A stretch of DNA of 64,000 nucleotides from an uncultured SAR86 cluster bacterium (lineage in GTDB: Bacteria > Pseudomonadota > Gammaproteobacteria > Magnimaribacterales > D2472): NCBI GenBank assembly GCA_902593675.1, contig CACJJI010000003.1, positions 1 through 64,000 of the forward strand, written 5' to 3'. The notes under the pieces were generated by a model, which saw nothing but the letters and a program-made list of their open reading frames with translations, was not told the origin of the DNA and did not search any database. Below, piece by piece: positions 1 through 64,000 of this stretch (the stretch's first letter is position 1; each line of letters opens with the position of its first letter). Made by a program: the position numbers and the translations under genes.

Positions 1-255
1 GCAGATATATTAGTTCATGAGGTTTACTCAAATGCAGGATTTCTAAAAAAAACAAAAGACTGGCAGGTATATCATCAAGGGCATCATACCTCCACGTTTG
101 AAGTCGGCGAGATAGCCTCTAGAGCGAAACCAAAACTATTACTTCTATCTCATATACTGTTTTGGGGCTCCACAGCAGATGAGATTCTGAAAGAAACACA
201 ATCAACATATAAAGGTGAAATAAAGATCGCGGAAGATTTGATGATTATCGAATAA
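1..255 (+). CDS. MBL-fold metallohydrolase, C-terminal end (partial)
   Basis: The first 255 bases read open in frame 1 and give the last 84 residues of a protein whose start lies before the window. The motif HQGHHTSTFEVGEIA followed by KPKLLLLSHILFWG is the C-terminal part of ribonuclease Z-like and related metallo-beta-lactamase-fold hydrolases, where the His of HHTS and the His of LSH help hold the metals. The substrate cannot be told from this fragment. The TAA stop directly abuts the CCA end of the tRNA-Ala gene on the other strand. Superfamily assignment is fairly sure; RNase Z itself is only one option. Confidence 0.7.
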   Translation, partial: ADILVHEVYSNAGFLKKTKDWQVYHQGHHTSTFEVGEIASRAKPKLLLLSHILFWGSTADEILKETQSTYKGEIKIAEDLMIIE

Positions 256-331
256 TGGTGGAGCTACGCGGGATCGAACCGCGGACCCCCTGCTTGCAAA
301 GCAGGTGCTCTCCCAGCTGAGCTATAGCCCC
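256..331 (-). tRNA. tRNA-Ala (anticodon TGC)
   Basis: On the minus strand a 76-nt cloverleaf starts GGGGCTATAGCTCAGCTGGG and ends with an encoded CCA. The acceptor stem GGGGCTA/TAGCTCC has a wobble pair, the anticodon loop is TTTGCAA (anticodon TGC), and the T-arm is GCGGTTCGATCCCGC. No rRNA gene is nearby, although this isoacceptor often sits in the 16S-23S spacer. Confidence 0.97.
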
Positions 332-384
332 ACACGAGGGAACAATTGTACAAGATATCTTTTTCAGTGCAACAAACTATCTGT

Positions 385-640
385 ATAAAAAACTATGCTC
401 TCGCAAGGGATTGATGATGCCCAAAACTTGAAATATATTAAAACTTAGGAGTAGAAATATCTTCAAACTTGGGAGCTTGGGGAAAGAAAATTACCATGTT
501 TTCTCATCATCAACCCCTCTTGAGATCGGCTCCTCAATGGAGGCTACCTTAAACCCTGTGTTCGTCTTAGGGAACATGTGTGAAGGGTTCAGGGAGTAAA
601 GCTACCACAACTTTGTAACGGCAGCCCCCATTGAGAATTT
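385..640 (-). ncRNA. candidate structured RNA of unknown family
   Basis: This gene-free stretch between the FecA-like gene and tRNA-Ala holds nested inverted repeats. Bases 533-545 pair with 623-635 (13 bp), enclosing 547-557 with 584-593 and a TGTTC/GAACA hairpin at 559-576. Separately, 505-517 pair with 407-419 (13 bp). In both 13-bp helices the single non-Watson-Crick position is G-U if read from the minus strand but A-C if read from the plus strand, so the minus strand is favoured. In that direction the 3' end runs into a T6 tract near 391-396, as in an intrinsic terminator. It lacks the 6S, SRP, RNase P and tmRNA signatures I know. It may be a separate RNA or the 3' UTR of the receptor gene. 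Confidence 0.5.
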
Positions 641-642
641 GA

Positions 643-2850
643 TTAAAACTTATAACTGAAACCTAGTTTTATAGTCCTTGGTTTTTGTGATCTTGCGCCC
701 TCAGATGGTGCTCTTGAAATAATATCTGCATCATCAGAAACATTTTCAATAATCGCAAATATATCTATTGATTCATTAAGAGCTTTTCTTATGTTTAGAT
801 CAATAATTGTATGAGCATTGATTTTATTGTAAGTGCCGCATGCTGCTATTGAACATGAACTGCCTACATCAATTAATCTCATGTTTCCACTTAGACCATT
901 ATCAGTAACAAATCCTGCAACTAATGACATTGACGAACTAGGAACATATGGCAAGTCATCGCCTGCAGCAACTACACCAAAGTAGTCACTCTCGGAACTA
1001 TTCTTAAAAGTAGCATCTGTAGAGGTATAAGTTAAGGCTATAGGATAACTGACTCCATCACCGTCTAATATCCACGAACCACTAAACTCTATTCCCTCAA
1101 CATCTGCTGCACCACCACTGAAAACGGCAGATTCATCAGGATTACAAGAAGCCCCAGTGACATTAGTGCATTCAGCTGCAAGGTTTGAGTATTCACTAGA
1201 AAAGTAGAATAGCTCTATGTCAGTTGTACCTTCTGAATATCTAATACCAAGCTCAGTATTATCAGCTTCCTCTGGATCTGCTCCAAACATAGGAGTCATG
1301 CCTTCATGAAAACCTGCAACCAGAGTAATGTTGTCACTCAGGTCATATGTAGCGCCAATGCTTGATGTTTTATGATCATTTGTAGCAAAGGTATCTCTAT
1401 TGTCAGCTTCGCCTGTTCTAACCAATGTTAAGTTTGGTCCTGCGCGATCTGACCATCTTCTGTGACGTTGATCGTAATCCTCAGATCTGTAACCTAGGGT
1501 TACATCTAGCTTGCCAAAATCCATAGTATCTTGAAGGTAATATGAAGTTGCACTAGATTCTCTTAATCTGTTATTACTATTATTTAAGCCAATATAACCA
1601 TACAAAGCAGACAAAGAACCATCTGCAGCTTGATCTGCGTATTCGTGAGCCTGAACTCTACTCTCTGAATCTTCCATGTCTCTGTAACCTAAAGTTAGGT
1701 CATGGATTCCCAATGAAGTGTTAATGGTAAATTGATAACCTTCATTGGTGTAGTATCTGTTGTTATGCTTATACTCAATTTCAACTGGAAGCTGACCATC
1801 AAGAATGGCCTGAGCATTTGCACTACCATTATTAGCAGCACTGATTAGTTCATTAATATCGTCTTGCTCACCATGTTCTTTGTCATTGTTAAAGTCACTA
1901 ACTTTAAACCAATCTCTATGATAATCGTTTTGCCATGAAGTAAATTGAACATTAAAATTTTCAAAGTCACCAACATAAGTTAATGAAGTCTGTTCACCGT
2001 CATTCATCATTTTATCGTAAGCAGTTGCTCCATATCTTACTCTTGGATTTGCATTAAAACTTGCCTGTGAAAGACCAACATAGGACTGATTTGATGTCTC
2101 ATCAAGATCTACCATTTTTAGAGTTAATGAATGAGCTCCGCTTTCATACCTAGCTTTAAAAACAAAGTCTGATTTATCAAATCCAGTATCACCGCCAACA
2201 TTCGCAATAGAATCAAAACCATCACTTTCATGCTCATGAACTTCCACTAAAGCACCGAAGTTACCACTGGTTCCTCCATAATATGCATGAGTTCTCATCA
2301 TTCCATTTTCACCTAATTCTTGAATAAATTTACCTGAAGTAGAGCTAGGAATAGGAGTGCTGATTAAATTTATAGCACCTCCAATAGTTTGAGGTCCTTG
2401 AGAAACAGCAGCAGGCCCTTTTAAGACTTCAACTGAGTGAATTCTCCCGGTTGTTGGAAAATAATATGCTGATGATGAAGTATAAGGAGAAGGAGCAACT
2501 AGCACACCATCTTCCATAATCGCCACTTTTGCAGATCTTTCTATAGCCGTGCCTCGAATAGAGATATTTGGTCTAAGTCCGTAGCCCTCTTCAGTTCTCA
2601 TGTAAATACCAGGAACTGCTGTGAGGATTTTCTGAATATCAGTATCCATAGCCTTTAATAGATCATCATTTGAAATTACTTGTCCTGATCCAGCCAACTT
2701 TCTAAGCTCTTCCGCTGAACCAATAATTGTTACTGACTCGATAATTTCCTCAGTATCTTCATCTGCAAATGCTGGAGCAAAGAATAGGATTGATAACAAT
2801 CCCATGATGAAAAAATTTATTTTTGTATGCGTGTTAGGCCAATTTTCCAT
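643..2850 (-). CDS. TonB-dependent outer-membrane receptor, FecA-like
   Basis: A 735-aa outer-membrane iron-chelate receptor. The signal peptide ends about residue 29 (FFAPAFA). A TonB-box-like stretch EEIIESVTIIGS follows, then the plug domain (about 45-170) with RPNISIRGTAIERSAKVAIM and VEVLKGPAAVSQGPQTIGGA, which most resemble ferric-dicitrate receptors. The rest is a beta-barrel ending in the terminal Phe typical of outer-membrane proteins (KLGFSYKF). There is no N-terminal signalling domain of the FecA/FecR type. A Fur box lies about 50 bases upstream, so iron repression is expected. The exact ligand is inferred only from similarity; a siderophore or another metal chelate is possible. 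Confidence 0.88.
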   Translation of the reverse strand: MENWPNTHTKINFFIMGLLSILFFAPAFADEDTEEIIESVTIIGSAEELRKLAGSGQVISNDDLLKAMDTDIQKILTAVPGIYMRTEEGYGLRPNISIRGTAIERSAKVAIMEDGVLVAPSPYTSSSAYYFPTTGRIHSVEVLKGPAAVSQGPQTIGGAINLISTPIPSSTSGKFIQELGENGMMRTHAYYGGTSGNFGALVEVHEHESDGFDSIANVGGDTGFDKSDFVFKARYESGAHSLTLKMVDLDETSNQSYVGLSQASFNANPRVRYGATAYDKMMNDGEQTSLTYVGDFENFNVQFTSWQNDYHRDWFKVSDFNNDKEHGEQDDINELISAANNGSANAQAILDGQLPVEIEYKHNNRYYTNEGYQFTINTSLGIHDLTLGYRDMEDSESRVQAHEYADQAADGSLSALYGYIGLNNSNNRLRESSATSYYLQDTMDFGKLDVTLGYRSEDYDQRHRRWSDRAGPNLTLVRTGEADNRDTFATNDHKTSSIGATYDLSDNITLVAGFHEGMTPMFGADPEEADNTELGIRYSEGTTDIELFYFSSEYSNLAAECTNVTGASCNPDESAVFSGGAADVEGIEFSGSWILDGDGVSYPIALTYTSTDATFKNSSESDYFGVVAAGDDLPYVPSSSMSLVAGFVTDNGLSGNMRLIDVGSSCSIAACGTYNKINAHTIIDLNIRKALNESIDIFAIIENVSDDADIISRAPSEGARSQKPRTIKLGFSYKF

Positions 2851-2899
2851 TTAAATCTCCTTGAAAATGCTCAAGAAGACAGTAAGTCTAATTGAGAAT

Positions 2900-2918
2900 G
2901 GTAATGATAATCATTCTC
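2900..2918 (-). promoter_or_regulatory. Fur box of the FecA-like receptor
   Basis: GGTAATGATAATCATTCTC matches the classical 19-bp Fur consensus GATAATGATAATCATTATC at 17 of 19 positions. It sits within a longer inverted repeat (GAGAATG at 2894-2900, CATTCTC at 2912-2918), between the DoxX gene and the start of the receptor gene. It predicts repression by Fur when iron is plentiful. Confidence 0.88.
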
Positions 2919-2949
2919 ATTTAGATTTACAAGGTTTTTTTTATTTTAT

Positions 2950-3366
2950 TTAGTTATTTCCTTTAATGGCAAAATAAAGCCCCAGCGCAAATAAAAAAAT
3001 CTGCTCACTCATAAACAGTTTTTGTGTAATAAACCAGTCAGAATGTGCTAAATAGAATGCTCCTGTCATGATAACAAGCACTGCACCGCCGGCTAATCGA
3101 GTTACTAGATGGCCTGCTCCACCAAGAAAGCCGCCTAAGATTACTGCAGCCCCCGCACCAACCTCTCCAACAGCAACAAGACTTGCAACAATTTCAGGCG
3201 CTGCTATTCCCATACTTTCAAACCACGTAACCATCTTCTCTGGAGGCAAAGGAAATTTTCCTAACCCATGAAGAATAAATGAAACCCCCAAGACTAATCT
3301 TAAAATCCAAGGCGCTAATCCCTCAAAGGGTCTAGCAACGCTGTCTAAATAATTTGAAATACTCAT
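2950..3366 (-). CDS. DoxX family membrane protein
   Basis: A 138-aa inner-membrane protein with about four hydrophobic segments. The N-terminal stretch LAPWILRLVLGVSFILHGLG is typical of the DoxX family; FESMG and the glycine-rich second segment also fit. DoxX-like proteins are linked to thiol and redox homeostasis at the membrane in some bacteria, but most members have no known function. A GGAGG ribosome-binding site lies four bases before the start. The gene is just upstream of, and codirectional with, the Fur-regulated receptor, yet the Fur box lies after it, so it is probably not itself under that box. Confidence 0.85.
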   Translation of the reverse strand: MSISNYLDSVARPFEGLAPWILRLVLGVSFILHGLGKFPLPPEKMVTWFESMGIAAPEIVASLVAVGEVGAGAAVILGGFLGGAGHLVTRLAGGAVLVIMTGAFYLAHSDWFITQKLFMSEQIFLFALGLYFAIKGNN

Positions 3367-3458
3367 ATAACCTCCGTTTTTATTTATTGTAGCTGATGTC
3401 TTATTAAGAATTGCAATATTTCAATCTATCCTTATATTTATAATCAAAGGAGAGAAAT

Positions 3459-3620
3459 ATGTTTAACCCATTAAAAATGGCAGGTGATATGAAAGGCATG
3501 GAAAAAATGCTAAAACCTGCCTTAGAAAAATTTATGCAGGAATCTGGTTTTGTGAAAGAGTCTGAGTTAAGGAAACTGGAGAAAAGAGTTGCGGAACTGG
3601 AAGCGAAATTAAAAGATTAA
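3459..3620 (+). CDS. small BMFP/UbiK-like coiled-coil protein
   Basis: A 53-aa protein preceded by a good AAAGGAGAG ribosome-binding site six bases before ATG. The sequence starts MFNPLKMAGDMKGMEKML and ends in a charged heptad stretch SELRKLEKRVAELEAKL that should form a coiled coil. A short amphipathic N-terminus followed by a C-terminal coiled coil recalls the UbiK/YqiC (BMFP) family of ubiquinone-biosynthesis accessory factors, but this copy is shorter than the usual 75-90 residues. The gene is convergent with the nucleotidyltransferase-cupin gene, the two stops touching at 3620/3621. The family call is tentative; the coding status is likely. Confidence 0.6.
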   Translation: MFNPLKMAGDMKGMEKMLKPALEKFMQESGFVKESELRKLEKRVAELEAKLKD

Positions 3621-4394
3621 TTAGTTATTCTCATAATAAAATAAGCGCTCTATGTCATCTTCACTTGTGGACTCTCCATATTGAATCTCGATAATATGAC
3701 AAACTTCTTGACTAGGGTTGATTAGCTGATGCCACTCGCCTTGCTTTACATGGAAAACCTCTTCAGTTGATAGCTTTGTCTGCTGGATATCATCTGGGCC
3801 ATCTAGGCTATGCTTTACTTTGCATGAACCTTTGCTAACAAACCATATTTCATTTCGTTTTTGGTGCCTTTGAAATGACATACCCTTGCCAGGCTCTAAA
3901 ATAAGTTCCTTCAGCTTGATTCGATGATCGTGAAAGAGATTATAAAATTTACCCCACACTCTTTCTTCACTGTCAAATTGCCAGTCTTTTAGAATACTAC
4001 TTGAAGAATTAATTTTATTATCTCCACCGACTCCAAATTTAAAAGTTATGCCCTTCACACTCATTTCAGGGATATTTTCTGCTTTTCGGTCGCCCCCATT
4101 GCAAAAGATAATTTCATCTTGCGGGTAACTTAATTTAATTTTTTCTAATGCTAAACAGCAGCTGCCTAGTCTATCGTCATCAAAGCCAAGAACTTCATCT
4201 ACTATCTCTAAATTTGAAATTATTATTTCTCTTTCATGAAATGGCATAAAAAACTTGCCTTTTTTATTTTCAAGCCACTGATCACTATTAAGTGCAACGA
4301 TGAGATAATCTCCAAGCTTTTTTGCAGATTTAAAATACTCTATGTGACCAGAATGTATTGGATCAAAACCGCCACTGACAACTATTCTTTTAAT
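3621..4394 (-). CDS. nucleotidyltransferase - cupin fusion (ATT start)
   Basis: From the first ATG (4247) the protein would lack its catalytic motif. The same frame runs open a further 49 codons upstream and encodes IKRIVVSGGFDPIHSGHIEY, with the GGFDPIHxGH signature of cytidylyl/adenylyltransferases. The only start that fits is ATT at 4394, nine bases after GGAGG; no ATG, GTG or TTG is available in frame. The full protein has 257 residues. Residues 1-130 are the nucleotidyltransferase and 150-250 a mannose-6-phosphate-isomerase-type cupin (LEPGKGMSFQRHQKRNEIW, HVKQGEWHQLINP). Such fusions probably make activated sugars or polyols for surface glycans. The role is inferred; the extension is seen directly. 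Confidence 0.8.
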   Translation of the reverse strand: MKRIVVSGGFDPIHSGHIEYFKSAKKLGDYLIVALNSDQWLENKKGKFFMPFHEREIIISNLEIVDEVLGFDDDRLGSCCLALEKIKLSYPQDEIIFCNGGDRKAENIPEMSVKGITFKFGVGGDNKINSSSSILKDWQFDSEERVWGKFYNLFHDHRIKLKELILEPGKGMSFQRHQKRNEIWFVSKGSCKVKHSLDGPDDIQQTKLSTEEVFHVKQGEWHQLINPSQEVCHIIEIQYGESTSEDDIERLFYYENN

Positions 4395-4467
4395 TTTATA
4401 TATCCTCCAACCAATGGATTATACAAGCAACTAATTAAAATTTCTTAGAGTAAAAGTAACGGAAACG

Positions 4468-5361
4468 TTAAATTTTGATTAAGGGGTTGAAAGTAATCTT
4501 GTCAGGAATCTGATCTGCACCGGGAACTTCTCTAGCGACTAGGAAAGGCTTTAATGCTTCAATGGCTTTAGGTTCATCATAATGGCCGATACTTGGATGA
4601 AGATGATGTATAAAATGTAGCTGCATTGAGTGATTAACAAATCTCGGCATCCAATGAGACCAAAATCGGGTATCTTTATACCTACCAGCTGATGTCCCAA
4701 GATGAGGATAATAAGAAAAAAATACTGTTGTATAAACTGAGCCTATCTTGGCAGGTAACCACCATAATAAAAGAGTTTCCAATGGATAGATGATAACCAG
4801 AACCATCGGTGCAAGTTTAAAAAGCATGGCAAGTGGAATTGCTTGATGAAATGCATTCACAAAAGCTTTGTCGTTTGCAAAGACTTCAACATATTTTCCA
4901 AACTGAAGTGTTGAGCCATCTAAAACATTTTTAATAACTTTAAGAACAGAAGTGTTATGCGCATTTGCGTAGTCAGGGTCTTTCTCTGGATCATTAGTAT
5001 ATGCATGATGTTTCATGTGAGTGATCCTTAAAATATGATAGGGAAACTTAAGGGTTATAAGAGAGATATGACCAACAAAACTATCTAGCCATCTCAGTTT
5101 TGGATTGCCTCTAGAATAATTACCATGCTGAGCCTCATGTGAGGGCAGATAAGCGAAACATGCGCATAGACTTGCTATTAAAAATCCTGTCAATAAATCT
5201 AGCAAACCATTCAAGACTAATGGCCATAAAGAAAGCCATATAGCAGCCTGCCCTAAGCCGATAAGAATCATTTCCCACTGAAATCGTTGAGAAAAGTTTT
5301 TAGCTATAGCTTTTTCTCTTTCAAATGAAAAATCTGCAGCAATGTCTGGTGATTCTCTCAA
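4468..5361 (-). CDS. membrane fatty acid desaturase family protein
   Basis: A 297-aa integral-membrane di-iron enzyme with the three histidine clusters of the family: HEAQH near residue 76, HMKHH near 115 and FIHHLHP near 254. Hydrophobic segments lie between them. Members desaturate or hydroxylate acyl chains, or hydroxylate carotenoids. The boxes are equally compatible with an acyl-lipid desaturase and a beta-carotene hydroxylase-like enzyme, so the substrate is open. Its start overlaps the stop of the upstream 65-aa membrane protein by four bases (ATGA), implying translational coupling. Confidence 0.82.
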   Translation of the reverse strand: MRESPDIAADFSFEREKAIAKNFSQRFQWEMILIGLGQAAIWLSLWPLVLNGLLDLLTGFLIASLCACFAYLPSHEAQHGNYSRGNPKLRWLDSFVGHISLITLKFPYHILRITHMKHHAYTNDPEKDPDYANAHNTSVLKVIKNVLDGSTLQFGKYVEVFANDKAFVNAFHQAIPLAMLFKLAPMVLVIIYPLETLLLWWLPAKIGSVYTTVFFSYYPHLGTSAGRYKDTRFWSHWMPRFVNHSMQLHFIHHLHPSIGHYDEPKAIEALKPFLVAREVPGADQIPDKITFNPLIKI

Positions 5362-5555
5362 AGCCAGGCTCCTCTAATTTTGGCAACAAGTCCAATTAGG
5401 GCTCCTGCACCAAAAGCAAAGACCAAAACATAGGGCGAATCATCAAACAAATTAAATTTTTGAAGGACTGCATTGATGACACTTCCTAAAAAAATTAGGC
5501 CAAACCAAACTTTATTCCAATTTGAAATGTGATCAAAAATTTTTTCTACTATCAT
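5358..5555 (-). CDS. small two-helix membrane protein
   Basis: A 65-aa protein with two hydrophobic helices (WFGLIFLGSVINAVL and YVLVFAFGAGALIGLVA) joined by a short polar linker. I do not recognise the family. Its stop overlaps the start of the desaturase gene by four bases, so the two are almost certainly made together. It may be an accessory subunit or scaffold of the desaturase; this is inference from coupling alone. Confidence 0.65.
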   Translation of the reverse strand: MIVEKIFDHISNWNKVWFGLIFLGSVINAVLQKFNLFDDSPYVLVFAFGAGALIGLVAKIRGAWL

Positions 5556-5599
5556 TGAATATCCATTATGAGCCTATAAATGATATTTTGTCATTTATT

Positions 5600-6073
5600 T
5601 TATGATATATCTTGAGTGATATTATGAAGCTTGATATCAAATGTTAAAACAGAATTAGGGGGTATTGTGGGTCTGCCCTCTTCTCCATATGCCAAATCTG
5701 GGTGAATAAAAACTCTCCAAAAATCACCTTCTTGCATAAGAGAGATTAGCTTTTGACATCCCGGAATTAATTGTGAAAGCTGAATAGTTAGAGGTTCCCC
5801 AATCTCAATAGAGCTCCAGAATATTGTGCCATCCACTAATGTTCCATGAAAATCTGCCGTAATTGTATCTTCGAGTTTTGGTCTAGATGTATTACTTTGA
5901 GAAGATTCTAAAATCATGTATTGAAGTCCTGGCTCAATTTCAATGACCTCAGAATTTAATAAATTCTGCTCCAAAAATAATTCGCTCTGCTGTAAATTCA
6001 TTTCTATATTTAATGGTTTACTGCATGCAGAAATCAAAATTATTGTTGTTAACAGGATTAATATATTTTTCAT
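5600..6073 (-). CDS. FKBP-type peptidyl-prolyl isomerase lipoprotein
   Basis: A 157-aa protein that begins with a lipoprotein signal (MKNILILLTTIILISACSKP, lipobox ISAC, lipidated Cys at 17). An FKBP domain then covers about 70-155: DTITADFHGTLVDGTIFWSS, IPGCQKLISLMQEGD and PDLAYGEEGRPTIPPNSVLT match the FKBP fold. It would catalyse prolyl isomerisation as a periplasmic, membrane-anchored chaperone. The N-terminal dimerisation region of FkpA or Mip is short or absent. It lies downstream of the thiamine operon on the same strand with a 50-base gap, so cotranscription is possible but not required. Confidence 0.87.
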   Translation of the reverse strand: MKNILILLTTIILISACSKPLNIEMNLQQSELFLEQNLLNSEVIEIEPGLQYMILESSQSNTSRPKLEDTITADFHGTLVDGTIFWSSIEIGEPLTIQLSQLIPGCQKLISLMQEGDFWRVFIHPDLAYGEEGRPTIPPNSVLTFDIKLHNITQDIS

Positions 6074-6123
6074 CTTTTCAATTATGCCAGAATATAGCCT
6101 CTAGCATCTCTGGGATTTAAGCT

Positions 6124-6894
6124 TTATGAAATCTTTGTAACAGAAATCTTCCAAATCTCCTCTAGATGCTCTATGAATTCAATCCATTGGTTGAGTTTAT
6201 CTATATGAAACAGATTGCTGCTAAATTTATAACCAAGTGACATTTCATTGATTTGGTTTTTATCTAATTTTAAACTCTTTACTAGTGAAGCTATATCAAA
6301 GCATGGATGATTCACTCCAGAATATTCCCAATCTAGAAAGTAATACTTTTGATTCCAGATCAGATTTGCTCGATGAAGGTCATTATGCGAAAGCACTTTA
6401 TTTGCTCCATCTTGTAATAATTCGTTATATAAATTTAAGGCTTGATTAAATAACAGTTTCTCAGATGAGCTATCCAATAAACTTTGATATAAAATCATTG
6501 AATTAGAGAATATATCTATAGAATTCTTAGGAATTGGATGGCTGTGAAGAGAATAAAGATAGCTGCCTAAGTCATATAAAGCGTTTGTATTTAATTGCTT
6601 ATCAGTAAAAAGGGGTTGTTCGCCAGAAATATACTCCCATATCAAGATGCCTGCTGCAGTATCACTGTAAAGCACTTTAGGAGCCAGGTCTAAATGACTG
6701 ATATCTTTGAGTAAATTCACCTCATGCTGCCGATCAACTGCTAGTCTTGATGCAGGTGAAAGATCAACTCGTATGACTGCCTTAACATCATTGAGAACGC
6801 CCAAATAAACAGTTGAAATTGAGCTTGAAGATAGTTCATGCTCTAAAGTATACCTTCCAGGTATAGATTTAATTTTCTCAAGAGCTGACTGCAT
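6124..6894 (-). CDS. ThiK-like thiamine/choline kinase family protein
   Basis: A phosphotransferase of the aminoglycoside/choline kinase fold, 256 residues from the preferred start. LSHNDLHRANLIW (about 180) is the catalytic loop with the Asp base, and YYFLDWEYSG carries the metal-binding Asp. The start at 6894 is preferred over 6933 because AGAG precedes it and it leaves only a 17-base overlap with the permease gene. Position three in a TPP-riboswitch operon after a receptor and a PnuT-like permease points to phosphorylation of imported thiamine to the monophosphate, as ThiK does. The fold is sure; the substrate rests on context. Confidence 0.78.
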   Translation of the reverse strand: MQSALEKIKSIPGRYTLEHELSSSSISTVYLGVLNDVKAVIRVDLSPASRLAVDRQHEVNLLKDISHLDLAPKVLYSDTAAGILIWEYISGEQPLFTDKQLNTNALYDLGSYLYSLHSHPIPKNSIDIFSNSMILYQSLLDSSSEKLLFNQALNLYNELLQDGANKVLSHNDLHRANLIWNQKYYFLDWEYSGVNHPCFDIASLVKSLKLDKNQINEMSLGYKFSSNLFHIDKLNQWIEFIEHLEEIWKISVTKIS

Positions 6895-7474
6895 TATTCT
6901 CTTTAAGCACTTTACTCCACAAACGGAAACCAAATACTATTATTACTATATAGACTCCAAATAAACATGCTGTGAGCCAAAGATCTCTTGAAATAAATAG
7001 TAGTATTGAAATTGAATCAATGACTAACCAATATAGCCAATTTTCAAGTAATTTTTTTGCAACCATATACGTTGCAACTACTGCCCCCCAAGTAACGAAA
7101 GCATCTAAAAATGGAACTGCTGAATCCGTAAATGAGCTAAGCAAAGTTCCTGAAAAAAATGACAGCATTAATATAATAGAAAGTGCAAAAAAATGATTTA
7201 ATTTACTCCAGGTGTGTACGACAAAATTTTCTTTGTTAATTGCTTCCTTTTTCCATTGTGACCAACCATAAAAACCCATAAATACATAAAAAATTTGTAA
7301 ATATGCCTCCATATATAAGCCCGCTGAACGCATAATAAAAAAATATAGGATGGAACTAAGAATTCCTGAAATCCAGCACAAAATATTTTGTTTGACTGCT
7401 AAGACAAGATACAAAATAGCAAAAATAACCGCTGCTATCTCGACCCAATTCTGAACAATATAATTAAAAATCAT
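6878..7474 (-). CDS. pnuT: PnuC-family permease, probable thiamine transporter PnuT
   Basis: A 198-aa inner-membrane protein with about seven hydrophobic segments. QNILCWISGILSSILYFFIM and the motif YGWSQWKK are hallmarks of the PnuC family of vitamin facilitators (PnuC nicotinamide riboside, PnuT thiamine). Placement behind a TPP riboswitch and before a ThiK-like kinase selects thiamine. In this family uptake is facilitated diffusion driven by phosphorylation of the vitamin inside the cell, which explains the linked kinase. The start overlaps the end of the receptor gene by 11 bases. Confidence 0.85.
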   Translation of the reverse strand: MIFNYIVQNWVEIAAVIFAILYLVLAVKQNILCWISGILSSILYFFIMRSAGLYMEAYLQIFYVFMGFYGWSQWKKEAINKENFVVHTWSKLNHFFALSIILMLSFFSGTLLSSFTDSAVPFLDAFVTWGAVVATYMVAKKLLENWLYWLVIDSISILLFISRDLWLTACLFGVYIVIIVFGFRLWSKVLKENNAVSS

Positions 7475-9569
7475 ATCTCACTGAAAGGCCGACGTGTCTT
7501 GGATCACCGTGTCGTTCATATAATGTATCTTTGAAGTCAGGAGCCTCATTTCCAAAATAAAATCCCCTTACCGAATAATATTCATCAAAAATATTTCTAG
7601 CCCAAATGGAATATGTCCATCCTCCAATCAAATAATCAAAATTTATATTTGTTAGCGAATATGATTTAGATTGGTTGTTATGCGAATCAGAATAATAAAA
7701 GTTGCTTTTACCAACTGCATCTAAAGATAATGATGCTCTATTTGTAATGGACCAATTCATTCCAAATGCATAACTGTTTTTTGGCGCATGCGCTTGCGCC
7801 CTGCCCTCAAGATCAGATCTAGATTTCCAATTATTAATCTCAGTTCTTAAAAAGCCCAGTCTTGCAAAAAAATTAAGAGACTCTGTAAACTGCATGTCAA
7901 CATTGACTTCTAATCCTTTGTTTGTTCCCTCAGCTGCATTTTGCGTTAAGAATGAAAAAGTATTTGGGTCTGTTGGATCAACTTGAGTGGAAATTAGAAC
8001 TTGCTGGTCCTCTCTATCAGAATAAAAAATTACAGCAGCAATATTCATCTTTGTATTAAAAAAATTAGAATTAAAACCAACTTCATAATTTGTTAAAAAT
8101 TCCGGATCATAATACAAATTAGTGTTATTAGATTCTGGTTCTAGTCCAAGATTTAGATTAAAACCGCCTTGATTAAACCCCCTTGCAACACTAATAAATA
8201 TATTTGCAGCATCAGTTAAATTTTTATTCAATGAAATTTTTCCACCAGACATCTGGTCAGCAGGATTAAATGACTCTCCAAATGAATCATAATAATTTGA
8301 TTCATAGTCCTCCCATCTAGCTCCAATAGACAATTTGGTAAATTCATCTAAAAAGTAATCTAAGCTGCCAAATATAGATAAATTATCTGAAGAAAAATTA
8401 CTTGAAGATGAGGAGTTGCTGGCATACGGACCAAAAGGATCTGATGGATCGCCATAAACTCCATCATCATTCTTAAAATTAACTTCTTCTACATCAAGAT
8501 AGCTAATACCAAGAACCCACTCAGTTCTTTTGCTTGAATTGAAGTCTGCTGCATCTGAGATCAATCTCAATTCTTGGCTAAAGGTTTCTCTATCTCTTAA
8601 TGTTTCTGAAAAATAATCATAGGTAAAAGGCGCATGTGACTCAGCATTGCCCCAATCCGCGTCATAGCTGAGAACTACATCTGTATCTGTAATGCTGGTG
8701 ATACTCTGAAACTCATATCCATCGAAGTTATGAAAAATCTTCATGCTATAAGCATTCGTTTTTTGAGAATCCATGCCCGGTCTGTCCGAAAGAGTATTTA
8801 AACTTCCATCTATGGTCCAAATATCTGCAGGATCATCTAAATCTATTTGAGTTATAAGAAATTTAAGAGTTGTTTTATCTCTTAACTTCCAATTAATTTT
8901 TAGCCTATATGTATCTTCATCTTTTTTGGAAGTATTAGATTTACCTAAAAATAAATTCTTTCTAAATCCATCTGAGTAATCGCTCCTTAATGCAACTCGG
9001 TAGGTAATATCTTGATTGAACTGTGTGGGGCCTCCAAATGCTATTCCTGCATTGCGGGTACCATAAGTTCCCATAGTAATTTCACTCACACCCTCAAATG
9101 CTTCAGTTGGTTCTTTTGTCTTAATATAAATTAGGCCAGCTAGAGCATTGGAGCCTATTCTTGATCCCTGAGGTCCTCTATGGACCTCGATTTGATCTAC
9201 ATCAAAAGTTGTTGCAATGCCCCCATGGCCAGAGTAATCAATATCATCAATCAAGAATCCTACTGCTGAATTGGGCGTTCTCTCATATCCAGATCTTTCT
9301 CCAATGCCTCTAATTTGAAAATGTCTTGCCCTTGAATCACTTGCAGCAAAATTTAGGTTTGGTATCAAATAAGAAAGATTTTCAAAATGCTTGATTGGTT
9401 GTGATTCTATAATTTGATTATTAAGAATGACGATACTTGAATCCTCTTCAAGCACATTTATTTCACGCCAATCTCCTTTTACAACTATTTCTTCAATATC
9501 CTGAGAGAAGCTGGTAATGCTAAAAAAAATGAAAAAAAGTGAAAAAAAATTATGTTTAATAATGTTCAT
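7464..9569 (-). CDS. TonB-dependent receptor, probable thiamine importer
   Basis: A 701-aa outer-membrane receptor. The signal peptide ends after FFSITSFS, then a TonB-box-like EEIVVKGD, a plug domain (about 45-160; RHFQIRGIGERSGYERTPNS, VEVHRGPQGSRIGSNALAG) and a barrel ending VGLSVRYDF. Its 5' leader is a TPP riboswitch whose 3' strand contains the GGAGG ribosome-binding site, so translation should be shut off by thiamine pyrophosphate. With the permease and kinase downstream it forms a complete route from outer membrane to thiamine phosphate. Thiamine or a derivative (HMP, thiamine phosphate) is the inferred ligand. Confidence 0.87.
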   Translation of the reverse strand: MNIIKHNFFSLFFIFFSITSFSQDIEEIVVKGDWREINVLEEDSSIVILNNQIIESQPIKHFENLSYLIPNLNFAASDSRARHFQIRGIGERSGYERTPNSAVGFLIDDIDYSGHGGIATTFDVDQIEVHRGPQGSRIGSNALAGLIYIKTKEPTEAFEGVSEITMGTYGTRNAGIAFGGPTQFNQDITYRVALRSDYSDGFRKNLFLGKSNTSKKDEDTYRLKINWKLRDKTTLKFLITQIDLDDPADIWTIDGSLNTLSDRPGMDSQKTNAYSMKIFHNFDGYEFQSITSITDTDVVLSYDADWGNAESHAPFTYDYFSETLRDRETFSQELRLISDAADFNSSKRTEWVLGISYLDVEEVNFKNDDGVYGDPSDPFGPYASNSSSSSNFSSDNLSIFGSLDYFLDEFTKLSIGARWEDYESNYYDSFGESFNPADQMSGGKISLNKNLTDAANIFISVARGFNQGGFNLNLGLEPESNNTNLYYDPEFLTNYEVGFNSNFFNTKMNIAAVIFYSDREDQQVLISTQVDPTDPNTFSFLTQNAAEGTNKGLEVNVDMQFTESLNFFARLGFLRTEINNWKSRSDLEGRAQAHAPKNSYAFGMNWSITNRASLSLDAVGKSNFYYSDSHNNQSKSYSLTNINFDYLIGGWTYSIWARNIFDEYYSVRGFYFGNEAPDFKDTLYERHGDPRHVGLSVRYDF

Positions 9570-9570
9570 G

Positions 9571-9654
9571 CAATTCCTCCGCCATTATTGTATGGATCAG
9601 GTTCAAAGGGTTTCAATGAAGATCTCAGGTTAGAAAAACCACCCCTTTGCAATT
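9571..9654 (-). promoter_or_regulatory. TPP riboswitch (THI element)
   Basis: On the minus strand the leader contains GGGGTG, CTGAGA, ACCCTTTGAACCTGATC and AATGGCGGAGGAATTGC in the order and spacing of the TPP aptamer. P1 can form between GCAA near the 5' end and TTGC just before the start codon. The GGAGG ribosome-binding site of the receptor lies inside the 3' conserved segment, six bases from ATG, so control by sequestering the ribosome-binding site is the likely mechanism. The repeat of GATC-rich core bases deviates only slightly from consensus. Confidence 0.93.
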
Positions 9655-9696
9655 AGATTTTATAATATTTGAATTTAGCTTTAAAAGATACGGCTA

Positions 9697-11010
9697 CTAT
9701 TCATCACTAAGGTTTTTTTGATAGGTCTCAGTTAACGCCATAACTGACAGCAATGTTAGGAATGAAGCAAAAGATATATAAACAGATACCCAAAAAATTC
9801 CATAGTTATTCCAAAGGAAAGCAGCAATTGTTGGGGCAAATGCTCCACCTAATATTGCGCCAAACTGATAACCAAGGGTTGCTCCAGAATACCTTACTTC
9901 GGTAGAGAATAACTCAGTAAAAAAAGCCGCTTGCGGTCCATACATCATACCAACAAATATCAGCCCAGCTGAGATGGCTAAAACTACTAAACCGAAGTTT
10001 CCAGTATCGACAAGCGGAAATATTGCAAAAGCCCACAGACCCGTCAATACTGCGCCAGCCATAAATATTCCCTTCCTTCCATGCTTATCAGAGTAGGAAG
10101 AAAATATAAACTGGCAAGGGACCATGATTGCAGATGCAATCAATACTGCGGCTAACATATCATCTCTTGAGATTTCTGCGCTTGATACACCATACGCCAG
10201 CAAAAAAGCTATCAATATATAAAAAGTTACCTGAATTGAAAGAAAAGCCCCAGCAGCTAAAGATATCCGACTTGGATATTTTTTAATCGCTTCAATTATG
10301 GGAGATCGTCTGATAATTTTATTGCTATGCTGACCATCTCCTGTCATTGCCTGGAGTTCTTTAAAAGCTTTTGTATCCTCTAAATTGATTTGTATGTACA
10401 TGCTAATACCGATCAGAACTGCGCTTGCAAGAAATGGAATCCGCCATCCCCAAGAATAAAAGGATTCCTCTGAAACAAGAGAGCTTGTAACGATGAATGC
10501 AAGATTAGCTAAAATTACTCCCACTGGCGCACCAGCTTGAGCAAAGGCTCCATAATAGCCTCTTTGATTTGGAGGGGCACTTTCAGTTACCAGCAACATG
10601 GCTCCTCCCCACTGACCTCCAATTGCGAGACCTTGAGCAAAACGTAAAGAAGTAAGAAGAATTGGAGCAGTCACTCCAATCATTGCATAAGTTGGCAACA
10701 ACCCAATTAAAGTAGAAGAAACTCCCATTAAAATTAATGCAATTACTAATGTTTTTTTTCGACCGACTCTATCTCCATAATGACCAAAAATAATACCGCC
10801 GATTGGCCTTGCAATGAAACCTGCTGCAAAAGTTAATAAAGATAAAATTAAAGCTGTTGAAGGAGTTGCTTCTCCAAAAAAAGCTGTTGGGAATATTAGT
10901 GCGGCGGCTGCTCCATAAAGAAAAAAGTCATACCACTCTATGCTCGTTCCAGCCAAAGCTGTCAATGCAACCTTTTGCATGTTTGATTTTGAATGATCTT
11001 TATTTTCCAT
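9697..11010 (-). CDS. MFS transporter, metabolite:H+ symporter type
   Basis: A 12-helix major facilitator of about 437 residues. The signature GHYGDRVGRKKTLV between helices 2 and 3, the N-terminal GTSIEWYDFFLYG and RFAQGLAIGGQWGGA are those of the metabolite:proton symporter group (ProP, KgtP, ShiA). Substrates in that group are small organic acids or osmolytes; nothing here selects one. An upstream in-frame start at 11082 would add 24 residues unlike the family N-terminus, so 11010 is preferred although no clear ribosome-binding site precedes it. Confidence 0.85.
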   Translation of the reverse strand: MENKDHSKSNMQKVALTALAGTSIEWYDFFLYGAAAALIFPTAFFGEATPSTALILSLLTFAAGFIARPIGGIIFGHYGDRVGRKKTLVIALILMGVSSTLIGLLPTYAMIGVTAPILLTSLRFAQGLAIGGQWGGAMLLVTESAPPNQRGYYGAFAQAGAPVGVILANLAFIVTSSLVSEESFYSWGWRIPFLASAVLIGISMYIQINLEDTKAFKELQAMTGDGQHSNKIIRRSPIIEAIKKYPSRISLAAGAFLSIQVTFYILIAFLLAYGVSSAEISRDDMLAAVLIASAIMVPCQFIFSSYSDKHGRKGIFMAGAVLTGLWAFAIFPLVDTGNFGLVVLAISAGLIFVGMMYGPQAAFFTELFSTEVRYSGATLGYQFGAILGGAFAPTIAAFLWNNYGIFWVSVYISFASFLTLLSVMALTETYQKNLSDE

Positions 11011-11091
11011 CACAACAAAGTATTGTAAATGCTGGTGAAAGTAAAATTTTTTTGATGAAACATTGGCATGCAATTCCTGCATCCCTGTAAC

Positions 11092-11832
11092 TTATAAAAG
11101 TGAAGATATCCTTTCTTTTGCCCATTTAATTCCAAATTTATGAAAAGAATAATCCTGAAAGCTTAAGTGGGGTAGAGATAGTACGCTCAAATCTGGTATA
11201 AAAAGGTTTTCGGTTCTCAAATCTCCCTTGAAGAAATAACAAGACTTGTTTGCAGAGTTGATATAGTCAAACTTATCCTCTTCTTCTAGTTTGTTGCCAT
11301 CAAATTCATTTCCCATAATCTTGTGCCAAAAAAGGTCCCTTGCCATACTGCCATTAGCAATTATCAGTTTTGGTTTAACGATAGAAAGAAAATATTCTTG
11401 AATTGGCCAAAAAGTTTCCCTTCCATCCCTTTTTAATTGCTTTTTTGCTTTTGCAGCTGGCTTAATTTCTTCCTCATTTATAGGATTTCTAGGTTGATAT
11501 TTTTGTTCTCCAGGAGATCGTATAAATGATGTGTTAGTTGAAAATGTTTCTTCTAAATTTATTTCTAAGTCTCTGAATACTGATTTTATTGTCTCTTGAT
11601 GTTCGCTATTTCCCCAATCACCCTCAGTATATTCGTTCTTTTCTTTGGAAAGTTTCAATTGGTTTAAAATGGTATCAGGATAATCAAGTCTATTGCCACC
11701 AGGATTAGTTCCCAAAAAATAAAAATTTCCTTTACTGAGGGTTGAATCTCCTGAATAAATAATAGAACCAGACTCTTCTTCTAAGCCAGTTTCTAAGAGC
11801 AAATTTTTAAGTTTTAAAATCTTATCTTGCAT
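11092..11832 (-). CDS. uracil-DNA glycosylase superfamily-like protein
   Basis: A 246-aa soluble protein, last gene of a five-gene operon. FYFLGTNPGGNR (about 37) aligns with the GxNPG active-site motif of uracil-DNA glycosylases. IVKPKLIIANGSMARDLFW (about 150) matches the central beta-strand and helix of the fold (kPkvivxLGxxA), and LPHLSFQDY (about 220) stands where the HPS/HPSP motif should be. The three elements in the right order make the fold likely, but with LPHLS in place of HPS the activity may differ. It could remove modified bases or only bind nucleic acid. It overlaps the preceding ARPP-1 gene by 11 bases. Confidence 0.6.
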   Translation of the reverse strand: MQDKILKLKNLLLETGLEEESGSIIYSGDSTLSKGNFYFLGTNPGGNRLDYPDTILNQLKLSKEKNEYTEGDWGNSEHQETIKSVFRDLEINLEETFSTNTSFIRSPGEQKYQPRNPINEEEIKPAAKAKKQLKRDGRETFWPIQEYFLSIVKPKLIIANGSMARDLFWHKIMGNEFDGNKLEEEDKFDYINSANKSCYFFKGDLRTENLFIPDLSVLSLPHLSFQDYSFHKFGIKWAKERISSLL

Positions 11833-12778
11833 ATCTTCTATCCATATTATTAATTGCAGTAAGGTGGATCAATTCATTATTTAAAACTAGGGCATTTGAA
11901 GTAATTTGAGAGTCTCTGTCATAGATACTAAATTCTTCTCCAAGCTCTTTTTGATTAATTACTTCTTTGCCATACATAAGCTGAAGCATAAAAGAATTAA
12001 TTTCTTTTTCAGGAGATCTTGAACTTCTTCGATAATTTTCTATTAGTTCTATTAGGTGACTCTTATATAACCTTTCTTTATATTTGCTAAAAATCTCATT
12101 ATTTATGAACAAATCAAGTCCTATATATTTGCCTGGAATCATTACCAATAATCCAACTTGATTATCTTCCTCTTTAATCTTTTTACGAAGACTAGATAGC
12201 GATTCTTCAAATTTCTCATAAGTATCATTAACTGAGCCAGTTCTTGAGGATACTCCCATTCTCATTTGTTTATTTTGAATTGATGTCCAAACATTATCTT
12301 GAATTGAGCCAGATTGTTGATTATGTTTTGTAGAATTATTATGTAAGTCCTTCACACCCTTAGAATGATAATTAAACATATTTTTGCCTCTACTAAATGC
12401 ATTTGTTTTATATGCCCATCTTCCCTGTTCAACACAGCTAACTTTGATCTCTATTGATGAATTATCTGGAACAAACACTGACTCATTTGCTACACGATCT
12501 TGTTTGGCCCCATCAAATATTTCTCCATTTAATATTAACAATGGTTTGTTTGATAAATTTTCTACTAAGAGAGAATTTACTCTTTCTGTTTCATGGAGAC
12601 AAAAATAATTAGAATTATTTTTATCTATGGTTATGAAGTCTGCTGTTTTCCCTTTATTCGACAAAACTGGAATAAAAAATCCATCATAATTTTCAAATCT
12701 TTGTATTTTTGAAAAAAATGGTTCCTTTAAAAATAATGATGTTTGATTTGACTGAGGCTGAAGATTATTTAAATGCAT
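11822..12778 (-). CDS. ARPP-1 (DUF6569) domain protein
   Basis: A 318-aa protein. NGEIFDGAKQDRVANESVFV followed by IKVSCVEQGRWAY (about 85-125) is the conserved core of the ARPP-1/DUF6569 family, whose name refers to association with ADP-ribosylglycohydrolases and rhodanese/phosphatase proteins. No biochemical function is established as far as I know. A polar region (150-190) links this core to a helical C-terminal half with SSLRKKIKEE. It overlaps its neighbours by 10 and 11 bases, so it is made together with a UDG-fold protein. Family recognition is from the motif alone. Confidence 0.68.
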   Translation of the reverse strand: MHLNNLQPQSNQTSLFLKEPFFSKIQRFENYDGFFIPVLSNKGKTADFITIDKNNSNYFCLHETERVNSLLVENLSNKPLLILNGEIFDGAKQDRVANESVFVPDNSSIEIKVSCVEQGRWAYKTNAFSRGKNMFNYHSKGVKDLHNNSTKHNQQSGSIQDNVWTSIQNKQMRMGVSSRTGSVNDTYEKFEESLSSLRKKIKEEDNQVGLLVMIPGKYIGLDLFINNEIFSKYKERLYKSHLIELIENYRRSSRSPEKEINSFMLQLMYGKEVINQKELGEEFSIYDRDSQITSNALVLNNELIHLTAINNMDRRYAR

Positions 12779-13143
12779 AACTCATTCAACTGATATAGAT
12801 TGCCGTCGACATAGCTGCCTCTTTTCTTTCTAGATTTATATTGCCGTTTGTACCTATCAAAAATTTTTATACATGCCCAAGTTAATGAAGAATCTAGTTT
12901 TGAAATCTCTAGAAGAATCTGCTTCAACTGTTGATGAACAAACTCTCGGCTATTGCTCTGATACATTGACCAGATGACATTTTCATAATTAGAAAACCTG
13001 TGCAGTATTGTATAAACAATTTCTTGATCCTCTTTAAAATAACTTTTATGCGCGGGTCTATGTTTTATCTGACGTTTTACAGTCTTTTCGATCATATTTA
13101 GATCGATATTTGGATGCAGTTTGAATACGTATGAATTTTCCAT
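12769..13143 (-). CDS. unknown protein, middle gene of the accessory operon
   Basis: A 124-aa basic protein I do not recognise. It is mostly helical with a positively charged C-terminal third (FDRYKRQYKSRKKRGSY) that could contact nucleic acid, and the N-terminal half contains IKHRPAHKSYFKEDQEIVY. There is no signal peptide or membrane segment. Its last 10 bases overlap the start of the ARPP-1 gene and it follows the HTH gene by 11 bases. Coding status is supported by the tight packing and length. Confidence 0.55.
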   Translation of the reverse strand: MENSYVFKLHPNIDLNMIEKTVKRQIKHRPAHKSYFKEDQEIVYTILHRFSNYENVIWSMYQSNSREFVHQQLKQILLEISKLDSSLTWACIKIFDRYKRQYKSRKKRGSYVDGNLYQLNELCI

Positions 13144-13154
13144 AATCTCTACTT

Positions 13155-13400
13155 TTACCCTTCTAGAATTTCAAATATAGAACCATATATGGACTCATAA
13201 TTAAGCCTCCCCTCGGTAACCTTAATTATTTGCTTTGCTTGTGCAATAGAGGGCTGCCTATAACCATATCTCCAGGATTTGCAGGAAGCTTCGGAGCATT
13301 TAAAGTCTTTAGAAGCTTTTTTGTAACCTAAAAATTTTATATATCTTGAAAGAGTAATTTCATTCAATCGTCTTTCTTTAAAATTTTTACTTTCTGCCAT
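13155..13400 (-). CDS. small HTH (Cro/YdaS-like) DNA-binding protein
   Basis: An 81-aa protein with a probable helix-turn-helix: LSRYIKFLGYKKASKDFKCS then CKSWRYGYRQPSIAQAKQII and VTEGRLNYESIYG. The pattern of a first helix with G-x-K-x-A, a polar turn, a recognition helix ending in W-R-x-G-x-R-x-P-S and a trailing helix with T-x-G is that of Cro/YdaS-type phage and plasmid regulators. It overlaps the upstream small gene by 14 bases. It probably autoregulates the operon; this is inference. Confidence 0.6.
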   Translation of the reverse strand: MAESKNFKERRLNEITLSRYIKFLGYKKASKDFKCSEASCKSWRYGYRQPSIAQAKQIIKVTEGRLNYESIYGSIFEILEG

Positions 13401-13635
13401 TATTTACAATTTCTTGAATTTTCGTGTTACAAAAATCTGCATATGCTTGATGAGGGTTTAAAAATGTAGAAACATTTTTCTCAACATCACTTGATACTTT
13501 TGTGTGGCTTTTCTCAATCAGCAAACGAAGTTGATCTATTTTCTTTCTTCTTTCCAATTTACAGATTTTCTCAAGCAAATCATAAGTAGCTTTATCTACT
13601 GTAAGAGTCCTGTAGCCTTTATTAAAATCACCCAT
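13387..13635 (-). CDS. ribbon-helix-helix-like DNA-binding protein
   Basis: First gene of the operon, 82 residues. YRTLTVDKATYDLLEKICKL looks like the beta-strand plus first helix of a ribbon-helix-helix (Arc/MetJ-like) protein, followed by a lysine-rich helix ERRKKIDQLRLLIEK. Start 13635 is preferred to 13650 because GGAG lies nine bases before it. With the next gene, also DNA-binding, it could form a two-protein regulatory pair binding the intergenic region shared with the divergent 519-aa gene. Such pairs are common on plasmids and integrative elements. Confidence 0.55.
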   Translation of the reverse strand: MGDFNKGYRTLTVDKATYDLLEKICKLERRKKIDQLRLLIEKSHTKVSSDVEKNVSTFLNPHQAYADFCNTKIQEIVNNGRK

Positions 13636-13650
13636 AAAAAATTTCTCCAT

Positions 13651-13763
13651 ATGTACAATCTTGTGTTATTATTTAGTTATAAAAATATTAACAAATGATT
13701 ATAATACACATTTAAAAAATAATTACAAGTGTAAAATTAATAGATATATGATATAATTTATAA
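13651..13763. promoter_or_regulatory. divergent promoter region of the accessory locus
   Basis: A very AT-rich 113-base spacer separates the two divergent accessory units. A perfect TATAAT lies at 13752-13757, with TGTAAA at 13730-13735 as a possible -35 (16-base spacing). The expected transcription start falls on or next to the ATG at 13764, and there is no Shine-Dalgarno sequence, so the 519-aa gene may have a leaderless message. Short near-repeats CTTGTGTTAT, ATAATACACAT and TTACAAGTGTAA could be operators for the neighbouring RHH and HTH proteins. Confidence 0.4.
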
Positions 13764-15323
13764 ATGTATTCAAATAAAAAAGAAATTCAAAATAGATTGC
13801 ATTTAATCTTCTCAAAAATATCTAGTTTCAATTCTAAGGAAGGATTTGAACTAGTATCGGATATTTTTATGAACGAAGTTCTTATAGGGACCGCCCCAAG
13901 AAGCTCAAGTTTTCATAAGTCAATTGAACTTGCATTGATGCTTCTTTCTAACAATGAGTTAAGTAATATCTTTTGGAAGTCTTATGCGCAAACCTATCTG
14001 GTAAGCAGTTCTAATATTTATTTTGGTGATTTAAACATAAGTCATATTAGATCTTTAATTTCAAAAATGGAAAAAGAATCTAAGTCAAATGAAAGCTTAA
14101 AAGAGGCACTAGAAAGTTTTGAAAGATTTATTATCAGCAATGGTTTGCTAAAGAATTTATCAAAAAATTATATAGAATTTAATCCCAATCTAATAATAAA
14201 TAATATTGGAGCAACTGCTGCTCTCAATGACTCTGAGCATTTACTAGGTCCAATAATTTTCCGCGGAAAATCAATGTTAAGTAGAATGATTTTTAATATA
14301 TATGGCCTAAAAGTTGTTTCGGGTAGAGGGTTAGAAGACTACATTCACCCTGAATCAATTCCAAAATCAGATATTAATTATTTAATAAAAAGAAATCTCA
14401 TTAAAGATATTCCTCATGAATATAAAGAAAATTATAAAAATTATTTTGAGAAAGATCTTTATGATTTTAATAGCCCGCGCAGAGAATATATTTATTCTTT
14501 TATTAAGACAAAAGAATTGGAAGAGAAAATCTCCATGGAATCATATGGATTTGATGAGGCTGAGGATGACTTAGAGATAATAGTTGGTTTCAAAGAGATA
14601 TTGGAATTTAATCTTATTCATTTGTATTACAGATTAGAAGATTCATCAAATTTTCCTGATGCTTACATGGTTGAGGGTGCAATAAGGCATGCAATCAATA
14701 CCCTAAGACAATTGATTAAATATAAATTTGATTTATTTCATAACGAGGATATGGAAACTATCTCAGTTGAAGGGTTAACCCTAATTGCAGGCCTATCAAA
14801 TCAAGAATCAGTAAAAAATATCTTAAATCAAAGTAATTCTGAATTAAAAAAAATAGCTATTACTAAAAAAGAAAAAAACCCTTTTGGACATTTCGAAACC
14901 TATAAATCTGTTGAAATTGAGCGCAATTCAGCTATTCAATGGCTTAGAGATAGCAAGAGGAGATATGAAGTGTATGAATTAATTGAAGACGAAAAACCAT
15001 TGAAAAATATTGACTATACCTTCATTTCTGAAGAAATCGATAAAGCGAAAGAAAGGATTGAGAAGTCAAAAAAAGAAAAGATAACATTTAACGATAGTGA
15101 TAGATTTGCCCGAACTGATAAGGAAATTTTTGGGAGAGTTGCGCAACATAACAAAGACAGATGGGAGTGGATTGGCAAAGGTAAAACTTTTAAAGAACTC
15201 AACGAAAAAAATTCAACTTACAGGAAAAATATTAAAAGGAAAACATATCAGAAGAATAAATCACCCATCAATCATGACATTCTCTATGACCTAAATAGTG
15301 GTTATATTAAGCAAATAAAATAA
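13764..15323 (+). CDS. unknown 519-aa accessory protein with a C-terminal HTH
   Basis: Family not recognised. It is largely helical, with no signal or membrane segment. Around residues 330-400, ISVEGLTLIAGLSNQESVKN followed after a variable loop by a stretch with AIQWLRDSKRRYEV has the layout of a helix-turn-helix plus a helix with a W-L-x(3)-RR motif, as in some phage and island regulators. The C-terminus is lysine-rich (NIKRKTYQKNKS). It is divergent from the RHH-HTH-ARPP-1-UDG operon, from which it may share regulation, and its TAA stop touches the tRNA-Ile remnant. It is probably part of the flexible locus. Confidence 0.6.
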   Translation: MYSNKKEIQNRLHLIFSKISSFNSKEGFELVSDIFMNEVLIGTAPRSSSFHKSIELALMLLSNNELSNIFWKSYAQTYLVSSSNIYFGDLNISHIRSLISKMEKESKSNESLKEALESFERFIISNGLLKNLSKNYIEFNPNLIINNIGATAALNDSEHLLGPIIFRGKSMLSRMIFNIYGLKVVSGRGLEDYIHPESIPKSDINYLIKRNLIKDIPHEYKENYKNYFEKDLYDFNSPRREYIYSFIKTKELEEKISMESYGFDEAEDDLEIIVGFKEILEFNLIHLYYRLEDSSNFPDAYMVEGAIRHAINTLRQLIKYKFDLFHNEDMETISVEGLTLIAGLSNQESVKNILNQSNSELKKIAITKKEKNPFGHFETYKSVEIERNSAIQWLRDSKRRYEVYELIEDEKPLKNIDYTFISEEIDKAKERIEKSKKEKITFNDSDRFARTDKEIFGRVAQHNKDRWEWIGKGKTFKELNEKNSTYRKNIKRKTYQKNKSPINHDILYDLNSGYIKQIK

Positions 15324-15368
15324 TGGTGGGTCTGGGTGGACTCGAACCACCGACCTCACCCTTATCAG
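15324..15368 (-). repeat. duplicated 3' half of tRNA-Ile (attachment-site remnant)
   Basis: These 45 bases equal the 3' portion of tRNA-Ile from the first base of the anticodon loop (CTGATAA) to CCA. Identity with the intact gene at 18575-18652 covers 19 bases of anticodon loop and stem plus variable loop (15350-15368) and 13 bases of acceptor end, but the T-arm differs (GGTGGTTCGAGTCCACC here, GGAAGTTCAAGTCTTCC in the intact gene). The T-arm here is the usual bacterial form, so this looks like the displaced original 3' end and the intact gene carries the element's version. Confidence 0.87.
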
Positions 15369-15465
15369 AGCAAAGACTTTTTCTTATATTTGCTGATTCC
15401 TACTGATATCTAGGTTGGCAGCTACAATTCTCACCCAAATATAAGTAAATATTGAGACCTATTTC

Positions 15466-15759
15466 TTAATGCAAAGTCACGTCTTCTTCATAACAAAAGA
15501 TGTCACATAATTTGTCATTTATAAGTTTCTTTTCAGACATTTGTGAGTGAAATACAGAAGCTATTACACTCACTCCGTGCTCAGGACTTGATGTGAACTT
15601 AAATGCTATATCCATTGTTTCATTGAGCAATCCAATAATAACTGACTCAACACATAAGTCTTTTTTTGCACACTCTTTAATAAATCTATCTATATTGATT
15701 TGTGTTTCGTTAATTGATTCCTCACACAAGTTATCAAAAATGTTTTTCTTATTACTCAT
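15466..15759 (-). CDS. unknown small protein of the tRNA-Ile island
   Basis: A 97-aa cytoplasmic protein that I do not recognise. The N-terminal half is acidic and helical (ESINETQINIDRFIKECAKK); the second half has EHGVSVIASVFHSQMSEKK. It has five cysteines, which is many for its size. It is 12 bases downstream of the ATPase gene and so is almost certainly cotranscribed with it. A partner or small effector of the ATPase is possible; nothing in the sequence proves it. Confidence 0.5.
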   Translation of the reverse strand: MSNKKNIFDNLCEESINETQINIDRFIKECAKKDLCVESVIIGLLNETMDIAFKFTSSPEHGVSVIASVFHSQMSEKKLINDKLCDIFCYEEDVTLH

Positions 15760-15771
15760 GATTTAGAAGAA

Positions 15772-18033
15772 TTAATCTATATCCCTAATTAGAGGCATTA
15801 GTATTGGTGCAATTACCTTGCCCATCTTTAGTGAGTAGTCAGATAGCTGACCGTCATTTTCTTTATGCTCTGTTTTCATTATCAAGCCTAGTAATGCCAA
15901 AGCTGTTTTGTATTGAGAATTTATAAGCTGAGTTTCTTGAGGATTACCCTTTAGATAATTTTTTAAATATATGTTGTCCATATTTGCGTAAAAAAGAGGG
16001 TTTTCTCCATCAATAACCTTTAATGAATGTTCTTTTTGCATATCATTTTCTTCCCAATCTTCTTTATGAATTTCAATAATATCTGGAATTGAAAGGTTAT
16101 TCTTTTTCTTCCTCTCCCTTGGCTCTCCAGTTGGTCTTTCAGTTTTTTTAACCTTTTTTAAATAAAACTCTAGTCTAAATGGCTCAATCCTTTGCACATC
16201 AGTTATCTCCAGGACACATTTATTTTCTTCTTCATTTAGTGGCGGAACTGTAAGAAACCACTTTCCATTACTTCCTCCTAGAGCCACACCAGTAGCATTT
16301 GTAATATCTTTATCATTAATACTAAATTTGAAGGATCCTGAATCTTTTGGTCGCGTTAGATAGTCATTAGGGGCGTCTGTAGAAAGTTCTATCCTCGCTT
16401 TTCTAGTCTCTTCGGTCTCTCTGGGTCTGTCTTTATTATATTTTTTAGTAAGCTCAAAGAATGTTGGAAAAAAGCTATCATTAAACTCAGAAATTTCTTC
16501 TTCACCTCCCTCATTGAAGGGGTTCGTTAAGCCTCCACCAATATTTAATATTTTTGCTATATAAGGTTTGTTACTAATCAGCTTACTTAAAATATTTTTA
16601 AATTCTGTTTGATCCTCAGTTCTTCTTGCAATCTCATTCTGCCTCCACTTGTTAGCAAACTCCTTAAGTCCTGCATTATTTCTAATGTTGTATTCAATTT
16701 CTTCTTTTAAGCGATTTGTAAAATCATTCTCATACAACTGCTCTCTGTTGCTCTTAAAGAGTTTTTCAATAAATTTATTTGAAACCTCTGAGCAGTCAAT
16801 TGTTACAATTAAATTCTTTGCAATTAATTCATAACCAACACTCTTTTTTGAGAAAAACCTTCTTGGAAGAAAACCGTTAGTCTGTCCATTGATTGTAAAT
16901 AAAACTCCTTCGCCATATCTTTTCATGCTCACTGGCTTACCAGTTGACTCACTGTACTTATTGAAAGCATAGATATGTCCAGAGAAAGGCTGATCTTCCA
17001 CATTAAAACGAAATCCGGCTTGAAAGCCAATAACATCTGATCTATCTGAAGCTAATCTAGCATTTAAACCAAACAATGTTGTTTCAGCTGAATTTGCATT
17101 ATAGCCAGCTCTTCTCTCATAAAGTCTTGCTGGTATTACAGGATTAACAAGCAAGGTATTTAGTTTGTTGTAAAGGTCAAGGGTTATATTTGTTGCCATT
17201 CCTGAAGTATCAAAATCATACATTTTTATAAATGTTCCATATTTAAATGATTCCCCATATGGATTAGGATATTTTCCTGGATATAGATTTAGATCATCAG
17301 CTTCAAAGCTTGGGATTTCTTCGTCAATTCTTAAATACATCCATCTACTATTTCTGTATTGTTCAGTTGGCTCCACTTTTCTAATTAATGTAAAGCCCCA
17401 TTTACCATCGCCATCACCAAGCAACGGATTTCTTTTTGAAAGAATGAGTTGTAACCCATCACAAGAACAAAATGGAAGTGCTCCGTGAGAACCCATTCCA
17501 AACTTTCCTTGAACAAAAGGAATTTTTACTTTGTTATTTTTTGTTAGTGAAAGAAATGTATCTTCAAAATCTGTATGGTTCTGACCTTCGGCTTTATCAA
17601 TTACTGTGAATGTAGGTTTTGCTCCCTGTTTTTTTTCTCCAGTAGCAACTAATCCACAGTATTCTTCTGCAATTTCTGTTCTTTTGGATGCGCTTACATT
17701 TATCCAATTCCCATCATCAACATTAAATAGATTTATCATTGCTTCTTTAACATTTTGAGGATAATTATCATTTGATGGTTGAATATTTTTTTCTTTCACT
17801 TTGAGCATTAATGAACTGTCGCCACAGTTAATGAGTTTTTCAAGTAACGCATTGGCTGGATTTGATTGTTGATTTCCAACCACTGAATGAGTATTGATTG
17901 CAGAATTTCCACCCAATTCTTTCCAGTTATCTTCATCCCATAATTTTTCTTTCTTAAGAATGTTAACTACATCTTTACCATACTCAGATTTAGCAATTGC
18001 TAGGCAAAGATCTTTTTTAGCAGATCTAGTCAT
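15772..18033 (-). CDS. GHKL/Hsp90-like ATPase of the tRNA-Ile island
   Basis: A protein of about 753 residues with the Bergerat ATP-binding fold near the N-terminus. The N-box is ALLEKLINCGDSSLM (about 60), the DxGxG-like segment is VIDKAEGQ (about 145), and the glycine-rich lid is VQGKFGMGSHGALPFC (about 180). The central region continues like an Hsp90/MutL middle domain, and the C-terminal part contains KKVKKTERPTGEPRERKKKN. Start 18033 gives an 8-base overlap with the preceding small gene; an upstream start at 18087 would overlap 62 bases. Proteins of this shape are frequent in defence islands. The ATPase fold is well supported; an antiphage role is inference. Confidence 0.7.
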   Translation of the reverse strand: MTRSAKKDLCLAIAKSEYGKDVVNILKKEKLWDEDNWKELGGNSAINTHSVVGNQQSNPANALLEKLINCGDSSLMLKVKEKNIQPSNDNYPQNVKEAMINLFNVDDGNWINVSASKRTEIAEEYCGLVATGEKKQGAKPTFTVIDKAEGQNHTDFEDTFLSLTKNNKVKIPFVQGKFGMGSHGALPFCSCDGLQLILSKRNPLLGDGDGKWGFTLIRKVEPTEQYRNSRWMYLRIDEEIPSFEADDLNLYPGKYPNPYGESFKYGTFIKMYDFDTSGMATNITLDLYNKLNTLLVNPVIPARLYERRAGYNANSAETTLFGLNARLASDRSDVIGFQAGFRFNVEDQPFSGHIYAFNKYSESTGKPVSMKRYGEGVLFTINGQTNGFLPRRFFSKKSVGYELIAKNLIVTIDCSEVSNKFIEKLFKSNREQLYENDFTNRLKEEIEYNIRNNAGLKEFANKWRQNEIARRTEDQTEFKNILSKLISNKPYIAKILNIGGGLTNPFNEGGEEEISEFNDSFFPTFFELTKKYNKDRPRETEETRKARIELSTDAPNDYLTRPKDSGSFKFSINDKDITNATGVALGGSNGKWFLTVPPLNEEENKCVLEITDVQRIEPFRLEFYLKKVKKTERPTGEPRERKKKNNLSIPDIIEIHKEDWEENDMQKEHSLKVIDGENPLFYANMDNIYLKNYLKGNPQETQLINSQYKTALALLGLIMKTEHKENDGQLSDYSLKMGKVIAPILMPLIRDID

Positions 18034-18247
18034 CTTTAATAGAAAAGTTTGTCTTTTTTCTTTTGTTGAAGGAGCTTTTAACTTCATTAAGCTCAGCTTG
18101 AAGGGTAGAAACTATCCTTTTTCGTTCCTCGTCAGTATAAGAATAATGCCTTGTGTCAGCTAAATTTCCTATGAGTCGTATTCTTTTTAATGCTGAATTA
18201 ACTCTTTTATCAACAAGCCTTAAAAATCTGTCTCTTTTTATATCCAT
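18026..18247 (-). CDS. small helical partner of the island ATPase
   Basis: A 73-aa charged protein, first gene of the island operon. RVNSALKRIRLIGNLADTRH followed by YSYTDEERKRIVSTLQAELN and a basic tail is a pattern I associate with a widespread family of small proteins of unknown function found beside larger enzymes. Two amphipathic helices are likely. Its stop codon overlaps the preferred ATPase start (ATGACTAG), a classical coupling arrangement, so it should be made in proportion to the ATPase and may bind it. Confidence 0.6.
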   Translation of the reverse strand: MDIKRDRFLRLVDKRVNSALKRIRLIGNLADTRHYSYTDEERKRIVSTLQAELNEVKSSFNKRKKTNFSIKDD

Positions 18248-18574
18248 GTTGTAATTAAATAATATATAACAAAAATAGTCAATATATTGTCACATTATAT
18301 TTATATAACAATTTAAATCGTTATGTAGTAAATAATTGTTTAATATAAAAGATATATATGCAAAAAAATTTTTCATTAATATGAATATTTAGCTTTTTTA
18401 AAGGGTTTAGGCAATAAACTATCAAGTAGAGATATACAAAAATTAATTATGAAATTAATTCTCACCCACTTCTCACCCGCTTTTTTTGTTTTAAGTGGCG
18501 AAAGGATTTAAAGGCCAGATTTGCTATCGCAGGCATGAAACCCGCATTCTTAAGCCTTTTTCTCAGTCTAGGAA
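18248..18574. other. gene-free right end of the island
   Basis: This 327-base stretch has no supported gene. The left half (18248-18420) is extremely AT-rich with ATATAACAA repeats and must hold the promoter of the ATPase operon. The right part holds AATTCTCACCCA at 18457-18468 and TTCTCACCC at 18470-18478, repeats of a site at the left end of the island, then a more GC-balanced stretch leading to the tRNA-Ile 3' end. The arrangement resembles the attachment region of an integrative element. Confidence 0.5.
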
Positions 18575-18652
<78 letters not shown>

Positions 18653-18711
18653 AATAAATTGGGAAAAGCGATTATAAACTAAACAATGATCTTGGGAAAC
18701 AAGCTGATGAA

Positions 18712-19104
18712 TTAATCCAGCTTGCCTTCCTCTCTAAGTTTTTGACGAATTTTTGTAGCGCTTATTTCAGTTACTGAACTATCAAATACCTCTTCTTCAA
18801 ATGTGTATCCAACTCCTCGACCGTAAGTAATATTAACAATGTTAGGCACAAGCATAATTTCATACTCTTGCCCCCTTCTGAAGCCGTCCTTCAAAAGTCC
18901 TGCTTCAATATTTTTACAAACTTCATCCCAATTAAAAGGATTATCATCTTGACCATCTCCTCCGGATGCACCTTGTACATCTCGAACTTGAATTGCTACC
19001 TGGCCTGTTTTAGCTATACATCTTTTGAATAATGCTTGGTGGCCATCATGCCAAGGTTGCCATCTTCCTAGCATCTGCACAGTTGGTTTTTTCCAATCAA
19101 ACAT
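18712..19104 (-). CDS. cytidylyl/adenylyltransferase-like protein
   Basis: A 130-aa nucleotidyltransferase-fold protein. GRWQPWHDGHQALFKRCI (about 13-30) is the GxFxPxHxGH-type nucleotide-binding motif with Phe replaced by Trp, and ISATKIRQKLREEGKL near the C-terminus is the ISxTxIR motif. The family transfers AMP or CMP to small phosphorylated substrates (NMN, pantetheine, glycerol-3-phosphate). It overlaps the preceding kinase-like gene by eight bases. I recall similar pairs in marine bacteria and marine phages, but the substrate is not known to me. A role in making an activated sugar or head group is the likeliest guess. Confidence 0.72.
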   Translation of the reverse strand: MFDWKKPTVQMLGRWQPWHDGHQALFKRCIAKTGQVAIQVRDVQGASGGDGQDDNPFNWDEVCKNIEAGLLKDGFRRGQEYEIMLVPNIVNITYGRGVGYTFEEEVFDSSVTEISATKIRQKLREEGKLD

Positions 19105-19507
19105 TTTTTAAAATCTCCTTGGCAACGTCATCATGGTTGTGTTCATTCCACTCAGTAATATGAAAATCAACTCTATCAGGATTTTGAAAAAGCTTATTAG
19201 TATCCTCGTATCTTCCTTCTTTGATAGTATCCATCCAGATCACAAGATCGGCATCAAAATTTTCTCGAGTTTCTTTGGTTGGGCATACGAAGTCACAAAC
19301 AACATATCGGCCATGTGATTTTTCAAAATCTGCAAAAGCCTTCATTCTCATAGACTGTCTTTTTCTACCTTCATCAGAAAAATCCCAGTCATTGGACATC
19401 TTTCTTACTTGGTCAGCGTTATACCATGCGGCATTTAACAAAGGCACTAATCTTTGAGTAAGATAGGTTTTTCCACTGCCAGGCAATCCCATTACTAGTA
19501 TTTTCAT
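19097..19507 (-). CDS. APS kinase-like P-loop kinase
   Basis: A 136-aa P-loop protein: Walker A GLPGSGKT at residues 7-14, then LNAAWYNADQVRKM, where true adenylylsulfate kinases have the LDGDxVR segment, and YVVCDFVCPTKETRE, like the APS-kinase segment around AFISPY. It is short compared with CysC (about 200 residues) and there is no sulfurylase nearby, so it is more likely a small-molecule kinase that supplies the nucleotidyltransferase encoded next to it, eight bases overlapping. Location beside tRNA-Ile hints at past transfer. Confidence 0.68.
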   Translation of the reverse strand: MKILVMGLPGSGKTYLTQRLVPLLNAAWYNADQVRKMSNDWDFSDEGRKRQSMRMKAFADFEKSHGRYVVCDFVCPTKETRENFDADLVIWMDTIKEGRYEDTNKLFQNPDRVDFHITEWNEHNHDDVAKEILKNV

Positions 19508-19512
19508 TTTGT

Positions 19513-20208
19513 TTAGCTTCCTAATTGCGATTTATTTTTTACAGACTCATATAAACTAAAATATAAATAAAATAGAGGCATTAATGTTCCATATTTCACT
19601 GCGGTTGATGCAATTAAAAACCACAAAATTCCATCAAAGCCCATCAAGCCTCCTAAAAATCCAAAACTGAGCTGAATGCTCATAAAAATTGAAGTAAGAG
19701 TAAATAGTTTTGTTGCAAATTCTTCAGTTAAATTCCATGACTCTCCAAAAGAATCCATCACACCCTTGTCTTCAAACATTATAAATAATGGAAATAATCC
19801 GAGGCGGCCATACAAATAAAATCCAGGCAGAATTAACATCAAAAATCCAAGCCCATATGCTATGGAGTGCAAAATATTAGACCAAAGAAGCGGAAAAAAC
19901 TTCTTCAAACCAGAAAAAAGAGCTTGATATGGACTCATCTGCCCATCATTAGACAATGAACGAAAGGCCGCCATGCAACCTCCGCTTAAAGCAACCGAAA
20001 GAACAAGGGATGCCAGCACCAAAAGTGATACTTGAGCAGATATTTCACCAATTGCTTCTAGTGCAGCAGTATCAGAGCTTGATTCAATGTCTAAAGAAGC
20101 TACTAGGCTAACCAAGGCAATTTCAAGAGTCATGACCGGGAGACATAAGATAAATAAGTATCCAATGTTCTTTAAACAAAAACTAATAGAAGATAAAAAT
20201 TGCTGCAT
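19513..20208 (-). CDS. multi-pass membrane protein of unknown function
   Basis: A 231-aa inner-membrane protein with about five to six hydrophobic helices (IGYLFILCLPVMTLEIALVS, VSLLVLASLVLSVALSG, YGLGFLMLILPGFYLYGRL, and others). The stretch LPGFYLYGRLGLFPLFIMFE resembles the family of YciC-like and glycerophosphodiesterase membrane-domain proteins, in which this P-G-x-Y-x-x-x-R-L pattern is conserved. Function is unknown; envelope lipid or stress roles have been suggested for relatives. It lies five bases upstream of the kinase-like gene and 35 bases downstream of tyrS on the same strand. Confidence 0.65.
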   Translation of the reverse strand: MQQFLSSISFCLKNIGYLFILCLPVMTLEIALVSLVASLDIESSSDTAALEAIGEISAQVSLLVLASLVLSVALSGGCMAAFRSLSNDGQMSPYQALFSGLKKFFPLLWSNILHSIAYGLGFLMLILPGFYLYGRLGLFPLFIMFEDKGVMDSFGESWNLTEEFATKLFTLTSIFMSIQLSFGFLGGLMGFDGILWFLIASTAVKYGTLMPLFYLYFSLYESVKNKSQLGS

Positions 20209-20243
20209 ATTTATGTATTTAATTGATGATTATATTATTAAAT

Positions 20244-21431
20244 CTAAAGAGTTATTTTTTTAAATTTTCTTTTCCCCACTTGATAGACGGCTGAAGTACC
20301 CGCAGAGATAATATGTTTTGTATCAGTAATTTTGTGTTCATCAATTCTAACTGCTCCCTGCTTAATCATTCTCATTGCCTCTGAGGTGCTGCTGGTCATT
20401 CCACAATCTTTTAAAAGATTTGTTAATGGAATAGAGCTCTTTGATATGCTGATAGATACTTCTTCTATCTCATTAGGGATATTCTTTTTTTGAAACTGAT
20501 TTATAAAATTTTCTTCTGCAAGGATAGCCGACTGGTCATCATGAAAGCGAGTAATTAGCTCTTTAGCCAGATCTATTTTTATATCTCTAGGATTTTTTCC
20601 ATTAGCCTGGTCGGTCTTAAGGTCATTGATCTCGTCAATCGTTTTGAAGCTTAGCAACTCAAACCATCTCCACATAAGATCATCAGAGATAGACATAATT
20701 TTTCCAAACATCTCGTTCGCAGACTCATCTATGCCTACATAATTATCTAATGATTTAGACATTTTATTTTTTCCATCTAGCCCTTCAAGAATGGGAACTG
20801 TAATGACTACTTGAGGCTCTTGGCCATATGCTCTTTGAAGCTCCCTACCTACGAGAAGGTTGAATTTTTGATCAGTGCCACCAAGCTCTATATCAGCCTC
20901 AAGTGCAATGGAGTCGTTGGCTTGAATCAGTGGATATAAGAATTCATGAAGGGCTATAGTCTGATTAGACTTATATCTTTTATTGAAGTCATCGCGCTCA
21001 AGCATTCTGGCTAAATTGTATTGGGAGGCAAGCTTTATAATTCCTTCTGCACCAAGCTTTTTGCTCCACTCAGAATTAAATCTAACATCAGTAAGCTGTG
21101 GATCTAATATCTTAAAAACTTGTTTTTTATATGACTTTGCATTTTCTTTGATCTCTGCCTCATCTAAGGCTGGCCTAGTTTTATTTTTCCCAGAAGGATC
21201 TCCAATCATTCCAGTGAAATCGCCAATTAAAAAAATTATTTGATGGCCCAATTGTTGAAAGTGTCTTAATTTATTAATAAGAACCGTGTGCCCAAGATGC
21301 AAATCTGGCGCAGTAGGATCAAAACCAGCTTTAACAATAAGCTGTTTTTTTGATTTGAGTTTTGCTATTAGTTCGTCTTCACCAATAAGCTCATCAATAC
21401 CACGTTTAATTAAATTAAGATTTTCTTTCAT
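20244..21431 (-). CDS. tyrS: tyrosyl-tRNA synthetase
   Basis: A 395-aa class I aminoacyl-tRNA synthetase. [19 protein letters not shown] carries the HIGH-type motif (HLGH) at about 42, [16 protein letters not shown] is the tyrosine/adenylate pocket and [12 protein letters not shown] is the KMSKS loop. An S4-like RNA-binding tail (about 335-395, [16 protein letters not shown]) follows. Length is as expected for the bacterial TyrZ-type branch. It is divergent from the FAH-family gene; tyrS next to anmK and erpA is the usual gammaproteobacterial neighbourhood. Confidence 0.97.
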
Positions 21432-21479
21432 GAGTAATCATTTATTATAGTATTTAATCGAAAAAATGTTTGAAATCAT

Positions 21480-22178
21480 ATGACTGAATCTCCGAAATCT
21501 CACTTTGTATTCAAGCCAGTCGTAAGAGGAGTAGCTATTGAAGGAAGTTCAGCCCTATTTCCAGTTGGGAAAGTTTACTGTGTAGGTAAAAATTATGCTG
21601 ATCATGCAAAAGAAATGGGTGGTAAAGTAGACAAAAATCAACCATTCTTTTTTAGCAAGCCTCCTCAGGCTATTACCCAGTTAGCAAATATTCCCTTTCC
21701 AACTCTAACTGATGACCTGCATCATGAAGTTGAGCTAGTCGTTTTTTTGAAATCTGAATGCTCAAGTATATTGCCATCAGAGGCAAGTCAGCATATTTTT
21801 GGATATGCGGTTGGAGTAGATCTTACTAAAAGAGATATTCAAGCCGCTGCAAAAAAAACTGGGGGGCCTTGGGACTTAAGTAAAGGGTTCGATAATTCTG
21901 CGCCGATATCAAAGATTCAAAAAAAAGAGGGGCTGCTTGTAAGGCAAGGCGAAATATCTCTTAGAGTAAATGGGCAAATTAAACAATCTAGTAATCTCTC
22001 GAACATGGCTTGGAAAATTGATGAATTAATTAGTTGGCTATCAAGGTACATAACGCTTAAGCCTGGAGATATTATTTTTACTGGAACTCCTGCAGGAGTT
22101 AGCAAACTAAATCCTAATGATAAAATTGAAGCAGAAATAGAAAATATTGGATCTCTATCATTTAAACTTATCGGGTAA
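21480..22178 (+). CDS. fumarylacetoacetate hydrolase family protein
   Basis: A 232-aa FAH-fold protein of the YcgM/FAHD1 type. FPVGKVYCVGKNYADHAKEM opens the domain, HHEVELVVFL carries the metal-binding H-x-E-x-E, and FTGTPAGVSKLNPND is the C-terminal substrate loop. Members act as acylpyruvate hydrolases or oxaloacetate decarboxylases in the cytoplasm. The precise substrate is open. It is transcribed away from tyrS and precedes the M23 peptidase gene by 11 bases, so it is probably the first gene of that operon. Confidence 0.9.
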   Translation: MTESPKSHFVFKPVVRGVAIEGSSALFPVGKVYCVGKNYADHAKEMGGKVDKNQPFFFSKPPQAITQLANIPFPTLTDDLHHEVELVVFLKSECSSILPSEASQHIFGYAVGVDLTKRDIQAAAKKTGGPWDLSKGFDNSAPISKIQKKEGLLVRQGEISLRVNGQIKQSSNLSNMAWKIDELISWLSRYITLKPGDIIFTGTPAGVSKLNPNDKIEAEIENIGSLSFKLIG

Positions 22179-22189
22179 ATTTAACTACT

Positions 22190-23446
22190 GTGACAAGCTA
22201 TAGACCCAGCGCCAAAACTTTACCCTTTGTATTATTGGGATTATTTGGAATCTTATATATTTATGATGCTGGGTTAGAACAAGAAAAAATTTTACCAGAG
22301 ATTGTTTCAGAAACTATATCTGTGCCAACCCAGAATACGCCTGGTGTTCAAACAAGAAAGATTCATATTGTACAAGAGGGAGAAAACCTATCGGTGATAT
22401 TTGAAAAGTATAATGTTTCATTAAACAACACATATAAAATATTTCGAGAAGATAAAACTAATGAGATTAAAAATATACTTCCAAATCATAGATTAGAATT
22501 TTTAGACTTAGACGGAGAATTACAAAAAATTATTATCTATAAAGGGCCTCTTTTGTCTTATGAGGTCGATTTGTTTCCCGAAATATCAATTGAAAGAATT
22601 GATAGAAAGCCAGAGCTAATTAACACTTTTAAAACAGGAGTGATTGAATCGTCTTTTTATTTAGCCGGTCTAGAAAATAACGTTCCTGAAAGTGTGATTA
22701 TGGATCTAGCTTATATTTTTGGATGGGATATTGATTTTGTTTTTGATATAAGATCTGGAGATAGGTTCAAGCTTTTATATGAAACTCCATTTGTTGATGG
22801 GCAACAAATTGAAAATGGCAGCATTTTATTTGCAGAATTTTATAACCAAAATAATCGATACACTGCTATAAGGTACGAGGGGAAAAATAAGAAATGGGAA
22901 TACTTTAATATGGATGGTGGCAGTCTTGAAAAAGCTTTTTTAAGGGCGCCGCTTGATTTTGCCTATGTAAGCTCACACTTTAACCCTAATAGAAGACATC
23001 CGATTCTTAATACTATCAGGGCTCATAATGGAGTTGATTACGCCGCTAAAAGAGGAACGCCTATTCGCGCCACAGGTGAGGGGGTCATTCAATCAGTTGG
23101 ATGGAAGAGTGGGTATGGAAGAACAATAGTTATTAGGCATGGGGGAGAAATAACAACTTTATATGCTCATATGGAGAAGTATCACCCAAGTATGGCAAAA
23201 GGAATGAAGGTTTCCCAAGGCCAGACGATAGGATACGTTGGTGATTCAGGGCTAGCTACAGCTCCACATCTTCATTATGAATTTAGAATCGGTGAAAAAA
23301 GAACAGACCCACTCAAGGTGGCACTTCCCTCAGCAGCTCCGCTAGATAAATCTAAAATAAATCAATTTGAAATATTCAAGAATAATTACATAGAAATAGC
23401 AGACAAGTTATTGCCTAAAGACCCAAATGCGAAATTCTTCAGATAA
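22190..23446 (+). CDS. M23 family murein endopeptidase (MepM-like)
   Basis: A 418-aa envelope hydrolase starting at GTG. An N-terminal membrane anchor (TLPFVLLGLFGILYIYDAG) is followed by an OapA/LysM-like region (HIVQEGENLSVIFEKYN, about 60-105) and a C-terminal lytic domain (about 265-385). In the latter HNGVDYAAKRGTPI supplies the first zinc His and Asp, and TAPHLHYEFRI the HxH pair. It should cut peptide crosslinks in peptidoglycan during wall growth. Its last 20 bases overlap anmK, so wall cleavage and recycling are genetically linked, as in many gammaproteobacteria. Confidence 0.93.
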   Translation: MTSYRPSAKTLPFVLLGLFGILYIYDAGLEQEKILPEIVSETISVPTQNTPGVQTRKIHIVQEGENLSVIFEKYNVSLNNTYKIFREDKTNEIKNILPNHRLEFLDLDGELQKIIIYKGPLLSYEVDLFPEISIERIDRKPELINTFKTGVIESSFYLAGLENNVPESVIMDLAYIFGWDIDFVFDIRSGDRFKLLYETPFVDGQQIENGSILFAEFYNQNNRYTAIRYEGKNKKWEYFNMDGGSLEKAFLRAPLDFAYVSSHFNPNRRHPILNTIRAHNGVDYAAKRGTPIRATGEGVIQSVGWKSGYGRTIVIRHGGEITTLYAHMEKYHPSMAKGMKVSQGQTIGYVGDSGLATAPHLHYEFRIGEKRTDPLKVALPSAAPLDKSKINQFEIFKNNYIEIADKLLPKDPNAKFFR

Positions 23447-24515
23447 GATTTTTATTGGCACCATGAGTGGCACCAGCCATGATGGAATTGATATTTGTGC
23501 TATAAAATTTTCTAATCAAATAAGCTTATTAAAATTTAGCTCCTATAATTATGCTGCGAGTTTAAATGCTGATATTTCAAACGTAATGCAACAACAAGAA
23601 TTAAGTCTTGAAAAGTATTATGATTTAAATCACAAAATTGGCATTGCTTTCAGCGGGTCAATAAAAAAATTTCTTGCTCAACATAAAATTAGTAAAAGCA
23701 GTGTTGCTGCAATTGGCTTATCGGGTCAAACATTATTTCATAAGCCAAAAGGTAAATATCCATTCTCCATTCAGGCCGGTGATCCCAAAATTGTTGCAAA
23801 TAAATGTGAGATAGATGTTGTGAGTGATTTTAGGAATGACCATATTAAATTTGGCGGAGAAGGCGCGCCACTTGTTCCAGAATTTCATCAAAAAATTTTT
23901 TCAAAAAAAAATATGCCTTTAGTAGTGCTTAATATTGGTGGAATTTCTAACTTCACTTACCTTAACGGAAGAGAAAACTTTTACGGTTCTGATTGTGGTC
24001 CAGGAAATGCGCTTATGGATATTTTTTGTCAAAAATTTCTCGATCGCCCCTTTGATAAAAATGGTGAGCATGCAAAAAGTGGTAAAGTGCATATTCCCTC
24101 GCTAAATAAAATGTTAAGCCATCCTTTTTTTAAAAGGCGTCATCCTAAATCTACTGGAAAAGAAATATTTAATATTGAATTCATCCCCAAGCAGCTTCTG
24201 AAAAAATCTTTTAATGATATTTTGGCAACGCTGACAGAGCTCACTGCTATCTCTATAGCAAAGTCTTTGATCTCATTAAAGAAATCGCCCTATCAAGTTA
24301 TTGCCTGTGGAGGTGGGGTAAAAAATTCTTTCTTAATGAGCGCAATTGAAAAACATACAAAGCTATCTGTTACCTCAACTAGTGAATATGGTTTTAACCC
24401 GCAAGCAATAGAGGCTATGGCGTTTGGATGGATGGCAAGACAAAGAATTTTTAACAATCCTTTGATTGTTAAAAAAAATAAAGTGTTGCTTGGAACTATA
24501 ACTAAATCTAGATAG
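23427..24515 (+). CDS. anmK: anhydro-N-acetylmuramic acid kinase
   Basis: A 362-aa cytoplasmic kinase that hydrates and phosphorylates 1,6-anhydroMurNAc to MurNAc-6-phosphate in peptidoglycan recycling. [19 protein letters not shown] at the N-terminus is the phosphate-binding signature. [21 protein letters not shown] and [12 protein letters not shown] are the family motifs, and [15 protein letters not shown] lies near the C-terminus. Length matches the E. coli enzyme (369). It overlaps the M23 peptidase gene upstream by 20 bases and converges with erpA with an 8-base overlap. Confidence 0.96.
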
Positions 24516-24843
24516 TGAATGACTCACCGCACCCACATGTAGTCTTTGCATTTGGGTTTGTAACCAAAAATCTTGAGCCAGAAAGGTCTTCAACATAATC
24601 CAATGTGGACCCATAAAGATATGGATACGAAAGAGAGTCTAACAAAATAGTAAAGCCATCAAAATTAACAGTATCATCATCTCCCTCAGGACTGTCATCA
24701 AATTTAAATCCATATTGAAAGCCTGAACACCCTCCGCCTGTAACATACACCCTAAAATAAGTCGATTTATGGCTAGGCAAAAGTTCTTGAATACGTTTTA
24801 CAGCATTGCTACTAAGATTAATTGATGTCATTTCGGAGCTCAT
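24508..24843 (-). CDS. erpA: iron-sulfur cluster insertion protein ErpA
   Basis: A 111-aa A-type Fe-S carrier. The three ligand cysteines are in [13 protein letters not shown] (about 44) and the C-terminal [11 protein letters not shown]. Length matches ErpA and IscA. The location beside anmK, hemL and tyrS is the usual place of erpA rather than iscA. It delivers [4Fe-4S] or [2Fe-2S] clusters to apo-enzymes such as those of isoprenoid synthesis. It is convergent with anmK and divergent from hemJ. Confidence 0.95.
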
Positions 24844-24938
24844 GAAATACTTATTTTATAGGATTAAAAATACATTCAACAACATTAAGCCTAAAATATT
24901 TTTCTATCCAAGCCTTGGAGGGGCTAAAATGGAACCTT

Positions 24939-25370
24939 ATGAGCTTATATCTTGTTTTTAAAGTCCTACATATTCTATTCATGGTGTCATGGTTTGCTGG
25001 TATTTTTTACTTACCGCGCCTGTTTGTTTATCACGTAGAGACTGAAAATCAAGAAACAAAAGATCAACTAACCATAATGCAAGAAAATTTAATTAGGTTT
25101 ATTACCCCATTGGGTTTTTTAGCAATATTTTTTGGATTATTGATGGGGCTTCTTGGCTCTGATTGGATCGGGTTTTTATCTCAAAACTGGATTATTGTTA
25201 AACTTTTTGTAGTTTTGGTTTTGGTTTTCTACCAAATTTTATGTTGGAAGATTCTCAAAAATCTAAAATCTGGCTCGCACAATTGGACCGGCTTAAAGTT
25301 ACGTGTTTTTAACGAGATACCAGTCTTGCTATTGCTTATAGGAATAGTTGCTGCTGTCTTTAAATTCTAA
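24939..25370 (+). CDS. hemJ: protoporphyrinogen IX oxidase HemJ
   Basis: A 143-aa membrane protein with four hydrophobic helices. YLVFKVLHILFMVSWFAGIF and YLPRLFVYHVE hold the conserved His and Arg of the HemJ family, and LKLRVFNEIPVLLL the C-terminal motif with the conserved Arg and Glu. It oxidises protoporphyrinogen IX in heme synthesis. ATG at 24939 is chosen because relatives begin at this point; a TTG at 24915 in the same frame would add eight residues and lies on the GGAGGGG ribosome-binding site. It is followed by hemL, so two tetrapyrrole genes are adjacent. Confidence 0.9.
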   Translation: MSLYLVFKVLHILFMVSWFAGIFYLPRLFVYHVETENQETKDQLTIMQENLIRFITPLGFLAIFFGLLMGLLGSDWIGFLSQNWIIVKLFVVLVLVFYQILCWKILKNLKSGSHNWTGLKLRVFNEIPVLLLLIGIVAAVFKF

Positions 25371-25444
25371 AAATCCCAAGTAGAAATTTGTTACAATCTT
25401 CAGCATAATCTTTGGTTTCTATAAAAAACTTTTACTAAATACTT

Positions 25445-26728
25445 TTGAAAAGAACAAATTCAGAATCACTTTTTGAGCAAGCTCAATCGCTTATGCCGGG
25501 TGGGGTAAATTCTCCAGTTCGAGCTTTTAAAAATGTTGATGGGAAGCCAATTTTTTTTAAATCTGCAAAAGGCCCGATTTTGACAGATGAAGACGAAAAT
25601 AAATACATAGATTTTATAGGTTCTTGGGGTCCAATGATTCTTGGTCATTCAAATCCAATTATTTTAGATGCAATTAAAGCTCAGCTAGAACTTGGAACAA
25701 GTTACGGTGCACCTACAAGCATAGAAAATAGTCTTGCAAGAATAATTAAGAGTCAAGTTCCTTCAATGGAAAAATTGAGAATGGTTAACTCTGGGACTGA
25801 AGCTACCATGAGCTGCATTAGACTTGCTAGGGGCTTCACGGGTAAGAATAAAATTATTAAATTTACTGGTTGTTATCATGGGCATGTTGATTCATTGCTT
25901 GTCAAAGCAGGCTCTGGGGTCTCTACTTTTGGCTTGCCGGATTCTCCAGGGATACCAAATGAGTTAGCGGCATTAACATATAGCTGTCCTTATAATGATA
26001 TTGAAGCCTTAGTTCAAATTACTAACGAAATTGGTGATGGCCTTGCTGCGATCATTGTTGAGCCTATTGCTGGCAATATGGGGTTTATTCCAGGAGAGCC
26101 CAAATTCCTGAATGCTTTACGAGAGTTATGCGACAAACACAATTCTTTGCTTATATTTGATGAGGTTATGTCAGGCTTTCGTGTGGGGCTTGGAGGAGCA
26201 CAAGCTATATATAAGATTCAACCTGACTTAACAGCTCTTGGAAAAGTCATAGGTGGCGGTCTTCCTGTTGGAGCATTTGGAGGCAAGCAATCAGTTATGG
26301 ATCAACTCGCTCCATTAGGTCCCATATATCAAGCAGGTACATTATCCGGAAATCCTTTAGCAATGAGTGCTGGCATTGCATTAATAGATGCTTTGATTGA
26401 AAAGAATCCATTTGATTCATTAGAACAAGCTTCTTCAGAAATAATGACTCATACAAAAAATCTAATGAGCGCTAAAGGTATTCCATTTTCAACCTCTTCT
26501 GTCGGAGGAATGTTTGGTTTTTTCTTTAGTGAAAGTTTGCCAAATAATTTTAAAGATGTTGTACAAAGTGATGATGAAATGTTTAAAAAGTTCTTTTATG
26601 CTGCTCTAAATAATGGGATATACTTTGCGCCTTCGAAATATGAAGCTGGGTTTATATCCTCCACTCACGATCAGTCAATAATTGATCAAACAAAAACTAA
26701 GATTGAAGATGCAATCAAGGAATTATAA
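25445..26728 (+). CDS. hemL: glutamate-1-semialdehyde 2,1-aminomutase
   Basis: A 427-aa PLP enzyme, full length, starting at TTG (MKRTNSESLFEQAQSLMPGG). GVNSPVRAF near the N-terminus, the NSGTEATMSCIRLARGFTGK substrate loop, the Asp of LLIFDEVMSGFR and the PLP lysine in TALGKVIGGGLPVGAFGG are all present. It converts glutamate-1-semialdehyde to 5-aminolevulinate, so this organism makes heme by the C5 route. It lies downstream of hemJ and three bases before a PfkB kinase gene. Confidence 0.97.
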   Translation: MKRTNSESLFEQAQSLMPGGVNSPVRAFKNVDGKPIFFKSAKGPILTDEDENKYIDFIGSWGPMILGHSNPIILDAIKAQLELGTSYGAPTSIENSLARIIKSQVPSMEKLRMVNSGTEATMSCIRLARGFTGKNKIIKFTGCYHGHVDSLLVKAGSGVSTFGLPDSPGIPNELAALTYSCPYNDIEALVQITNEIGDGLAAIIVEPIAGNMGFIPGEPKFLNALRELCDKHNSLLIFDEVMSGFRVGLGGAQAIYKIQPDLTALGKVIGGGLPVGAFGGKQSVMDQLAPLGPIYQAGTLSGNPLAMSAGIALIDALIEKNPFDSLEQASSEIMTHTKNLMSAKGIPFSTSSVGGMFGFFFSESLPNNFKDVVQSDDEMFKKFFYAALNNGIYFAPSKYEAGFISSTHDQSIIDQTKTKIEDAIKEL

Positions 26729-26730
26729 AA

Positions 26731-27735
26731 ATGAAAAATGATATTAGCGCAATTGGAAATGCTCTCGTGGATACTGTGTTTAAGGTTGAGCATAGCCTAA
26801 TCACAGAGCTTGGCCTAGAAATAGATCAAATGACCCTATCCAGTGCTGAGGAACACGCACCAATAATAGAAAGACTTATTGCTTCTGGAGCTGACACTGT
26901 TTCAGACTGTGGTGGGTCTGCAACCAACAGTCTTGTTGCAGCAGCAAGCTTTGGTGCAAAATGCTTCCACTCTTGCAAGGTCTCTGATGATCAGGATGGG
27001 GTAAGGTATCTAGAAAGCCTGAAGGAAGCTGGAGTTGGTCACAAAGGAAATATGGCTCCTGCTAGCAGTATTCCCACTGGAAAATGCTTAATCCTAGTTA
27101 CTCCTGATGCCAAAAGGACAATGACCACTGCGCTAAATGTAAGCTCATTGATGGATGAATCTGATCTAGATCTAGATCAGATTGCAAATTCTAAAATTTT
27201 CTATGTTGAGGGGTACATGGTCACAAGTGAGGAAAATTATAAAGTTACCTTAAAAGCTCTTAATCATCTTCAAAAATTCCCAGAAGTAAAAATAGCTTGC
27301 TCATTATCTGATCCAGGAATTGTTATGGGATTTAAGGATAAATTCCATGAAATAGAGTCTTATGGATTAGACTATATTTTTGGTAATGACGATGAGGCCA
27401 TGGCATTTGTTGGTGCAGGCAATGTTGATGAAGCATTTACCAAACTTCAAGAGAAATCATACACTTCAGTAATTACTATGGGAGAAAAAGGTAGTGCGGT
27501 GATTACGAGCGATGAAATAATCCATACTCCTAATGTTAATATTGAACCAATTGATACGAATGGTGCTGGAGATATGTTTGCCGGGAGTTTCTTATACGCA
27601 CTGCTTCAAGATAATGATTTAAGGTCTTGTGCTGAATTTGCAAATTATGGAGCCTCTAAGGTTGTAGAAACTTTTGGGCCTAGGCTTAACCAAGAATCAT
27701 ACAGGGAAGTATTAAATAATTTCAAAAAAAGCTAG
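26731..27735 (+). CDS. PfkB-family carbohydrate/nucleoside kinase
   Basis: A 334-aa ribokinase-fold protein. GGSATNSLVAAASFGAK is the N-terminal PfkB signature and PIDTNGAGDMFAGSFLYALL the C-terminal one with the catalytic Asp and anion hole. The N-terminal AIGNALVDTVFKVE and overall length are closest to the adenosine kinase / sugar kinase branch common in marine bacteria. The substrate (adenosine, inosine or a ketose) cannot be chosen from sequence. It starts three bases after hemL, so it is cotranscribed. Confidence 0.88.
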   Translation: MKNDISAIGNALVDTVFKVEHSLITELGLEIDQMTLSSAEEHAPIIERLIASGADTVSDCGGSATNSLVAAASFGAKCFHSCKVSDDQDGVRYLESLKEAGVGHKGNMAPASSIPTGKCLILVTPDAKRTMTTALNVSSLMDESDLDLDQIANSKIFYVEGYMVTSEENYKVTLKALNHLQKFPEVKIACSLSDPGIVMGFKDKFHEIESYGLDYIFGNDDEAMAFVGAGNVDEAFTKLQEKSYTSVITMGEKGSAVITSDEIIHTPNVNIEPIDTNGAGDMFAGSFLYALLQDNDLRSCAEFANYGASKVVETFGPRLNQESYREVLNNFKKS

Positions 27736-27792
27736 CTTATTGCTCCGCTTTCTGATAATTTCATGCGCCTAAAAACTTTAATTAATTAAAAT

Positions 27793-28404
27793 ATGCCTAA
27801 AAAAGCAGATATAAAAAAATCTACTGCTAAAAAAAGCAAAAAAAGAACAATAAAAAAAGCTCCTGCAAAAAAAGCTCCTGCAAAAAAAGCTCCTGCAAAA
27901 AAAGCTCCTGCAAAAAAAGGTCCAGTCAAAAAGGCTTCGGCTAAAAAAGCTCCAGTCAAAAAGGCTTCGGCTAAAAAAATAGCTACCAAGAAAAGAACTA
28001 CGCCAATCTCTTCTTACAAGGGTCGTAAAGGTGAAAAATATATGAGTGCTGCAATGAAGAAGCACTTCAACGCAGTTTTGATTGAGTGGCGCGAGCACTT
28101 GAGAGAAGAAATGCAAAAAACATTCGATCACTTGAAAAATAAAGGTGAATCATATGCCGATCCAATCGATAGAGCATCTCAAGAGGAAGAGTTTGCTTTT
28201 GAGTTGAGAACAAGAGATAGAGAACGAAAGCTTATTAATAAAATTGCAGGTTCACTAGAGCAAATCAAACAAGATGACTACGGATACTGTTATGCTTGTG
28301 GAATAGAAATAGGAGTTAAAAGACTTGAAGCTCGTCCAACCGCTACGCATTGTATTGACTGCAAGACGCTTGATGAAATTAAAGAAAAACAACTTAGTGG
28401 ATAA
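27793..28404 (+). CDS. dksA: DksA with a histone-H1-like N-terminal tail
   Basis: A 203-aa protein. Residues from about 85 onward are a full DksA: coiled coil, the conserved DPIDRAS at its tip (about 121) that reaches the RNA polymerase active site, and a zinc finger CYACGIEIG...HCIDCK. The first 75 residues are an added tail of Lys-Ala-Pro repeats ([15 protein letters not shown]), like the C-terminal tails of histone H1 and AlgP/Hc1 proteins. DksA acts with ppGpp on transcription initiation; the tail should bind DNA or RNA. Upstream of pcnB, as in other gammaproteobacteria. In-frame starts after the tail are absent near the domain edge except M at about 85, so the tail is probably translated. 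Confidence 0.92.
27859..27978 (+). repeat. tandem repeat encoding the Lys-Ala-Pro tail of DksA
   Basis: Four exact copies of a 15-base unit GCTCCTGCAAAAAAA (27859-27918) are followed by two copies of a 30-base unit starting GSTCCAGTCAAAAAGGCTTC (27919-27948, 27949-27978), which differ by one base. Each unit is a multiple of three, so slippage would change tail length without breaking the frame. The A7 runs are also possible sites of polymerase slippage. Confidence 0.9.
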
Positions 28405-28436
28405 CTGCCAAGCTCATAAATTTTTCTTTTAAGCTT

Positions 28437-29717
28437 TTGAATAAAAAAAATAAAGCATCTTCAGCAAAAATTCCAAAGATTCTAAAGGAAGATAAATTCA
28501 GCCCATTTGCAATTGAGATTGTCAAAAAATTAAAGCAATCTGGATTCCAAGGCTATCTTGTTGGAGGGTGTGTACGTGACTCACTGGTTGGAATCAAAGC
28601 AAAAGATTTTGATGTTTCGACAAATGCTACTCCCGAAGAAGTCAGAAAGATTTTTAGATCATCTAGAATTATTGGTAAAAGGTTTCGCTTGGTTCATGTC
28701 TTTAGTAAAAATGAGTTAATTGAAGTATCTACCTTTAGAGCACATGCATCTAAAGAGAATAATAGCTCAGGAGTTGTTAAGGATTCTGAAGGAAAAATTC
28801 TTAGAGATAATGTCTGGGGAACTTTAGAAGAAGACTGTATAAGAAGAGACTTTTCTATTAATGCTCTGTATTTTGATCCAATAGAAAAGCAGTTATGTGA
28901 TTTTCATAATGGTCTTCAGCACATTCAAAAAAAAATCCTTGTCTCGATTGGTGATCCGCTAATTAGATTTGAAGAGGATCCTGTTAGAAGCTTACGTGCA
29001 ATTCGGTTCAGCTCAAAATTAAACTTCAAAATCTCTAATGATGTAAAAGAAGCCATATACCAAAAAGGGCATTTACTAGGTAATATTTCTAATGCAAGGA
29101 TGTTTGATGAATTTTGTAAAATTTTTCTTACGAAAAATGCACTTAACAACTTTAATAAACTAGAGTCTTTTGGAGTCTTAAAATATCTGGTTAACTCAGA
29201 TGATTATTCACAAAATTCTTTTAGCTTGAGATTTCAGCATGCGGCATTAATTAATACTGACAATAGATTAAAGGCATCCAAATCTGTTACCCCAGGATTT
29301 TTAATTGCTGCACTACTTTGGCCAAGACTGATCGATGCTGCAAAGGAAAAAGGAGTTTTAAATCTTAGAAAATTCTTTAGAAGTATGGACAGGATTATAA
29401 GAGAGCAGCAAACATTAACTGCTGTACCAAGAAAATTTCATGGATATATTAAAGATATTTGGTCGCTGCAATTAAAACTTGAAACACGTTTAGGTCATCA
29501 GCCCTATAAAATTTTAAACCATCCTCGATTCAGAGCTGCTTATGATTTCTTACTCCTAAGAGAAGAGGCAGCAGGTGATTCTCAAGGCATGGGTAACTGG
29601 TGGACCCAGTTTCAAAAGGTTAATAGACCTGGAAAAATTGCATTACTTAAGTCATTGAGAGAATTAAGAAGCGGTCCAGTTGAGAAAAAATTTGGTTTCT
29701 TGGAAGAGTTAAGCTAA
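28437..29717 (+). CDS. pcnB: poly(A) polymerase I
   Basis: A 426-aa nucleotidyltransferase of the class II CCA-adding/PcnB family, TTG start. GYLVGGCVRDSLVGIKAKDF and DFDVS (about 40-62) provide the nucleotidyltransferase signature with catalytic aspartates. RDFSINALYFDP and ALRAIRFSSKLNFKIS are further family motifs. The basic C-terminal arginine-rich part fits PcnB rather than the tRNA CCA enzyme, and it lies just after dksA as usual. It adds poly(A) tails that mark RNA for decay. The C-terminus is somewhat shorter than in E. coli (465). Confidence 0.93.
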   Translation: MNKKNKASSAKIPKILKEDKFSPFAIEIVKKLKQSGFQGYLVGGCVRDSLVGIKAKDFDVSTNATPEEVRKIFRSSRIIGKRFRLVHVFSKNELIEVSTFRAHASKENNSSGVVKDSEGKILRDNVWGTLEEDCIRRDFSINALYFDPIEKQLCDFHNGLQHIQKKILVSIGDPLIRFEEDPVRSLRAIRFSSKLNFKISNDVKEAIYQKGHLLGNISNARMFDEFCKIFLTKNALNNFNKLESFGVLKYLVNSDDYSQNSFSLRFQHAALINTDNRLKASKSVTPGFLIAALLWPRLIDAAKEKGVLNLRKFFRSMDRIIREQQTLTAVPRKFHGYIKDIWSLQLKLETRLGHQPYKILNHPRFRAAYDFLLLREEAAGDSQGMGNWWTQFQKVNRPGKIALLKSLRELRSGPVEKKFGFLEELS

Positions 29718-29743
29718 TCTTTAACAAACAGATTAAAAACCTT

Positions 29744-30409
29744 ATGGAACCTGCTTTACAGGAAGCTCCGCTTCCAAAATATATTGCAATTGAAGGACCA
29801 ATTGGCGTTGGAAAAACTACGCTCGCCCATAAGATTGCAGAGACATTTAATTACGATGTTTTTTTAGAGCAGCCGGCAGAAAACCCTTTCCTTAAAAGCT
29901 TCTATAGAAACCCCAAACAGTCAGCGCTGGCAACTCAATTATTTTTCTTGTTTCAACGAATGCAACAAATCGAAGATCTAAAGCAACGATCATTGTTTGA
30001 GCCTGTCCGTGTTGCAGACTTTTTAATTCAAAAAGATAGATTGTTTGCAGAGGTTACCCTATCTGAAGAGGAGATGGGTTTATATGACAAAGTATATGAA
30101 CATTTAACCCTGGATGCGCCCTCTCCTGATTTAGTAATCTATCTTCAAGCTCCGGTAGAAATTTTATTGGAGAGAATTAATAAACGCGGCAACCCTGATG
30201 AGAAATTCCTAACCGTGGATTATCTTGAACGGTTGAATGATGCTTATTCAAAATTCTTTTTATACTTTGAGAATGCTCCTCTGTTAATTATCAATGCAGC
30301 AGATATTGATCTTGAGGGAGGCGGCTCAGACTATGACATGCTTATTAATAAGATCATGTCTGATCCAAGAGGTAAAAATTTTATTAATCCCCAGCCATCT
30401 ATTCTGTAA
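29744..30409 (+). CDS. deoxynucleoside kinase
   Basis: A 221-aa P-loop kinase. YIAIEGPIGVGKTTLAHKIA carries Walker A, EQPAENPFLKSFYRNP the substrate Glu, and IYLQAPVEILLERINKRG the LID region with Arg residues, as in the dCK/dGK-type bacterial deoxynucleoside kinases. It phosphorylates salvaged deoxynucleosides, probably deoxyadenosine or deoxyguanosine. In many gammaproteobacteria this family sits beside folK after pcnB; folK itself is missing here. It is 26 bases downstream of pcnB. Confidence 0.88.
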   Translation: MEPALQEAPLPKYIAIEGPIGVGKTTLAHKIAETFNYDVFLEQPAENPFLKSFYRNPKQSALATQLFFLFQRMQQIEDLKQRSLFEPVRVADFLIQKDRLFAEVTLSEEEMGLYDKVYEHLTLDAPSPDLVIYLQAPVEILLERINKRGNPDEKFLTVDYLERLNDAYSKFFLYFENAPLLIINAADIDLEGGGSDYDMLINKIMSDPRGKNFINPQPSIL

Positions 30410-30425
30410 ATTTTAAGGCAATCTA

Positions 30426-32354
30426 GTGGCAGAAAAAAAATATCTACCTCCTAAAAATCTTGTTAATCCATTCATAAAAAATTTAGACGAATACAATGAA
30501 ATGTATCAGGAGTCTATAAGCGATCCTCAAACCTTCTTTGGAGACCAGGCTGAAAAAAATTTATCCTGGGTGGAGCCTTTTGCTAACGTTTATAATGGTG
30601 AATTTGTAAATTCAAAATGGTTTGAAGACGGCAAAATTAATATTGCTTATAACTGCATTGATAGACATTTAGAAATACAGGCAGATAAGACTGCACTTAT
30701 CTGGGAAGGAGATGATCCGGATGAATCTTCAGAAATTAGTTATGCTGACTTGCATAAAAATGTATGCAGATTTGGAAATATTTTAAAAAATTTAGGTGCC
30801 TCAAAAGGATCTAGGGTTTGTATATATATGCCAATGATCCCAGAAGCAGCATTCGCAATGTTGGCCTGCGCAAGAATTGGTGCTATTCACTCAGTAGTAT
30901 TTGGAGGATTTTCTCCAGAATCTTTAAAAGATAGAATTTTAGACGCAAATTGCACCATAGTAATTACGGCAGATGAAGCAATAAGAGGTGGTAAAAAAAT
31001 TCCTCTCAAAGACAATGTTGATAGAGCACTATCAGAATGTCCAAAGGTTTCGCATTGCCTTGTTATCAAACGAACAGGTGGGGAAATTAGCTGGACTGAA
31101 AATAGAGACAAAGACTATGAAGAAATGTTTGCTGGAGCATCAAATAACTGTCCATGCGAACCAATGGATTCAGAGGATCCATTATTCATTTTGTATACAT
31201 CTGGTTCGACAGGAAAACCAAAAGGTGTCATGCATACAACCGCAGGGTATCTACTAGGGGCGCACCTAAGCTTTAAATATCTTTTCGGATATGAATCTAA
31301 CGATAAATATTGGTGTACTGCAGATGTTGGATGGATTACAGGCCACACTTACATTCTCTATGGTCCCTTATCTAATGGAGCTACTAGTTTGATGTTTGAA
31401 GGCATTCCAACATATCCTACTCCCTCTAGGTTGTGGGAAATTTGTGATAAGCATCAAATCTCCATTTTCTATACAGCGCCAACTGCACTAAGGGCCTTAA
31501 TGGCTCAAGGAGATCAATATGTCCAAGAAACAAGCAGAAAAAGCCTTCGTTTGCTTGGAACTGTTGGAGAGCCAATCAACCCAGAAGCATGGGAATGGTA
31601 TTTCAAGGTCGTTGGCAATGAAGCTTGCCATATAATTGATACTTGGTGGCAAACAGAAACAGGCTCAGTTTTAATCTCTCCTATAGCAGGAATCACTCCA
31701 GTAAAACCAGGATCGGCAACTTTGCCATTTTTCGGTGTAAAGCCAGAACTTGTAGATGAGAATGGAGTTGTTTTGGAAGGAGAGCAATCAGGCAATTTAA
31801 TCATCACGCAATCATGGCCAAGCCAAATAAGAAGTGTGTACGGAGATCATCAAAGGATGATAGATACATATTTTTCTACCTATGAAGGCGCCTATTTCAC
31901 TGGCGATGGCGCGAAAAGAGATCAAGATGGATATTTTTGGATCACTGGTAGAGTTGATGATGTGTTAAATGTTTCTGGACACAGGCTTGGTACAGCAGAA
32001 ATAGAAAGTGCATTGGTGCTTCATGAGAAAGTTGCTGAAGCTGCGATTGTTGGCTTTGAACACCCAATAAAAGGTCAAGGCATCTATGCGTATGTAACGC
32101 TAATGGTTGGGGAAGAAGAGAATGAAAAACTGATAATAGAGTTACAAAATTTTGTTGCTAATGAAATTAGCCCCATTGCAAAACCTGACCTTATTCAATG
32201 GGCTCCAAGCCTTCCAAAAACAAGATCTGGAAAAATTATGAGAAGAATCCTAAGAAAAGTTGCTGGGGGTGAATTTGATAATCTGGGTGATACTTCAACC
32301 TTAGCCGATCCAGGCGTAGTTGATGATTTAATTAAAAATAAACTAAGTTTATAA
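30426..32354 (+). CDS. acs: acetyl-CoA synthetase
   Basis: A 642-aa AMP-forming acyl-CoA synthetase starting at GTG, the usual length of Acs (652). [20 protein letters not shown] is the P-loop (about 258), WWQTETGS the adenylate motif, [20 protein letters not shown] the hinge and core motif, and [15 protein letters not shown] the acetylatable lysine site near the end. It activates acetate to acetyl-CoA via acetyl-AMP. It follows the deoxynucleoside kinase by 16 bases and ends 6 bases inside the convergent membrane-protein gene. Confidence 0.97.
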
Positions 32355-32711
32355 GTAACTAATCAATAAACATCCTACTCCAAATACTGAGGTCATTATT
32401 ACTAAATAGTTGTTTAAAGATTCAACTTCCATTAATTGAATTTCATCTTTAGATTGATAAAAAAGCTGAGGTTTTAATAAAAGTGTCATTGAGTTTATTG
32501 CATGCATAAAAAATATAACAAAGAGAAACCAATGACTTTCCTCAATGATTGCTGCAAAACTTAGGAGTAAAAAGGGTGCATCAAAAATAAGAAGATGATT
32601 TCTATTTCTGGGATTATAAATAAATCTAAAAATATTAAATTTTTCTTTAATTAGCCATAGATGTAACAAAGCTGTGCTTAGATACAGGCAGCCTAAAATA
32701 AAAGCAAACAT
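32349..32711 (-). CDS. small four-helix membrane protein
   Basis: A 120-aa protein with four hydrophobic segments ([74 protein letters not shown]). I do not recognise the family. The gene lies six bases after the start of the next downstream operon unit (MBL hydrolase ends at 32717 on the same strand), so it is probably the last gene of the Nudix-MBL operon. It overlaps the end of acs by six bases in convergent orientation. Confidence 0.6.
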
Positions 32712-32716
32712 CTATT

Positions 32717-33526
32717 TTATATAAAAGACCAAGTTTTTTCTGTTGAGTCATATTGAACCATCTCATCTTCAAGAAGTTTGTATAGGTGGGCTTCTAGACT
32801 CCAAATTGCAATAGGATGAAGCTTGGGATCAACGTCATCATAGACACTTTCAACTAAATCCTTAGAGGTAACGTTTGAAAAATTTTTCAACTTAGAGATC
32901 ACTTTTTTTTCCCTTTCAAGTCTATGATCAATAATCCAGTCAACCACCGCCATTGGTTCTTCAAGGAAGTCGCCATGGCCTGGTCCTATTTTATTAAAAT
33001 TGTAATTTCGTAATAACGCCAAAGAATTTAAATAATCTTTCATAGATCCATCGGGGTGAGCAATGACAACCGTTGAACCGTTCATAATATGATCTCCAGT
33101 GAGCATGACTTTTTCTTCTTGGATTAAGTAACAAAGGTGGTTTGATGCATGCCCTGGGGTATGAATTGTTTCTATGGTGTATTCATCTGTTTCAATTAAA
33201 TCACCATGCTCGAGAATACGATCTGGTTTAAAAGTTTTGTCTTGAAGAGAGTCATCTTTCTCAAGCAGCCTGCCCATCAAAGGGACCCCTAGCATTTCTC
33301 CCAAAACTTTAGCTGCGGGAGAATGATCACGATGGGTATGAGTAACCAAAATTCTTTTTATTTTACCTTCGCCAAGCTTAACCAAGTTTTCTATATGTGC
33401 ATCAATTTTTGGCCCTGGATCAATTAAAGTTATATCATTTCGACCAATAAGAAAACTATTGGTTCCAGGGCCTGTGAACACACTTCCATTAGAAGCTGTT
33501 ACCCTTTGAATAAAATCTCTAGACAT
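32717..33526 (-). CDS. MBL-fold metallohydrolase (LACTB2-like)
   Basis: A zinc hydrolase of 269 residues. LVTHTHRDHSPAA is the HxHxDH motif, HTPGHASNHLCYL and LTGDHIMNGST the further metal ligands, and IGPGHGD the last His. A C-terminal winged-helix part (LSKLKNFSNVTSKDLVESVY) is typical of the LACTB2-like group, some of which are RNA endonucleases. Start 33526 (or 33532) is preferred: the longer reading from 33613 overlaps the Nudix gene by 95 bases, while 33526 overlaps by eight and follows GAGGGG. The pairing of this family with a Nudix hydrolase is common. Confidence 0.87.
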   Translation of the reverse strand: MSRDFIQRVTASNGSVFTGPGTNSFLIGRNDITLIDPGPKIDAHIENLVKLGEGKIKRILVTHTHRDHSPAAKVLGEMLGVPLMGRLLEKDDSLQDKTFKPDRILEHGDLIETDEYTIETIHTPGHASNHLCYLIQEEKVMLTGDHIMNGSTVVIAHPDGSMKDYLNSLALLRNYNFNKIGPGHGDFLEEPMAVVDWIIDHRLEREKKVISKLKNFSNVTSKDLVESVYDDVDPKLHPIAIWSLEAHLYKLLEDEMVQYDSTEKTWSFI

Positions 33527-34307
33527 CGTCATACCCCTCATCTCCAGGCAAAAATCCAATCCAATTGCCATCTTTTTTAATAAATTTTGGGAGTATTGGA
33601 GGAATTTCTTCATCTTTTAAACTATCAAAATAATCAAACGCATCTTTGCTTGAAGAAAATTGACTCAGAGTTTTAATATTTTCTATAGTTGGAATAATCA
33701 TATTCATTTCACCTTGTTCCAATCTTTGAAGGGCATCTTGAGGTTTGATCCAAGTGCTCTCTGTTAATTCAAAACCATCATGGCTAGCGAGTTGCTTGGA
33801 ATCTACCTTAGCAAGAAAAAATCTTGTATCAAATCTTTTTGGCTCAATGGTTGGCGTTATCCAATGAGCACACGGCACAATATCTTTGGCTCTTAGGTTT
33901 AATGCCTCAGAAATACAAATATCTTTGAAAGATATTTCTTGATTATTTAATTTATCTCTTAAAGCATTTAGCTTAAATGTATCTTGAATTATTGAGTCAT
34001 TGGTCTCTGTCAATAGCACTCCTACCTCTTCAAAACACTCTCTTATGCATGCTATCCAATATGCTAGGCCATCCTTTTCAATTCCTAATTTTCTAGATGC
34101 CTCTGAATCAGTCATCCCCTTACAATAAGAATATAACTCAGGAGTGGAATCCTCTTGGTCTAATTTACCGCCTGGAAAAACATATATACTTCCAAAAGCA
34201 GATCTACTGCTTCTCTTGACCATCAATATCTCAAATCCACTTTCTTCTGCATCTCGCATTAAGATTACTGTAGCGGCTGGTTTAATAATTGTTGTCATTG
34301 CTTGCAT
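33519..34307 (-). CDS. Nudix hydrolase (NUDT19/NUDT7-like)
   Basis: A 262-aa Nudix protein. The box is split by an insertion: FPGGKLDQEDSTPEL gives the first half, WIACIRECFEEVGVLL the second with the metal-binding RExxEE core. This insertion is typical of the NUDT19-like group that hydrolyses CoA and acyl-CoA to phosphopantetheine products. The substrate is inferred from that resemblance. It overlaps the MBL gene by eight bases and is the first gene of its operon. Confidence 0.87.
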   Translation of the reverse strand: MQAMTTIIKPAATVILMRDAEESGFEILMVKRSSRSAFGSIYVFPGGKLDQEDSTPELYSYCKGMTDSEASRKLGIEKDGLAYWIACIRECFEEVGVLLTETNDSIIQDTFKLNALRDKLNNQEISFKDICISEALNLRAKDIVPCAHWITPTIEPKRFDTRFFLAKVDSKQLASHDGFELTESTWIKPQDALQRLEQGEMNMIIPTIENIKTLSQFSSSKDAFDYFDSLKDEEIPPILPKFIKKDGNWIGFLPGDEGYDDV

Positions 34308-34347
34308 GGATAGTATGGAGTTTTATTATCCTTTAGAATACTCATGA

Positions 34348-35256
34348 ATGGAAATTACTGACTCACTTTCAACCGATCTAAAAGATGCCCCAAACTGGTT
34401 TCATTCTTCTATATCTAATAACCCAAGACAAGAAATTCTCTCTCATCAACTTGGTAATATTAAATATCAGGCATGGGATAGAAAAGATGCAGAAAATATT
34501 GTTATTTTAATTCATGGAACTGGTGCTCATAAAAGATGGTGGGATCCAATAGCTCCACTTATTAATAGAAACTGCACTATTTTTGCTCCAGATCTACCTG
34601 GAATGGGAGAGTCTGGTCATAGAACAGAATATAATTTTGAAGGCTTCAGTGAAGCATTGGTGGGAATATTACATCAAGAAAAAGTAGTAAATTCTCATCA
34701 AAAAATATTTCTTATAGGACATTCACTTGGCGGGCATGTAGCTGGATTTATGGCTAGCGAGATGCCAGAAGTATTTAATGGATTGATAATGATTGACTCT
34801 CCTATTCGACCTCCAACATATGACTATAATAAACATCAAAGCACTGGTCCGCTAAGAAAAATCAAATATTATCCTGACAAGGTTTCAATTATCAAAAGGT
34901 TCAGACTGATGCCTCCCCAGGACTGTGAAAATTGGTGGTATCTTAGATATATTGCAGAGCATTCGGTTTTCAATGATGAAGACGGCTGGCGATGGCGATT
35001 TGATGATAGGCTGTTTGCTACTCTTAGGCGCCTACACAATTATGAATTTAAATTTCAGTGCCCAGCACTTTTTGTTGCTGGCGGTAAAAGTCTATTATTA
35101 GAATCAAAAATAATGAAATACATTAGAGAGGCATTTAAAGATACTATGATTGTTGAAGTAATTGAGGATGCAGCTCATCATGTCCCACTTGATTCACCGC
35201 TGCAGCTAGTCTCTCTTATAAATAATTATTTACAGGAGTGGGAGAAAGAAAAATGA
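34348..35256 (+). CDS. alpha/beta hydrolase
   Basis: A 302-aa cytoplasmic serine hydrolase. LIHGTGAHKRWWDPIAPLI holds the oxyanion-hole HG, IFLIGHSLGGHVAGFMASEM the nucleophile elbow GHSLG (Ser at about 130), and EVIEDAAHHVPLDSP the catalytic His near the end. The acid is probably the Asp just before the last strand region. Substrate unknown; the fold covers esterases, lipases and dehalogenases. Its stop codon overlaps the next start (ATGA), so it is coupled to the beta-propeller protein downstream. Confidence 0.85.
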   Translation: MEITDSLSTDLKDAPNWFHSSISNNPRQEILSHQLGNIKYQAWDRKDAENIVILIHGTGAHKRWWDPIAPLINRNCTIFAPDLPGMGESGHRTEYNFEGFSEALVGILHQEKVVNSHQKIFLIGHSLGGHVAGFMASEMPEVFNGLIMIDSPIRPPTYDYNKHQSTGPLRKIKYYPDKVSIIKRFRLMPPQDCENWWYLRYIAEHSVFNDEDGWRWRFDDRLFATLRRLHNYEFKFQCPALFVAGGKSLLLESKIMKYIREAFKDTMIVEVIEDAAHHVPLDSPLQLVSLINNYLQEWEKEK

Positions 35257-36335
35257 AAAAAAGAACAATAGCTATTTTAGGAACACTTTCATTAAGTGTT
35301 ATTGCATTTTTATGGCTTGGAAATAACAACAATATTGAACCTCTAGATGGATGCAAAAGCAATGAAGAGCTAAAGGTCTATTGTAATTTTATGAATCCTG
35401 AAGATTTAGCTCTTACCCCAGATGGTAATTTTTTAATTGTGGCTGAGTTTGGGGGAATGGCGCCATTGGTTGAAATGACATCTGGTAAATTAAGCTTTTT
35501 TAATTTAAAAGATAAAAGCAGAACTAGTGCAAAAATAACTTTTGGCAAAAATGAATGGGGCTCTGATGACTGCTTCAGAGATCCAAATATTCCATTTGGC
35601 CCACATGGCATTGATTTGGTTCAAAGAAAAGATGGAAAGCTGCAGCTTGCAGTTGTTAGTCACTATCCCAATGAAAGCATAGAAATGTTTGAGTTATTCC
35701 AAAAAAATGATTGGATGCTTGAGTGGAAGGGCTGCATCGATGTGGATGGTCAATATTATTTTAATGATGTTTCCTTAGATACATCTGGAAACTTCTATGC
35801 CTCTCATATGTTTGAATCTGACTTTTCTTTAATGAGAGCCTTGTGGAATGTATTTGCAAAATCAGATACAGGCATGGTTGTAAAATGGACTAAAGATAAT
35901 AAGCTCGAGGAATTAAGCTACACGGCTGGATCTTTTCCAAATGGCATTGCATTAGATCAAAAAAATAATAGTCTAGTTGTAAATTATAACCTTGGGGATA
36001 AGACTATTCTCTTTGACTTAGGCTCCAAACAATCTTTGGGAGTCTATAAACACAATTCACCTGACAATGTAATTATTAAAGATGGCTTTGCGTGGGTTAC
36101 TAATCATGATCACTCAGTTACAGAGTCTTTAGGGTGTGGCGAAGTTGTAAATTGCACTCTTCCATTTTCAGTTAACAAACTATCTTTGTTAGATCTTTCA
36201 TTGGTTGAGTCCTTTAAATTTAAGAGTAGCAATATGGGGGTTGGAACAGTTGGCCTGCCCCACAACGGATCCTTGTGGATTGGCTCTTACCACTCAGACA
36301 GATTAGCAGAAGGAAGACTATCTATTAGTGATTAG
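35253..36335 (+). CDS. SMP-30/paraoxonase-like beta-propeller protein, exported
   Basis: A 360-aa protein with an N-terminal signal anchor (AILGTLSLSVIAFLWLG). NPEDLALTPDGNFLIVAEFG, FGPHGIDLVQRKDGKLQLAV, FYFNDVSLDTSGNFYASHMF and SFPNGIALDQKNN are blades of a six-bladed propeller like gluconolactonases and arylesterases, with Asn/Asp calcium-site residues. A lactonase or esterase in the periplasm is likely. ATG 35253 is chosen over GTG 35238 because it makes the standard 4-base overlap with the hydrolase gene. The two may act on the same substrate. Confidence 0.78.
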   Translation: MKKRTIAILGTLSLSVIAFLWLGNNNNIEPLDGCKSNEELKVYCNFMNPEDLALTPDGNFLIVAEFGGMAPLVEMTSGKLSFFNLKDKSRTSAKITFGKNEWGSDDCFRDPNIPFGPHGIDLVQRKDGKLQLAVVSHYPNESIEMFELFQKNDWMLEWKGCIDVDGQYYFNDVSLDTSGNFYASHMFESDFSLMRALWNVFAKSDTGMVVKWTKDNKLEELSYTAGSFPNGIALDQKNNSLVVNYNLGDKTILFDLGSKQSLGVYKHNSPDNVIIKDGFAWVTNHDHSVTESLGCGEVVNCTLPFSVNKLSLLDLSLVESFKFKSSNMGVGTVGLPHNGSLWIGSYHSDRLAEGRLSISD

Positions 36336-37797
36336 TATTTATACTGCGGAACAGGTTAAAGATTTCGAGAAAAATTCTTTTGTTAAAAAAGGTGATGACC
36401 TGCTTGCAATGATAGAGGCTGCTAGGCAGTCTGTTGAGATATTAAATAAAACCTACTCATCTTCTGACTTCTTGATTTTATGTGGGCCTGGCAATAATGG
36501 TGGCGATGGATATTTTATAGGCATGGGTCTAGGCAAATTAAAAAAACGTGTCAAATTTATAGATGTGCTAGACGATATAAAAAAATCCCCCCTATGCGAG
36601 CATGCATTTAATAAGGCAAAAAATTTAGAATTTGTTAGCTCAAAAGCACTTAAAAATATTCCCAGCTCAACAGTTGTAATAGATGCAATATTTGGTATAG
36701 GTGGAAGAATAAATTTGAGTAGTAAGCTAGAAGAAATATTATCAATCTGTGATAAATTTGAATCTAAAGTAGCGATAGATGTTCCTACTGGAATTGACTC
36801 TAATACTGGAGAAATATCTAAAGCATGTTTTAATGCAGATAAAACAATTACCTTTATTGCTTATAAGCTTGGACAACGAATTAATGAAGGTAAAAATTAT
36901 TGTGGCAAGCTAATTTTAAAAGATCTCGGACTTAGTATGAATAAAAATGTAAGCCCAGCAGTGAACGAATTCTCTTTTGAAGATATCAAAAAAAATATCC
37001 CGATAAGAAAAGAGAATGCGCATAAGGGTGATCATGGCAAGCTTTTGATAATTGCTGGAGACGAAGGTTTTGGTGGGGCTGGCATTATGTCCTCAGAGTC
37101 TGGACTAAAAACTGGAGCAGGACTTGTAAGATTGCTTACTAGAAAACCTCATGTCTCTGCAAGCCTTGCAAAAAATCCAGAAGTAATGGTATCTGGTTCT
37201 GATAATGCTCAAGATCTAGAGGCTAACTTAGAATGGCCTGATGCAGTTGTAGCAGGTCCTGGTTTATATGAAAACTACTGGTCAGAACAGATACTATACA
37301 AGCTTCTTTACTCTGTAACAGATAATGAAACCCCTACCCTGTTAGACGCAGGAGCTCTTAGATTACTAGCCCATGAAAGTTTTTCTAAAATAACACTTCA
37401 CAGTCAAACAGTGCTTACCCCTCATCCTGGCGAGGCGGCAGAAATGTTGCAGATCACTGCAAAAGAGGTTCAAAAAAATCGAATTAAATCGGCAAAAGAA
37501 TTGCAGAAAAAATATGGTTGCATCATCGTACTTAAAGGCAATGGAACAATTGTTTGCGATAAAAATAATGTCTATCTATGTTCTTCTGGAGGTCCGGAAT
37601 TAGCTGTTGCTGGCTCTGGTGATGTTCTCTCTGGAGTTATTGGGTCATTAATGGCTCAGGGATTAGCTCCAATTGATGCTGCAATAACGGGCGTTGGAAT
37701 ACATGCTCAGGCTGGTGAAGAGTTTGCCAAAGATGTCGGCAAAATAGGTTTAGCTGCTGGCGAGCTGATTCCTTATATAAGAAAATTCCTGAATTAA
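36328..37797 (+). CDS. nnr: bifunctional NAD(P)HX epimerase/dehydratase
   Basis: A 489-aa fusion starting at GTG. The N-terminal YjeF domain (1-210, LILCGPGNNGGDGYFIGMGL) is the NAD(P)HX epimerase. The C-terminal ribokinase-fold domain (about 225-489, ENAHKGDHGKLLIIAGDEGF, LTPHPGEAAEML, ELAVAGSGDVLSGVIGSLM) is the ADP/ATP-dependent dehydratase. Together they repair hydrated NADH and NADPH. It is upstream of tsaE and an amidase gene, the same order as yjeF-yjeE-amiB in E. coli. Confidence 0.95.
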   Translation: MISIYTAEQVKDFEKNSFVKKGDDLLAMIEAARQSVEILNKTYSSSDFLILCGPGNNGGDGYFIGMGLGKLKKRVKFIDVLDDIKKSPLCEHAFNKAKNLEFVSSKALKNIPSSTVVIDAIFGIGGRINLSSKLEEILSICDKFESKVAIDVPTGIDSNTGEISKACFNADKTITFIAYKLGQRINEGKNYCGKLILKDLGLSMNKNVSPAVNEFSFEDIKKNIPIRKENAHKGDHGKLLIIAGDEGFGGAGIMSSESGLKTGAGLVRLLTRKPHVSASLAKNPEVMVSGSDNAQDLEANLEWPDAVVAGPGLYENYWSEQILYKLLYSVTDNETPTLLDAGALRLLAHESFSKITLHSQTVLTPHPGEAAEMLQITAKEVQKNRIKSAKELQKKYGCIIVLKGNGTIVCDKNNVYLCSSGGPELAVAGSGDVLSGVIGSLMAQGLAPIDAAITGVGIHAQAGEEFAKDVGKIGLAAGELIPYIRKFLN

Positions 37798-37803
37798 TAT
37801 TTA

Positions 37804-38274
37804 ATGCTTAAACTAAGATTAAAAAATGAGTCCAATACATTGCTTTTGGGAGCAGCTATTGGAAGCGCTATTAAGAATCTTGATTTTAAAAATTTTGAGA
37901 TTCATTTAAATGGTAATTTGGGAGCTGGAAAAACTACCTTGGTGAGGGGCGTTTTACAAAATTTAAATTGGAGAGATGTGGTAACCAGTCCCTCATACAC
38001 CTTATGTGAAGAGTATGAAATTGATGGAAGGCTATTATTACACATTGATCTATATAGAATAAATTCCATTGAGGATGTAGAAGTATTAAATCTTGATAGA
38101 GAGATCGCTATGCCAAAAATTATTTTTATTGAATGGCCAGAAAATCTTCAGACAGAAAGAAATGTGGACGTTATAATCGATCTAGAGCATGACAATCAGG
38201 CAAGACATGCCTCAATAGAATGCAAGGATACTAATATTGAATCCAGTATTAAAACTTATTATGAAAATGAATAA
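37804..38274 (+). CDS. tsaE: tRNA threonylcarbamoyladenosine biosynthesis ATPase TsaE
   Basis: A 156-aa P-loop ATPase. LNGNLGAGKTTLVRGVLQNL is Walker A, VVTSPSYTLCEEYE the switch region and HIDLYRINSIEDVEVLN the segment with the Walker B-like Asp. IIFIEWPEN follows. It works with TsaB and TsaD to form t6A37 in ANN-decoding tRNAs. Position between nnr and the amidase gene is conserved in gammaproteobacteria. Its end overlaps the amidase gene by about 14 bases. Confidence 0.95.
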   Translation: MLKLRLKNESNTLLLGAAIGSAIKNLDFKNFEIHLNGNLGAGKTTLVRGVLQNLNWRDVVTSPSYTLCEEYEIDGRLLLHIDLYRINSIEDVEVLNLDREIAMPKIIFIEWPENLQTERNVDVIIDLEHDNQARHASIECKDTNIESSIKTYYENE

Positions 38275-39538
38275 ATTGAGATATCTTCTTGCAATTCTTT
38301 GCATTTTTACTATTTCATTGGAAGCTTCCAATCGAGTATCTTTTGGGAATATTTCTGAGCTTGAATCTGGAAACTTAAAAATAACATTTAATCTCGATAA
38401 GGTTGCTTTAATTAATTCATATGCCCTAGATGACCCTTCAAGGATTGTGATTGATTTAAAAGATGTCTCTCTTAATGAGCCAATAAAATCTTCATCATTC
38501 TCTCCCATAAAACTTATCAGGGCTAGTGAAGTTGGCAGTACTACAAGAATTGTGATTGATTTAAAGGGATCTGTGTATTGGAAAAAACCTTGGCAAGTTA
38601 AATTCAAGGATCGAGTGGATTTAATTCTAGAGATAAAAAGAGATAAAAAGATCTCAAAAAATTTAAGGGACATTATTGTAGTAATAGATGCAGGTCATGG
38701 AGGAAGAGACCCAGGATCAGTTGGTAAAAACATTCTAGAAAAAGATGTGACACTTTTAATTGCGAGGGAATTAGAGCGCACCCTTAAAAATACCTATGGA
38801 TATAAGCCAGTAATGATCAGGTCAGATGATCGATATGTGGGCTTGGATGATAGATATCAAAATGCAAGAAAACTAGGTGCTGATTTATTTGTTTCCATTC
38901 ATGCTGATGGCTTTAGACTATCCTCAGTTAAGGGCGCATCTGTTTATGTATGGTCAGAAGAGGCTTCCTCAATTACAGCAGCAACCCTTTCAAAAAACAA
39001 ATTAACCACTAGCCCAGAAGTAAAATCAAAGATTGGTAAACTGGATGTGAGAGATTTTGATGAGGATGCAGCTAGAACTCTTTATCAAATAGCATACGAG
39101 GCTAAGATAGATAACAGCATTATCTTAGCAGAAAAAATTTTAGAGCAATTAAAAAGAGATCCCTATACAAAGATGCATAAACCAAATGTAGAGTTTGCTG
39201 ATTTCAGGGTATTAAAATCCATTGACATACCTTCAGTCCTTGTAGAGTCTGGATTTATTACAAATCCTGATGATGCAAGAAGGTTGGAGGGCAAGGCAGG
39301 CAGGAGAATGATTGCCAGAAGCATTTTTTTGGGGATTCATAACTATTTTAAAGTTAAACCTAAGCCAAATACTTTCATGGAATCTCAACCAAAATTTGTT
39401 GACTATGAAATCCAAAAAGGAGATGTGATCTCAGAAATTGCTATCCGTTTTGGTGTTACCATTAATGAAATAGTCAATTGGAATAACTTAAAAAATAAAA
39501 GCATCTATCCTGGTCAAGTAATTCAAATATCTATCTAA
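38261..39538 (+). CDS. N-acetylmuramoyl-L-alanine amidase (AmiB/AmiC-like)
   Basis: A 425-aa exported cell-wall amidase. The signal peptide is KLRYLLAILCIFTISLEA. An AMIN domain (about 25-125, VSFGNISELESGNLKITFNL) follows, then an Amidase_3 domain (about 135-360) with zinc ligands in VIDAGHGGRDPGSVG, Glu in LEKDVTL and His in SIHADGF. A C-terminal LysM (YEIQKGDVISEIAIRFGVTI) binds glycan. It splits septal peptidoglycan during division. The usual next genes mutL and miaA are absent here. ATG 38261 is chosen over 38237 because the hydrophobic signal starts shortly after; 38267 is also possible. Confidence 0.93.
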   Translation: MKMNKLRYLLAILCIFTISLEASNRVSFGNISELESGNLKITFNLDKVALINSYALDDPSRIVIDLKDVSLNEPIKSSSFSPIKLIRASEVGSTTRIVIDLKGSVYWKKPWQVKFKDRVDLILEIKRDKKISKNLRDIIVVIDAGHGGRDPGSVGKNILEKDVTLLIARELERTLKNTYGYKPVMIRSDDRYVGLDDRYQNARKLGADLFVSIHADGFRLSSVKGASVYVWSEEASSITAATLSKNKLTTSPEVKSKIGKLDVRDFDEDAARTLYQIAYEAKIDNSIILAEKILEQLKRDPYTKMHKPNVEFADFRVLKSIDIPSVLVESGFITNPDDARRLEGKAGRRMIARSIFLGIHNYFKVKPKPNTFMESQPKFVDYEIQKGDVISEIAIRFGVTINEIVNWNNLKNKSIYPGQVIQISI

Positions 39539-40401
39539 TGTGGAATCTAAAAAATAAAACAATTGTTATTTCAGGTGCAACAAATGGCATAGGAAAAGCT
39601 GCGGCCATTGAACTATCTAAAGAAAATCCACAGCTATTTTTTACATATCGAAATCAAGATCTTGCTAACGAGCTTCTTGCTGAAATTAAAGCCATATCCC
39701 CAGATACTCAAGTTCATTCAGTGTATTGTGATTTTTCAAAACAAGATTCCATTAAAAAATGTGCGGATGAAATTAATGATTTGTGTGGGGAAATTGATGT
39801 GCTCATCAACAATGCTGGTGTTGTAAATACCTCTTATCATGAAACTAGTGAGGGCATTGAAAATACATTTGCAGTTAACCACCTTGGATATTTTCTCTTT
39901 ACTAATCTGGTTCTCCATAAATTAAAAGGAGAAAATGAGACAAGGATTGTGAATGTCTCATCTGCTGCTCATTCATTTGTAAAAAAAATGCAATGGGAAG
40001 ATATAAATTTTAAAAATAATTTTGGGCAAGGCTTAAGACCTTATGGACAATCAAAACTAGCAAACTTACTTTTCACAAGATATCTTGCAATTAAACTATC
40101 TACAGAAAATATTTCAGTTAATGCTATCCACCCAGGAGGGGTAAATACTTCACTTGGCAGCCAAAATAAAGCTTGGTATAGCAAACCCCTAAGATTAATT
40201 CTAAGGCCCTTCTTTAGATCACCATTAAAAGGAGCTGAAAGCATTATCTATCTTGCAACCAAGCAAAATGATGGGGTGACAGGTGAATACTTTGTTGACT
40301 CAAAAATACATAAATCATCTAATTACTCAAAGAATCTTGAAGAAGCACACAAGCTTTGGAGCCTATCAGAAGAATTGGTAGGTCAAACTTTCAATATTTA
40401 A
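39538..40401 (+). CDS. short-chain dehydrogenase/reductase
   Basis: A 287-aa SDR. VISGATNGIGKAAAIELS carries the TGxxxGIG nucleotide site, VLINNAGVV the NNAG motif, VNVSSAAHSF the catalytic Ser, and YGQSKLANLLFTR the YxxxK pair. VNAIHPGGVNTSL follows. The pattern is that of the retinol-dehydrogenase-like/WW-oxidoreductase group. Substrate unknown. The start shares one base with the amidase stop (TAATG), so it is translationally coupled; it is convergent with priA, overlapping by four bases. Confidence 0.88.
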   Translation: MWNLKNKTIVISGATNGIGKAAAIELSKENPQLFFTYRNQDLANELLAEIKAISPDTQVHSVYCDFSKQDSIKKCADEINDLCGEIDVLINNAGVVNTSYHETSEGIENTFAVNHLGYFLFTNLVLHKLKGENETRIVNVSSAAHSFVKKMQWEDINFKNNFGQGLRPYGQSKLANLLFTRYLAIKLSTENISVNAIHPGGVNTSLGSQNKAWYSKPLRLILRPFFRSPLKGAESIIYLATKQNDGVTGEYFVDSKIHKSSNYSKNLEEAHKLWSLSEELVGQTFNI

Positions 40402-42374
40402 AACTCTAGCGGATCAACATTTATACTCCAGCGAACCTTATTAGAAATATTGTTTTTATCTTTAGAAAGAGAATGTGATAAATGAGCTAAAAGTTTATTT
40501 AGACGGGTTCTTGTATTAGCTTGAATAAGTAAATGATGATGATAGGAGCCTCTAACCTTAGATTGAATAGCTGGAATGGGGCCAATAAGTAGGCACATGC
40601 TCGAATCTATAAATTGCTTTGCATGATTCAACATTTCTATATTGGTTTGGGCTTTTGGTGATGAAGCTTTGATACTGGCTTCAAAAGTATATGGAGGTTG
40701 ATTGGTTAATTGGCGTTGCTTCATTAAAGATTTAGCAAAATTTAAATAATTTCCACTCTTTAACTGCAATAAATTTTGATCGTTCACATACCTAGATTGA
40801 ACCAAGACGGTTGCATTCCCATCTGAACGTCCCGCCCTTCCGGCAACTTGAATTAGTTGCTGCCCCATTTCCTCTACAGCAGATGAGTTTAAGCTTGTGA
40901 TGCCTTGATCAATATCGATAGCTACAACTAACTCTAGATTTGGAAAATCATGCCCCTTAATTAACATTTGTGTGCCTATCAGAATACCTGTATCAGAATT
41001 ATTTATTTCTGAGAGTAGTGTTTCCAAAGAGCCAGCCTTTGTTGTTGAGTCTCGATCCATTCTATGAATAGATATCTTGGGAAAAAGTTCTTTTAATGTT
41101 TCCTCAAGTTGCTCGGTGCCTGTGCCAAGAAAAGAGAGTTGCGCTTTGGAGCAGTTTGGACAGTGAGTTGGAATACCAAAAGCTGAATCACAGCGATGAC
41201 AAATCAATCGAGCGGCTTGATGATGAAATACTAGGCTTGAATCACAACTATTACACATGGCTTTCCAGTCACAATAAGAACATATAAATTGCGGCGCAAA
41301 GCCTCGCCGGTTAATAAATATCATGGCTTGTTTTTTTTGCTTTAAGGTTTGACTTATGGCCTCTATTGCCTGAGGAGCTAAACCGCTAACTAACTGCACA
41401 TCATTAATATCGAGGATAGTAAATTTTGGCGGGTTTTGTTGGGTGACTCTTTTAGTTAAGCTGATAGTTTTAAATTTCTTCTCTTCAACCAGTTTAAGTG
41501 TTCTTAGGGATGGAGTGGCCGAACCTAAGATAATTGGGATTTTTATTATCTGTGCTCTTTTAATTGCAATGTCTCTCGCAGAAAATTTAAAGCCTTCTTG
41601 TTGTTTGTATGAAGCGTCATGCTCTTCATCGACAACAATGAGTCCAAGCTTTGGTGCTGGCATCATTACAGCAGAGCGCGTGCCAATAATTACTTTAATC
41701 TCACCACTACGAAATTTTTTCCAAGTTTTATATCGAGCAGATGGTGTCATTTTGGAATGGTAAACCCCTACCAAATCTCCAAATTGATCTCTAACCCTGC
41801 TTTCCAGTTGAGGGGTTAAAGCAATTTCAGGGGCTAAAACCAAGACCGATTTATTGTTTAATAATTGTTCATAAATGCATCTTATGTAAACTTCTGTCTT
41901 GCCCGAGCCTGTTACTCCATGTAAAAGGGTTGGCACGAATCCTTTTAATTCATTCAAAAACTTTACAGCTTTAATCTGTTCAGAATTGAGAGTTGTTTGA
42001 AACTCTGAGTTGTGTTCTATGGTTTCTTTATTACCCTCTACAGTTTCAGCCTCAAAAGTATTCTTTGTTTGTCTGAGATTTGTTGGCAAAAAGGAGTTAA
42101 TTACCTCACCTATTGGATGCAAATAATAATCAGATGCCCATCTAAAAATTTTTAGTTCGGTTTTAGAAAATATTGGTAAATCATCTAGGACCATATGAAT
42201 GGGTTTGGTCTTGATATCGGTCTTGCTAATGACCTCAGTCACAATGCCCAGCTTGTTGGTTCTGCCAAATTTAACAGCGACTCTGGTGCCTGGAATAATC
42301 TGCTGATTTGAGTGATAGGTAAAGGTTTGCCTTAGTGGGACAGCTATAGCGACATTGTAAAAAAATTTACTCAT
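40398..42374 (-). CDS. priA: primosomal protein N' (replication restart helicase PriA)
   Basis: A 658-aa superfamily 2 helicase. An N-terminal 3' DNA-binding domain (1-105), Walker A HGVTGSGKTEVYIRC (about 155), DEEH box (VVDEEHDASYKQQEG), and an eight-cysteine zinc module ICSYCDWKAMCNSCDSS to CPNC (about 365-410) are visible. VAGRAGRSDG is the helicase motif VI. It reloads DnaB at stalled forks. Length is slightly below E. coli (732). It is divergent from rpmE2, the usual neighbour. Confidence 0.97.
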   Translation of the reverse strand: MSKFFYNVAIAVPLRQTFTYHSNQQIIPGTRVAVKFGRTNKLGIVTEVISKTDIKTKPIHMVLDDLPIFSKTELKIFRWASDYYLHPIGEVINSFLPTNLRQTKNTFEAETVEGNKETIEHNSEFQTTLNSEQIKAVKFLNELKGFVPTLLHGVTGSGKTEVYIRCIYEQLLNNKSVLVLAPEIALTPQLESRVRDQFGDLVGVYHSKMTPSARYKTWKKFRSGEIKVIIGTRSAVMMPAPKLGLIVVDEEHDASYKQQEGFKFSARDIAIKRAQIIKIPIILGSATPSLRTLKLVEEKKFKTISLTKRVTQQNPPKFTILDINDVQLVSGLAPQAIEAISQTLKQKKQAMIFINRRGFAPQFICSYCDWKAMCNSCDSSLVFHHQAARLICHRCDSAFGIPTHCPNCSKAQLSFLGTGTEQLEETLKELFPKISIHRMDRDSTTKAGSLETLLSEINNSDTGILIGTQMLIKGHDFPNLELVVAIDIDQGITSLNSSAVEEMGQQLIQVAGRAGRSDGNATVLVQSRYVNDQNLLQLKSGNYLNFAKSLMKQRQLTNQPPYTFEASIKASSPKAQTNIEMLNHAKQFIDSSMCLLIGPIPAIQSKVRGSYHHHLLIQANTRTRLNKLLAHLSHSLSKDKNNISNKVRWSINVDPLEF

Positions 42375-42380
42375 ATGTAT

Positions 42381-42408
42381 TTGTAAACCTACCTGTATTT
42401 GTTATAGT
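42381..42408 (+). promoter_or_regulatory. probable sigma-70 promoter of rpmE2
   Basis: TTGTAA at 42381-42386 and TATAGT at 42403-42408, with 16-base spacing, lie in the short spacer between priA and the L31 gene and point toward L31. Each differs from consensus by one or two bases. Confidence 0.5.
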
Positions 42409-42431
42409 GCTCATCCAAAATTTATTTTAAT

Positions 42432-42908
42432 ATGAAAAAAGGCATACATCCTCAAACCCGTGAAGTACTATTCCATGATGTTGGAGTAGATAAATACTTT
42501 CTTATTCCTTCAACTGTTAGCACGACTCAAACGAAGAAATGGGAGGATGGCAATACATACCCATATTATGTGCTTGATGTCTCATCAGCTTCACATCCTT
42601 TCTACACTGGTAAACAAAAAATGCTTGATTCTGGTGGAAGAGTGAAGAAATTCCAAGATCGTTTTGGCGCATCAGGTGCTTCAAAGCCTAAAGCTAAAAA
42701 AGCTGAAGCTAAAGCTGAGGAAACCGCTGTAGAAGAAATAGCAGATGAGGTGGTAGAGGCTCCTGTAGAAGAGGTTGTTGAAGAAACCGCCAAGGAAGCT
42801 GAAGTTGAAGATGTTGTTGAGGAAGCTCCTACAGAAGAGGCTTCTGATGATAATGCTGAAGCAGAAACTGATACTGAATCAGATAGTGAAAGCGAAGAAG
42901 ACAAATAA
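42432..42908 (+). CDS. rpmE2: ribosomal protein L31 type B with an acidic tail
   Basis: A 158-aa protein. The first 80 residues are a complete type B (zinc-free) L31: [58 protein letters not shown]. The remaining 78 residues are an added low-complexity tail, first basic ([11 protein letters not shown]), then strongly acidic with Glu, Ala, Val and finally Asp/Ser (SDSESEEDK). Normal L31B is 80-90 residues. The frame is open throughout and the tail is followed by dut in the opposite direction, so it is part of the gene. The tail could reach the intersubunit bridge or exit surface; its function is unknown. Confidence 0.93.
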
Positions 42909-42912
42909 GCTC

Positions 42913-43368
42913 TTACTCAACTCCCGAACTACCAAATCCTTTATTGCCCCTCTCTGTTTCAGAGAAGTCTTGAACAACTCTTAGTTTAGCCTGCTTAATT
43001 GGTACAAGAATCATCTGAGCTATTCTATCGCCACTGCTGACTAAGAAATCTTCAGTGGATCTATTCCAAAGTGGCACTTTAAGCTCACCCTGATAGTCAG
43101 AATCAATTAATCCCACCAAATTTCCCATAACAATTCCGTGTTTTGAGCCAAGACCAGATCTTGGAATCACCAAAGCAGAAAGAGTTGGATCTTCTATATA
43201 TATAGAAAAACCTAATGGAATTAATTTGCACTCTTGAGGTTTTAGCTTAAAACTTTCTTCAACGCATGCTCTCAAATCTAAACCGGCCGAGCCTTCTGTA
43301 GAATATTCTGGCAATGGAATAGAATCCCCAATGAGCGGATTAAGAATTTTAACTTTTAAATCAATCAT
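42913..43368 (-). CDS. dut: dUTP diphosphatase
   Basis: A 151-aa trimeric-type dUTPase with all five motifs in order: [50 protein letters not shown] and [12 protein letters not shown]. It hydrolyses dUTP to dUMP, keeping uracil out of DNA. It overlaps sixA upstream by eight bases. Confidence 0.97.
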
Positions 43369-43855
43369 TTTTGAGTTCCTTGGGAGTGATTAATGATTCG
43401 AGATTCAATATACCAGCATCTATATTCTTCCAATAATTAAAATTAGTAATTTTTACAAAAGCACAAGTTGGAAATTTAACAATGGATTCATTGGTTAATG
43501 ACTCTACAAGAATATGCATCCCGGGATTATGTCCTATGATCAGTAAATTGTTTATCTCCTCATCTTGCTCTTTAATTAACTGAGAGAGGCTTGATGCTGA
43601 TGCATGATAAATAGATTCTCTATAAGTGGTTGTTGGAATAGGATCAAAAGAGCTCAACACTAGATCAAGAGTTGATTGCGTTCTTTCACTGGGACTAGAT
43701 AGAACCAGATCAAATGAAATGCTGTGTTTTTGTATGTATTGAGACAATAGAATTGCATTTGATATTCCTCTTTTAGATAAAGGGCGATCAAAATCTCCAA
43801 GTGCTGCATTATCCCAACTAGATTTAGCATGCCTAAGTAAAAATAAATTTTTCAT
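43361..43855 (-). CDS. sixA: phosphohistidine phosphatase SixA
   Basis: A 164-aa histidine phosphatase. [20 protein letters not shown] has the catalytic RHA(K) motif with the nucleophilic His, and [11 protein letters not shown] the second conserved His. [13 protein letters not shown] fits the family. The length matches SixA, which removes phosphate from histidine phosphocarriers such as those of the nitrogen PTS. It lies upstream of dut and overlaps it by eight bases. A broader phosphatase role cannot be ruled out. Confidence 0.88.
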
Positions 43856-43909
43856 TCTTGTTAATTCTATCTTGCTAAGACTCTATATGTCCTATAAAAT
43901 CGCGTTTCT

Positions 43910-44146
43910 ATGAGTAAAGTATGTCAAGTAACAGGGAAGATGCCACAAAGCGGCAATCACGTTTCCCATGCGAATAACCGAGTGAAAAGGAAGTTCTTTC
44001 CCAACCTTCATACACATAAATTTTGGGTTGAGTCAGAGAACAGATTCGTAACTCTGAAGCTATCTACTAAAGGTATGCGCATCATAGATAAAAAAGGCAT
44101 TGATGAGGTTCTCAAAGACATGAGATCTCGCGGCGAAAAAGTCTAA
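43910..44146 (+). CDS. rpmB: 50S ribosomal protein L28
   Basis: A 78-aa basic protein: [60 protein letters not shown] are the full L28 sequence at the usual length. A likely promoter (TTGCTA, TATAAA) precedes it. In most gammaproteobacteria rpmG (L33) follows directly; here the next gene is an oppositely oriented SDR gene with no gap, so rpmG must be elsewhere. Confidence 0.97.
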
Positions 44147-45028
44147 TTAATAAACCACTGATTCTGAAAAATCTCTAGGTCCGCCTAGTGTTTCCCTATC
44201 GCTCTTGGGAGTGCAATCATCTATATCCTCAACTCCATATTGGTTTCCAACTTCTGCAGCCAGAAGTGTTTTTCCTGACAATGTCATGAGTTTTGGATCA
44301 TCATATAGCCCGTTAATCACCAAGCCAGCATATTCTTGACTGGCAGCACCTTTCAAAAACTCTGCATATTGCTCTCCATGCATTTCGCTGACCTTCTGAG
44401 TTTTCTCATCTTTTACTATTCCTGACCAGAGGGATAATGAGCAAATTTCATGAGGCTTAAGATCATAGGCCATGTCGAATGCCATTTTATCAATGCCAGC
44501 TTTTTGTGCACCATATATGGGCCCATGCATATAGCACATAGCTCCATGAGAAGAAATTTGAACTATTAACTTGCCTTTGCTTTCAATCATCAAGGGGGTT
44601 AATGCATGTGATAAAAGATAATTAGACTTTAGTCCAACATCCATCAATGACCAAAGATCAACAGATTTTTCCCAATAGGGTTTTGGTTGCACTAAATCAT
44701 CATGGATCTGACAGGCTGAGTGAACTAACAGGTCTAGCTGACCGAACTCTTTTTCAATATAGGCAGACAGTTCTAAAATTTCTTTTTGATTGTTTAGGTC
44801 TATTGAATAGGCGATGCCATTTGCATCCTTTGCCTTAATCTTTTCAACTGTTTCATCAAGGCTGCTATTAATCTCAAAGCCAAACTGTTGGACGGTTGAT
44901 CCTTTCTTTTGGTTCCTGGCAGCACAAATAATGATATCTCCATTTCTGGCCATTCCTTCTGCAATACCTTTGCCTACTCCCCTGCTAGCTCCCGTTACTA
45001 AAATTACTCTTTTATTTTGATTGGTCAT
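44147..45028 (-). CDS. short-chain dehydrogenase/reductase
   Basis: A 293-aa SDR. LVTGASRGVGKGIAEGMARN carries the TGxxxGxG site, LDLLVHSACQI stands where NNAG normally is, IVQISSHGAM holds the catalytic Ser, and YGAQKAGIDKMAFDMAYDLK the YxxxK pair. It resembles the human DHRS1-type branch (length near 300 and SLWSGIVKDEKT). Substrate unknown, perhaps a steroid-like or long-chain alcohol. Convergent with rpmB (they abut) and divergent from maf. Confidence 0.87.
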   Translation of the reverse strand: MTNQNKRVILVTGASRGVGKGIAEGMARNGDIIICAARNQKKGSTVQQFGFEINSSLDETVEKIKAKDANGIAYSIDLNNQKEILELSAYIEKEFGQLDLLVHSACQIHDDLVQPKPYWEKSVDLWSLMDVGLKSNYLLSHALTPLMIESKGKLIVQISSHGAMCYMHGPIYGAQKAGIDKMAFDMAYDLKPHEICSLSLWSGIVKDEKTQKVSEMHGEQYAEFLKGAASQEYAGLVINGLYDDPKLMTLSGKTLLAAEVGNQYGVEDIDDCTPKSDRETLGGPRDFSESVVY

Positions 45029-45055
45029 ATTGTTCTCCTGTTAAAATTGTAATAG

Positions 45056-45655
45056 ATGATCTATCTTGCCTCCAAATCGCCTCGAAGAACTGAGCTTTTG
45101 CAGCAAGTTGGTATCGAACATAAAATCATCGATATTGAGGTTGACGAAAACATTAATACCTCTAATTCTCCTCAAGAAAATGTCAGAGCATTATCAGTAT
45201 TGAAATGTCAGGAAGGTGTTCGCAAGGTTATAACTGAGGACATGCCTTCTTTTCCAGTGCTTGCTGCTGATACCATTGTCGTTTTAAAAGATAAGATTTT
45301 TGGGAAACCAGAATCAGAATCTGATGCTATCGCCATGCTTCTAAAACTCTCTGACAAGACTCACGTAGTTATAACTGCTGTGACTGTTGGGATAATAAAT
45401 AAAGAGCAAGCTAAGTTTCACACTATCAGCGTTTCATCAGATGTTGAGTTTGCAAAGTTAACTGGGGATGATTGTAAAGAGTATTGCAAAACCCAGGAGC
45501 CGTTTGATAAAGCCGGCAGTTATGGGATTCAAGGGTATGGATCTGCTTTTATCAAAAAAATTAATGGCAGTTATTCCAATATTGTTGGTTTGCCAATACA
45601 TGAGGTGGTTGAACTTTTAAAAGAATTGGGGATTTCTTATTGGAATAAAAAATAG
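45056..45655 (+). CDS. maf: Maf-family nucleotide pyrophosphatase
   Basis: A 199-aa protein. LASKSPRRTELLQQVGIEHK is the Maf signature, VLAADTIVVLKDKIFGKPES the catalytic Asp segment, and EPFDKAGSYGIQGYGSAFIK the C-terminal motif. The Maf/YhdE branch hydrolyses dTTP and UTP; closely related YceF acts on m7GTP. The pattern YGIQGYG fits the YhdE branch. It may clear damaged or modified nucleotides and delays septation when overproduced. Confidence 0.93.
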   Translation: MIYLASKSPRRTELLQQVGIEHKIIDIEVDENINTSNSPQENVRALSVLKCQEGVRKVITEDMPSFPVLAADTIVVLKDKIFGKPESESDAIAMLLKLSDKTHVVITAVTVGIINKEQAKFHTISVSSDVEFAKLTGDDCKEYCKTQEPFDKAGSYGIQGYGSAFIKKINGSYSNIVGLPIHEVVELLKELGISYWNKK

Positions 45656-45660
45656 CCTTT

Positions 45661-46809
45661 TTAAATTTTTTGAATGCCAGATGCATGCAAAATAAAATTT
45701 TTCTTTAAAAAGCTGAGCTTATCTACCACCTTTAAGCCAGAGTTACGACCCAATCTGAGATAGGGATTATCTTGTTGGAAAAGATTGAAGAGGAAATCGA
45801 CGCCCCTAATCATTGATGCATTAAGGGTTTTTCTTCTTAGCTCATATTTCTTTAGCAAAGCTAATTGTCCTATATCTTTTTCTGCATTAATTGCTCGCTC
45901 AATTTCTTCAGCAAGAATAATCGCATCCGAAATACCCAAATTAATACCTTGACCAGCTAAAGGGTGAATGGAATGAGCTGCATCAGCGATTACACAAACA
46001 CCTTTATCACAGTATTCATCTAGGTGATGAGCTGAAAGCGGGAATGAGAGCAATTCGCTAGTTGCTTGTATTTTACAAGACAGTTTTTTTTCAAACTTTT
46101 GTAACTGAGTGGAAAGATTATCTAATGTTAAATCATGAGCAAGCTCTTTTGGCATAGACCATACTACGGAGAATTGATTTATCTCAGTGCCATTCTTATA
46201 TGGCATTAATGCAAAAATTTCTTTTTCATGAAACACTTGAATTGCCTCTTCAGCATTCAGTTCTGGAATTTCAACCAAGAATGTTTTAGCTACCTGTTCA
46301 TAATCTTTAGAGAAATTTTCTGACGCTATCGACTTTGCCAAAGTGGAATTTCTGCCTTCAGCAATTACGAGAAGATTAGTTTCTAAGGTCGAGCCATTAC
46401 TTAGAGAGGCCTGAATGCCTGATTCCATTGATTTAAAAGAAGTGATCTCATCGCCAATAGATATTGAGCTTTCAACCTTTTTAATCAAAGCTTCTCTTAA
46501 ATCATTGAAACTAAAAACCTTCGCCAAATAATCAATGTTGGCCTCATCACAATTAAATGATAATTTGCCAGATCCATAACCATCAAATATATTCATTCTT
46601 TGAATTAAAGAAGAGGTAGTTGAAACTCCGAGACAATCAAGTCTTTCACTAGCGCTTAAGTTTAAAGTTAAAGACCTAATGTGATCATTTTCTGAAGAAG
46701 CAAAAGGCTTTTTCTCAATAATTTTAAAAGGTATTTCTCTTGCTGCAAGCTCAAGACCTAGAAAGGATCCTACAATCCCTCCCCCAGAAATCAATACAGA
46801 TTGCGACAT
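45661..46809 (-). CDS. ubiH: UbiH/UbiF-type FAD-dependent hydroxylase
   Basis: A 382-aa flavoprotein monooxygenase of ubiquinone synthesis. SGGGIVGSFLGLELAAREIP is the FAD-binding GxGxxG, and CVIADAAHSIHPLAGQGINL the GD-like motif with the UbiH-family signature. LLVIAEGRNSTLAKS is the DG-like motif with Glu in place of Asp. It lies eight bases downstream of pepP, as ubiH does in E. coli, so ubiH is preferred to ubiF or visC. The reaction hydroxylates an aromatic ring position of the quinone precursor. Confidence 0.9.
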   Translation of the reverse strand: MSQSVLISGGGIVGSFLGLELAAREIPFKIIEKKPFASSENDHIRSLTLNLSASERLDCLGVSTTSSLIQRMNIFDGYGSGKLSFNCDEANIDYLAKVFSFNDLREALIKKVESSISIGDEITSFKSMESGIQASLSNGSTLETNLLVIAEGRNSTLAKSIASENFSKDYEQVAKTFLVEIPELNAEEAIQVFHEKEIFALMPYKNGTEINQFSVVWSMPKELAHDLTLDNLSTQLQKFEKKLSCKIQATSELLSFPLSAHHLDEYCDKGVCVIADAAHSIHPLAGQGINLGISDAIILAEEIERAINAEKDIGQLALLKKYELRRKTLNASMIRGVDFLFNLFQQDNPYLRLGRNSGLKVVDKLSFLKKNFILHASGIQKI

Positions 46810-46816
46810 ACAAACT

Positions 46817-48112
46817 TTAAGCCATTAATGCTTCTATCTCTTTAGGATCAGAAGGAACAAAAGCAGTGAGATTTTCATTGCCTTCAGCAGTCACTAAAAT
46901 ATCATCTTCGATCCTAATGCCTATTCCTTTCCATTTATCTTCAACGTCTGAAGATGATGAAATGTAGATACCTGGCTCTACCGTGGTAACCATGCCGGGC
47001 TTGAACTTCATATAATCACCATCTTCCATATAATCGCCAGCATCATGAACATCTATGCCTAACCAGTGGCCTATTTTATGCATGTAAAAATCCTTAAATG
47101 CTCCAGCCGCATGAAGTTCCTCCATTGAACCCTGTAATATTCCAAGATCAATTAGCCCCTGCGTAATTACCTTTTCTGAAATTATCTGTGCATCCATAAC
47201 GTTATTATTTGTAGAAATTGCTTCAATACTTTTCAATTGGGCCTCTAAAACAACTTCATAAATAGCTAGTTGTGGAGCAGTAAACTTACCGTTAATTGGA
47301 TAGGTTCTAGTAATATCTGAGGCATATAATTCAAATTCACATCCAGCATCAACTAGAAGCAACTCCCCGTCTTTTAGTGGTTTTGAGTTTTCTACATAAT
47401 GAAGAACGCAAGCATTTTCTCCGCCAGCTACAATCGGTGTATAAGCAGAAAAACGTCCTCCTCTTTTTGAGAATTCATACTGATAAAATGCCTCCATTTC
47501 TTGCTCTGTCATACCTGGCTTTACAAATTTCATCGCCTCAACATGCGCTTCAGCAGAGATTTGACAAGCCTTTTTCATTATTTTGATTTCATCTTCATCC
47601 TTGATAAGTCTTTGATTACCAACTTTGGATGATGCATCGGCAATATCAATGGCTGAACTGTGCCTATCTTTTGATTTAGCAGATTTAATCCATTCAATAA
47701 TATCTGCATCCAATGTCTGGCTCTTTCCTACAGGATAAAAAACTTGATTGTGGCCGGCCAGCAGATCGGGAAGTCTTTGATCTATTTCGGTATTATTAAA
47801 AGCAAGATCAAAGCCATGATCTTTCATGGCGCCCTCAGGACCAGCTCTGTAACCATCCCAAATTTCCTTTAATTCATCTTTTTCTGGAACAAAAGCAATT
47901 GATTGAACGTTATTTTTTTCATTAATTAGAAGTACCAAAGTTGATTCAGCCTCATTGAAACCAGTTAGATACCAAAAATTGCTATCTTGCCTAAAAGCAT
48001 GAGATGAATCTGCATTTCTGTATTGCATTGAAGCGCCTGCAATCACCACGGCGGAATTTTTAGGTAACATTGAACCCAATTTAACTCTTCTTTCTGAATA
48101 TGTGTTTTTCAT
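46817..48112 (-). CDS. pepP: Xaa-Pro aminopeptidase
   Basis: A 431-aa metallopeptidase. An aminopeptidase-P N-terminal domain (1-130, YRNADSSHAFRQDSNFWYLT) precedes a pita-bread catalytic domain. Metal ligands are the Asp of LLVDAGCEFELYASDITRTY, the His of HKIGHWLGIDVHD, Glu of TTVEPGIYIS and Glu of GIGIRIEDDILVT. It removes N-terminal residues preceding proline. It starts the pepP-ubiH operon and is divergent from the zapA locus, the classical gammaproteobacterial order. Confidence 0.97.
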   Translation of the reverse strand: MKNTYSERRVKLGSMLPKNSAVVIAGASMQYRNADSSHAFRQDSNFWYLTGFNEAESTLVLLINEKNNVQSIAFVPEKDELKEIWDGYRAGPEGAMKDHGFDLAFNNTEIDQRLPDLLAGHNQVFYPVGKSQTLDADIIEWIKSAKSKDRHSSAIDIADASSKVGNQRLIKDEDEIKIMKKACQISAEAHVEAMKFVKPGMTEQEMEAFYQYEFSKRGGRFSAYTPIVAGGENACVLHYVENSKPLKDGELLLVDAGCEFELYASDITRTYPINGKFTAPQLAIYEVVLEAQLKSIEAISTNNNVMDAQIISEKVITQGLIDLGILQGSMEELHAAGAFKDFYMHKIGHWLGIDVHDAGDYMEDGDYMKFKPGMVTTVEPGIYISSSSDVEDKWKGIGIRIEDDILVTAEGNENLTAFVPSDPKEIEALMA

Positions 48113-48183
48113 GTGCTAATTCTACTCTTTTCTCTTTCAAACTTCCCTATTTACATACTAAGACTTAAACTTAGCATATCTAT

Positions 48184-48396
48184 ATGAGTGAAGATTCAAA
48201 AAGTTCAATTAGTATTTTAATAAAAAGCACAGAAAAGCTTTTAAAAAGGTTCAATGAACAAAAAGGTATTATTGATGCTTACATCAAAAAAGAGAGAGAA
48301 TGGAAGAAACATAAGCTTATTCAAGCAAATGAAATCAAAAAGCTAGAAAAAGTGAATACCAAGCTAGCCAAAATTATCAAATCACATGAGAAATAA
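48184..48396 (+). CDS. small coiled-coil protein next to zapA (TIGR02449-like)
   Basis: A 70-aa charged helical protein. Heptad spacing runs through LIKSTEKLLKRFNEQKGIID and KHKLIQANEIKKLEKVNTKL, so a coiled coil over most of its length is likely, in the style of ZapB. Gammaproteobacteria often carry a small coiled-coil gene of the TIGR02449 family directly before zapA, and this fits that place. It overlaps zapA by 11 bases, implying coupled translation and a division role, which is inference. Confidence 0.7.
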   Translation: MSEDSKSSISILIKSTEKLLKRFNEQKGIIDAYIKKEREWKKHKLIQANEIKKLEKVNTKLAKIIKSHEK

Positions 48397-48655
48397 AGAA
48401 ATTTTAGATCTAATGATCATGGGCAAAAAGATATCGATTGCTTGTCCGCCAAAAGACAAGGAAGGTTTAATCAATGCAGCTGAAATATTAAATGAGCATA
48501 TAGAATCAATTCCGGATAAATCAAATGCCTTAATTTTGACGAGCTTAGATTTGGCTTTTAAAAGTCAACTTCCTCAAGAAGGAAGCACGCTTTCAAAGAC
48601 TGAGGAAAAAAATCTCAACGATCTCATTGCAAAAATTAAGCAATCTATGAGTTAA
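48386..48655 (+). CDS. zapA: cell division protein ZapA
   Basis: An 89-aa ZapA. EILDLMIMGKKISIACPPKD is the N-terminal beta-hairpin region with LMIMGKxISIxCPP, and EGLINAAEILNEHIESI leads into the long dimerising helix. The length is slightly below E. coli (109). It binds and bundles FtsZ filaments. The next features are the 6S RNA and ygfA in conserved order. Confidence 0.92.
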   Translation: MRNKEILDLMIMGKKISIACPPKDKEGLINAAEILNEHIESIPDKSNALILTSLDLAFKSQLPQEGSTLSKTEEKNLNDLIAKIKQSMS

Positions 48656-48696
48656 AATAATCTTCTTTTATAAATCAGCTGATCTATAATGTAATC

Positions 48697-48865
48697 AACT
48701 GGTTCATTCGCCAACTTATCGAGATTCTTTGAACCGATAATATAATTAAAGGTGATTTTCCACTGCTGTTGTTGTGCATTACCATTGAGGGAAGCCTGAT
48801 GCAGTATGAGCTTCACCACCTGAGCTTTCGGTTCAGGTAACGATGAGTAGCGGTGAATTGGTTAT
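48697..48865 (+). ncRNA. ssrS: 6S RNA
   Basis: Located between zapA and ygfA, the standard gammaproteobacterial position. A TATAAT at 48685-48690 sets the start near 48697. AACTGGTTCA (48697-48706) pairs with TGAATTGGTT (48854-48863), and CTTATCG (48715-48721) with CGATGAG (48841-48847), giving the long closing stem. TTTGAACC on the 5' side and CGGTTCAGGTAA on the 3' side flank the central bubble as in known 6S RNAs. It mimics an open promoter and holds sigma-70 RNA polymerase. The exact 3' end is estimated. Confidence 0.85.
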
Positions 48866-48879
48866 TAGTTAATTGAAGC

Positions 48880-49446
48880 GTGAAAGCCAAATATAGAAAT
48901 TCTATTCTCCAAAAAAGAAATGCTTTAGGTTTAACTGAAGCTTCAAACCTCTCAAACACAATTTTAAAAATAGCCGACTTAGAATTGAACTTGAGTATGA
49001 TCAAAACTTTAGGAAGTTATTTTTCTACAAAGAATGAAGTCAATCCAGAAATTCTTACTCACACAAGAGTTAAAAAGAACCTTTTAACAACATTCCCAAG
49101 AGTTGGGTCCAATCATTCAATGCGTTTAATTGCCCCTCAGAATTTAAAGCAACTCTGCAAAAATAAATATGGCATTTTCGAACCATCAGATGGAGTCGAA
49201 ATACACCCAATTGATCATGAGATTATAATCATTCCAACAGTTGGTATAGATAAAAATGGTTATAGGCTTGGATATGGTGGAGGTTACTATGACAGGTTTT
49301 TAGAATCTGTTATTCAAAGCAACAATAGGCCCCTATTAGTTGGTTTAATTTATGATTTTCAATTTATTGATGACTCCATCAGTGAATCACATGATTTAAA
49401 ATTAGATATAGCATTTTCAGAGCTTCAAATTAAAAAATTTACTTAG
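48880..49446 (+). CDS. ygfA: 5-formyltetrahydrofolate cyclo-ligase
   Basis: A 188-aa enzyme starting at GTG. KYRNSILQKRNAL is the N-terminal motif, YFSTKNEVNPEIL the substrate segment, IIIPTVGIDKNGYRLGYGGG the conserved ATP/Mg site and YYDRFLES its continuation. It converts 5-formyl-THF to 5,10-methenyl-THF. It lies just after 6S RNA and is probably made from the same transcript, as in E. coli. Confidence 0.95.
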   Translation: MKAKYRNSILQKRNALGLTEASNLSNTILKIADLELNLSMIKTLGSYFSTKNEVNPEILTHTRVKKNLLTTFPRVGSNHSMRLIAPQNLKQLCKNKYGIFEPSDGVEIHPIDHEIIIIPTVGIDKNGYRLGYGGGYYDRFLESVIQSNNRPLLVGLIYDFQFIDDSISESHDLKLDIAFSELQIKKFT

Positions 49447-49462
49447 CTATCGAATTTCTTTT

Positions 49463-50584
49463 TTAAATTTCCAATTTAGCTGCAAAGCTAAAAATATCAT
49501 TTGCAAGAATATCGGGGTTCTCTAATGCTGCAAAATGGCCTCCTGGATATTGATTCCATTGAACAATATTGTAAATCTTTTCTGCCCAGGCTCTTGGTGG
49601 TCTAGCAATTTCATTTTCAAAGATAGCTCCAGCCATCGGCTGAGATACTGGATTAAATGTAAATCCTAATGGGCCATTCTCAAAATAAAATCTTGCTGAG
49701 GAAGTTATAGATTCTGTATACCAATATAAAGATACGATAGCCAAAATCTCATCAAGCGATACAACCAGTTTGTCTGTATCTTCTTTTGTCCAGCCATGAA
49801 ATTTCTCAATGATCCATGCAGCCAAGCCAACTGGAGAATCATTTAAGCCATATCCAACTGTTTGGGGCTTAGTACTTTGAATTGCGAAATATCCGTATCC
49901 TGTTGCTTGATATTTTTCTATATTTTTCATGCCCTCAGCTTCCTCAGCCGAGACTCCCTCCAGGGGGTCTTGTCCTTCGGGTGGAAAAGCTATAACTAAA
50001 TTTAAATGAATGCCTAAACAATTTTCTGGAAAAAGTTCTGCTATCCACTTTGTTATCATTGAGCCCCAATCCCCTCCCTGAGCAATATATTTTCCATAAC
50101 CTAAAGCAAGCATTAACTCATTTTCAAGTTTAGCAACCTCCTGAGCATTCATGCCACGCTTAGTGGGCTTATCTGAAAACCCATACCCTGGGATTGCCGG
50201 GCAGACTACATCAAATTCTATTCCATTTTTGCCATCTATTAATAGCGGCATCATTTTAAGAAATTCTTGAACGCTTCCTGGCCACCCATGCGTGAGCAAC
50301 AGTGGAATTGCATTTTTTGAACCAGATTTTTTGTGCAAGTAATGAAGCTCAAGCCCTGAGTTGGTTTTATATTTAAAACTACCAGCTTCATTTAATTTTG
50401 CTTCATGTTTTCTCCAATCAAAACTATCCCTCCAAGTTTTGACTGCTTCTTGAAGGTAAGATTTCTTTGTACCAAGAGCCCATCGATTATCATTAATTTC
50501 ATCGGGCCATCGAGTTAAATCTATTTTTTTATTTAATAGTTCGATTTTTTCATTAGGAATAAAAATTTCAAATTCTTTAATCAC
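49463..50584 (-). CDS. epoxide hydrolase (EHN-containing alpha/beta hydrolase)
   Basis: A 373-aa hydrolase. An N-terminal EHN domain (1-110, LNKKIDLTRWPDEIND) covers the alpha/beta core. LLTHGWPGSVQEFLKMMPLL is the oxyanion loop HGWPG, IAQGGDWGSMITKWIAELFP holds the nucleophilic Asp (about 175), and YPGGHFAALENPDIL the catalytic His. Two lid Tyr are available (YWYTESI). Microsomal-type epoxide hydrolases have this architecture. The substrate is unknown. The gene starts one base inside the ilvA stop. Confidence 0.9.
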   Translation of the reverse strand: MIKEFEIFIPNEKIELLNKKIDLTRWPDEINDNRWALGTKKSYLQEAVKTWRDSFDWRKHEAKLNEAGSFKYKTNSGLELHYLHKKSGSKNAIPLLLTHGWPGSVQEFLKMMPLLIDGKNGIEFDVVCPAIPGYGFSDKPTKRGMNAQEVAKLENELMLALGYGKYIAQGGDWGSMITKWIAELFPENCLGIHLNLVIAFPPEGQDPLEGVSAEEAEGMKNIEKYQATGYGYFAIQSTKPQTVGYGLNDSPVGLAAWIIEKFHGWTKEDTDKLVVSLDEILAIVSLYWYTESITSSARFYFENGPLGFTFNPVSQPMAGAIFENEIARPPRAWAEKIYNIVQWNQYPGGHFAALENPDILANDIFSFAAKLEI

Positions 50585-52131
50585 TATCTTAAGAACTCCT
50601 TGTAGGCGGTATTGTCTGTTTCTTCAACAAAACTATAATCTAAGGATTTTAGATGCTTTTCTAGGGCATCCTTAGACTGACTTTTATCTTCTATGCCAAT
50701 CAGCACATTGGCAAATGCAGCTCCAAGATTTCTATAATGAAACAAAGAAATGTTCCATTTTGAACCAAAATCTTTTAAGAACCCCATCAAAGCTCCTGGC
50801 CTTACTGGAAATTGGCACCTATAGAGTCTCTCAGAATCTGTTTCTGAAATAATGCTCTTATGCCCTCCTACCATATGTCTAAGGTGGTCATTAGAAATTT
50901 GATTCTTGGTTAAATCGCTAAATTTAAACTTGCTCTTTGAAAGCTTGCTTTTGATTTGTTTGAACGCTTCTTCGTTTTCAGTTTTTATTCCTACAAGAAC
51001 ATGAGCATCTGTCTTGTTAGCAAATCTATAGTTAAACTCTGTGATCTGAGATCGCCCAAATACTCTGCAAAGCCTTAAAAAACTTCCAGGCTTTTCTGGA
51101 ATCTTGATGCTAAGAAGCTTTTCTCTATTTTCTCCAACCTCTGATCTCTCAACTATATAACTCAGTCTTTCAAAATTAACATTTGCTCCACTACTAATAG
51201 CTAGTAGGCGTTTATTTGAAATTTTTGAGGCATATTTTTTGAGTCCTGCTAAAGCAAGAGCTCCAGCAGGCTCAGAAAGAACTCTTGTATCCTCAAAAAT
51301 ATCTTTTACAGCAGCACATAGCTCATCAATACTTACAGTAATCACTCCATCGACGCATTCTTTAATAACATCAAAGTTATGTTTTCCAATGCGCTCAACT
51401 GCCACTCCATCAGCAAATAATCCAACTTCTCGCAACCTCACTCTTTTGTCGGCCTTGATTGCTTCAACCAAACAAGCTGAGTCTTCAACTTCAACACCAT
51501 AAATCTTTGTCTTTGTTTGAGTTTGAGCTGCCCATGCACTTATGCCTGCTAAAAGACCGCCTCCACCAACCGGCACAAAAATAACATCTAGGTCATTGTG
51601 CTCATCAAAGATTTCTTTTCCAACTGTGCCCTGCCCAGCTATGGTTAATGGATCATCAAATGCCTCAATAAATTCAAGTTTTTGTTCTTTTGCCATTTGT
51701 CTTGCTTTTTTGGATGCTTGATCAAAATTATCTCCATGCAACAAAACTTTAGAACCAAATCTTTTAACAGACTTTACTTTTATCTCAGGCGCAGTGACCG
51801 GCATTACTATCAAACATGGGACCTTTAATTTCTTGCATGCATTCGCAACTCCTTGAGCATGATTACCAGCAGACGCTGTTATGACTCCCCTTTTTTGTTG
51901 CTCTTTATCTAAATGAGCAATCTTATTGTATGCGCCTCTAATTTTGAAAGAAAAAATTGGCTGCATGTCTTCACGTTTTAGATAAACATCATTCTTCAAT
52001 TTACTGGATAAGTTACCAGCAAAGGTTATGGGTGTTTTTTCAGCAACATCATATACTTCAGATTTGGCAATTAAATCTAAATATTTGTTAGAAGATTTAT
52101 ATGAGCCTGATTTTTTTATTTTAAGTCGCAT
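50584..52131 (-). CDS. ilvA: threonine ammonia-lyase, biosynthetic
   Basis: A 515-aa PLP enzyme. [20 protein letters not shown] holds the PLP lysine (about 64), [15 protein letters not shown] the phosphate cup region, and [15 protein letters not shown] the glycine loop. Two C-terminal ACT-like domains (about 335-500) bind isoleucine and valine. It makes 2-oxobutanoate for isoleucine synthesis. It is divergent from rpiA, the usual order. Length equals the E. coli enzyme (514). Confidence 0.96.
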
Positions 52132-52155
52132 AATTATTTAAGTATTATACCCATA

Positions 52156-52797
52156 ATGAGCAATTCAAAATTAAATGCATCAATTGAAGCTATAGAATAT
52201 ATCAAGCCAAAAATTGGTCTTGATTCAATTATTGGAGTTGGCACTGGATCAACAGTTAATTTCTTTATTGAAGAGCTCGCAAAAATTAAGAATACATTTA
52301 AAGGTGCAGTATCTAGCTCCGAAGCTTCTACGCAATTATTAGAAAATTCTGGCATCGAAGTATTTGAATTAAATGATGTGAATGAAATTCTTGTATACGT
52401 AGATGGAGCGGATGAGGTAGACACCTTTCATAATCTTATTAAAGGTGGGGGTGGTGCGCATACTAGAGAGAAAATTGTTGCATCAGCTTCAAATGAATTT
52501 GTATGTATTGTTGATGAATCAAAATTAGTCAAAACTTTAGGCAATTTCCCTCTTCCAATTGAGGTAATAATTAAAAGCAGAAGTTATGTAGCAAGAGAAA
52601 TTGTTAAAATTGGAGGGGAGCCAGAACTAAGAAAAGATTTCTTGACTGATCAAGGCAATCAGATTTTAGATATCAAAAATTTGAAAATTGAAAATCCATT
52701 AGATCTAGAGCAAAAGATTAATTTAATACCGGGAGTGCTAGACAATGGATTGTTCGCAAAATGCAAACCTCAAAAAGTAATTGTAGGAAAAGACTAA
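52156..52797 (+). CDS. rpiA: ribose-5-phosphate isomerase A
   Basis: A 213-aa isomerase. [20 protein letters not shown] is the phosphate loop, [20 protein letters not shown] holds catalytic Asp and Lys, [10 protein letters not shown] follows, and [19 protein letters not shown] is the second motif. It interconverts ribose-5-P and ribulose-5-P. It is convergent with the glutathione peroxidase gene (4-base overlap). Confidence 0.97.
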
Positions 52798-53318
52798 AGT
52801 ACTGCGGTAATTGCAGACACTAGTTTCTCAGATTCTGGTGTTACTCTTGATTTGTAGTGGTCAATGACTTTACCGTCTCGACCAATTAGATATTTTGCAA
52901 AATTCCATCTGGGCTCTTTGCCAGAAGCTGCAATAAGTTTTTTGTAGAAAGGGTGAGCGTTCTTACCTTTTACCTTGGCTGTAGCAAACATTGGGAAGTC
53001 AACCCCATATTCAGTGCTACAAAATTCTGCAACTTTAGCTTCTTCTGAAAACTCTTGCTTAAAATCTCTGGATGGGATGCCTATTACAACAAAACCATCA
53101 TCTTTATATTTAGAATAAATTCTTTGCAGTGCTGCATACTGAGGTGTATAACCGCATCTGCTAGCAACATTTACAACTAATACAACATTCCCAGAATATT
53201 CACACAAGTTTTTCTCATCATCTGAATCCAAGACCCTCAGGGTGCTATTTAAGATATCAGAACAAGCAAATGCTGAGGTTGTAAATAATAAAAATGTAAG
53301 GATAAAAAGGTTTTTCAT
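52794..53318 (-). CDS. glutathione peroxidase family protein, exported
   Basis: A 174-aa thiol peroxidase with an N-terminal signal peptide ([19 protein letters not shown]), so it acts in the periplasm or membrane. [20 protein letters not shown] carries the catalytic Cys in place of selenocysteine, [11 protein letters not shown] the Gln/Asn region, and [20 protein letters not shown] the Trp-Asn part of the tetrad. It reduces lipid and other hydroperoxides, more probably with thioredoxin-type donors than glutathione. A Cys right after the signal could also be a lipobox (AFACS). Confidence 0.9.
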
Positions 53319-53328
53319 CCTTTGAATA

Positions 53329-53418
53329 TTACACTAATGGAGAAATAGCGTAAACAGATGAAATAAATATAGAAACTAATGCAACTAACTCAACTTTTTC
53401 AACTAACTGTGATTTCAT
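53329..53418 (-). CDS. possible 29-aa membrane miniprotein
   Basis: An ATG at 53418 with AAAGG eight bases upstream opens a 29-residue frame: a charged start MKSQLVEKVELV, then a hydrophobic segment ALVSIFISSVYAISPLV. The layout of a single-pass membrane peptide, the ribosome-binding site and the hairpin leader upstream (53441-53460) favour translation. It ends ten bases before the glutathione peroxidase gene on the same strand. No family is recognised and the size makes chance possible. Confidence 0.4.
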   Translation of the reverse strand: MKSQLVEKVELVALVSIFISSVYAISPLV

Positions 53419-53686
53419 AACTAACCTTTTTTTTAAGAGGTGGAGGGCGTTAGCCCTCCATAATTCCAGAGAATTACCAACAAATCATAGGGGGAGAGAA
53501 GTGTTGGTAAATGTTATTATATATATTTATATTAATATATCAATATAATTGATAAATAAATTTTAATTATTTTTATATATAAATATTTTCTATTTTTATA
53601 ATAAATATGCTTAGAATAAACATATTTCAGCCCAAAGCCCTAAAAATATATATAATTTCAGATTAATTTTTAATCCAGAGATAATT
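53419..53686. other. AT-rich intergenic region with a strong hairpin
   Basis: No gene fits here. A perfect 8-bp hairpin lies at 53441-53460 (TGGAGGGC, GTTA loop, GCCCTCCA). It is not followed by a T run on either strand, so it is not a classical terminator; on the minus strand it lies in the leader of the 29-aa reading frame, before an A8 tract. The rest (53500-53650) is almost all A and T and probably contains the promoter of the FadB-like gene. Confidence 0.5.
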
Positions 53687-55846
53687 ATGACAAATGAATT
53701 GAAAGGTAAGGTTAACTATAGTGTTAATGGAAATATTGCTATTTTAGAGGTAGATAACCCACCAGTTAATCCGCTGAGTAGCGGTGTTAGAGCGGGTTTA
53801 GCAGAATATATAGTCAAAGCCAATGAAGATGATGCAATTGAGGGTATTATCCTTACTGGGGCAGGCAGATCTTTCATTGCTGGAGCAGATATTTCAGAGT
53901 TTGGTCAAAAGTCTGATGGCCCTGACCTTCACACAACTTTAAAAGACATAGAATTTAGTAAAAAACCTGTTTTGGCTGCTATTAACGGGACTGCTTTGGG
54001 TGGCGGTCTAGAAACAGCCCTTGTATGTAACTATAGAATGGGTACAAATAAGGCTATTGTTGGTCTACCTGAAGTAAATTTGGGCTTATTACCTGGCGCA
54101 GGGGGCACACAAAGGCTTCCAAGGCTAATTGGCCCTTCGCAAGCTTTAAAGATGATGATTGCTGGTACACCAATGTCAGCTAAAAAAGCTCTTCAGCAAG
54201 GCATAATAGATGCAATATCAGAAAATTCTCTTATGGAGGATGCGATTGCATTTCTTCAGGAGAAAATTGGGTCAAGTGAGCATCCCAAAGTAAGAGATAA
54301 AAATGAAAAAGTTCTCGAAGCTAGGGGTGATGAAAATGTTCTAGCAGAAGCTAAAGCATTGGCAGCAAAAACTAGAAGAGGTCAATTTGCTCCTGGTCAA
54401 ATTATAGCTTGTGTTGAGGCTGCTATTAATGAAGATGATTTTGATGTTGGCATGAAGAAAGAGTCTGAATATTTCCTAGAGTGTTTAATGAATCCTCAGC
54501 GTGAAGCCATGATTCATATTTTCTTTGGTGAACGCGCTGCTTCAAAAATTTCTGATATTCCAAAAGATACTCCTCTCCTCCCAATAAACTCTGCTGGTAT
54601 TGTTGGCTCAGGAACAATGGGTGGAGGAATTGCAATGAATTTTGCAAATGCTGGGATACCTGTTTTAGTTCTTGATCAGGATGAAAAAAATCTAGAGAGA
54701 GGCATGGGAGTCATAGAAAAAAATTATCAAATGATGGTGGACAGAGGAAGAATGTCTCAAGAACAAAAAGATATGGTGATGGGATTAATAACTCCAACGC
54801 TAACATATGATGATCTTGCTAATATTGATATTGCTGTTGAAGCTGTTTATGAAAATCTTGACTTAAAACAAGAAATTTTCAAAAAATTAGATACTATCAC
54901 CAAAGAGCATGCCATACTTGCATCTAATACCTCAGGACTTGATATAGATGCAATAGCTGCATCTACTAGTAGGCCTGGGAAAGTAGTGGGTACTCACTTT
55001 TTTAGTCCAGCAAACGTGATGCGTCTGCTTGAAGTTGTTAGAGGAAAAGATTCTTCAGATGAAACTATGGCAACTGTAATGTCCCTTGGTAAGAAGATGG
55101 GCAAAGCAGCTGTTGTATCACTAAATGCTCCTGGATTCATAGGAAATAGAATGTTAGCTGGATATACATATCAAGCAAATATGTTATTGCTAGAAGGCGC
55201 TCTTCCAAATCAAGTTGATAGCGCTTTAGAATCATTTGGTATGAGCATGGGACCTTTTAGGATGATGGATTTGGTTGGTTTAGATCTTGGATGGAGGGCT
55301 CGTAAGTTAGCCAAGATGGAAACTCCGCTAGCTAATAAAATTTCAGATGCACTATGTGAGCAAGACAGGTTTGGTCAAAAAACCTCCAAGGGTTTTTATA
55401 ATTACTCAGAAGGCTCCAGAGCTCCAAATCCTGCTCCAGAAAATGAAGCTATATACAAAGAAATCTCAGAACAAAATAAAATTGAAAGAAGAGAAATTTC
55501 TGATCAAGAAATAGTTGATAGGTGCATATTAGCTCTCGTTAATGAGGGAGCGCGTATTCTAGAAGAAGGCGTGGCCCAAAGATCAGGTGATATGGATATA
55601 GTCTACATAAATGGTTATGGGTTCCCTATATGGAGGGGTGGTCCAATGTTTTATGCTAATCAACAAGGTTTGTCTGAGGTAATTAATAAAATGAAAGATT
55701 TTTCAGCATTAGATGAAAATTTCTGGAAGCCAGCTCCAATGTTAAAATGGCTGGCAGAGGAATCAGGCACCTTTGGTGAGGCTCCTGCTCCTGAGGAGCG
55801 AGCTGAGCTACTAAGCTTTAGAAACACTAATATGGGCGGTGTATAG
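53687..55846 (+). CDS. enoyl-CoA hydratase / 3-hydroxyacyl-CoA dehydrogenase
   Basis: A 719-aa bifunctional beta-oxidation enzyme. The N-terminal crotonase domain (1-190) has GAGRSFIAGADISEFGQK and GTALGGGLETALVCNYRMG, with the catalytic Glu in LPEVNLGLLPGAGG. The dehydrogenase domain (about 300-480) has AGIVGSGTMGGGIAMNFANA, SNTSGLDIDAIA and GTHFFSPANVMRLLEVVRG. Two C-terminal helical domains follow. Domain order matches FadB, FadJ and the peroxisomal enzyme. No thiolase (fadA) gene is next to it, so it is not the fadBA operon and stays unassigned between fadB and fadJ. Confidence 0.94.
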   Translation: MTNELKGKVNYSVNGNIAILEVDNPPVNPLSSGVRAGLAEYIVKANEDDAIEGIILTGAGRSFIAGADISEFGQKSDGPDLHTTLKDIEFSKKPVLAAINGTALGGGLETALVCNYRMGTNKAIVGLPEVNLGLLPGAGGTQRLPRLIGPSQALKMMIAGTPMSAKKALQQGIIDAISENSLMEDAIAFLQEKIGSSEHPKVRDKNEKVLEARGDENVLAEAKALAAKTRRGQFAPGQIIACVEAAINEDDFDVGMKKESEYFLECLMNPQREAMIHIFFGERAASKISDIPKDTPLLPINSAGIVGSGTMGGGIAMNFANAGIPVLVLDQDEKNLERGMGVIEKNYQMMVDRGRMSQEQKDMVMGLITPTLTYDDLANIDIAVEAVYENLDLKQEIFKKLDTITKEHAILASNTSGLDIDAIAASTSRPGKVVGTHFFSPANVMRLLEVVRGKDSSDETMATVMSLGKKMGKAAVVSLNAPGFIGNRMLAGYTYQANMLLLEGALPNQVDSALESFGMSMGPFRMMDLVGLDLGWRARKLAKMETPLANKISDALCEQDRFGQKTSKGFYNYSEGSRAPNPAPENEAIYKEISEQNKIERREISDQEIVDRCILALVNEGARILEEGVAQRSGDMDIVYINGYGFPIWRGGPMFYANQQGLSEVINKMKDFSALDENFWKPAPMLKWLAEESGTFGEAPAPEERAELLSFRNTNMGGV

Positions 55847-55856
55847 GGTTAAATAG

Positions 55857-56390
55857 CTATAAAGAGATATTTACAGCAGTTTTTGTTGGAATTATCCTAA
55901 AAAGCTCTAAAACATCATGATTTAGCATCCTGATGCATCCGTGCGATGCTTTTTCACCAATCAAGCCTTCTTCATGGGTGCCGTGAATGTAAATAAATCT
56001 ATTAAATGAATCGACATTTCCACCTCTGTTAAAGCCCTCTGTTAAGCCTGTTAACCACATAATCCGAGTTGTAATGAAATCATCCGGGGAATCAATGGCC
56101 TCATGTATAATTTCTACCTTTTGAGAAATATGCTCACGACTTACAAAAAATTGATATTTAGGGACATTAGTTCCAATTTTTGTGCTAACCTCATGCCTTC
56201 CTAAGGGAGTCCTTAATGAATTCTCTATTTGCCCCTCGCCATATGCAGAACTTGATATTGGATAGCTTCTAATAACATTGCCATTATTGATTAGGTAAAG
56301 CCTTTGCTCCGAAATACTTACTTCAACACTGTAATCTCCAAAAAGTGAAAAAGATAAGAACGGTAATAAAATTATAGTTAAAAGTTTCAT
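55857..56390 (-). CDS. L,D-transpeptidase (YkuD domain)
   Basis: A 177-aa exported protein: short signal KLLTIILLPFLSFSLFGDYS, then a YkuD domain. YSVEVSISEQRLYLINNGNV opens the domain and KASHGCIRMLNHDVLELF holds the HGCIR active-site motif with catalytic Cys (about 153). IYIHGTHEE contains the upstream conserved His. It forms 3-3 crosslinks or attaches lipoprotein to peptidoglycan. Small family member with no LysM domain. It overlaps lnt by four bases. Confidence 0.92.
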   Translation of the reverse strand: MKLLTIILLPFLSFSLFGDYSVEVSISEQRLYLINNGNVIRSYPISSSAYGEGQIENSLRTPLGRHEVSTKIGTNVPKYQFFVSREHISQKVEIIHEAIDSPDDFITTRIMWLTGLTEGFNRGGNVDSFNRFIYIHGTHEEGLIGEKASHGCIRMLNHDVLELFRIIPTKTAVNISL

Positions 56391-57865
56391 TTCCTTAATT
56401 TTATTATAAGCACAACAAACATCATAATTAAAGCTAAAATAGGCGAAATAATATAACCATATAGATAAAAGAAGCTTGAGTTTAAAGTTTTATAAATCCT
56501 TCCATCTAGAGAACCTCTCACTCCTTTGTCCAATAAAGAAACAATAGTTCCATTATTATCAACAATTGTTGATATACCATCAGAGGTACCCCTTGCCACC
56601 CACTTATTTGCCTCTAAGGCTCTAGCCCTTACTATTTGAAGATGTTGATAGGGTCCATATGAACTTCCAAACCAAGTATCATTGCTTATATTAACAATAA
56701 AATCAGATTCTCTTATTTCATTTAAATAGCTTAAAGGAAATGCTATATCAAAACAGATCATTCCTAAGATCTTATAATCTCTAAATTCAAGCAGCTCCTG
56801 ATTAGAGTTACCAGCACTTAGAGAAGACATGGGCATATTAAAGAATTCAATTAATCCTCTCAATATACTTTCAAAAGGTACATATTCTCCAAAAGGTACA
56901 AGATGCCTTTTCAAGTAAGTTTGATCTGAGCCTAATATAGTCATTGAATTATGCAACTTATTGCTCGAGTATTTCCAAGAACCAGATAGAACTGTTAGTC
57001 CCTCTTCTATTCTACTGATGAGCTGATTCATTCTTGGGTTTGATTCTAAATATGGCAACGGTGATTCTGGCCAAATTATTAAATCTGCATCACTGCTATT
57101 ATTTGTTAAATTTATTAGTGTATCTTCTATGTCCAGTTGAGATCCTGCCATATATTTTTTGAAAGGGTCTAAGGATGGTTGAATGATTGAAACGCTTAAA
57201 TTTTCATCCAGGGATTTATTTAGATTTATTTGATGTGGAATCAAAATTGATAAGCATAATATTCCTAAAAATAAAAAATTTTTTTTATTCTCAAATATTG
57301 AGAGAGCAATCAAAGATGCAAAAAAATAAATGATGTACGAGGCACCATACACTCCGAAAATTGGAATCATAATTTGTCCTAATGTGTCTAGAAGTACTAA
57401 GCCTGGTAATAGCCATGGAAAGCCACCTAATAATAAAAATCTAGAGAGCTCTAATACAATTAAAACACTTGCTAGAAATAAACTTTTCAAAAAAATATTT
57501 TGAGTAAATTGGATTAATCGTACAGCTGCAAAAGGGACAATAAATACAGCAGATAGCAGAATACCCATTAATAATATAATAATAGAAGATAATATAATAT
57601 TAGTGTTTCCATAATAGTAAATACTTACTATTAACCATCCTGTTCCGCTTATCCAATACCCAAGCCCCCATGAAAAAGCATACTTGCAGGCATCAATAAA
57701 ATTTTTTGAATTAACTATAAAAAAAATTAAAATTGCTAATGTGAATGGGAGAACCAGCTTAATATCAAAAGGACTGAAAGCTAGGGTTGATAACGCGCCA
57801 CTAAGACCTAAAAATATATATGATACGAAAGGGGCTTTATGAATTTGTTTTAATGGTAATGCCAA
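56387..57865 (-). CDS. lnt: apolipoprotein N-acyltransferase
   Basis: A 492-aa inner-membrane enzyme. Six or more N-terminal helices (about 15-205) precede a periplasmic nitrilase domain (about 220-465). The triad is visible as Glu in LIIWPESPLPYLE, Lys in RHLVPFGEYV or nearby SGSWKYS, and Cys in LGMICFDIAFPLSYLN; NDTWFGSSYGPYQHL is the family signature. A last helix closes the protein. It adds the third acyl chain to lipoproteins. It is the last-but-one gene of the miaB-phoH-ybeY-corC-lnt operon; the start overlaps corC by 29 bases. Confidence 0.95.
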   Translation of the reverse strand: MALPLKQIHKAPFVSYIFLGLSGALSTLAFSPFDIKLVLPFTLAILIFFIVNSKNFIDACKYAFSWGLGYWISGTGWLIVSIYYYGNTNIILSSIIILLMGILLSAVFIVPFAAVRLIQFTQNIFLKSLFLASVLIVLELSRFLLLGGFPWLLPGLVLLDTLGQIMIPIFGVYGASYIIYFFASLIALSIFENKKNFLFLGILCLSILIPHQINLNKSLDENLSVSIIQPSLDPFKKYMAGSQLDIEDTLINLTNNSSDADLIIWPESPLPYLESNPRMNQLISRIEEGLTVLSGSWKYSSNKLHNSMTILGSDQTYLKRHLVPFGEYVPFESILRGLIEFFNMPMSSLSAGNSNQELLEFRDYKILGMICFDIAFPLSYLNEIRESDFIVNISNDTWFGSSYGPYQHLQIVRARALEANKWVARGTSDGISTIVDNNGTIVSLLDKGVRGSLDGRIYKTLNSSFFYLYGYIISPILALIMMFVVLIIKLRK

Positions 57866-58679
57866 TTTTCTTTATCTTTCTTTTGTCTGCAGCCGTCACA
57901 GCTAGGATCATGTCATCTAAATCAATCTTGTCTCCAACCTTTGGAAGAAATCCTAATTTATTTATAAATAAACCAGCTAAAGTTTCAGCATCTATACCAT
58001 TAAAATTTTTATTAAATTTATTTTCAAACTCTGACAGCTCAAGCGTAGCATCAGCGATATATTCATACTCGCTGACTTGAATAAGATCCTCTTCATCAGA
58101 ATCATGCTCATCTTCAATTTCACCAACAAGCTCTTCTAAAATATCTTCTATGGTAACTAATCCTGATATGGTCCCATATTCATCAATCACAATGGCCATA
58201 TGAGATCGATCTTTTTTAAATTCTTCAAGCAATGAATCTGCTTTCTTCGATTCAGGAACAACTTTAATATCTCTTATTAAGTCACTAAAATTGAAGTCTT
58301 CCAGTTGCTTGTTAATGGTTGGAAGTAGATCTTTTGCAAGCAAAATGCCCTGAACTTCATTTTTTGCAGGCCCAAGGACAGGGTATCTAGAATGGCCCGA
58401 GTCAATTATTCTATTAATCATGCTTATGGGATCTTCATCAGGAGCAAGTATTACCATCTCAACCCTTGGTACCATTATCTCCTTTACAGTAGTATCTCCC
58501 AATCTAATTGCTCGCTCAGCAATAAATTGAGCCTCTTTATCTATTAGCCTTGCGCTAAGTGCATCTTCCAGCAAGACAGACACATCATCTAAGCTTGATG
58601 GCTTAATCGTAAAAAAGCGTTTAATTTTGTTTAAAAGGCTCGACGGAGGTTGGTCTTTTTCAGTATCTTGATTTGTCAT
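57837..58679 (-). CDS. corC: CBS-domain transporter-associated protein CorC
   Basis: A 280-aa cytoplasmic protein. Two CBS domains (about 65-190; GDTTVKEIMVPRVEMVILAP and SHMAIVIDEYGTISGLVTIE) are followed by a CorC_HlyC transporter-associated domain (about 205-280). EEDEHDSDEEDLIQ links them. In this conserved operon the gene is corC (ybeX), tied to magnesium/cobalt efflux and ribosome function. It lacks the membrane DUF21 part, as CorC does. Four-base overlap with ybeY. Confidence 0.94.
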   Translation of the reverse strand: MTNQDTEKDQPPSSLLNKIKRFFTIKPSSLDDVSVLLEDALSARLIDKEAQFIAERAIRLGDTTVKEIMVPRVEMVILAPDEDPISMINRIIDSGHSRYPVLGPAKNEVQGILLAKDLLPTINKQLEDFNFSDLIRDIKVVPESKKADSLLEEFKKDRSHMAIVIDEYGTISGLVTIEDILEELVGEIEDEHDSDEEDLIQVSEYEYIADATLELSEFENKFNKNFNGIDAETLAGLFINKLGFLPKVGDKIDLDDMILAVTAADKRKIKKIGITIKTNS

Positions 58680-59158
58680 ATTAAATAAGGATTAGCTATT
58701 TTAAAAAACTTTAAGTATTTAATCTCTTGTGCTTCCATTATATTGGCGTCTTGGTCTTCTGTGTGATCAAAACCTAGTAGGTGCAGTATTCCATGAGCTA
58801 ATAAATGCATCATATGATCCTCTAGGTCTCGATTCAAGTTCTGTGACTCACTTTGTATGAAAGGGAGGCTCATAGCAATATCACCAAGCTCTCCTGAAAT
58901 TTTTTGAATATCTTTGCCTGAAGGAAAAGATAAAACATTTGTATCTAACGCTTTAGATCTAAAATCTCTATTAAGCTTTATCATTTCCTTGCTAGATATT
59001 AGCTTAAGATTCACTGTTAACTGATCTTGATTTTGATCAATCAAAATGTGTTCAGTTAAAAGATCTAGCTTTGATACTAGTTCACTAGAGATCTCTCTGA
59101 AGTCATGGGTTAAAATATTAAGACTCAATTTTTTATTTATCAAATTGATCGTATGCAT
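58676..59158 (-). CDS. ybeY: endoribonuclease YbeY
   Basis: A protein of about 160 residues. LAHGILHLLGFDHTEDQDAN is the HGxLHLxGxDH zinc motif (about 127), and LDTNVLSFPSGKDIQKISGE the DVLSFP-type segment. GELGDIAMSLPFI fits as well. It matures 16S rRNA 3' ends and checks ribosomes. ATG 59158 is taken as start; two TTG codons precede it in frame. It overlaps phoH by about 26 bases upstream and corC by four bases downstream. Confidence 0.95.
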   Translation of the reverse strand: MHTINLINKKLSLNILTHDFREISSELVSKLDLLTEHILIDQNQDQLTVNLKLISSKEMIKLNRDFRSKALDTNVLSFPSGKDIQKISGELGDIAMSLPFIQSESQNLNRDLEDHMMHLLAHGILHLLGFDHTEDQDANIMEAQEIKYLKFFKIANPYLI

Positions 59159-60101
59159 CAACAATTTTTCTTACCAAAGGATGTCTCACTACGTCTCTAG
59201 AATTAAAAATTGTAAAACCAATGTCTTCAATCTTCTCTAAAACTTTTAATGCATGAGAAAGACCAGACTCAATATTTTTTGGCAAATCAATTTGAGTCAT
59301 ATCCCCATTAATTACAGCATATGAACCGAAACCCATCCTAGTTAAAAACATTTTCATTTGATCAACTGTAGTGTTTTGGCTTTCATCCATAATAATAAAA
59401 GCATTATTCAGAGTTCTCCCCCTTAAGTATGCCAGGGGAGCGACTTCAAGAATTTCTTTTTCTAGCAATCGTACAACCTGCTCAAAACCCAGCATTTCGT
59501 ATAATGCGTCATATAGTGGTCGAAGATAAGGATCAACTTTTTGTGACAGATCTCCAGGAAGAAATCCAAGTTTTTCGCCAGCCTCTACAGCAGGTCGTAT
59601 CAAAATAATTTTTTTTACCTCTTCTTGAATTAGCATCTCAACTGCTTTTGCTACAGCTAAATATGTTTTTCCCGTTCCGGCTGGGCCAACCCCAAAGTTA
59701 ACCTCAAAATTTTTCATATTGCCCAAGTAATCATTTTGATTTTTTCCTCTGGGCTTAATTATTCTTTTTGGCGTCTTGATGGAGTATTCTTTTCCGCTTG
59801 ATGAGGTGGGGGAAGGGTTAATTTCATCATTATTGGTTATCGCCATCTGGATAGTTTCCTTAGAGAGCTCAATTCCTTGAGCTGTAGTTGCATACAAATC
59901 TTGAATTGCATTAGAGGCTTTCTTAATATTTTCTTCATTACCTGAAATGCTTACCTTGTTTCCATTTTGAAATATTTTGACTCCAAAACCTTTTTCAAGA
60001 ATTTTAAGATTGCCATTTAATTCTCCAACAAAAGATTTAAGGTTTTTTGTATTTGCTGGTTCAAGCTTAAGTTGAGTAAGAGTTTGATTGATTTCTGCCA
60101 T
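59133..60101 (-). CDS. ybeZ: PhoH-like ATPase (YbeZ)
   Basis: A 322-aa protein. An N-terminal KH-like region (1-95) precedes a PhoH ATPase domain with Walker A GVGPAGTGKTYLAVAKAVEM (about 135) and Walker B AFIIMDESQNTTVDQMKMFL. RPAVEAGEKLGFLPGDL is the family motif. Works with YbeY in rRNA processing. Middle of the miaB-lnt operon; six bases after miaB. Confidence 0.95.
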   Translation of the reverse strand: MAEINQTLTQLKLEPANTKNLKSFVGELNGNLKILEKGFGVKIFQNGNKVSISGNEENIKKASNAIQDLYATTAQGIELSKETIQMAITNNDEINPSPTSSSGKEYSIKTPKRIIKPRGKNQNDYLGNMKNFEVNFGVGPAGTGKTYLAVAKAVEMLIQEEVKKIILIRPAVEAGEKLGFLPGDLSQKVDPYLRPLYDALYEMLGFEQVVRLLEKEILEVAPLAYLRGRTLNNAFIIMDESQNTTVDQMKMFLTRMGFGSYAVINGDMTQIDLPKNIESGLSHALKVLEKIEDIGFTIFNSRDVVRHPLVRKIVDAYDQFDK

Positions 60102-60107
60102 TAAGCT

Positions 60108-61442
60108 TTAAGAAACCCCCTTAGAATTTAAAATCTTGCCTGTCAATGAACGCTGGTATGCCTTGGTAATATCAATATCTACTAATTTACCTAGAATATT
60201 GATATTTTGGAAGTCAAAATTTACAACTCTGTTGCACTCAGTTCTTGCTTGTAATTGATTGATATCTTTTTTTGATATGCCTGTAACCAAACATCTTTGA
60301 ATGGTACCAACTAGATCATTGCTATAATTTAATTGCAGCTCATCAATACGTTTCTGAAGAATGTATAAACGCTCTTTTTTTGTATCTAATTTAACTGAGT
60401 CTTCAAGCTGAGAAGCGGGTGTACCTGGTCTTGCAGAATAGATAAAGCTGAATGATGCGTCGAACCTAATTTCTTCAATAAGGTCCATGGTCTGCTGAAA
60501 ATCAAAATCACTTTCATTTGGAAACCCAACTATAAAATCAGAAGAAATTTTAATATTTGGCCGTACCTTAAGCAATCTATTAATTATTTCGATATATTCC
60601 TCCCTTGAATAATTTCTTTTCATTTTTGTAAGAATTTCATTTGAGCCTGACTGAACAGGTAAATGCAAATGACTTACTAGCTGCGGAACATGCCCATATG
60701 CATCTATCAAATCACCAGTCATCTCTAGTGGATGAGAGGTTGTATATCTAATTCTTTCAACCCCGTCAATGCTGCCACATACTTCAATTAAATCTGATAG
60801 ACCCAAAACTCTTCCATGCAATGAATATTTATATGCATTGACGTTCTGCCCAACAAAAACAATTTCTGAAACCCCTTGCTCAACCAACCTTGCTACTTCA
60901 TCAAATATTTGCTCAGGCTTTCTGCTTACTTCATCGCCTCTGGTATATGGAACAACACAAAAAGAACAATATTTTGAGCAGCCCTCCATAATTGATACAA
61001 AGCTAGATACACCGGTAGCATCCGGCTGGGGCAATGAATCAAATTTCTCCTCAATTGGGAAGGATACATCAACAGCTTGGATTTTATTTTCTTCCTTGAT
61101 CAAGGAGGGGACTTTATGAATGGTTTGAGGCCCAAAAATTAAGTCAACAAATGGAGCCCGCTTATAAATATTTTTACCTTCTTGGGTGGCCACACAACCA
61201 CCAACTCCAATTTTCAAATTTGGATTAGACTTTTTTAATTTATTAAGCCTTCCTAATTCAGAATAAACCTTTTCTTCAGCTTTCTCTCTTATCGAGCAGG
61301 TATTAAGTAAAATAATATCTGCGTCATCTGGGTTGCTTGTCTCTTCGATGGTTGGATCTTGTTTAAGAATCTCTAATGTTTTCTGACTGTCATACTCATT
61401 CATTTGACAACCATAAGTTTTAATATAAAGTTTTGTACCCAT
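60108..61442 (-). CDS. miaB: tRNA-2-methylthio-N6-dimethylallyladenosine synthase MiaB
   Basis: A 444-aa radical-SAM methylthiotransferase. The N-terminal UPF0004 domain has Cys in YIKTYGCQMNEYDS, ILLNTCSIREKAEEK and GVGGCVAT for one [4Fe-4S] cluster. EGCSKYCSFCVVPYTRG binds the radical-SAM cluster. A C-terminal TRAM domain (about 380-440) binds tRNA. It makes ms2i6A37. First gene of the five-gene operon, divergent from the DUF1820 gene by ten bases. Confidence 0.97.
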   Translation of the reverse strand: MGTKLYIKTYGCQMNEYDSQKTLEILKQDPTIEETSNPDDADIILLNTCSIREKAEEKVYSELGRLNKLKKSNPNLKIGVGGCVATQEGKNIYKRAPFVDLIFGPQTIHKVPSLIKEENKIQAVDVSFPIEEKFDSLPQPDATGVSSFVSIMEGCSKYCSFCVVPYTRGDEVSRKPEQIFDEVARLVEQGVSEIVFVGQNVNAYKYSLHGRVLGLSDLIEVCGSIDGVERIRYTTSHPLEMTGDLIDAYGHVPQLVSHLHLPVQSGSNEILTKMKRNYSREEYIEIINRLLKVRPNIKISSDFIVGFPNESDFDFQQTMDLIEEIRFDASFSFIYSARPGTPASQLEDSVKLDTKKERLYILQKRIDELQLNYSNDLVGTIQRCLVTGISKKDINQLQARTECNRVVNFDFQNINILGKLVDIDITKAYQRSLTGKILNSKGVS

Positions 61443-61452
61443 ATACCTAATT

Positions 61453-61779
61453 ATGAAGAAGAAAACTACATATAAAATAATTTTTATGCAGCTTGGAGAA
61501 ATCTACGAGATTTTTGCTAAACAAATTTATCAAAGTGACATGTACGGTTTCATAGAGGTCGAAGAGTATATATTTAATCAAAATAAACAGCTAGTAGTTG
61601 ATCCAACATCTGAAAAATTAGAAAAAGAGTTTAAATCTGTTGAGAGATCATATATTCCTATCAATTCAGTAATTAGAATTGATGAGGTTATTGAGTCTGG
61701 CGAAGCCAAGATCAAACAAAATAAAAGCCAAGTATCTCCTTTACCTATAAATATACAGCCTGCAAACAAACAAGATTAA
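61453..61779 (+). CDS. DUF1820 family protein
   Basis: A 108-aa cytoplasmic protein. YKIIFMQLGEIYEIFAKQIY and VEEYIFNQNKQLVVDPTSEK then EFKSVERSYIPINSVIRIDE are the conserved core of DUF1820, a gammaproteobacterial family with no known function as far as I recall. The gene often lies next to miaB, as here. The C-terminal 20 residues are polar and variable. Confidence 0.85.
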   Translation: MKKKTTYKIIFMQLGEIYEIFAKQIYQSDMYGFIEVEEYIFNQNKQLVVDPTSEKLEKEFKSVERSYIPINSVIRIDEVIESGEAKIKQNKSQVSPLPINIQPANKQD

Positions 61780-61841
61780 TTCTGGAAGAATAGATTAATT
61801 TTTTGCTTAGCATTCATGCAAATGACTGTTAATATTTTGTT

Positions 61842-63458
61842 ATGAAAAGAAGGCAGGCTCTAAAAATTTCTTCAATTGGAGCAATCAGCCTTTCAGCATC
61901 AATAGGTTCCAGTTGCACAAAGAATGTATATTTTTTTCATCATGGGGTTGCCAGTGGAGATCCGCTAAATGATAGAGTGATTTTGTGGACTAGAGTAACC
62001 CCTCAACAAGCTGGACCCGTAGAAGTAATACTTGAAGTCTCGGAAAATAAACATTTTTCCTCAATTATTTTTTCAGAGAAATTACAAACTTCTTCTCTGT
62101 CAGACTACACAATAAAATATGATTTTTTGGCAAAGCAGTATTGTGATAGTGATAGAGGTTTTTTTTATAGATTCAGAGCAGGAAATGCAATCTCAGAAAT
62201 TGGCAAGTCAAAAACATTTTCAGAAAATACAACAGCTGCAAAAATTGGAATTTTCAGTTGCAGTAACTTTCCTGCAGGATATTTCAATGCTTACCAGGCT
62301 GCAGCTGAAAGAAATGACTTAGACCTTTGGCTTCACTTAGGGGACTATTTGTATGAATATCCTATGGGAGGTTATGCAACAGATAAGGCAGAAAAATTAA
62401 AGAGAGTTCCTGAGCCCTTGCATGAGATGGTTACTCTTTCTGATTACAGACTGAGGCATGCTCAGTATAAAAAAGATCAAGGCTCCAAAGCTCTGCATAA
62501 GCATGCACCACTAATTGCTGTCTGGGATGATCATGAGTTTTCAAATGATGCGTGGAAGCATGGAGCAGAAAATCATTCTAAGGATGGGTCAGAAGGAGAT
62601 TTCTATGCTCGAAGATCAGCTGCTATCAAGGCTTACTATGAATGGATGCCAATAAGGGAGCAGCAAAATAAAAGAAGAATATTTAGAGAATTTAAGATTG
62701 GCAAACTAATACATTTGATAATGCTAGATACCCGACAATTTGGAAGAGATAAGCAAATTCAACCAAAGGACTATTTAACTGAATCTGGATTCAATCAAGC
62801 AAAATTTTATAACGATCTAAATTCTGATAATAGAAAACTCCTTGGCACTGAACAACTGGATTGGATTGAGAGTAGAATTCTCAATTCAAGTGCTGTATGG
62901 ACTATTTTTGGTCAACAGGTCTTAATGGCAAAATTGAAATTTCCTGATATAAGTAAAATGCTTAAATCAAAAGAAATTCCAAGTTTTCTTAAGCCTTATT
63001 TGAAATTTTTAGGCCTTGGCATTCCTTCGAACCTCGATGCGTGGGATGGGTATCCTGCAGAAAGAAATAAACTTTACAAAGTAATGAGTAATGCTAAAAA
63101 AGGATTCGTTAGTCTTGCTGGAGATACCCATAATAGTTGGGTTTCTGAACTTAAGGATAAGTCAGGCAGTAAAGTGGGTATTGAATTGGGTGCTCCCTCT
63201 GTAACTTCGCCTGGCATTTCAGACGTATTAAATTTAGATGAGATGAAATTTGTTGAAAACATTGTAAAAATTAACAGTGAACTTCAATGGATGGATCCCA
63301 CAAATCGAGGATATTTATCTTTGAATTGTATGGAGGATAAAATCATAGCCTCGTTTAATTACATCAAAGAGTTAGAAGAAATTAATTCTGATATTAGCTC
63401 GTCTAAGTCTTTTGTTCTTCACCGAGAAGGACTTGAGTTAGAGGAAATTAAAGCCTAG
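61842..63458 (+). CDS. phoD: alkaline phosphatase D (PhoD), Tat-exported
   Basis: A 538-aa secreted phosphodiesterase/phosphatase. The N-terminus MKRRQALKISSIGAISLSAS is a twin-arginine-type signal; SIGSSC may add a lipid-anchor Cys. A Fn3-like region (about 35-120, HGVASGDPLNDRVILWTRVT) precedes the catalytic domain with LWLHLGDYLYEYP (metal Asp), AVWDDHEFSND, FGQQVLMAKL and SLAGDTHNSWVSELK. PhoD needs calcium and iron and frees phosphate from esters and diesters, useful in phosphate-poor seawater. No Pho box was identified in the short upstream gap. Confidence 0.93.
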   Translation: MKRRQALKISSIGAISLSASIGSSCTKNVYFFHHGVASGDPLNDRVILWTRVTPQQAGPVEVILEVSENKHFSSIIFSEKLQTSSLSDYTIKYDFLAKQYCDSDRGFFYRFRAGNAISEIGKSKTFSENTTAAKIGIFSCSNFPAGYFNAYQAAAERNDLDLWLHLGDYLYEYPMGGYATDKAEKLKRVPEPLHEMVTLSDYRLRHAQYKKDQGSKALHKHAPLIAVWDDHEFSNDAWKHGAENHSKDGSEGDFYARRSAAIKAYYEWMPIREQQNKRRIFREFKIGKLIHLIMLDTRQFGRDKQIQPKDYLTESGFNQAKFYNDLNSDNRKLLGTEQLDWIESRILNSSAVWTIFGQQVLMAKLKFPDISKMLKSKEIPSFLKPYLKFLGLGIPSNLDAWDGYPAERNKLYKVMSNAKKGFVSLAGDTHNSWVSELKDKSGSKVGIELGAPSVTSPGISDVLNLDEMKFVENIVKINSELQWMDPTNRGYLSLNCMEDKIIASFNYIKELEEINSDISSSKSFVLHREGLELEEIKA

Positions 63459-63459
63459 C

Positions 63460-64000
63460 TCAATCAAACAGCATTTGTTTATACAACTTTAATTCATTGA
63501 TGGATTCTTTGATGTCATCCTTGGCTCTGTGTGAGCCTTGTTTTTCATATGTCTGAGCATCATTCATCCATCTTGAAATCAGTTCCTTGACTGAAGAAAC
63601 ATCAATATGCCTGTAATGAAAATATGATTCTAAATCAGGCATATATTTTGCTAAAAATCTTCTATCATGAGAAACAGTATTTCCGCACATTGGAGACTTC
63701 TTGTTACCAACATATTTTGAAATAAACTCTAAAGTTTCTATCTCTGCAGCTTGTTCAGAAATACTACTTTCATGAACTGACTTAATGAGACCAGAGTTTC
63801 CATGCTGTTTAGTATTCCATTCATCCATATTTTCAATCAGCTCTTTAGGCTGACTGATAACTAAATTTGGACCTTCTGCAACAATGGTAAGATTACTATC
63901 TGTAATGATAGTAGCAATTTCTATGATTCTCTCTTTGTCTGGATCTAATCCAGTCATCTCAAGATCAATCCAGATTAGGTTTTGATTTGATTTCTGAGCA
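63460..64000 (-). CDS. orn: oligoribonuclease, 5' end beyond the window
   Basis: The DEDD exonuclease Orn. From the window edge the reading frame gives NLIWIDLEMTGLDPDKERII, with the first catalytic Asp and Glu; an internal ATG at 63957 would lose them, so it is not the true start. CGNTVSHDRRFLAKYMPDL holds the third site and GSHRAKDDIKESINELK the His/Asp of the fourth. It degrades 2-5-nt RNA to mononucleotides. Start and a few residues lie past 64000. Convergent with phoD. Confidence 0.95.
   Translation of the reverse strand, partial: AQKSNQNLIWIDLEMTGLDPDKERIIEIATIITDSNLTIVAEGPNLVISQPKELIENMDEWNTKQHGNSGLIKSVHESSISEQAAEIETLEFISKYVGNKKSPMCGNTVSHDRRFLAKYMPDLESYFHYRHIDVSSVKELISRWMNDAQTYEKQGSHRAKDDIKESINELKLYKQMLFD

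Follow-up and report, generated by a model that had tools for sequence, protein, structure and literature searches.

A patchily distributed SAR86 gene cassette joining ARPP-1 to a uracil-DNA-glycosylase-fold protein: a candidate anti-phage system

The window analysed here is a stretch of 64,000 nucleotides of contig CACJJI010000003.1 from an uncultured SAR86 cluster bacterium. Its minus strand carries five open reading frames (ORFs) spanning positions 11092-13650 (Table 1), the upper limit being the longest start of the 87-aa ORF, slightly beyond the end given earlier (13635). The original prediction described five genes packed with overlaps of 10-14 bases. Three of the four junctions do overlap to this extent, by 14 nt (13387-13400, 87-aa and 81-aa genes), 10 nt (12769-12778, 124-aa and ARPP-1 genes) and 11 nt (11822-11832, ARPP-1 and UDG-like genes), but the 81-aa and 124-aa genes are separated by an 11-nt gap. 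The five ORFs are kept in the congener G074, where the predicted operon recurs in the same order, including the divergent 519-aa ORF (p519), with amino acid identities of 74-94%; the dN/dS values of the cassette ORFs between the window and G074 range from 0.10 to 0.39. Because of this shared order, identity and constraint, the arrangement is more than chance. As p519 adjoins the ARPP-1 operon in all four SAR86 cassettes found, it belongs to the same cassette.

Table 1. Features of the cassette in the window
Feature	Position	Strand	Evidence
UDG-superfamily (DNA-glycosylase fold) protein, 246 aa	11092..11832	-	AF2 model, Foldseek, Z 13.8 to 4zbx, conserved residues
ARPP-1 stop/UDG-like start overlap, 11 nt; junction where similarity to relatives changes	11822..11832	-	
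ARPP-1 / DUF6569 protein, 318 aa	11822..12778	-	PF20208 209.2 bits
Basic 124-aa protein, without significant family match	12769..13143	-	
Putative Cro-type HTH regulator, 81 aa	13155..13400	-	Cro E 0.091, below cut-off
Putative ribbon-helix-helix protein, 87 aa	13387..13650	-	Arc-like E 0.11
Divergent intergenic region, 113 bp, AT-rich, with apparent imperfect inverted repeats	13651..13763	.	
p519, divergent cassette gene, 519 aa, without library match	13764..15323	+	

The two smallest products had been described as DNA-binding proteins; this label is plausible, but the matches behind it are insignificant (Cro, E 0.091; Arc-like repressor, E 0.11). The putative Cro-type protein is encoded in 4/4 SAR86 cassettes, and the putative ribbon-helix-helix protein, among the three relatives, in G074 only. 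The basic 124-aa protein, for which the family libraries gave no significant match, is 90% identical in G074 and 54% in G010, was unmatched in the G116 region, and has a 98-aa relative encoded in G149. Nothing in the family libraries matched p519. Its last ~80 residues form a module also present on other SAR86 proteins, and of its matches in 15 of the 199 genomes of the order most are to this C-terminal module alone; G002 retains a p519 fragment at the same site. The module was considered as a UDG-specific partner and ruled out, since it is fused to or lies beside several kinds of protein. One fusion partner, L132 of G092, bears a weak likeness to the UDG-like family (probability 24%, hhalign E 8e-4). 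The likeness of a 225-aa protein encoded next to the module in G149 is weaker still (probability 6%; Pfam UDG E 0.061), and neither was given weight.

The UDG fold proposed for the 246-aa protein was borne out by its AlphaFold (AF2) model (pTM 0.81). All 36 Foldseek matches at E<=1e-3 belong to the UDG superfamily (against 4zby, probability 1.00 and E 1.0e-5), and the best solved match is the S. tokodaii family-4 UDG (VIA against 4zbx: Z 13.8, rmsd 3.4 A over 171 residues, 16% identity). UdgX structures are also among the top fold matches. The Foldseek TM-scores are modest (best 0.42/0.51, rmsd 6.5 A) and pLDDT averages only 64 across the motif A stretch (residues 41-50), thus the active-site geometry is tentative. 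The motifs comprise motif A GTNPGG (N43), W73, STN (N100) and motif B PHLS (H222), and both fold and motif positions are common to family-4 UDG, UdgX, TDG and SMUG1 (PF03167). In the window protein and eight relatives, a set that leaves out the Roseomonas, L131, L132 and L139 proteins and the G130 fragment, 39 columns are invariant in 9/9 sequences, including N43, P44, G45, W73, N100 and H222.

Profile searches gave a divided answer. The window protein itself had no match above the PF03167 cut-off and no significant match in other libraries, but PF03167 matches five of nine family members (best E 5.7e-4). A profile built from four UDG-like sequences found no UDG at a meaningful E value, unrelated staphylococcal complement inhibitors (0.055) ranking above 4zbx (0.62); the profile from nine sequences is suggestive, placing 4zbx first (E 0.0038). 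N100 aligns with N82 of 4zbx, which we infer to be equivalent to N123 of E. coli UDG. In the E. coli enzyme this Asn reads uracil, and the N123D exchange results in cytosine excision (PMC3989344).

The assignment of the 318-aa product to ARPP-1/DUF6569 is certain (PF20208, E 1.1e-61, 209.2 bits against a curated cut-off of 27). The family was reportedly named in Burroughs and Aravind 2023, and ADP-ribosylglycohydrolase is the gene type that gives it its name. In the open-licence literature searched we found no paper on DUF6569 and, among the matches listed, nothing relevant on ARPP-1 with UDG or rhodanese. The window protein contains the family stretches SCVEQGRW and GxxxxGxKQxR. Relatives were collected by scanning with the pattern V[SAF]C[VI]E[QH][GRS]RW, which gave 526 loci, of which 80 were examined. 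The invariance of V113, C115, E117, R120 and W121 in the resulting alignment A5 (the window plus 54 loci, taken from the 55 non-redundant ones among 74 usable loci by omitting L094) is therefore built in. In an alignment of eight sequences found by profile or tblastn before the pattern scan (A2), which is free of this bias, these residues are again invariant, and 23 residues are so in all, C115, E117, R120 and W121 among them. The AF2 model of ARPP-1 has a pTM of 0.87, and no convincing solved relative was found for it; the matches were weak and mixed (Z <=4.4), GntR effector-binding and chorismate-lyase folds accounting for many of them, with Foldseek probabilities <=0.20 among the 50 matches listed.

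ARPP-1 was found in four of the 199 genomes searched in the order, with the UDG-like gene adjacent in 4/4, and these pairs occupy two chromosomal sites. A reshuffling of neighbours in all relatives, considered in the original prediction, was not seen: the two genes are adjacent in the other three SAR86 genomes with ARPP-1, while in two of the three the surrounding small genes have been rearranged or exchanged for others. Since the four cassettes may share one ancestor, this adjacency does not amount to four independent events. The UDG-like family occurs in 10 of the 199 genomes. A search of 274 genomes of the class gave two UDG-like matches, G000 itself and G790 (E 3e-6); the G790 protein belongs to the UDG superfamily in general (25.1 bits to Pfam UDG).

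The further check, whether the two genes travel together outside this lineage, was negative: none of 77 non-SAR86 ARPP-1 loci (the 80 examined minus the three SAR86 cassettes) has a recognisable UDG-like family member nearby, many of these loci being on short contigs with often incomplete flanks. The pairing thus looks lineage-bound, a UDG-like partner having been seen, among the loci examined, in SAR86 only. ADP-ribosylglycohydrolase genes lie near 5 of 82 non-SAR86 ARPP-1 loci. Five plasmid records (four Roseomonas, one Sphingobium) contain relatives of the G027 UDG-like protein at 28-32% identity; of three inspected, two have integrase or recombinase genes close by, and one of the two has an AbrB/PIN pair as well. 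A viral or phage origin was considered and found no support: no UDG-like relative was confirmed in IMG/VR or found in phage records (queried with the G027 protein), and ARPP-1, absent from the phage records, has just two distant matches on IMG/VR contigs, and the stretches examined there gave neither a UDG-like nor an ADP-ribosylglycohydrolase match.

Between the window and G074, dS is 0.083 in ARPP-1, 1.085 in the UDG gene and 1.49-2.54 in four genes of the flanks, and the similarity breaks at the ARPP-1/UDG boundary and in the divergent promoter region (13651..13763). Between G116 and G010, ARPP-1 is 91% identical and the UDG-like protein 41% over aligned positions; the G116 UDG-like protein is 60% identical to that of G027, so that one cassette carries the glycosylase of another lineage. 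These dS values and this replacement indicate that the history of the glycosylase is not that of the ARPP-1 block. In the UDG-like tree the branch to the Roseomonas outgroup is long, and just two of seven inner branches are well supported; the replacement claim is therefore based on identities, not on the tree. The cassette is patchy, its chromosomal site varies, and its pieces have undergone exchange independently of one another.

These data bear on whether the two proteins work together. Both genes may be cargo of one island, the glycosylase acting alone and ARPP-1 doing an unrelated job. The 0/77 count outside SAR86 makes such coincidence conceivable, and the separate histories fit it, as does the UDG-like gene without an ARPP-1 match in six of the ten SAR86 genomes that have it, relatives which must act alone. 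Against it, the same 11-nt overlap is found at two chromosomal sites, behind two glycosylase lineages, and ARPP-1 was never found without the UDG-like gene in the SAR86 genomes searched. We regard this explanation as possible, though not probable.

The surroundings of the UDG-like genes offered further clues. In G027 the gene adjoins a DpnII restriction-modification operon, overlapping by 11 nt an N6/N4 methyltransferase gene, which is followed by a D12 methyltransferase and DpnII, and in G008 one 69-aa ORF lies between it and a type II restriction enzyme. Hence two of the six UDG-like genes lacking ARPP-1 adjoin clear restriction genes; no clear defence gene was recognised around those of G090 and G005. 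The DpnII and type II restriction nuclease families each occur in 1 of 198 genomes of the order, both having been picked after the adjacency was seen. At the insertion site of the window, the congener G178 has a type I R-M system, and in 5 of the 16 congener regions read (of 21 other congeners with the site marker) the nadR-like gene directly adjoins the MFS gene, no insert lying between them. PADLOC gave no significant match to any cassette gene.

It is improbable that the UDG-like protein serves housekeeping or accessory base-excision repair, removing uracil or damaged pyrimidines from host DNA. Its fold would suit this role, as would N100, the Asn canonical for uracil-type enzymes, but the family is patchy and mobile, two relatives adjoin restriction genes, and the window genome has another PF03167 protein (contig C7). 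This separate protein, with the occurrence of the family in 10/199 genomes, argues that the UDG-like protein is not an ordinary repair UDG. A non-catalytic or covalently binding, UdgX-like DNA sensor that triggers ARPP-1 as toxic effector is very unlikely: UdgX structures among the fold matches and the conserved polar residues of ARPP-1, as expected of an enzyme, speak for it, but the Asn of motif A and the His of motif B are retained as in active enzymes and relatives exist without ARPP-1.

UDG-fold proteins that remove modified bases from phage DNA have precedents in Brig1 (PMC11078745) and Brig3-BapA (PMC13160076), with which we compared the cassette from their published descriptions. Brig1, an anti-phage alpha-glucosyl-hmC DNA glycosylase, is of similar size (261 aa versus 246 aa), shares the S. 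tokodaii family-4 UDG as best solved match, and has homologues in defence islands (PMC11078745). It adjoins a predicted ADP-ribosylglycohydrolase (PMC11078745), a gene type also near ARPP-1 at some loci but, unlike in Brig1, not found around the three other SAR86 cassettes. Brig1 acts on a cytosine derivative with E147 at its base-reading position (PMC11078745), where the UDG-like protein has Asn (N100, the N82 position of 4zbx). Brig3-BapA likewise consists of a UDG-superfamily glycosylase and an overlapping partner of then-unknown function, BapA, which widens the target range of Brig3 (PMC13160076); N50 and P51 of Brig3 resemble, by eye, N43 and P44 of the UDG-like protein. The gene order differs, Brig3 being ORF1 and BapA ORF2 (PMC13160076), whereas in SAR86 ARPP-1 precedes the glycosylase. 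The published model of BapA is of ASCH type and has two beta-barrels (PMC13160076); with no ASCH chain among the weak ARPP-1 matches listed, identification of ARPP-1 as a BapA protein is unsupported by fold. The conserved N100 suggests uracil- or thymine-type targets, unlike the cytosine type of Brig1 and Brig3.

We infer an anti-phage role for the cassette. In our judgement there is an even chance that it is a mobile anti-phage cassette with a putative, exchangeable Brig-like glycosylase as effector and ARPP-1 as accessory. The UDG-like protein would then be a DNA N-glycosylase removing a non-host modified base, most likely of uracil/thymine type, from invading DNA, and the abasic sites would block replication as with Brig1 and Brig3. 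More weakly, ARPP-1 may be a constant accessory, either a sensor or an enzyme that processes bases or DNA, serving whichever glycosylase comes next, and the target specificity would lie with the glycosylase. Control of expression would fall to the small proteins and p519.

Anti-phage DNA glycosylases were discovered recently, and few systems are known (papers of 2024 and 2026; PMC11078745, PMC13160076). With this cassette, a marine lineage that is uncultured and ubiquitous contributes a further candidate, which has ARPP-1 as its own partner. As glycosylase and ARPP-1 block are exchanged independently, it is predicted that the glycosylase sets the target base and that ARPP-1 is generic. A broader and tentative idea is that a modular immune system for deprotecting or processing modified nucleic acid might be built around ARPP-1 as its constant core, lineages plugging in different partners that cleave N-glycosidic bonds, exchangeable UDG-fold glycosylases in SAR86 and ADP-ribosylglycohydrolases elsewhere. 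If true, this would give the widespread ARPP-1 family, with 526 loci in one scan, its first mechanism.

The host of the window is a SAR86 gammaproteobacterium, and the genes of the cassette are listed in the table with the other features read. The minus-strand ORFs, numbered in the direction of transcription, overlap by 14, 10 and 11 nt, and the one remaining junction is an 11-nt gap. In a profile search the fourth ORF matched PF20208 with 209.2 bits, and on this match it is beyond doubt ARPP-1. None of the 87-, 81- and 124-aa proteins had a significant match in the family libraries searched.

Features of the cassette region and of the compared loci
Feature	Sequence	Position	Strand	Description
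First ORF	window	13387-13650	-	87 aa
Second ORF	window	13155-13400	-	81 aa, Cro-like
Third ORF	window	12769-13143	-	124 aa, basic
Fourth ORF, ARPP-1	window	11822-12778	-	318 aa, PF20208
Fifth ORF, glycosylase	window	11092-11832	-	246 aa, UDG-like
p519	window	13764-15323	+	519 aa
p519 C-terminal module	window	15048-15323		last ~80 residues
ORFs between p519 and nadR-like gene	window	15466-15759; 15772-18087	-	771-aa protein
Kinase and nucleotidyltransferase	window	18712-19507		split pair
MFS to kinase/nadR-like pair	window	9697-19507		variable in the genus
Restriction-modification operon	L124 (G027)	8495-11781		DpnII-type, first gene UDG-like
Nuclease or helicase gene	L124 (G027)	3740-7084		RecB/RNase H-like
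Nuclease or helicase gene	L126 (G005)	2904-6230		RecB/RNase H-like, by eye
Nuclease or helicase gene	L012 (Pimelobacter plasmid)	12552-14204		RecB/RNase H-like

The sequence of the 246-aa protein itself gave no significant match in the family libraries. Pfam UDG was matched weakly by 5 of the 9 members of the glycosylase family (best E 5.7e-4), and a profile of the nine sequences reached the S. tokodaii family-4 UDG (E 0.0038). The AlphaFold model had a pTM of 0.81 and a mean pLDDT of 79.8, with residues 41-50 (motif A) at only about 64. All 36 Foldseek matches to this model at E <= 0.001 were family-4 or UdgX uracil-DNA glycosylases, with modest TM-scores, and VIA-align gave a Z of 13.8 to the solved family-4 enzyme 4zbx. 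The predicted structure thus bears out the UDG fold that the original prediction had proposed. Four residues do not vary among the nine sequences: N43 (motif A), W73, N100 and H222 (motif B).

ARPP-1 was found in four of the 199 genomes of the order searched, and the same four were recovered among 120 relatives; the three other carriers (G074, G116 and G010) belong to the genus or family of the window. In every one of the four cassettes ARPP-1 overlaps the UDG-like gene, a small Cro-like gene is present and p519 points away from the operon on the other strand. In the window and in G074 the cassette is found on the MFS side of a nadR-like gene, with two peptidase genes also between in G074; the cassettes of G116 and G010 lie between prmC (named by us from sequence) and selO (PF02696 in G010). 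Gene order differs as well: the glycosylase of G116 and G010 is followed by the Cro-like gene and a further gene of 124/125 aa, and the 124-aa protein of the window had no match in the G116 cassette region. The cassette was absent from the MFS/nadR-like site in all 16 congener regions read; the two genes are adjacent in five, G178 holds a type I restriction-modification system, and the remainder have peptidases, other genes (a 520-aa gene in one variant) or no MFS gene. G002 retains at its prmC/selO site a 56-aa ORF with the C-terminus of p519, which suggests that cassettes are lost as well.

dS between the window and G074 was calculated by the Nei-Gojobori method, in which the high values are saturated. 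The four flanking genes gave 1.49-2.54, ARPP-1 0.083, and the 124-, 81- and 87-aa genes 0.234, 0.157 and 0.197; the recency of this block is not common to the glycosylase (1.085) and p519 (0.795). Measured in 60-nt steps, DNA identity was 67-90% across the glycosylase gene, stood mostly at 92-100% once ARPP-1 was reached, dropped at the divergent promoter and climbed again at the p519 3' end. Between G116 and G010, the ARPP-1 proteins are 91% identical and the glycosylases 41% over aligned positions, the G116 glycosylase being nearer to those of G027 (60%) and G008 (54%), and DNA identity falls on either side of ARPP-1. The dS contrast, the identity breaks and the G116/G010 mismatch together demonstrate, at the level of sequence, that the ARPP-1 block moved separately from its neighbours, and that different glycosylases came to lie behind ARPP-1 with the same overlap.

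Other genes at the site were also read. The 771-aa protein had no significant match in the family libraries and none in the G074 region; a search of 26 genomes of the genus matched just that of the window itself and, in part, G127. It carries motifs which we take to be those of GHKL ATPases, and is possibly a second defence gene. The C-terminal module of p519, with HN..R.EWIG.GKTF... and NSxYR.NIKR, occurs at six other loci (L123, L129, L132, L141, L142 and L144), alone or attached to proteins unrelated by eye. The split kinase and nucleotidyltransferase pair together match one phage family (phrog_10255); the pair is a conserved flank of the site, its kinase being present in 23 of the 26 genomes, own included.

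The UDG-like gene occurs in 10 of the 199 genomes, six of them without an ARPP-1 match. In G027 it overlaps an N6/N4 methyltransferase gene by 11 nt, with genes for a D12 methyltransferase and DpnII coming next, a possible combined restriction and glycosylase unit; in G008 a type II restriction enzyme gene lies beyond an intervening 69-aa ORF. Each of these nuclease families, picked for counting after the adjacency was noticed, is found in one of 198 genomes of the order, namely G027 and G008 respectively. In G035 the neighbour, cut by the contig end, matched DISARM DrmE below the threshold (E 0.0038) and had no match in PADLOC; no clear defence gene was recognised around the gene in G090 and G005, and the G130 copy is a fragment. 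The closest relatives found outside SAR86, with 28-32% identity to the G027 protein, are encoded by plasmids of Roseomonas and Sphingobium. In G027 and G005 the UDG-like gene has a RecB/RNase H-like gene no more than about 3 kb away, and another such gene adjoins ARPP-1 and an ADP-ribosylglycohydrolase gene on the Pimelobacter plasmid; these may be chance neighbours.

A pattern scan of public genomes gave 526 ARPP-1 loci, of which 80 were kept, 77 outside SAR86. The idea that ARPP-1 and the UDG-like family travel together beyond this lineage found no backing, the family being in none of the 77 flanks, a count limited by short contigs and blind to other UDG families. ADP-ribosylglycohydrolase genes were near ARPP-1 at 5 of 82 non-SAR86 loci (the 77 and five fetched otherwise; one call by Pfam, one by annotation, three by similarity only) and at none of three SAR86 loci in the same search. 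The ARPP-1 model was confident (pTM 0.87) and had no convincing fold match among solved structures. In an alignment of 8 sequences 23 residues are invariant, including R95, C115, E117, R120, W121, Q160 and H305, a pattern like that of an enzyme; a larger alignment is biased at C115-W121, since its loci had been searched for by that very stretch.

According to PMC11078745 and PMC13160076, Brig1 and Brig3 have the UDG fold and remove modified bases from the DNA of phages, whereupon replication stops, and a predicted ADP-ribosylglycohydrolase lies near both. The latter source describes BapA as an overlapping partner that removes glucose and lets Brig3 act; the SAR86 glycosylase likewise overlaps ARPP-1. 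In the profile alignment N100 pairs with N82 of 4zbx, and Brig1 has E147 there (PMC11078745). N123 of E. coli UDG, which from the superfamily would be equivalent to N82, recognises uracil at O4 and N3, and the change N123D makes the enzyme act on cytosine (PMC3989344). Because of these correspondences, uracil- or thymine-type bases appear the likelier targets. Ordinary repair is a less likely role for the glycosylase, which is encoded by a rare, mobile gene in a genome that has another UDG. Under the anti-phage reading, proposed by analogy with the Brig proteins, the glycosylase would leave abasic sites in invading DNA and may protect the cell, and ARPP-1 may assist by processing modifications or sensing infection. 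The earlier guess at removal of modified bases from phage DNA is a reasonable hypothesis; by this proposed working the SAR86 glycosylase would be grouped with the anti-phage DNA glycosylases.
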